From assembly GCF_000006405.1 (NCBI RefSeq), contig NW_003207246.1, forward strand, positions 7,158 to 27,360: a stretch of DNA of 20,203 bases, in the 5' to 3' direction. A model generated the notes under the pieces. The model was not told where the DNA came from. It did no database searches and worked only from the letters and a program-made list of their open reading frames with translations. The translations under genes were made by a program, and so were the position numbers. This DNA is from Perkinsus marinus ATCC 50983 (Eukaryota > Perkinsozoa > Perkinsida > Perkinsidae). Below, one piece after another: positions 1 through 20,203 of this stretch (position 1 is its first letter; every line of letters begins with the position of its first letter).

Positions 1-10
1 GGGGCTCGTT

Positions 11-47
11 CTAAGTTAGTAACTATCCGGACCAGTTACTAACTTAG
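11..47. repeat. Inverted repeat at repeat-copy edge
   Basis: A perfect 14-bp inverted repeat (11-24 and 34-47) encloses a 9-nt loop. The right arm is the start of the large direct repeat; the left arm is absent at the matching position of copy 2 (9604-9617). The left arm therefore looks like an inverted copy of the repeat edge made at this locus only. Confidence 0.7.
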
Positions 48-265
48 CAGCTCGATAGAATCGTATAGATATCGGCACATCGTTATATGTGAACCCATCT
101 CCAGGGCTGGATACAGTTGTTCTCAACAAGGTATTGGTTCCCTCCAACTTCCACTGCTTTCTGGAGCTCCCCCTCCACCACCAGAAGGCAATACGACAAC
201 TGATGGGTCGAACACGTATGCCTCTACAAGGTGAAATAATTTAGTTCATCATCACTGAGCGTTAC

Positions 266-514
266 TTGCCGTCTTACCCGAACACTTCCCATGGAGAGTC
301 ATGGCCTCCAGTAAAGGAGGGATCTGTGGTTATTGGTGACACCCTCCCAGCACAGCGTGCGTATGCTGGGGCATGCCTGACTCCGGGGGAGATATACCTA
401 GTGATTCGAGTGATCACGATATTCCAAGATGATGGTGCATCATCATTGTCCCAATCCCCCGTAGCACACAATGTGTCTTCATCGGGTGGCGGAACCCCTC
501 AGCAAAGCTTATGA
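266..514 (+). pseudogene. Conserved ORF fragment in repeat copy 1 (unknown)
   Basis: This open frame has no ATG and matches residues in the longer frame of copy 2 (9825-10100). Upstream in copy 1, TTAG replaces the ATGGAG of copy 2 and removes the start. The reading contains a WPPVKEGSVVIGD segment and a hydrophobic IYLVIRVITIF stretch. I do not recognise a family. The opposite strand (274-471) is also open in both copies, so coding on the plus strand is not secure. Confidence 0.3.
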
Positions 515-864
515 TGAGGATAGTCTATATCGATTAAGTATAAAGAGCCTGCTGCCTTGCAAGGCAGCATTCACCTGCTATTCAGTGTGGTGCTATCTCA
601 ATGGGCAAATCACTAGCAATAGATACAGTACTGTCGGGATTATGCTGAACATGAGCATAATGTGTCGAGATTGGGCAGACAGGTTGGGGAACGAACTGAT
701 GAAACTAGTCCAGCCTGCCGTGGCTTGTAGCGGAAACCGCATACTGCAATGACTTTCACTCGGTGAGTTTGCCCATGGGATCAATGAAGTATTAGTATGC
801 ATATCCGTTCAGTACGCCTTGACCCTCACCAGTAAACGGTTTCTTCCGCATAATACAGCCACAT

Positions 865-872
865 GTACATTG
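865..872. repeat. Target site duplication of hAT element, left
   Basis: The octamer GTACATTG here is repeated exactly at 2119-2126, directly abutting the two ends of the 873-2118 element. Eight bp is the usual duplication length for hAT transposons. Confidence 0.9.
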
Positions 873-902
873 CAGGGTTTGTCCATTTTGGGAATAATGG
901 CA

Positions 903-960
903 CCTTGTTCCCAATATGGGAAATTTCCCATATTGGAAAAAATGGGAAAAAATGTTTTTT
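903..960. repeat. Subterminal palindromic motif cluster, left
   Basis: A perfect 26-bp palindrome runs from CCAATATGGGAAA to its complement, followed by further TGGGAAAA words. The motif recurs near the other end of the element (2019-2105). Such subterminal arrays commonly bind hAT transposases; that role is inferred. Confidence 0.6.
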
Positions 961-1003
961 CCCTGATAAGAGGATCTACTGGCTGGCTTTTTCATCTGAT
1001 ACA

Positions 1004-1025
1004 CTTCGATGATCGAACTTCGATC
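1004..1025. repeat. Single-base-centre footprint (X=GTTCGATC)
   Basis: Two overlapping palindromes have single centre bases at 1011 and 1018, seven bases apart. The arrangement is X minus its last base, full reverse complement, X minus its first base, with one mismatch at 1004 (C where G is expected). It lies inside the hAT element. Confidence 0.7.
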
Positions 1026-1533
1026 GACAGATCAGAAACGCCTTCAAAGTCGAGGTCATGAACATACTGTTCCTTCCGAACTATGATGATGAAGAAATTG
1101 TCATATCAATAGTTACAACTTGTACACAACAGGGTACATTTTAACTTACAAGAATGGCGATCAATAGTGACAAATACCATAGAACTTGCTACCCGTTGCT
1201 GTCTATAGTCATAGAACAGGGTGTCCTCATCCTAATGCTGCTCTCGTGGTCTTCAAGGGCAGCGGCCATGTCGTACTTACCCTAGATATGATTTCTCACT
1301 AATTGTTCCAGTTATTACTATCAATCGATTGGTGTGGCGCGCGCTTTTCATTACAATTAGCTATTTACATAGGTTTATTCAAATAATCAGTGGATAGTCT
1401 ATACGTATGATGAGATCCTTATCCTAACTAATCTCGAAGTTTTTGAGTGAAGATTCAGGACATTGATTAACTGCGTTAGGGACTTCGTTCATCGCATCGC
1501 TGTTAGCTTTTTGAAACGCTACGTCTATCGCTC

Positions 1534-1794
1534 ATGATGGACCACCCATCGAAGGGAGAGTTAAAGTCTGATGGTTTCTACCAGATGTGTTATACCCCTG
1601 ATGGATGGAAGTACACATGCCACTTTTGCCAACGTCCACTCGAAGCGTTTGGTATTTGGAACAGCTGGAAGGCACGACAACATCTCAGCAGGCATCATTT
1701 TCATTTGGTCGCGGCCAACTGGCCCTCAACAATGTCCCAACTCAACACTGATATCGTATATATCGAAGTTTTGGACTCCCAAACCGTTGGATAA
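1534..1794 (+). CDS. BED/C2H2-like zinc-finger ORF inside hAT element
   Basis: This 86-residue frame starts at an ATG (MMDHPSKGEL) and lies wholly within the hAT element. Around residues 29-54 it carries CHFC, then 17 residues, then HLSRHH, a C-x2-C...H-x3-H(H) pattern with aromatic residues just upstream, as in BED-type fingers. BED fingers sit at the N-terminus of many hAT transposases and bind the transposon ends. Full hAT transposases are several hundred residues with a C-terminal dimerisation region; none of that is present. It is probably the remnant DNA-binding exon of a deleted transposase, or a short repressor-like protein. Expression is not shown by the sequence. Confidence 0.5.
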   Translation: MMDHPSKGELKSDGFYQMCYTPDGWKYTCHFCQRPLEAFGIWNSWKARQHLSRHHFHLVAANWPSTMSQLNTDIVYIEVLDSQTVG

Positions 1795-2018
1795 CTAAAA
1801 CTGAGTCAGATTTCGTGAGAGTAATGTTCGATGATAAGCGCGCTATAGAGAGATTTGTGGAGAAGCGCGCGCCCAGGGTGGGAAAAATCGCTCACACGGC
1901 TAGAACACTGCTTTTGCACTTTACTATGGATATTTAAGAACAGTGGGATAAAAATGATCGCTTTATGAGTATGACCCGTAGTTTACGCTGCTCAGGGACA
2001 GAAAAACGAGGTGTTTTC

Positions 2019-2105
2019 GCATTTTTCCCAAGGGAAAAACTGGCAGTTTTTCCGGGAACGGGAAAGTGGGAAATTTCCCAAGGGAAACTTTTCCCATTTT
2101 CCCAA
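2019..2105. repeat. Subterminal palindromic motif cluster, right
   Basis: Overlapping TTTCCC/GGGAAA motifs face each other repeatedly. A 21-bp palindrome with 10-bp arms and a single G centre occupies 2033-2053. The cluster mirrors 903-960 at the other end of the hAT element. Confidence 0.6.
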
Positions 2106-2118
2106 TGGACAAACCCTG

Positions 2119-2126
2119 GTACATTG
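2119..2126. repeat. Target site duplication of hAT element, right
   Basis: GTACATTG, an exact direct repeat of 865-872, abuts the right terminal inverted repeat. Confidence 0.9.
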
Positions 2127-2206
2127 CCTGCATATTTCTCATATCCTCACTGCTTCCGTCAATCGAACGCCCAGTCATCACTCCAACCTGGACTTCGACA
2201 TATTAC

Positions 2207-2228
2207 GCATGCTGACCATGCCATGCTC
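2207..2228. repeat. Footprint shared by both repeat copies (X=GCATGCTC)
   Basis: The 22-bp pattern matches the perfect one at 11043-11064 except for one substitution in the middle block (GACCATGC instead of GAGCATGC). Its presence in both copies means this event preceded the duplication. Confidence 0.7.
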
Positions 2229-2537
2229 TACACAAATTCTTGTGAAATTCTCGTTGGATTCTCTACATTTCTACCCGAACTCGTATGTGAGTCCTAAGTC
2301 ATATGTAAACATATATTCCTCTAACATTGCACCCACAGCACTTCTGTCGTCCCCGGTAACTGTCCTTGCGTTCTGTCCAGCTGCTCTGTATCATCTTACC
2401 ATATATAATCCAGCATCTGTCCATCTCTATGGCTCAGATCTTGGGGTTGCTGTGTGTGCGGTATTTCAGAATCAATCCGCGTCATGAGGTCATGAACTTG
2501 CTCTACGAATCTCGGCGAGATCTTATGAATTCTCTAA

Positions 2538-2750
2538 CTATGACGCAATAGCAATCGATGGGTACCTATTAACTCGTTCGACATCGTTTCGCATCTTTCG
2601 AATGATCTGCTGAGTTACTTGCGTCCGACAGATGAGCTGATCTCGTTTCGCTTGCATCTTCATATACACTGGTCGCCCATCGTAGTCTTCGTCCAGACGT
2701 TCATATATCCCTGCAACGATAGAATCTTCGCTGTGCGAGATTTCACTCTC
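2538..2750 (-). CDS. Conserved minus-strand exon-like ORF, copy 1 (unknown)
   Basis: On the minus strand 71 codons stay open, ending at a stop at 2540-2538. The reading contains YERLDEDYDGRPVYMKMQ and VTQQIIRKMRNDVERV, a charged, helix-prone, coding-like composition. There is no ATG near the upstream edge; an AG acceptor (GGTAG) sits at the in-frame stop bounding it, so it is best read as a last exon. The equivalent frame at 11375-11587 in copy 2 has exactly the same length, with several substitutions but no indel. With 2844-3044 upstream it could form one spliced gene. I do not recognise the family. Confidence 0.4.
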   Translation of the reverse strand, partial: ESEISHSEDSIVAGIYERLDEDYDGRPVYMKMQAKRDQLICRTQVTQQIIRKMRNDVERVNRYPSIAIAS

Positions 2751-2843
2751 CTACCATTGATTCTCTGATCAGACCCTTCCCTGCCTGTTATGATAACCAT
2801 ACTATACATGCAGGATCCTCTAGCACTACTCCGCTTTCCTCGA

Positions 2844-3044
2844 CTACCGGTGCCTAAAGGACAGTCTCTTCTTAATCAGCCACAAGAAGGGACTTGATAG
2901 ATCTTCCGTGCCTCTCGTTAATCGCATGCTTAAGCGTGATGAGGACTTCTTTATATCAATAGTGTCCTTCAGGAAGGGGCTTAACGGTGCCTTTAGAGCA
3001 GTCGACTCAAAAGGCTGAGGTAAAGTAACGTTACATGTTCTCCA
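2844..3044 (-). CDS. Conserved minus-strand exon-like ORF, copy 1 (unknown)
   Basis: A 66-codon open frame runs on the minus strand to a stop at 2846-2844. A likely splice acceptor, ACTTTACCTCAG, lies inside its 5' part, and the frame after it reads PFESTALKAPLSPFLKD and then RGTEDLSSPFLWLIKKRL. Copy 2 keeps the same frame and length at 11681-11881. A GT donor candidate (CACCG/GTAGTC) precedes the stop in copy 1 but is lost in copy 2. A further short open stretch, MRTDVGSEFTSANEGV, lies upstream (about 3145-3069) in both copies. The product is unknown; it could be a degenerating transposon gene. Confidence 0.4.
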   Translation of the reverse strand, partial: WRTCNVTLPQPFESTALKAPLSPFLKDTIDIKKSSSRLSMRLTRGTEDLSSPFLWLIKKRLSFRHR

Positions 3045-3046
3045 TT

Positions 3047-3067
3047 ATCATCATCATCATCATCATC
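3047..3067. repeat. (ATC)7 microsatellite
   Basis: Seven ATC units. The matching site in copy 2 (11884-11898) has five, so the tract has changed length since duplication. Confidence 0.9.
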
Positions 3068-3177
3068 GAATTTCACTTTGGATATTGTCGATTACACCTT
3101 CGTTAGCCGATGTGAATTCACTGCCGACATCAGTTCGCATCTTCCTCATTCCCATCAAAATGCTATGGGAGGGAGTT

Positions 3178-3800
3178 GCCACAAACCACTTTCCATAATC
3201 GGAAACGGTCGCATGGTAATAGTGTTGGTCATAAGGCAATCACTCGAGGGAGTCGCCACACACCACCTTCCTTGATGGGAAACGGTCGTATGGTAGTAGT
3301 AGTGTCGGCCATGAGGCCATCAGGAGAGGGAGTTGCAACACACCACCTTCTTTGATGAGAAACGGCCGTATGATAGTAGCAGTGTTAGTCATAAGGCCGT
3401 CACTCGAAGGGAGTTGCCACACACCACCTTCCTTGATCGGAAAGGGTCGCATGGTAGTAGGGTTGGTCATAAGGCAATCACTTGAGAGGGTCGCCACATA
3501 CCACCTTCCTTAATGGGAAACGGTCGTATGGTAGTAGGGTTGGTCATAAGGCAATCACTTGAGAGGGTCGCCACACACCACCTTCCTTAATGGGAAACGG
3601 TCGTATGGGATTAGTAGTGGCGGCCATAAGGGCATCAGTCGAGAGAGTTGCCACACACCACCTTCCTTGATGAGAAATGGCCGTATGGTAGTAGCAGTGT
3701 TAGTCATAAGGCCGTCACTCGAGGGACTTCCTCGGAGGGGTCGCCACAAACCACCTTCCATGATCGGAAACCGTCATATGGTAGTAGTAGTGTTCGACTC
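3178..3800. repeat. Minisatellite, eight 77-93 bp units
   Basis: Units start with GCCACA at 3178, 3255, 3335, 3416, 3493, 3570, 3650 and 3743, spaced 77, 80, 81, 77, 77, 80 and 93 bp. Each carries a CACCACCTTCC word, a CGTATGGTAGTAG word and a GGTCATAAGGC word. Two length classes alternate, which suggests higher-order amplification. Open frames across it arise because some unit lengths are near multiples of three and are not taken as genes. It begins just beyond repeat copy 1. Confidence 0.9.
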
Positions 3801-3814
3801 GAACAATGTTCGAG
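3790..3814. repeat. Single-base-centre footprint (9-bp X variant)
   Basis: Overlapping palindromes are centred on C3798 (7-bp arms) and A3806 (8-bp arms). The middle block CTCGAACAA implies a 9-bp X, with one mismatch at 3790; net gain 16 bp. It sits exactly at the minisatellite end. Confidence 0.6.
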
Positions 3815-3994
3815 CCTAATAGCTCCGGTCGCGGTGGTTCCTATGGTTCCACAGTCTATCGTGTGTATGGCAAAGTCGGCCGGACCACTCTGCAACTTGT
3901 TCTTGCGGGTCCGTATCAGGGTCCTATTAATAAGTCTGACATCTTAGCATGTCATTATTTGAATACCCGTCCATCCGGGGGGCATGTCGAGTAG
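3806..3994 (+). CDS. Small ORF, unknown
   Basis: Sixty-two codons start at an ATG that lies within the palindromic footprint at 3790-3814. The frame reads SSGRGGSYGSTVYRVYG and then TLQLVLAGPYQGPINK, which looks coding-like, but no family is recognised and no homologous copy is available in the window. It may be an exon whose original start lies elsewhere. Confidence 0.25.
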   Translation: MFEPNSSGRGGSYGSTVYRVYGKVGRTTLQLVLAGPYQGPINKSDILACHYLNTRPSGGHVE

Positions 3995-4525
3995 GATTGT
4001 CGGTGCACAGCTTTGTGCGGTCAGAGTAGAACAATGAATATACGTGCAGTATGACAGGTGATTAGCCTCACCCGAGCCTTATTCGTCTCATGAGATTTAC
4101 TTGTTTGTACGCTAGTATCCTTTGATTTCCCTTGAGACCATAATGGCATCTAGCAGTCAATTAGCCGATGGGGCACGCTCTGGGGCGGGGAACATGGCAC
4201 GGATGCGCACAGTTACTGTGCGCAGCCGAAGGTTGGCTGCTCGCACTCGTTAACTTAGAATTCTACATCGACACTGTTTGAGGAAAAAACAGTCAATTTC
4301 CACGGCTCGTTCAATTTGAAGTTTCTAATTTTCAGCTCTCAGTGTACACAGGTCGCCCGTGCATGAATTGCGATTCACGAATTCTGTTAGTTTGTGAAGA
4401 CGTTTGAACATCCAGGGCTCTCCACCCCTGGAGTACGCAAAGCCGTCTCCCTAGAGTTTGCGGCCTAGTATAAAAATAGGACCGAATAGCCAATAAGTCA
4501 CTGATATAGCATATTTGCATACGTC
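3995..4525. other. No supported gene
   Basis: I see no convincing reading frame here. The stretch holds one notable palindrome (4204-4224) with 10-bp arms and a single T centre. Confidence 0.5.
4204..4224. repeat. Single-base-centre palindrome
   Basis: Perfect 10-bp arms (TGCGCACAGT and its complement) flank a single T at 4214. The third block of the usual footprint is not recognisable, so this may be a trimmed version or a chance palindrome. Confidence 0.55.
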
Positions 4526-4890
4526 ATGTGCTCCTTCATTCTTCTCATCGCTTTGTTCACTGTCTTGGGCAGCGGGTACGATATCAGGAAATTGAGTGTG
4601 GAAGCCCCCGAGCAGTGAGAACAGCTACGACTTCATTGACTGAACTCGAAGTAATTGTTCGATTAGGTCGTATGACGGGAGCATCGACCAGGGCCAGAAT
4701 ACTGGTGAAGGAGCATCTGGAATCCTGTAGCGATCGCTGTATGCTCATGTCAGATACTGGTGGGCTGGTGTGGGACTCGGGTCTGCCATACTACGGCAAA
4801 CCCACGGATTGCACTTGGTCCGGAGGAAGAAGGGTCGGGAACTGTGATTGCCCGAACCAACAGAGCAAATTCGCCATCAGCGTAGGCTGA
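4526..4890 (+). CDS. Possible small secreted protein, frame unresolved
   Basis: An ATG at 4526 opens MCSFILLIALFTVLGSG, a good signal peptide, but this frame stops at 4616-4618 after 30 codons. A second frame (phase of 4528) is open across the same start and runs to 4890. Its C-terminal part is cysteine-rich (ESCSDRCMLMSDTGG, then PTDCTWSGGRR and NCDCPNQQ), as in a small secreted domain. A short intron or a frameshift between the signal peptide and the cysteine-rich part would join them; I could not find a donor-acceptor pair with matching phase. It is either a real secreted gene with an unusual intron or a recent pseudogene. Confidence 0.35.
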
Positions 4891-5203
4891 TCACGTGAAA
4901 GCGCCCTCGACCTCTCCCATGTAGACCCCTGACGGTGAAATAGGCTACGCGATCTGCGCTAAGGAATGCACAAAAGTCTCGGATTGTCCTCCGGCTCCTG
5001 GAACTGAAAGGGTTGATGTCGAGTGCATTTTGGGTCGCTGCCTTCTGGACTGTTCGGGCATGTTCGAGGTAGGTTTTAGTCAGAATTTTCCCGATATGCA
5101 GCTTGTCTCATTCAGTACTGCATAGAACTGTTTTCTTCCGTTTGTGTGGACTACCAAATGGGATTGGCAAAAGGCACCATGTGCCAATGGGAACTTCCAA
5201 GGA

Positions 5204-5225
5204 CTTATCAATGATAAGTTATCAT
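5204..5225. repeat. Perfect 22-bp footprint (X=CTTATCAT)
   Basis: Blocks are 5204-5210 (X minus its last base), 5211-5218 (full reverse complement) and 5219-5225 (X minus its first base), with no mismatch. Single centre bases are A5211 and G5218. Confidence 0.85.
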
Positions 5226-5315
5226 CAGTCTGATCAGACTCTCTATCACGGATAATATATCTTCATTTGCCATCGGATTACTCAGGATGCGCAGTGATAA
5301 TTTTCATGGAAGTTT

Positions 5316-5332
5316 AATCAACTTAGTTGATT
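5316..5332. repeat. Single-base-centre palindrome
   Basis: Eight-bp arms (AATCAACT and its complement) surround T5324. Only the first bases of a third block (TCA) follow, so it may be a trimmed footprint. Confidence 0.5.
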
Positions 5333-5767
5333 CACTTTCATGATGGTTTATTCTTCTTCGTCTTAAAGGAACGCAGTTGTGTTACCACCGATCATTTAAC
5401 CTCTAATTAACAAGCGATGCACAACTTCGTGCTTCCGCCAGACCTGGACCACTCAACGCATAGTGTTGAACGCAACGTCGCCGCTTGGCGAGACGTGTGC
5501 AGCACTGGCTAGACCCGTCCGGCCGGACCGTTTGGTGTGCCATGCATGAGCCGAATCGGCCCCATCACATCATGTACTCGTAAGTGATGGTTATGGAACA
5601 GTCAAGCTTACTTGCAAGACGGTCTAGTCAAGACCTGAGTCACCAGTGCGAGCACAACCACACAAACAAAATCGAGAGTGCGGTAACTTGTGTCGTCGGT
5701 GAGCGAAGGAGACCGTTACAGTACTGCACACGTACGAACGCCACAGACATCTAGGAGGAATGTCGTA

Positions 5768-5802
5768 GCCTGTACAGTACAGGCCTGTAGTAACTACAGG
5801 CC
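5768..5802. repeat. Double single-centre palindrome
   Basis: The first palindrome has 8-bp arms around A5776 (5768-5784); the second has 10-bp arms around A5792 (5782-5802). They overlap through GGC. The two implied X words share only TACT, so this is not the standard 8-bp form. Confidence 0.65.
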
Positions 5803-5935
5803 CTGTTATGAGTAGCTCTTCGTATATGAATATCTTCCACTCCGCAGTTGCGTCGCAAGTTCTTTTATCTTCTCCCCGCCCCCCTCTCCCGGTTGAATCA
5901 CTTGGCTGAGACTGCTCGTAGGCCGACCTGCGGAG

Positions 5936-5988
<53 letters not shown>
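5936..5988. repeat. (GTA)n microsatellite at LINE 5' end
   Basis: An uninterrupted GTA/AGT tract of 53 bp. The LINE body starts directly after it, and AGT repeats recur at the LINE 3' end (8336-8362). Serine-run or tyrosine-run frames across it are artefacts. Confidence 0.95.
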
Positions 5989-5992
<4 letters not shown>

Positions 5993-6388
5993 CAACGGAT
6001 AAGAAAAACTGGTTGAATCAACAGGCAGAAAAAGCTGAAGCAGCAGCTAGGATTCATAATCTAAAAGCGTTATTCTCCATTGTCAAAATGCTGGGAGGCA
6101 AAGCGAGTAAGGGTGTGGATCTGACAGGGATGGATGTCGATAGATTTGTAGAGCACTTCAATGAATTATTGGGTGAACAGAAGGTAGAAAGGAACGAGGA
6201 ATATGAGAAAAGGAGGGGCTTTCGCATTGCTAAGGAGTTGGCCGAGGTAGAAGGAGAGCCGTGGGAGGTGTCTATTGCAGCTCCGGATGATGAAGAAATT
6301 GAGAAATTATGTAAGCGAATGAGAAATGGTAAAGCCGTTGGTATTGATGAGATTCCCTCTGAGTTATTCAAGCATTCGGAGGAATGTC

Positions 6389-6426
6389 GCAAGGTCACCT
6401 TGCAACATTGCCACCTTGCCAAGGTG
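6389..6426. repeat. Double-form footprint in RT frame (X=GCAAGGTG)
   Basis: Order: X minus last base (6389-6395), reverse complement CACCTTGC (6396-6403), filler AACATTGC (6404-6411), reverse complement again (6412-6419), X minus first base (6420-6426). Single centres are C6396 and C6419. Net gain is 30 bp, so the frame is kept. Confidence 0.8.
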
Positions 6427-7582
6427 TTGGGCGTAGTGATCAGAGGGTTCTGGAGAGGACAGCCGTTGCCCGAGAAGAGTCATACAGCTGTATTGATCAC
6501 TTTATTTGAAGGAAAAGGGAGTAGGAAATCACCTGAGGGTTATCGAGGAATATCGCTTTTATCGTATTTGGAAAGAATCATATCGGCAATTGTATTAGAT
6601 AGGATCAAGGAAGCTGCTGAGAAACGATTAATGAAATATCAGTTCGGTTTCACGTCTGGTAACAGCTGTAGAGATCCCGTCCGTCTACGGTGGAAGAAAT
6701 GGGAGAGTACAAACCAGATCGCATCAGTCTTCGTGGACTTCCAGGAAGCCTTTGATTCTTTGTCATGGGAAGCTTCGTGGAAAGTCTTGAAGTCGGCTGG
6801 AATGCCAGTTTTCCTGGTCCATATAGTAAAAAGGATTCATGCGGATGCTAGAGTTGCTATAAGAGTGTCACAAAATGGTAAGGTCTCTGATGTTTTCAGC
6901 CAGAGAGTAGGGGTTCGTCAGGGTTCTTGCTTGTCTCCTGTGATATTCATATTGGTATTAGATCATTGTTTGAAAGCGGCACTGAAAGCGTGCCAGGAAA
7001 GAGGTTTGGTTGTGGAATGGCTCGGTTATGCTGATGATTTGTATATTGCCGGGGAATCCGCAAGAGACGTGGAGATATTTCTGCAGGAACTGCAAGCAGC
7101 TGCCTATTATGTCGGACTCTTGATAAATGCTGGGAAGAAAGTGGCCATGGTGAAAGGTACGGATAGTAGCAAAATTGTTCTGATTGAGAGGCGTGAGGAA
7201 AGAGTGGGGGTGAAATGGGATGACGGTACGTATGAAGGATGGCTTAGGCCTCTAGAGGATGGGAATGTGAATGCCTCGTTCCAGCCCACGCATGAAATTA
7301 TTTATGATGACGGTAGCACTGTAAAGTATATTGTCAAGAAGGCGGGGTGGATAGTGGATGAGGACGGGGATAAGTTGAGGATGATGAAACTTGGTTTCGA
7401 CCGAGCAACGGACTCAACAGAGAAGTGGGTGTGTCCTTCCTGTGGGAGTACCTTTCATTGTGAAAGAGCCCTCAAAACGCATGTTAGATTAGGTCAGTGT
7501 GCTAGTTATACAGATCTCACTACCGAGAGGCAAAGAGCCTTGAGGAAGAGTAGAATGGTCGGGAAGTACAGGAGAGGGGTAG

Positions 7583-7626
7583 TAGAGAAACTTTCTCTAA
7601 CTACCCCTCTTTCTCTGAGAAAGAGG
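7583..7626. repeat. Double-form footprint in LINE (X=AGAGAAAG)
   Basis: Order: X minus last base (7584-7590), reverse complement CTTTCTCT (7591-7598), filler AACTACCCCT (7599-7608), reverse complement again (7609-7616), X minus first base (7617-7623). The filler is A plus the inverted copy of the flank at 7575-7583, so the left palindrome extends to 7573-7610 with one bulge. Net gain is 32 bp and shifts the frame. Confidence 0.82.
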
Positions 7627-7662
7627 TTGAGGAAGTCTGTATTCAACTAGTCGAGGGACAGA

Positions 7663-8302
7663 AATTGAAATGTGTAGGGTCAATGGTGTATTTGGGTACC
7701 TTGCTCACAACGAAAATAAAACTAACCAGGGAAATAAACCGGAGAATTGGAAGGGCGACTGCTGTGTTGAACACAGCGTGTTCAACGATCTGAAAAACAT
7801 CTGGAAGGCTAGGGGAATTCTCGCCACCACCAAAAAACGTATTTTCAAGAGCTGCGTAATGAGTGTTCTTCTATACAATTGCGAAACCTGGGTGTACGTC
7901 AAGAACGATGCGGAAAGGTTGCAAAGGTGCTGCAACAAATTGGTTAGCAATATCATAAGGTGGGGTCGAAACACTAACCAGTCGAATAATGGTGATGTTG
8001 ATGGTGAGTTCGATTGTAAAGTGGGTGAGACTGAAATACTGGACTGGTTGGAAGGCTCTACCGTTAAGGAGATTATGAATCAGAGACGTTTACGTTGGTT
8101 TGGTCATGCTCTGCGGCAACCTAGGGATGCGGTTCAAAGAGAATGGATAGAATCGGAGATTGAATCTGATTCGAAGTGGTTGAAGCTTGTCAAACAGGAT
8201 GTGGAGGATCGTGGAGGAAGATGGAGAAACATCAGGGAGAAAGCCATGGACAGAGGGAAATGGCATAAATTTACTATTATTCGGAGCGCGCTTGTCCCTT
8301 AG
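7663..8302 (+). pseudogene. LINE C-terminal domain in two displaced frames
   Basis: The first part (phase of 7665, about 7623-7768) reads KCVGSMVYLGTLLTTKIKLT and REINRRIGRATAV, the standard segment after a LINE thumb. Then a 14-bp palindromic insertion at 7762-7783 moves the frame. From 7784 to 8302 another phase reads NDLKNIWKARGILATTKKR, LYNCETWVYVK, QRRLRWFGHALRQPRDAV and a GGRWRNIREKAMDRGKW tail, the usual C-terminal domain of this LINE group. Without the two insertions (32 and 14 bp) the reverse transcriptase and this domain form one open frame from 5989 to the stop at 8300-8302. Confidence 0.85.
7762..7783. repeat. 22-bp footprint in LINE (X=CTGTGTTC)
   Basis: Blocks are 7762-7768, 7769-7776 and 7777-7783; the third has one mismatch (C7777 where T is expected). 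The centre G7769 is the complement of the last base of X, as the rule requires. Net gain is 14 bp and shifts the LINE frame. Confidence 0.78.
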
Positions 8303-8335
8303 CTGGATTGAAGCGCTCAATGAATGAATGAATGA

Positions 8336-8362
8336 AGTAGTAGTAGTGGGAGTAGTAGTACT
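8336..8362. repeat. AGT repeats at LINE 3' end
   Basis: Imperfect AGT repeats follow a GAATGAATGAATGA run just after the LINE stop codon and match the tract at the LINE 5' side. Confidence 0.8.
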
Positions 8363-8405
8363 AGCAAAAAAAGAGTTGGCTGCTTTTGGAGTGATAATAC
8401 ACACG

Positions 8406-8422
8406 ACTATTGTAACAATAGT
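8406..8422. repeat. Single-base-centre palindrome, trimmed footprint
   Basis: Eight-bp arms (ACTATTGT and its complement) flank A8414. With X = CTATTGTT, the following TGTT is the last four bases of X, so the third block appears trimmed. Confidence 0.6.
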
Positions 8423-8424
8423 GT

Positions 8425-8446
8425 TATGAGACTCTCATAATGAGAG
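8425..8446. repeat. Perfect 22-bp footprint (X=TATGAGAG)
   Basis: Blocks at 8425-8431, 8432-8439 and 8440-8446 fit the rule without mismatch. The site is nested in a larger inverted repeat whose outer arms AGTGTTATGA and TCATAACACT remain when the footprint is removed. Confidence 0.85.
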
Positions 8447-8634
8447 TGTCATAACACTGAGGTACTCGCTGCTGCGGTTGCCAATTCCGAGCTATGAAAA
8501 GAAGACTCTAATTTGCAGCAAATCAGAGAGGACAGGAAGTGAGTGATGGTAGAGATATCTATCCAGAAACCTATAGTGTTCCCGGGGGGAAACTCATTTT
8601 CAATTTTCTATACGACTAGGAACACATTATTCAA

Positions 8635-8838
8635 TTAATTTCCCATGTAGACGTTTCTCTTTGTCATCAAACCCCGGAAAACGTTGTTATCTCCCAATGC
8701 TGGATAAGTATGTAAATCGTCGATCACAGATATGGGGCGTTCGATCAAGTTGATTGCTCTAATCTGTCTGAGGAAACTAAAGTGAAGTTCTTCACTGAAC
8801 ATCTCCACGTAGATGAGGAAATTAGACTCATCACCCAT
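8635..8838 (-). CDS. Small ORF or exon, unknown
   Basis: From an ATG at 8838 the minus strand encodes 67 residues, beginning MGDESNFLIYVEMFSEEL and continuing FLRQIRAINLIERPISVID and NVFRGLMTKRNVYMGN. The mix of charged and hydrophobic residues is typical of a folded protein rather than of noise. No family is recognised and no second copy exists in the window. It could be a first or only exon; TAG repeats lie just upstream on the opposite strand. Confidence 0.4.
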   Translation of the reverse strand: MGDESNFLIYVEMFSEELHFSFLRQIRAINLIERPISVIDDLHTYPALGDNNVFRGLMTKRNVYMGN

Positions 8839-9617
8839 GGCGTCGGGTAGTAGTAGTAACAGAAGTTATATAGCGATGCCAAATACGGGGTAGGTACTTC
8901 GATATCCGCGATGCGGATGATAAGTGGATCAGGATTAAAATTGGTAGTGGCGCGCTGATTGTAAGTCAGTTCGAGCTCTCTCTGTGTAAGCGTCCCTATA
9001 GATTCTTCCTCCCGGAATCTGGCACAGATTCTGCGTCTCTGAGGAGAGCCCCTGTCTTCAAGCTGTGAGGCTCTTCACCAACGAACCTAAGTGGACCGCT
9101 TACCCACGTCAAGGTAGTAGTTGTAGTAAAATAGATAGGCCTTGAACTTCTACAGGTTCCCTCGACAAAGATGTGATAGAGGCGGCTCGGGATGATTATA
9201 ATAATAATACTATGAACGTCAAGATAGCTGCGTGAGGAGACCATTCCGATTAAGCGATGTACTTTCTTTCATGTTAGCAAAAATTACGATGATTTTCTTG
9301 ACTTTTCACCACAACAGTATTTTGAGTTCAGTTGATCTGGCGAGAGTAGGATAAGCGTTGCTCAGTTATTGCCCTTCGCGACAACGGTCTTTAAAAATGA
9401 GTGTAATAAGCACAATCCCGTCGATAACTAACCGCTGTAGTCAGTATGTATGCTATACGTTGCCCTGGCGTTAACTGTGTGAGCAGGTCCGATTCGCCCA
9501 ATATGAGTTACGGAACGTGAAGTAATGAACACAATACTTTTCGGCAACAATTTCTTCGTAAAAGGCTTTCTCTACATTATGCAGTCCGTAGTGTTACGCA
9601 CTACCGCACACTAGGAA
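8839..9617. other. No supported gene between LINE and repeat copy 2
   Basis: No convincing frame. The minus-strand frame at 8996-9244 is a low-complexity isoleucine/threonine reading and is not supported. A 7-bp inverted repeat with a 3-nt centre (GAATCTG...CAGATTC) lies near 9014-9030. Confidence 0.4.
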
Positions 9618-9824
9618 CAGTTACTAACTTAGCAGCTCGATAGAATCGTATAGATATCGGCACATCGTTATATGTGAACCCATCTCCAGGTCTGGATACA
9701 GTTGTTTCTCAACAAGGTATTGGTTCCCTCCAACTTCCACTGCTTTCTGGAGCTCCCCCTCCACCACCAGAAGGCAATACGACAACTGACGGGTCGAACA
9801 CGTAGGCCTCTACAAGGTGAAATA

Positions 9825-10100
9825 ATGGAGTTCATCATCACTAAGCGTTACTTGCCGTCTTACCCGAACACTTCCCATGGAGAGTCATGGCCTCCAGTAA
9901 AGGAGGGATCTGTGGTTATTGGTGACACCCTCCCAGCACAGCGTGCGTATGCTGGGGCATGCCTGACTCCGGGGGAGATATACCTAGTGATTCGAGTGAT
10001 CACGATATTCCAAGATGATTGTGCATCATCATTGTCCCAATCCCCCGTAGCACACAATGTGTCTTCATCGGGTGGCGGAACCCCTCAGCGAAGCTTATGA
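9825..10100 (+). CDS. Conserved ORF in repeat copy 2 (unknown)
   Basis: From an ATG at 9825, 91 codons read MEFIITKRYLPSYPNTSHG, then WPPVKEGSVVIGD and YLVIRVITIF, to a stop at 10098-10100. The open frame extends upstream of the ATG to 9702 without a further Met. Copy 1 has lost the ATG. Only a few differences separate the copies in this region, most of them changing a residue. A tail domain of a mobile-element polyprotein is conceivable, but no diagnostic motif is visible. Confidence 0.3.
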   Translation: MEFIITKRYLPSYPNTSHGESWPPVKEGSVVIGDTLPAQRAYAGACLTPGEIYLVIRVITIFQDDCASSLSQSPVAHNVSSSGGGTPQRSL

Positions 10101-10274
10101 TGAGGATAGTCTATATCGATTAAGTATAAACAGGCTGCTGCCTTGCAAGGCAGAATTCACCTGCTTTTTAGTGTGGTGTTATCTCAATAGGCAAATCACT
10201 TAACAATATATACAGCAATGTCGGGATTATACTGAACATGATCATAATGTGTCGAGATTGGGCAGATAGTTTGG

Positions 10275-10837
10275 TGAAGCCGCCGGTGCACAGGAGATCG
10301 GGAGAAAGGTATCGGAGACTTGACGTTCCTCAACGAGTCGCCGATTCGGGTTTCGTCAATGACGACCTGGCAGCCAGCCTGGCTGAGCCAGGTCCTGGCT
10401 ATCACGCATCAATATCAGGAATCGAGTCTGGATGGCACTGGTGGTAGATCTGAACTCTACCACTCCGCCAACTAGGCTGCATGGACGTCAAGTCTTCGAA
10501 CGCAGGCCTAGCGATCCGTATTGCCACCGAGGTTACTCAACCGAGTAGAGCATCAGGATCACAGCTCTCTCCTGCACGGGCGGGATGGGTTGGGTAAAGA
10601 AACTCGAGGCATGGCCTTCCTTACTACATGATCACTCCAGTTCATCAGTAAACTGATGAACATACCTCATGAGAGGTTGACTTAACACATATCCTTTGCG
10701 GTGAGTATGAAACTGCGACAAGACAACTCCTTGCGTTCGCCTTTGGCTCGCGCCGACATGCGTCGAGATCGTACTGGGCTTTCAGGCTCTCTCCTGTTAT
10801 GGCTCTTTCACTCTCCGTACCTGAACGATACTCCCCA
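10275..10837. other. 563-bp block specific to repeat copy 2
   Basis: The block lies between TTTGG and GGAACGAAC, which are adjacent in copy 1. I see no terminal inverted repeats and no target duplication beyond G residues, so it may be a deletion from copy 1 rather than an insertion. It contains a perfect footprint (10371-10392) and an inverted repeat, GTGGTAGA...TCTACCAC, near 10440-10462. No gene is supported. Confidence 0.6.
10371..10392. repeat. Perfect 22-bp footprint (X=CAGCCAGG)
   Basis: Blocks at 10371-10377, 10378-10385 and 10386-10392 fit the rule without mismatch, with single centres C10378 and G10385. Confidence 0.85.
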
Positions 10838-10854
10838 GGAACGAACTGATGAAA

Positions 10855-10932
10855 CTAGTCCAGCTAAGCTGGACTAGCGGAATAACGTATGAATGTCATT
10901 CATACGGCTACAAGCCTTGCCAAGGCTTGTAG
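10855..10932. repeat. Cluster of three single-centre palindromes
   Basis: Three perfect palindromes stand in a row: 11-bp arms around A10866 (10855-10877), 10-bp arms around T10896 (10886-10906) and 12-bp arms around C10920 (10908-10932). Copy 1 (698-733) has only the outer sequences, the CTAGTCCAG side and the GGCTTGTAG side. The inner halves therefore look like inverted copies of both flanks plus a palindromic filler. Confidence 0.85.
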
Positions 10933-11042
10933 GGGAAAGCACATACTGCAATGATTTTGACTCGGTGAGTTTGCCCATGGGATCAATGGAGTATTAGTAT
11001 GCATATTTGTTCAGTACGCCTTGCCGGAATTCGACACATTAC

Positions 11043-11064
11043 GCATGCTGAGCATGCCATGCTC
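11043..11064. repeat. Perfect 22-bp footprint (X=GCATGCTC)
   Basis: Blocks 11043-11049, 11050-11057 and 11058-11064 fit the rule exactly. The same event is seen in copy 1 at 2207-2228 with one later substitution. Confidence 0.82.
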
Positions 11065-11130
11065 AACACAAGTTCTTGGGAAATCCTTGTTGGTTTCTCT
11101 ACATTTCTACCCGAACTCATATGTAAAGTC

Positions 11131-11322
11131 CTAAGTCATATGTAAACATATATTCTTCCAACACTGCACCCACAGCACTTCTGTCGTCCCCGGTAACTGT
11201 CCTTGCGTTCTGTCCAGCTGCTCTGTATCATCTGACCATATATAATCCAGCATCTGTCCATCTCTATGGCTCAGATCTTGGGGTTGCTGTGAGTACGGTA
11301 TTTCAGAATCAATCCGCGTCAT
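11131..11322 (-). CDS. Minus-strand ORF in copy 2, truncated in copy 1
   Basis: The 63-codon frame starts MTRIDSEIPYSQQPQDLS and continues QMLDYIWSDDTEQLDRT and WVQCWKNICLHMT. It lies downstream of the 11375-11587 frame on the same strand. In copy 1 a TCA codon has become TAA after DYIW, so that copy is truncated. The product is unknown; it may be another exon of the repeat-borne gene. Confidence 0.3.
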   Translation of the reverse strand: MTRIDSEIPYSQQPQDLSHRDGQMLDYIWSDDTEQLDRTQGQLPGTTEVLWVQCWKNICLHMT

Positions 11323-11374
11323 GAGGTCATGAACTTGCTTTACGAATCTCGGCGAGATCTTATGAGTTCTCTAA

Positions 11375-11587
11375 CTATGACGCAATAGCAATCGATGGGT
11401 ACCTATTAACTCGTTCGACATCGTTTCGCATCTTTCGAATGATCTGCTGAGTTACTTGCATCCGACCATTCAGCTGATCTCGTTTCGCTTGCATCTTCAT
11501 ATACACTGGTCGCCCATCGTAGTCTTCGTCCAGACGTTCATATATCCCTGCCACGATAGAATCTTCGCAGTGCGAGATTTCACTCTC
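11375..11587 (-). CDS. Conserved minus-strand exon-like ORF, copy 2 (unknown)
   Basis: This is the counterpart of 2538-2750, with identical length (71 codons) and the same stop. It reads EDSIVAGIYERLDEDYDG, then DQLNGRMQVTQQII. Differences from copy 1 include a cluster (NGRM against ICRT) and at least one silent change (a valine codon). The absence of any indel or stop in either copy suggests the frame was under constraint when the copies separated. No family is recognised. Confidence 0.4.
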   Translation of the reverse strand, partial: ESEISHCEDSIVAGIYERLDEDYDGRPVYMKMQAKRDQLNGRMQVTQQIIRKMRNDVERVNRYPSIAIAS

Positions 11588-11680
11588 CTACCATTGATTC
11601 TCTGATCAGACCCTTCCCTGCCTGTTATGATGACCATACTATACATGCAGGATCCTCTAGCACTACTCCGCTTTCCTCGA

Positions 11681-11881
11681 CTAGCGATGCCTAAAGGACA
11701 GTCTCTTCTTAATCAGCCACAAGAAGGGACTTGATAGATCTTCCGTGCCCCTCATTAACCGCATGCTCAAATGTGATGAGGACTTCTTTATATCAATAGT
11801 GTCCATCAGGAAGGGGCTTAACGGTGCCTTTAGAGCAGTTGACTCAAAAGGCTGAGGTAAAGTAACGTTACATGTTCTCCA
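11681..11881 (-). CDS. Conserved minus-strand exon-like ORF, copy 2 (unknown)
   Basis: This is the counterpart of 2844-3044, with the same length (66 codons plus stop) and the same internal splice-acceptor candidate ACTTTACCTCAG. It reads PFESTALKAPLSPF and TEDLSSPFLWLIKKRLSFR. Changes from copy 1 include a silent serine codon change and a Lys-to-Met change. The GT donor seen before the stop in copy 1 is CT here. The product is unknown. Confidence 0.4.
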   Translation of the reverse strand, partial: WRTCNVTLPQPFESTALKAPLSPFLMDTIDIKKSSSHLSMRLMRGTEDLSSPFLWLIKKRLSFRHR

Positions 11882-11979
11882 TTATCATCATCATCATCGA
11901 ATTTCAGTTTGGATATTGTCGACTACACCTTCGTTAGCCGATGTGAATTCACTGTCGACATCAGTTCGCATCTTCCTCG

Positions 11980-12000
11980 TCCTCAGATGAGGACCTCATC
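11980..12000. repeat. Footprint variant present only in copy 2 (X=TCCTCATC)
   Basis: The left block is X minus two bases (11980-11985), then the full reverse complement GATGAGGA (11986-11993), then X minus its first base (11994-12000). Net gain is 13 bp. Copy 1 at 3149-3156 has a single X-like word, so the inserted bases can be read directly. Confidence 0.75.
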
Positions 12001-12139
12001 AAAACGATATGTACAACACAAGGAACTTCTACTCGGTGGCATCTTAATGTAACGCAGAGCTCGCAAAAGCAATCGTAAAAGTAGCAACAATAAACCGCGC
12101 TGATGTCAACAACGGTTCTGTTTGCCGAAACTAGCAACA

Positions 12140-12198
12140 ACTTGCTAGTAGCAAGTACTTGGTATCACCAGGTACTATTAGTAACAGTCTGTTACTAA
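12140..12198. repeat. Cluster of three palindromes
   Basis: Palindromes are centred on G12148 (8-bp arms, 12140-12156), on 12165 (12154-12176, one mismatch and a 3-nt centre) and on T12188 (10-bp arms, 12178-12198). They touch or overlap, like 10855-10932, and lie just beyond repeat copy 2. Confidence 0.75.
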
Positions 12199-12564
12199 GT
12201 TATTAGGTGATTTCAGCGATCGTGGTCTGGTAGAAGCATAATGTAATAACAAGATACATCCAAGCGCGACCATAATACTGTCTGTCACGCGGTGATATCC
12301 GACAGATATGTGCTGAATAATGAGATAGCAACTCGCGCTCTCGTCCACATGTATAGCGTCCTCCCATGTGAGTCTATTCGATGTCGGGCTCATGTTGGGC
12401 TGCGCATGCCATAACATACCTTCACAAATTGCAACTTCCGATTGGTACGAGGTGCCAGTACGGAAGCTTTCGACGCGGGTGGCCGTGGGCCTCCCCGTCG
12501 CTCTCTCTGCTAGGAAGCTGTAATGGGAGATCTCAACACGCGTGAAAGGTTGAAATGATCCCAA
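12178..12564 (-). CDS. Possible ORF, unknown
   Basis: From an ATG at 12564, 128 codons run on the minus strand to a stop at 12180-12178. The reading starts MGSFQPFTRVEISHYSF and includes a hydrophobic stretch, SIMVALGCILLLHYA, near residue 100. The last codons lie in the palindrome at 12178-12198, so the original end may differ. It is weakly coding-like, and no family or splice evidence supports it. Confidence 0.25.
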   Translation of the reverse strand: MGSFQPFTRVEISHYSFLAERATGRPTATRVESFRTGTSYQSEVAICEGMLWHAQPNMSPTSNRLTWEDAIHVDESASCYLIIQHISVGYHRVTDSIMVALGCILLLHYASTRPRSLKSPNNLVTDCY

Positions 12565-13327
12565 CTACTGATCGAGCGAATTTAAAAAATTGTGACTTTC
12601 AATCTTCAAATCCCACTATGATCCAATCCAAGTTGATGCAGATGAAAGCACACGTCATCATGATCATGCTGTCAATGATCCGCACATGAACTCAAACAAC
12701 AATACAGGTCACGCAGGCGACTATAAACTACCTCTTTCTCATCTGTATGCAATCTGATTCAAAGTGCAACACAACTCCGTCGTCGATCAGCTTTGACTCA
12801 CCGACTGTCAAGGTTCGTCATAAGGCAATCCACGATCGCCTGCGCTTCACCTTGCCGCGCTCGCAGACTTCTCAATTCCTCTTCCATCGATGCTATTTTG
12901 TATTCAGCCCCCACTATTTCTGACGAGTAAGACACGTCAGAAGAGATCAAATGTCACGACTGATTCACATATCTATGGGTATATTGTCTTGTTATTATCT
13001 TGTTATTCAAGTATCATAGGTTATAGGAAGGCTTCATGATATCATGGTAGTAACAACAAGATAGGACAGTCTACATTGGTACATTATCAAATATGCGATA
13101 ACCTGTAGTGTTACAGTGTATATCAATGATCATTATAAACTTCACATGTATGAGGACATCTTGGGAGATCTCATGCCTTGGTGAGAGCGTCGTTAACTAG
13201 GTCGATAAGAACGGTCGTTACATATAGCGGAGACTATCATGATTCGTGTCATAGACTGATTAAACTTGAGTGAGCGAGGACTTGAAAGTAGCTGATTATC
13301 GGATATAGGGGAGTCGGGAAGGCGAAC
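12565..13327. other. No supported gene
   Basis: No convincing coding frame. An inverted repeat with 8-bp arms and a 9-nt loop (TTCTGACG...CGTCAGAA, 12918-12942) and two TCTTGTTAT words near 12980-13000 are the only structures seen. Confidence 0.4.
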
Positions 13328-13531
13328 ATGAAATGCGTTATCTTACTGACGGGGAAGTTATCAACAGAGCGCGCGAAGGTTAAGAGTGAATCACAGCTCA
13401 CGTGTAAGAGAGACGACAACGGCAAAGAATTTTCGTGCAAGCACGATTCGACGATCGTATCGGATGATTTCGAGCAGGAGGCGATCCTTTTTCATCCTTC
13501 ACTGAATCCGGCGTCGCAATCTGCCTGCTGA
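13328..13531 (+). CDS. Small ORF, unknown
   Basis: Sixty-seven codons from an ATG read MKCVILLTGKLSTERAK, then QLTCKRDDNGKEFSCKHD and IVSDDFEQEAILFHPSL. The two cysteines and charged composition look like a small domain. Its 3' end overlaps the end of the minus-strand gene at 13499-13933, so the two would be convergent. It may be an exon rather than a whole gene. Confidence 0.3.
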   Translation: MKCVILLTGKLSTERAKVKSESQLTCKRDDNGKEFSCKHDSTIVSDDFEQEAILFHPSLNPASQSAC

Positions 13532-13933
13532 CTCACCAAAGCAATCCGCCGCTTTCTTCAACAGCCCCATGCGTTGTTCGCCCCGAACACTCCCGTCACT
13601 TCTCGGCGTGTGTGGACTTGTACTGTTCATCGACCTCGGCGAACTCCTCTGTAGGGCCTCAATCCGACGATATAAAACTCTACTTAGTTCGTCGAGTTCA
13701 TATCTCAACCTAGTTCGACATTTAAAGTTCCATAATGTAGATGCGCACCTTTCACTAGGGCATGTGCCACTCTGCAGCTCCTCTACGAATTCCAACAGGG
13801 CAGCGTCCCTCCGCAACCTTTCTCGACCAAATACAGTCATCAGCAAATGTCCGCACTCGTATCGCAGATTCGACTCGTCCGTTACGTTTTTGTCATTCAT
13901 TTGAGGTTTTAGTGTCAGGGACTGCAATAACAT
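13499..13933 (-). CDS. Hypothetical protein, probably last exon
   Basis: Read on the minus strand, this frame encodes 144 residues from a Met at 13933, but it stays open upstream to 13981 with a leucine-rich lead, KVLLVLWIALEIEDAY, so the true start is probably in an earlier exon. It is rich in Arg/Glu heptad-like segments (FGRERLRRDAALLEFVEEL, RYELDELSRVLYRRIEALQ), consistent with helical or coiled-coil structure. A second open exon-like stretch lies upstream near 14042-13940 (AEPDQSKNFSDYIWVSKYEK). No known domain is recognised. Confidence 0.55.
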   Translation of the reverse strand: MLLQSLTLKPQMNDKNVTDESNLRYECGHLLMTVFGRERLRRDAALLEFVEELQSGTCPSERCASTLWNFKCRTRLRYELDELSRVLYRRIEALQRSSPRSMNSTSPHTPRSDGSVRGEQRMGLLKKAADCFGESAGRLRRRIQ

Positions 13934-14287
13934 GTAGGCGTCTTCTATTTCGAGTGCAATCCACAGTACCAGCAGGACTTTTCATATTTGGAAACCCATA
14001 TATAGTCCGAGAAGTTTTTTGACTGGTCCGGCTCGGCTATCTACACCGTTGCGTTACAAGTTCGCAGCCTCATACAGTAGAGTCCCTTTGGGCACTATAG
14101 CTATATAGAGAGTGTTTAGTGAATGAGGGCCCACCCCCTGTAACTCGTAGAAGTATGCTACTTTTCAACTATAGCAAGAATCGAAATTGGAAATCTATAC
14201 GATTTCTCATCACCACTCAGAGATCAATTGACTACATCGTCACAAATTGGAAACAAACTGCATCACAAATACTCCGAAACATGCTCA

Positions 14288-15071
14288 TCAAAAACGGCAG
14301 TAATTCTTTATCGGTTTATAATAGGAATTATCCTTCCTGCTGCCGACGTACATCTTCTTATACGAATTAGCTCGCTTTCCGAAACCCACTGCGAGATGGA
14401 ACTTGTGTGGTCTGGCATAAAAATATCTTCAACTGTTTTATACACTCCCTGACGTTCAAAAATTCAACAAAATCATACATTACATTTGTGGTGGTGAAAG
14501 TCGAATTTCCAAGATTCTAATTATGATTTCTCTCACATGCTTACCTCTTCTTAGTAAAATGAAGGTTCTTTTTTCTCGTCGCCCAATATCCATGTCGATG
14601 ATACCTTAAATCCGCCACTTCTCAGGTGAACCCCCCTCCTCATCGACCTACCATTTCCACAACGAGGGTACCAGAGTGGTGCCCATCCTCGAGAACCTCA
14701 TCCGTCTGGTTCCCCTCTGTCCGGGCTGCCACGTTGCGAATCCAGCACTGCTCTGTTGTTGGAAACTCACGACCTACGACTTTGTATAGACCATCAGAAG
14801 TGACGCCAGTATTGGAGTATACGTTCGCTTTGCTCAGCTAAGCTCAGGAGTTTCCTCACTAATGATAGTAGTTTACATTCGGGTGAAACTCCACACAAAC
14901 CAACAAGAATTTCCCCAGACTTTTCATATATCTTACTGACGACAGCAAGCCGTTATCGAGTATCCCTCGAGCTCCCGAGCTACTCACAAACGAACCTACA
15001 ATAGAAAACGGGCAAGTCTGAACCGCACCTGTCGGAAGAGAACGTCGCCTCAGGCTTAGGGCGTTTGCAGC
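14288..15071 (-). CDS. Spliced gene, unknown product (four exons visible)
   Basis: Four minus-strand exons join in phase. Exon one (about 15070 to 14877) includes GSFVSSSGARGILDNGLLS and ends at donor GTAAAC. A 39-nt intron ends at TTAG; exon two (14837-14648) reads LSKANVYSNTGVTSDGLYK and REFPTTEQCWIRNVAA. A 27-nt gap with GT and AG ends (14647-14621) follows, which otherwise carries two in-frame stops. Exon three (14620-14545) reads VADLRYHRHGYWATRKK and ends at canonical donor GTAAGC. A 118-nt intron leads to exon four (14426-14288), reading FYARPHKFHLAVGFG and ending NYCRF. The first and last junctions keep phase exactly. The 5' end is unresolved and no family is recognised. Confidence 0.6.
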
Positions 15072-15309
15072 TTAGGTGAACTCATTAACATAATTTCTAA
15101 TAATATATAGATTTTTTTCAAAAATACTCCCGCTCACCTTATCACTGTTTCGCCCAAAATTCACGCGAGATAGATGGTAATTTAAAAACACACCGACTCT
15201 AGTTAAAGAGCATAAATGCTACCAGCATGCCGAATTCACCCTAAGATGGTGTACTGACGCTATGCTAGTGCGTCGCGTATGAATAGCACATCAAAGTTCG
15301 GACTCAAGA

Positions 15310-15483
15310 CTATAGTGGGAGCCTCCTCAACAGATCATCGACTGCTTCATACGAACAGGTCCTCCGAGTCCCTCCATAAATGAAAACTCCTATAGTCATT
15401 TCCCACGAAGCCGATAATTTCTTCCCTGTTTTCAACCACGGGATAACCTCACCTGTCCATCCTCGTCTCAGCGCTGCTAACAT
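15310..15483 (-). CDS. Possible first exon or short ORF
   Basis: An ATG at 15483 opens 57 codons, MLAALRRGWTGEVIPWLK, then SASWEMTIGVFIYGG and YEAVDDLLRRLPL, before a stop at 15312-15310. A near-consensus splice donor, ACAG/GTGAGG, lies after codon 10. It could be the start of the spliced gene at 14288-15071, but I could not fix the junction. Confidence 0.35.
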   Translation of the reverse strand: MLAALRRGWTGEVIPWLKTGKKLSASWEMTIGVFIYGGTRRTCSYEAVDDLLRRLPL

Positions 15484-15788
15484 TCGAGAAGTGTGAGAGC
15501 AACAACAACACTACAACAACGAGTTGAATTCCCTTTAAGCTTCGTAACCTGGGAGGATTTAACAGTGGGAATCCTCAAATTACGCACTGCTGCACAAACC
15601 CCTCCCTATGCACTTCTCACAGGGAAAGATATCCCCGCACCATGAAGAAATTCAAACACACTAATGTGCCTGTAAGGAGGCAATAGATAATGTATGTTGG
15701 CAGTAGGATCACGTGGTAAGACTGGCATTCAGATCAATGATAGTGGTTGTGATACTTAGATAGTCTTCATGGAGTGTTACACCTCGCT

Positions 15789-16022
15789 TCATGAAAAATT
15801 AGTACCACACGGCCTCGGGGCGGAGAGTGTGCTCAAGACCTTGGAGTAGGCCAGCTTCCGGCCCGCCGTTGCCCAAGAATCCTTTAGACATCCATGTGGC
15901 ACCACAATGATGCCGGTAAAAGCCACTGGTCCGAAGTTGGATAATAGCAGATTTCTAACAGCAGAAAGAGCCGCCTTCAGGGCCGGATGGATATCGAGCT
16001 GTAAGCTGGAAATGCAAATCAT
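15789..16022 (-). CDS. Possible ORF or terminal exon, unknown
   Basis: Seventy-seven codons on the minus strand read MICISSLQLDIHPALKAAL, then FGPVAFTGIIVVPHGCLKD and RKLAYSKVLSTLSAP. The composition is coding-like. No domain is recognised, and the following spacer (15484-15788) shows no clear continuation. Confidence 0.35.
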   Translation of the reverse strand: MICISSLQLDIHPALKAALSAVRNLLLSNFGPVAFTGIIVVPHGCLKDSWATAGRKLAYSKVLSTLSAPRPCGTNFS

Positions 16023-16531
16023 ACAGTTTCGTGTGTGTTATTATGAGTGTGGATGTTTCTGAACGTGGACGTCTTCTGTTGCGTTCCTTTGTTGGAACGT
16101 AGCGTCCCCTTGCGCCCAATCTATAGCGGTAATATTCATTGAGTAAACGACCAATGTTTCAGTGTTCGTTCATCCGAGATGTTCGTTCATAGGACTTTAT
16201 CGATTGCGTCGGCGTGCGCTAACCTGTTCGTCCTTTTCATTGTCCATCCATCTGATTCACAACCACGAATAGGAGGGAGCGAACAGCCCCTGCATCATGT
16301 CGTTCAACACTACTAAGTGCCGCTGTATTGTCCCAGCTGTATACTGAGTATGTTGGAGTTTCACCCGTGATATGAAAAATGCTAGTCAATAATATTATTC
16401 ATGACTACTGCATACCGCGAATATCGGGTTTTTCACCACTTCACGAGAAACAGGTGAAACTCCACTATTGTACTTGTGCAGTGTGCACCACTATGGAATC
16501 TTAGCTTAGCTCGAAGCTAGTGGATGGTTTT
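16023..16531. other. Intergenic, probable divergent promoter region
   Basis: No reading frame is supported. The stretch separates minus-strand genes on the left from plus-strand genes on the right, so it probably holds promoters for both; no specific element is identified. Confidence 0.4.
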
Positions 16532-16887
16532 ATGAGTATGATTGTTGGTAGAATCTCTAGATTCCTTTAATTACTGCTTTGGTTTCCCAAGTGGTTAACA
16601 ACGATACTCAGTTTAATTTGAGATTGAACAGTTGCAGGGAAGTGGCATCATCTTTGGCCTTGGGGAAGGTGTACACCTTTTCAGAGCTTGTTGAAATCAA
16701 CATGGATTTGAGACACCTTCCTCATTTGTTAAGTTCTATGTCTACTAACTCTCCCGACTGGTATAACAGGTGCAATAGTCTCGTTACCATGTTGTTTCCA
16801 AAACGGTTGTGTAGGGTTGGGGATGAGATTAATAAAAGGCTTGTGTCTTACCGCGCCTTTGCGATGGGATGGCGGTCTCAAGTGTAA
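16532..16887 (+). CDS. Small spliced gene upstream of LicD cluster
   Basis: The open stretch 16592-16887 reads VNNDTQFNLRLNSCREVAS, VYTFSELVEINMDLRHLP and DEINKRLVSYRAFAMGW. It has no ATG of its own at the 5' end. An ATG at 16532 gives MSMIV, and a 44-nt intron (GTAGAA at 16548 to CCCAAG at 16591) joins it in phase. At the 3' end the frame stops at 16885-16887, but a consensus donor, GTAAGTA, overlaps the stop, so a further exon is possible; splicing to TTTAG near 16960 would add only a few codons. The product is unknown. Plus-strand position suggests the same orientation as the LicD cluster, not a shared function. Confidence 0.5.
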
Positions 16888-16978
16888 GTATTGGATATAA
16901 AGGGAGATTGCACAGATTGGGGTGCGTTGAAAGATCCGCATGCTGTGTGTGGCATTGTTTAGGACTTTCATACCGTAA

Positions 16979-18148
16979 ATGCGGTTACGCTGTGTAGAGC
17001 TGCTATTGTCCCTTCGCGGATGCTGTGGGGTAACGGCTTCTGGAAAACACCCTTTCATTCAAGTCTTCGCTGAGGATTTGGTCGCCACCGCGCCACTGGA
17101 GAATCTATTCCTCTGCCCGATGAATGTAACAGATGGTGTGAACTTAACGTCCTGGCCGTCAAAGGAGGTTACTATCAACGGTACACTTTGTATGGATTAT
17201 GATGAGCTCATGGAGTTCAACGGCAGAGGAGATTTTTTGAAGTGTTTAACGGAGGTGATCAACACCACCACACATGCATTGGACAGGTTGGGTGTCGATG
17301 CGGCCATCATCGATGGTACTTTGATAGGTTGGCAGCGACATGATAAGAATCATATACCCTGGGATGTCGATGGCGATCTCCTCATCATGCAGAGTCATTG
17401 TCGGAAGGCCTTCTCTACCCACGCCACCACCCATCATAAGAACATGGCATCCCTTCTACAGGAGTATCTACTCGACGACTCCCGCTATCGTGTGGCTGGT
17501 ATCGTATTCGGTGTCGGATCCGAATTGGACCCTAATGAGTGGGAAGGCTGTGAGGTATCGGAACTCCGCGTTATCCACTACTCTGACAGTAGCACTTGTC
17601 ATGTGGACATCTTTCAGCTAGTTCAGTCCTCCGACCCCGATCATCCTTGTGAGGATTGTCCTGGTTTCAACTCGAGTAAAATCGTTACTTGCCGTCATCA
17701 GCAACATAATGCTTGTGGATTGTATGAAAACTACTTCCCAACTAGATGGGACCATATGGACGCCGATGGAGATGTTAAGGTGCCGAATAATGTTTCGGAA
17801 GCCCTTAAATCTGAGTACGGAACATCCCCTTTAAGCCTTCTCAACCTCCAGAAGATTCCTGGTAACTACGAATTCCATAGCACAATGCTTGTGGTCGGCC
17901 GAGCAGCGATCTCAATAGAACAAATCACCACTCGGAAACCTGTTGATAAATTCCTTTCCGGTGCCGAGTTGGCTGGTCTCACTCGCGTTTCGGAGAGCGC
18001 GGTATTAGACTCTCACAATAGTCGTAACAATTTCCCAGCGGTCTCCATTTATTTGTCTTTGCTTTTTTTATTCGTTCTTATTTTGATTTGGCGGTTTTTC
18101 AAATATCGTCATTCGCTCATCGGTGGCTCCCGTATGATACGAGCGTAA
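16979..18148 (+). CDS. LicD/fukutin-like phosphotransferase-fold protein A
   Basis: This 389-residue protein carries the LicD/FKTN core: IIDGTLIGWQRH (about residues 110-121) followed by IPWDVDGDLLIM (126-137). This matches the family pattern of a GxLLG...R...IPWDDDxD motif, in which the aspartates bind the metal and nucleotide-sugar or CDP-alcohol donor. Family members transfer phosphocholine or sugar-phosphate groups to glycans. The N-terminus is weakly signal-like (VELLLSLRGCCGV), and a strong membrane segment, IYLSLLFLFVLILIWRFF, lies near 357-374 with a short basic tail, so a luminal or extracellular domain anchored at its C-terminus is inferred. Cysteines and N-glycosylation sites (NVT, NLT, NGT) fit a secretory route. 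The closest relative is the next gene. Confidence 0.85.
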   Translation: MRLRCVELLLSLRGCCGVTASGKHPFIQVFAEDLVATAPLENLFLCPMNVTDGVNLTSWPSKEVTINGTLCMDYDELMEFNGRGDFLKCLTEVINTTTHALDRLGVDAAIIDGTLIGWQRHDKNHIPWDVDGDLLIMQSHCRKAFSTHATTHHKNMASLLQEYLLDDSRYRVAGIVFGVGSELDPNEWEGCEVSELRVIHYSDSSTCHVDIFQLVQSSDPDHPCEDCPGFNSSKIVTCRHQQHNACGLYENYFPTRWDHMDADGDVKVPNNVSEALKSEYGTSPLSLLNLQKIPGNYEFHSTMLVVGRAAISIEQITTRKPVDKFLSGAELAGLTRVSESAVLDSHNSRNNFPAVSIYLSLLFLFVLILIWRFFKYRHSLIGGSRMIRA

Positions 18149-18390
18149 AATTGGGTTCATTTCACTCTTCGCTGTTATCAGCTTTTCTGTGGTGATTACG
18201 TCCGGGCATTCAGCCTTGGCACGATGACAATATATTTATCTTTCAGCATGTAGGTTTCGAGTTCAACCCGGGTCTTAGCAATCCGTCTTCGCCGTACCTT
18301 ACAGTGGGCGGCGCGTGCAGCTCTGATCGTTGCCTATGTGGTCCCTTCAGTGTTTTCTTCTCATCATACACTCACTGGCCTCCCTACTGG
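18149..18390. other. Spacer between LicD-like A and B
   Basis: Short intergenic spacer. The frame of gene B is open upstream to 18304 without an ATG; the ATG at 18391 gives a better signal peptide and is preferred. Confidence 0.5.
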
Positions 18391-19734
18391 ATGTGGATTT
18401 GTCGCTTTATAGGCATCTTTGCTGTTACTATTGAGGCTGAGAGGTTCATTCGAGTCTTTCCCGAAAAGGAGGTTGACCATGCGCCATCGGAGAATCTATT
18501 CCTCTGCCCGATGAATGTAACAGATGGTGTGAACTTAACGTCCTGGCCGTCAGAGGAGGTTATTATCAACAGTACACTTTGTATGGATTATGATGAGCTC
18601 ATGGAGTTCAAGGGCAGAGGAGATTTTTTGAAGTGTCTAACGGAGGTGATCAACGTCACCACACATGCATTGGACAGGTTGGGTGTCGATGCGACCATCA
18701 TCGATGGTACCCTATTAGGTTGGCAACGACACGATAAGAATCATATACCCTGGGATGTCGATGGCGATCTCCTCATCATGCAGAGTCATTGTCGGAAGGC
18801 CTTCTCGACCCACGCCACCATCCATCATAAGAACATGGCATCCCTTCTACAGGAGTATTTACCCGATGATTCCCGCTATCGTGTGGTCGCCGTCAAATAC
18901 GGGATTGGCTCTGAATTGAGCCCTGACGAGTGGGAGGGTTGCAACACTAGCGAGATACGTGTCACGCACAACTACCACGGCGTCTCCTGCCATGCCGACG
19001 TCTTCCAAATGCTTCAATCGAGCGATCCCGGCTCGCCCTGTGGTCGCTGCCCTCTTCCTGTCAACGCATCACCATCGTCCACCATCACCGTATGTCGGTC
19101 TTCCCCCGGTGACCAGTGTGGCCTTCTGGATGACCTACTACCGACTCGATGGGATCATATGAACGGCGTAAATGTTCGAGTACCCGCCAACCCAGAGGCC
19201 GCCCTCAAGTCGCACTTTGGCCCCACTAGTTTACGTCTGATTAACATGAAAGAGATCCCCCGCAATTACAAGTACGGCTCCTATCGTTTGGTAGTTGGTC
19301 AAACACTTCATGACGAAATAGCTCATAAGCATTCACCCAACTTCGATGCTCAACACGCGAAGCCCCTCGAAAACTCGAGCCTCACGAAGGAGGATATCAG
19401 TTCGAAGGTGTTTGCAGAGACTACCGCTGCTAACCCAGTGATAATAGTAAGTCCTAAGAACACATCTAAGGGATCACTAGCATCCCCGTCATATAATAGC
19501 ACAGTCACTCTAAGAGAAGTGGAGACTACCTCATTATTGGAGTCACATCAACCCTTGAAGGAATATTCTAATCCCTTCATATCGGTGTCTTTCGTAGCTT
19601 GCATGTCTTTTTTTGGTATAGCACTGTTGTATTTTTTCGTATTCAAAAGATTTCGTTCCACAAGCATTCCGTCATCTACTTCAACTCCGTCATCTTCCTA
19701 CCGCCAAGTTCGCAGCCCTCCGAATAGTGTGTAA
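18391..19734 (+). CDS. LicD/fukutin-like phosphotransferase-fold protein B
   Basis: From ATG 18391 the protein is 447 residues. MWICRFIGIFAVTIEA is a plausible signal peptide. The catalytic block IIDGTLLGWQRH (about 103-114) and IPWDVDGDLLIM (119-130) is nearly identical to gene A. The 398 bp from 18489 to 18886 match gene A at about 95% by eye, after which the proteins diverge sharply. The C-terminal half has its own Cys pattern (CGRCPLPVN, CRSSPGDQCG), a Ser/Thr-rich stalk, and a membrane segment, VSFVACMSFFGIALLYFFVF, near 398-417 with a serine-rich tail. A type I membrane enzyme of the secretory route is inferred. The substrate is unknown. Confidence 0.87.
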   Translation: MWICRFIGIFAVTIEAERFIRVFPEKEVDHAPSENLFLCPMNVTDGVNLTSWPSEEVIINSTLCMDYDELMEFKGRGDFLKCLTEVINVTTHALDRLGVDATIIDGTLLGWQRHDKNHIPWDVDGDLLIMQSHCRKAFSTHATIHHKNMASLLQEYLPDDSRYRVVAVKYGIGSELSPDEWEGCNTSEIRVTHNYHGVSCHADVFQMLQSSDPGSPCGRCPLPVNASPSSTITVCRSSPGDQCGLLDDLLPTRWDHMNGVNVRVPANPEAALKSHFGPTSLRLINMKEIPRNYKYGSYRLVVGQTLHDEIAHKHSPNFDAQHAKPLENSSLTKEDISSKVFAETTAANPVIIVSPKNTSKGSLASPSYNSTVTLREVETTSLLESHQPLKEYSNPFISVSFVACMSFFGIALLYFFVFKRFRSTSIPSSTSTPSSSYRQVRSPPNSV

Positions 19735-19883
19735 CACTACCATGGAGCGGTTGGTTGCGGAAAGGAGACAGACGTTTGTGTCGTTACATTCAATCCATAC
19801 ATGTGCGTATCATTTGTATTTCACCCAAGCCCTTCCGTTTGCAGTGTTCATTGAGTGTAGACTATCACAGGTTGGCTTCCATC

Positions 19884-20203
19884 ATGTCATTTCTATGGGT
19901 GCTTTTGCTGACTGTTGAGGCCCTCCTCACAGCAGTCTTCGCTTCCTCAGCTGCACATCCTTTCATCAGAGTATACGCTGAGCAGAACCCAATATCAGCT
20001 CCCTTGGAGCACCTTTTTCTCTGCCCTGCTGAACTTAAGGACAAGGTCGACCTCTCTCAATGGCCTCGCTACGAAGTGACCATCGATGGTTCCAATTGTT
20101 CGAGCCATAAGGAGCTGTTGGCCGAGGAGAACAGGGCTCAGTTCTTCCAGTGCCTCACAGATGTTGTGAACATCACTACTCACGCTATGGATACTATAGG
20201 CCT
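19884..20203 (+). CDS. LicD/fukutin-like protein C, N-terminal part
   Basis: An ATG at 19884 opens a frame that continues to the window end. MSFLWVLLLTVEALLTAVFA is a clear signal peptide, followed by HPFIRVYAEQNP, LEHLFLCPAELKD and CLTDVVNITTHAMDTIG. These align with the N-terminal regions of genes A and B (HPFIQVFAED, ENLFLCPMNVTD, CLTEVINTTTHALDRLG). The catalytic block would lie just past the window end. Divergence from A and B is much greater than between A and B, even where those two are nearly identical. It is the third tandem member, about 150 bp after gene B. Confidence 0.82.
   Translation, partial: MSFLWVLLLTVEALLTAVFASSAAHPFIRVYAEQNPISAPLEHLFLCPAELKDKVDLSQWPRYEVTIDGSNCSSHKELLAEENRAQFFQCLTDVVNITTHAMDTIG

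Follow-up and report, generated by a model that had tools for sequence, protein, structure and literature searches.

A fixed 22-bp self-complementary form in the genome of Perkinsus marinus, interpreted as a probable scar of hAT transposon excision

The window, i.e. the whole stretch of 20,203 nucleotides analysed here (Perkinsus marinus ATCC 50983, NCBI RefSeq assembly GCF_000006405.1, contig NW_003207246.1, positions 7,158 to 27,360, forward strand), contains LINE sequence, two repeat copies of 95% identity (2190-3147 and 11026-11978) and a series of short footprints that follow one rule (Table 1). Each consists of the first seven bases of an 8-bp word X, the full reverse complement of X, and bases two to eight of X. 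The preliminary description of this DNA listed four perfect cases, which are exact as claimed, and three near-perfect ones, which hold with one or two mismatches; further near-perfect cases were missing from its list. Its chance expectation of 7e-5 perfect cases per 20 kb is correct (20203/4^14). Of its two double forms the first is exact, and the second runs from 7584 to 7623 instead of from 7583 to 7626. The footprints at 2207 and 11043 lie in the two repeat copies and represent one event, so that they are not independent counts. A form with two mismatches (8432-8453) overlaps the footprint at 8425, and a 24-mer spanning the latter occurs once in the genome. No second copy of the 5204 site is present among the matches listed in the genome search.

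Table 1. Footprints and related forms in the window (positions of the window; gains in bp).
Positions	Feature	Word	Strand	Remarks
1004..1025	22-bp footprint	X=CTTCGATC	.	1 mismatch
2207..2228	decayed copy of the 11043 footprint	X=GCATGCTC	.	2 mismatches
5204..5225	22-bp footprint	X=CTTATCAT	.	exact
5310..5331	22-bp footprint	X=AAGTTGAT	.	1 mismatch; absent from the preliminary description
6389..6426	double form in LINE	X=GCAAGGTG	.	two revcomp(X) blocks, +30, exact
7584..7623	double form in LINE	X=AGAGAAAG	.	+32
7762..7783	22-bp footprint in LINE	X=CTGTGTTC	.	1 mismatch, +14
8425..8446	22-bp footprint	X=TATGAGAG	.	exact; further palindromes around
10365..10400	nested pair, outer word	X1=ACCTGGCT	.	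+28
10371..10392	inner footprint of nested pair	X2=CAGCCAGG	.	exact 22 bp
11043..11064	22-bp footprint	X=GCATGCTC	.	exact
12131..12155	related form, 11-bp middle	X=CTAGCAAG	.	
12174..12195	22-bp footprint	X=ACTGTTAC	.	1 mismatch; absent from the preliminary description

In 31 loci (198,835 bp, overlapping and duplicate loci removed) the rule is matched exactly 33 times, by 32 distinct words, at a word length of eight. The same loci yield one exact match at length 7, five at length 6, seven at length 5 and none at lengths 9-15, as expected if the repeated word is an 8-bp target duplication. The window alone has four exact forms at length 8, none at 7 and 9-15, and six, three and two at lengths 4, 5 and 6. 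Centre offsets of 0, 1, 2 and 3 at length 8 give 0, 33, 0 and 0 exact matches, respectively, in line with the single unpaired centre base that had been noted before. The 13 arbitrarily placed loci by themselves (126,419 bp) hold six exact forms and 25 with at most two mismatches; a very rough extrapolation from them leads to 2,600 exact forms, and 10,800 with at most two mismatches, per genome.

Five sets of Markov sequences contain no exact form of length 8, and two patterns used as controls, "reverse only" and "direct", have no match at lengths 8 and 9. The preliminary description had proposed to test whether length eight dominates and whether the form is more frequent than in shuffled sequence, and both are the case. 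Matches to the two control patterns do occur at lengths 6, 7 and 10, perhaps due to TAG arrays. Among forms with short middles, a mild excess is seen for 2 bp (13 against 6.8 expected), and middles of 3-7 bp number 8 against 4.4 expected; these counts speak against the classical short hAT footprint, an insertion of few P nucleotides, as the main product. Repeated 8-mers without any middle are in excess as well (729 against 55, a count that took in L033 and L037, which duplicate part of the window).

Quasi-palindrome mutation, in which replication switches its template at short inverted repeats, can set inverted copies between direct ones. It would be expected to yield a spread of lengths and centres, whereas length eight and the one-base centre dominate, and we regard it as highly improbable. 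Chance, or an artefact of assembly or sequencing, is barely credible: the form is lacking in the Markov controls, and footprints are common to diverged paralogs, which refutes both. Such sharing is found between L030:3037 and L094 (89%), between the footprints at 11043 and 2207, and between the one at 1004 and L098; reading confirmed the retention of L030:3037 in L094 and of 1004 in L098. Scars are inherited by paralogs. Copies of equal length, taken as footprint-keeping by length only, exist for L011:1231, L007:2454, L030:1183 (C321), L004:4711, L011:1698, L007:8752, L007:4481 (C237:336095) and L008:4622 (C243).

Homologous copies also preserve the state before the event. Empty copies, with the word present once, were found at 19 footprint sites; they are one of the states that the preliminary description had proposed to look for. 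They comprise 15 simple sites (-14), the double forms at 6389 (-30) and 7584 (-32) and two nested sites (-28). Eleven stem from a genome-wide search at 38 sites and eight from other comparisons (L028/L030 and LINE copies); L030:1183 was read by eye. In some empty copies, e.g. L085 and L077, the word has partly diverged. Within the window, the LINE copy L035 is empty at 6389, L034 and L035 are empty at 7584, and L034, L035 and L036 are empty at 7762; L096 and L097 are empty at 1004, and L081 has X1 of the nested pair once, without the 28 bp. Reciprocal pairs are observed as well: L028:90 carries a footprint where L030 is empty and L030:2314 one where L028 is empty, and likewise the window carries the 7762 footprint against L035, and L035 one with X=ACAGAAAT against the window.

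Several comparisons show other differences. At the 1004 site, L095 (C160) has a 74-bp patchwork with short pieces recurring in its flanks, perhaps templated filler. L081 also lacks a further 29 bp upstream of the nested pair, and L075 has a longer related form at the L022:680 site. Length differences of -7 (L028:2689 copies), -33 (L022:963 copies), 0 to -9 (distant copies of L008:4622), -43 (L026:1892 copy) and +36 at about 70% (L026:1782 copy) were recorded. A 286-bp insertion in L035 has ends that are not hAT-like. The pair L004:3589 and L076 was dropped as an empty site, the homology on its right side being too short.

The genome harbours 14 matches to the hAT dimerisation domain. One resident element, hAT-A, is 4,339 bp long with ends CATAC...GTATG; a comparison of three copies, which covered 2,398 bp in each of them, gives 100% identity, and 11 of the 15 copies checked have matching 8-bp duplications. 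The three hAT-A insertion sites that were read have clean empty counterparts. The resident duplications have the Hermes-like form nTnnnnAn: 17 resident words (11 two-sided and six one-sided, two of the latter from another hAT locus) provide 34 half-sites, and 23 of these have T2/A7. The 78 footprint words share this lean (62/156 half-sites, p=1.6e-4); in the 29 exact footprint words alone the T2 excess is not significant (19/58, p=0.23). Footprint words outscore genomic 8-mers under a matrix built from the 17 resident words (p=2e-5), and 4 of 2000 column permutations perform as well. T at position 1 is depleted in footprint words and not so in the resident duplications.

Another transposon with 8-bp duplications, e.g. 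a Mutator-like one, is a very unlikely maker of the scars. Muta1 duplications are indeed 8 or 9 bp long (PMC5225508), but 9-bp forms are absent (no exact match in the 31 loci), Muta1 is described as having no apparent target preference while X leans to nTnnnnAn, and the word "hairpin" is absent from the main text of that paper.

No element was found at a footprint word at 38 sites (24 + 14), among the candidates scored (40 per search, out of 64, 103 and 145). C266, C296 and C89, at first taken for filled sites, are in fact empty sites with broken alignments that BLAST did not bridge. C304:38600 shows a different junction in which no element was recognised. Conversely, the words of hAT-A insertions had no footprints among 40 of 83 candidates scored. 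Eight of the 11 hAT-A insertion sites have other copies among those listed, all without the 22-bp scar as judged by length or by reading (seven copies at three sites were read directly). Some copies of the C79 site are 5-12 bp longer; three of these were read, and their differences do not lie at the word.

In our interpretation the 22-bp forms are, very probably, scars of hAT excision: the hairpins on both flanks would have been opened deep, and their tails would have annealed through X. The hAT origin put forward in the preliminary description is supported by the word length of 8 bp, the single base at the hairpin centre, the hAT transposases in the genome, the resident duplications and the shared lean to nTnnnnAn. 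Against it stand the negative searches for elements at footprint words and for scars at hAT-A words, the T2 excess that is not significant in the exact words, and the difference at position 1. A hAT-type cut-and-paste transposon would insert with duplication of X and later leave, its transposase nicking one base outside each end and sealing both flanks as hairpins. In the left hairpin the apex base would be the complement of the last base of X, and in the right hairpin that of the first base of X. Nicking of the hairpins deep in the flank, often past X, would then expose 3' tails that each contain the reverse complement of X. These tails could anneal via X, and flap trimming, gap filling and ligation would leave bases 1-7 of X, its reverse complement and bases 2-8 of X, a net gain of 14 bp. 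Tails joined end to end, sometimes at few matching bases, would result in the double forms.

The double forms provide insight into how far the hairpins may have been opened. Tails of (24,20), (19,11), (13,16), (14,8), (9,11), (7,8), (12,8), (10,7) and (1,9) nt were measured in nine hand-picked double forms. The 6389 form has tails of 14 and 8 nt and the 7584 form ungapped tails of 9 and 11 nt, the left one being about 18 nt by eye if one extra base is admitted. In some double forms the palindromes run beyond X into the flank, as far as 24 nt from their centre, which supports the deep opening proposed earlier; the simple forms probably had deep tails too. Alternatively, hAT breaks may have been processed by a fixed nick 8 nt from the tip of one hairpin, the other being opened at its apex, followed by simple joining. 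Annealing would then not be needed, and the 8-nt middle would reflect a nick similar to the transposase's own stagger; tails of p+q=8 yield the same sequence as annealing, and three of the 18 tails are exactly 8 nt (window 6389, L022:187 and L022:510). As the other 15 differ from 8, and as the 16-bp middle that nicks on both sides would give was not seen, we consider a fixed nick unlikely and prefer annealing through X.

A family-A polymerase is present in the genome, and Ku has two partial matches on C267, one of them above the cut-off. An absence of Ku as the reason for annealing repair is therefore not supported, and the form is not explained by missing classical end joining.

On balance we favour the view that hairpin-capped breaks in this lineage are as a rule opened well away from the tip and annealed over the full duplication, so that a single exact, self-verifying 22-bp scar remains after most hAT excisions. 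The thousands of scars would then form a record of excisions that far outnumber the resident elements, repeat visits to one spot included. Past transposition is usually counted from the remaining copies, since traces of excision are ambiguous. With 14 internal matches the 22-bp scar is identifiable from sequence alone; it preserves the word that was targeted, and it erodes as it ages. It could thereby serve for an excision census in any assembled genome, even where no transposon remains. It also documents in nature how hairpin-capped breaks are opened and joined in a protist, a process for which engineered assays are otherwise used. Should other hAT-rich genomes lack the scar, a hairpin nuclease or a route of end joining peculiar to this lineage would be indicated.

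Several features are known from other transposons. Hairpin-capped flanks are reported for Hermes and Kat1 (PMC2803484, PMC4763223), whose cited accounts, in the parts drawn on here, do not mention a genome-wide scar of the 22-bp form. Hermes duplications are nTnnnnAn (PMC2803484), matching the resident words here, and Kat1 ends begin GTATAC (PMC4763223), compared with CATAC...GTATG in hAT-A. For TcBuster in human cells, flank hairpins were inferred and flank-complementary insertions and 8-bp duplications are described; in contrast to the scars here, its insertions are of few nucleotides, deletions reach 50 bp, and its duplications are nnnTAnnn rather than nTnnnnAn (PMC3499496). In mPing the target duplication likewise serves as the annealing word in excision repair, although mPing is a Tourist MITE, another type of element, and its repair is precise according to the title (PMC4561436).

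A further close parallel is Ac/Ds, studied by Yu 2004, Huefner 2011 and Lazarow 2012 (as cited in PMC5873905). The palindromic P nucleotides of Ac/Ds are centred on the complement of the transposon-adjoining base, arms reach 20 nt in yeast, and microhomology is used in 85 to nearly 100% of cases in Arabidopsis and 88-89% in yeast (PMC5873905, PMC1978519). The preliminary description knew of no repeat class of this kind: palindromic hAT footprints are in fact known, while the fixed full-word form seems new, and as the main excision product it was not found in the literature searched. One-base-centred palindromes and, probably, use of microhomology are common to Ac/Ds and the footprints described here. 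Reported Ac/Ds footprints are mostly short, with favourites at a single site (11/17, PMC1978519; 35/128 and 18/128 in Candida albicans, PMC5873905, PMC1978519), and no single form prevails across sites, whereas in the genome analysed here the whole inverted 8-bp word is the main product.

The 22-bp rule of the preliminary description, in which the first seven bases of an 8-bp word X are followed by the reverse complement of X and then by its last seven bases, is obeyed without mismatch at four positions in the window; six further rows carry one or two mismatches, and the one at 8432 overlaps the match at 8425. As anticipated, a word length of eight dominates: 31 loci of the same genome (198,835 bp, duplicates removed; 13 placed arbitrarily, the rest chosen for hAT or other matches) contain 33 exact matches at |X| = 8 (32 different words), versus one at 7, five at 6, seven at 5 and none at 9-15. 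Centre offsets of 0, 2 or 3 give no exact 8-bp matches in the sampled loci, and the 13 arbitrarily placed loci alone hold six exact 8-bp matches, lengths of 6, 7 and 9-12 being absent. The form is likewise commoner than in random sequence: a 190-kb set yielded 30 exact matches, 31 with a single mismatch and 22 with two, and simulated sequence yielded none. Extrapolation to about 2,600 exact footprints and 10,800 with up to two mismatches per genome is only rough, because the scars are unevenly spread: five of the 13 arbitrary loci have none (up to two mismatches), while L004 holds nine of 25.

Repeat copies showing the prior state indicate that the scars were inserted where an 8-bp word was already present. 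Within the LINE of the window, 14 bp at 7762 are absent from the LINE copies L034, L035 and L036, 32 bp at 7584 from L034 and L035, and 30 bp at 6389 from L035. L035 in turn bears a footprint (X = ACAGAAAT) at a site where a single copy of the word stands in the window. Two hAT-gene copies form a reciprocal pair, with L028:90 empty in L030 and L030:2314 empty in L028; L028:1771 is also empty in L030 (gap split 11+3), and L004:6319 in a second copy within that locus. Copies of 24 + 14 sites were sought genome-wide, and among the selected matches then fetched, empty copies represent 11 of these 38 sites (Table). Empty states of the kind envisaged earlier are seen in homologous copies at 19 sites in total. 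In the nested cases a second 8-bp word sits inside the first scar. Two diverged copies (L094, L098) retain the scar, which is therefore inherited.

Several other differences between copies were observed. L081, the copy compared at 10371, also lacks 29 bp just upstream of the nested scar (10336-10364); a short palindrome centred on one base, TCGTCA A TGACGA, lies across the end of this 29-bp stretch. At the window-1004 site, L095 (G000:C160:400-720) has a 74-bp patchwork that includes short pieces recurring in the flanks of this copy and may represent templated repair at that position. L035 carries a 286-bp insertion (L035:2603-2888, at window 6767; ends TGTAG...CTACA, no clear 8-bp duplication) with an exact 22-bp footprint of its own (L035:2633).

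Double forms, empty copies and LINE domain match (window coordinates unless a locus is named; tails are palindrome lengths outward from the hairpin centre, left and right)
Feature	Location	Observation
Double form	L026:1892	tails 24 and 20 nt, overlap 6 bases
Double form	L027:2345	tails 19 and 11 nt
Double form	L029:2346	tails 13 and 16 nt, filler six bases
Empty copies	L007:4481	two copies
Empty copies	L008:4810	found
Empty copies	L016:4259	three copies
Empty copies	L020:1227	word diverged
Empty copies	L022:680	five copies
Empty copies	L028:2801	two copies
Empty copies	L030:625	found
Empty copies	L030:1183	three copies, by eye
Empty copies	1004	two copies
Empty copies, nested	L004:4053	28 bp missing
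Empty copies, nested	10371	28 bp missing; compared copy L081
LINE reverse transcriptase PF00078	within 5935-7647	Pfam domain match

The window (G000:C194:7158-27360; assembly of 54.46 Mb in 347 contigs) contains a LINE, repeats and tandem arrays in its footprint region. TAG arrays flank the LINE on both sides (5936-5992, 8336-8360), as they do the truncated copy L034, and lie at the 3' side of L035 and L036; the LINE may insert into, or lengthen, TAG microsatellites. A large repeat occurs in two copies (29-3147 and 9614-11978, ~95% identity) differing by blocks (822-2189 in the first only, 10279-10912 mostly in the second only) and, by self-comparison and by eye, by adjacent one-base-centre palindromes near 10845-10932. 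Self-matches mark tandem repetition at 3169-3794 (units roughly 75-80 bp). Tandem LicD-family genes occupy 16979-20203, with Pfam LicD matches in the first two and the third seen by eye only; the protein at 16979-18145 matches one of P. marinus with 95% identity (83% query coverage), which makes the genome that of P. marinus or a close relative.

In the proposed mechanism, the left hairpin on X = x1...x8 would read x1-x7 x8' x7'...x1' and the right one, on the same strand, x8'...x1' x2-x8. Reverse-complement X would be common to both, and annealing there would yield the 22-bp form at any nick depth, provided the tails jointly cover X, so that the simple form alone is silent on depth, about which the double forms are informative. 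A search allowing two reverse-complement blocks returned 19 rows versus none in two controls; a 40-bp tandem repeat in L011 accounts for five of these rows, and three others are overlapping readings in L029. (In L011:915-1030, each repeat unit seen has a one-base-centre palindrome.) Tails were measured for nine selected double forms; in the clearest (Table) the palindromes pass through X into the flanks, and the other six have tails of (14,8), (9,11), (7,8), (12,8), (10,7) and (1,9) nt. The deep hairpin opening proposed earlier is thus supported by the double forms, which suggest that the hairpin was sometimes opened up to ~24 nt away from its tip. Opening close to the tip seems uncommon here, because the excess of short footprints is no more than mild (middles of 2 bp, 13 versus 6.8 expected; of 3-7 bp, 8 versus 4.4).

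The hAT dimerisation domain PF05699 occurs at 14 places in the genome. Copies of one family, hAT-A (4,339 bp, ends CATAC...GTATG; 4,341 bp on C157), are identical on contigs C79, C157 and C333 in a three-way comparison over 2,398 bp, and relatives of ~1.43 kb have both ends in common with it, mostly at 92-94%. Matching 8-bp duplications flank 11 of 15 copies checked; two lack a duplication, one lies beside a gap and one has an end misplaced. At three of these insertion sites, other genome copies read as clean empty sites. One hAT-A relative (L042, L043; G000:C282) lies inside one unit of a tandem array, whose ~373-bp units seem, by eye, to include a tRNA gene. For the 38 sites searched genome-wide, no copy carrying an element at the footprint word was found among the 40 candidates scored per search, out of 64, 103 and 145. 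The scars are for the present tied to hAT by form, length, motif and the hAT elements present rather than by direct descent.

The earlier claim that no such class is described has to be narrowed: palindromic hAT footprints are already reported, whereas the fixed full-word form as main product is unreported in the literature searched, most subscription papers lying outside it, and may already be described in those papers. Mre11-Sae2 might be a candidate hairpin nuclease, but this is only an idea, since its cuts in 5' strands, 40 up to 200-300 nt inward from an end (PMC7260605), fall farther in than the openings here. The 78 footprint words lean to nTnnnnAn, position 2 falling short of significance in the 29 exact words alone, and T is missing at position 1 of the footprint words, a lack not seen in resident duplications. 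The resident 8-bp duplications have the same leaning, and this target form is common to them and to the duplications of Hermes (PMC2803484).
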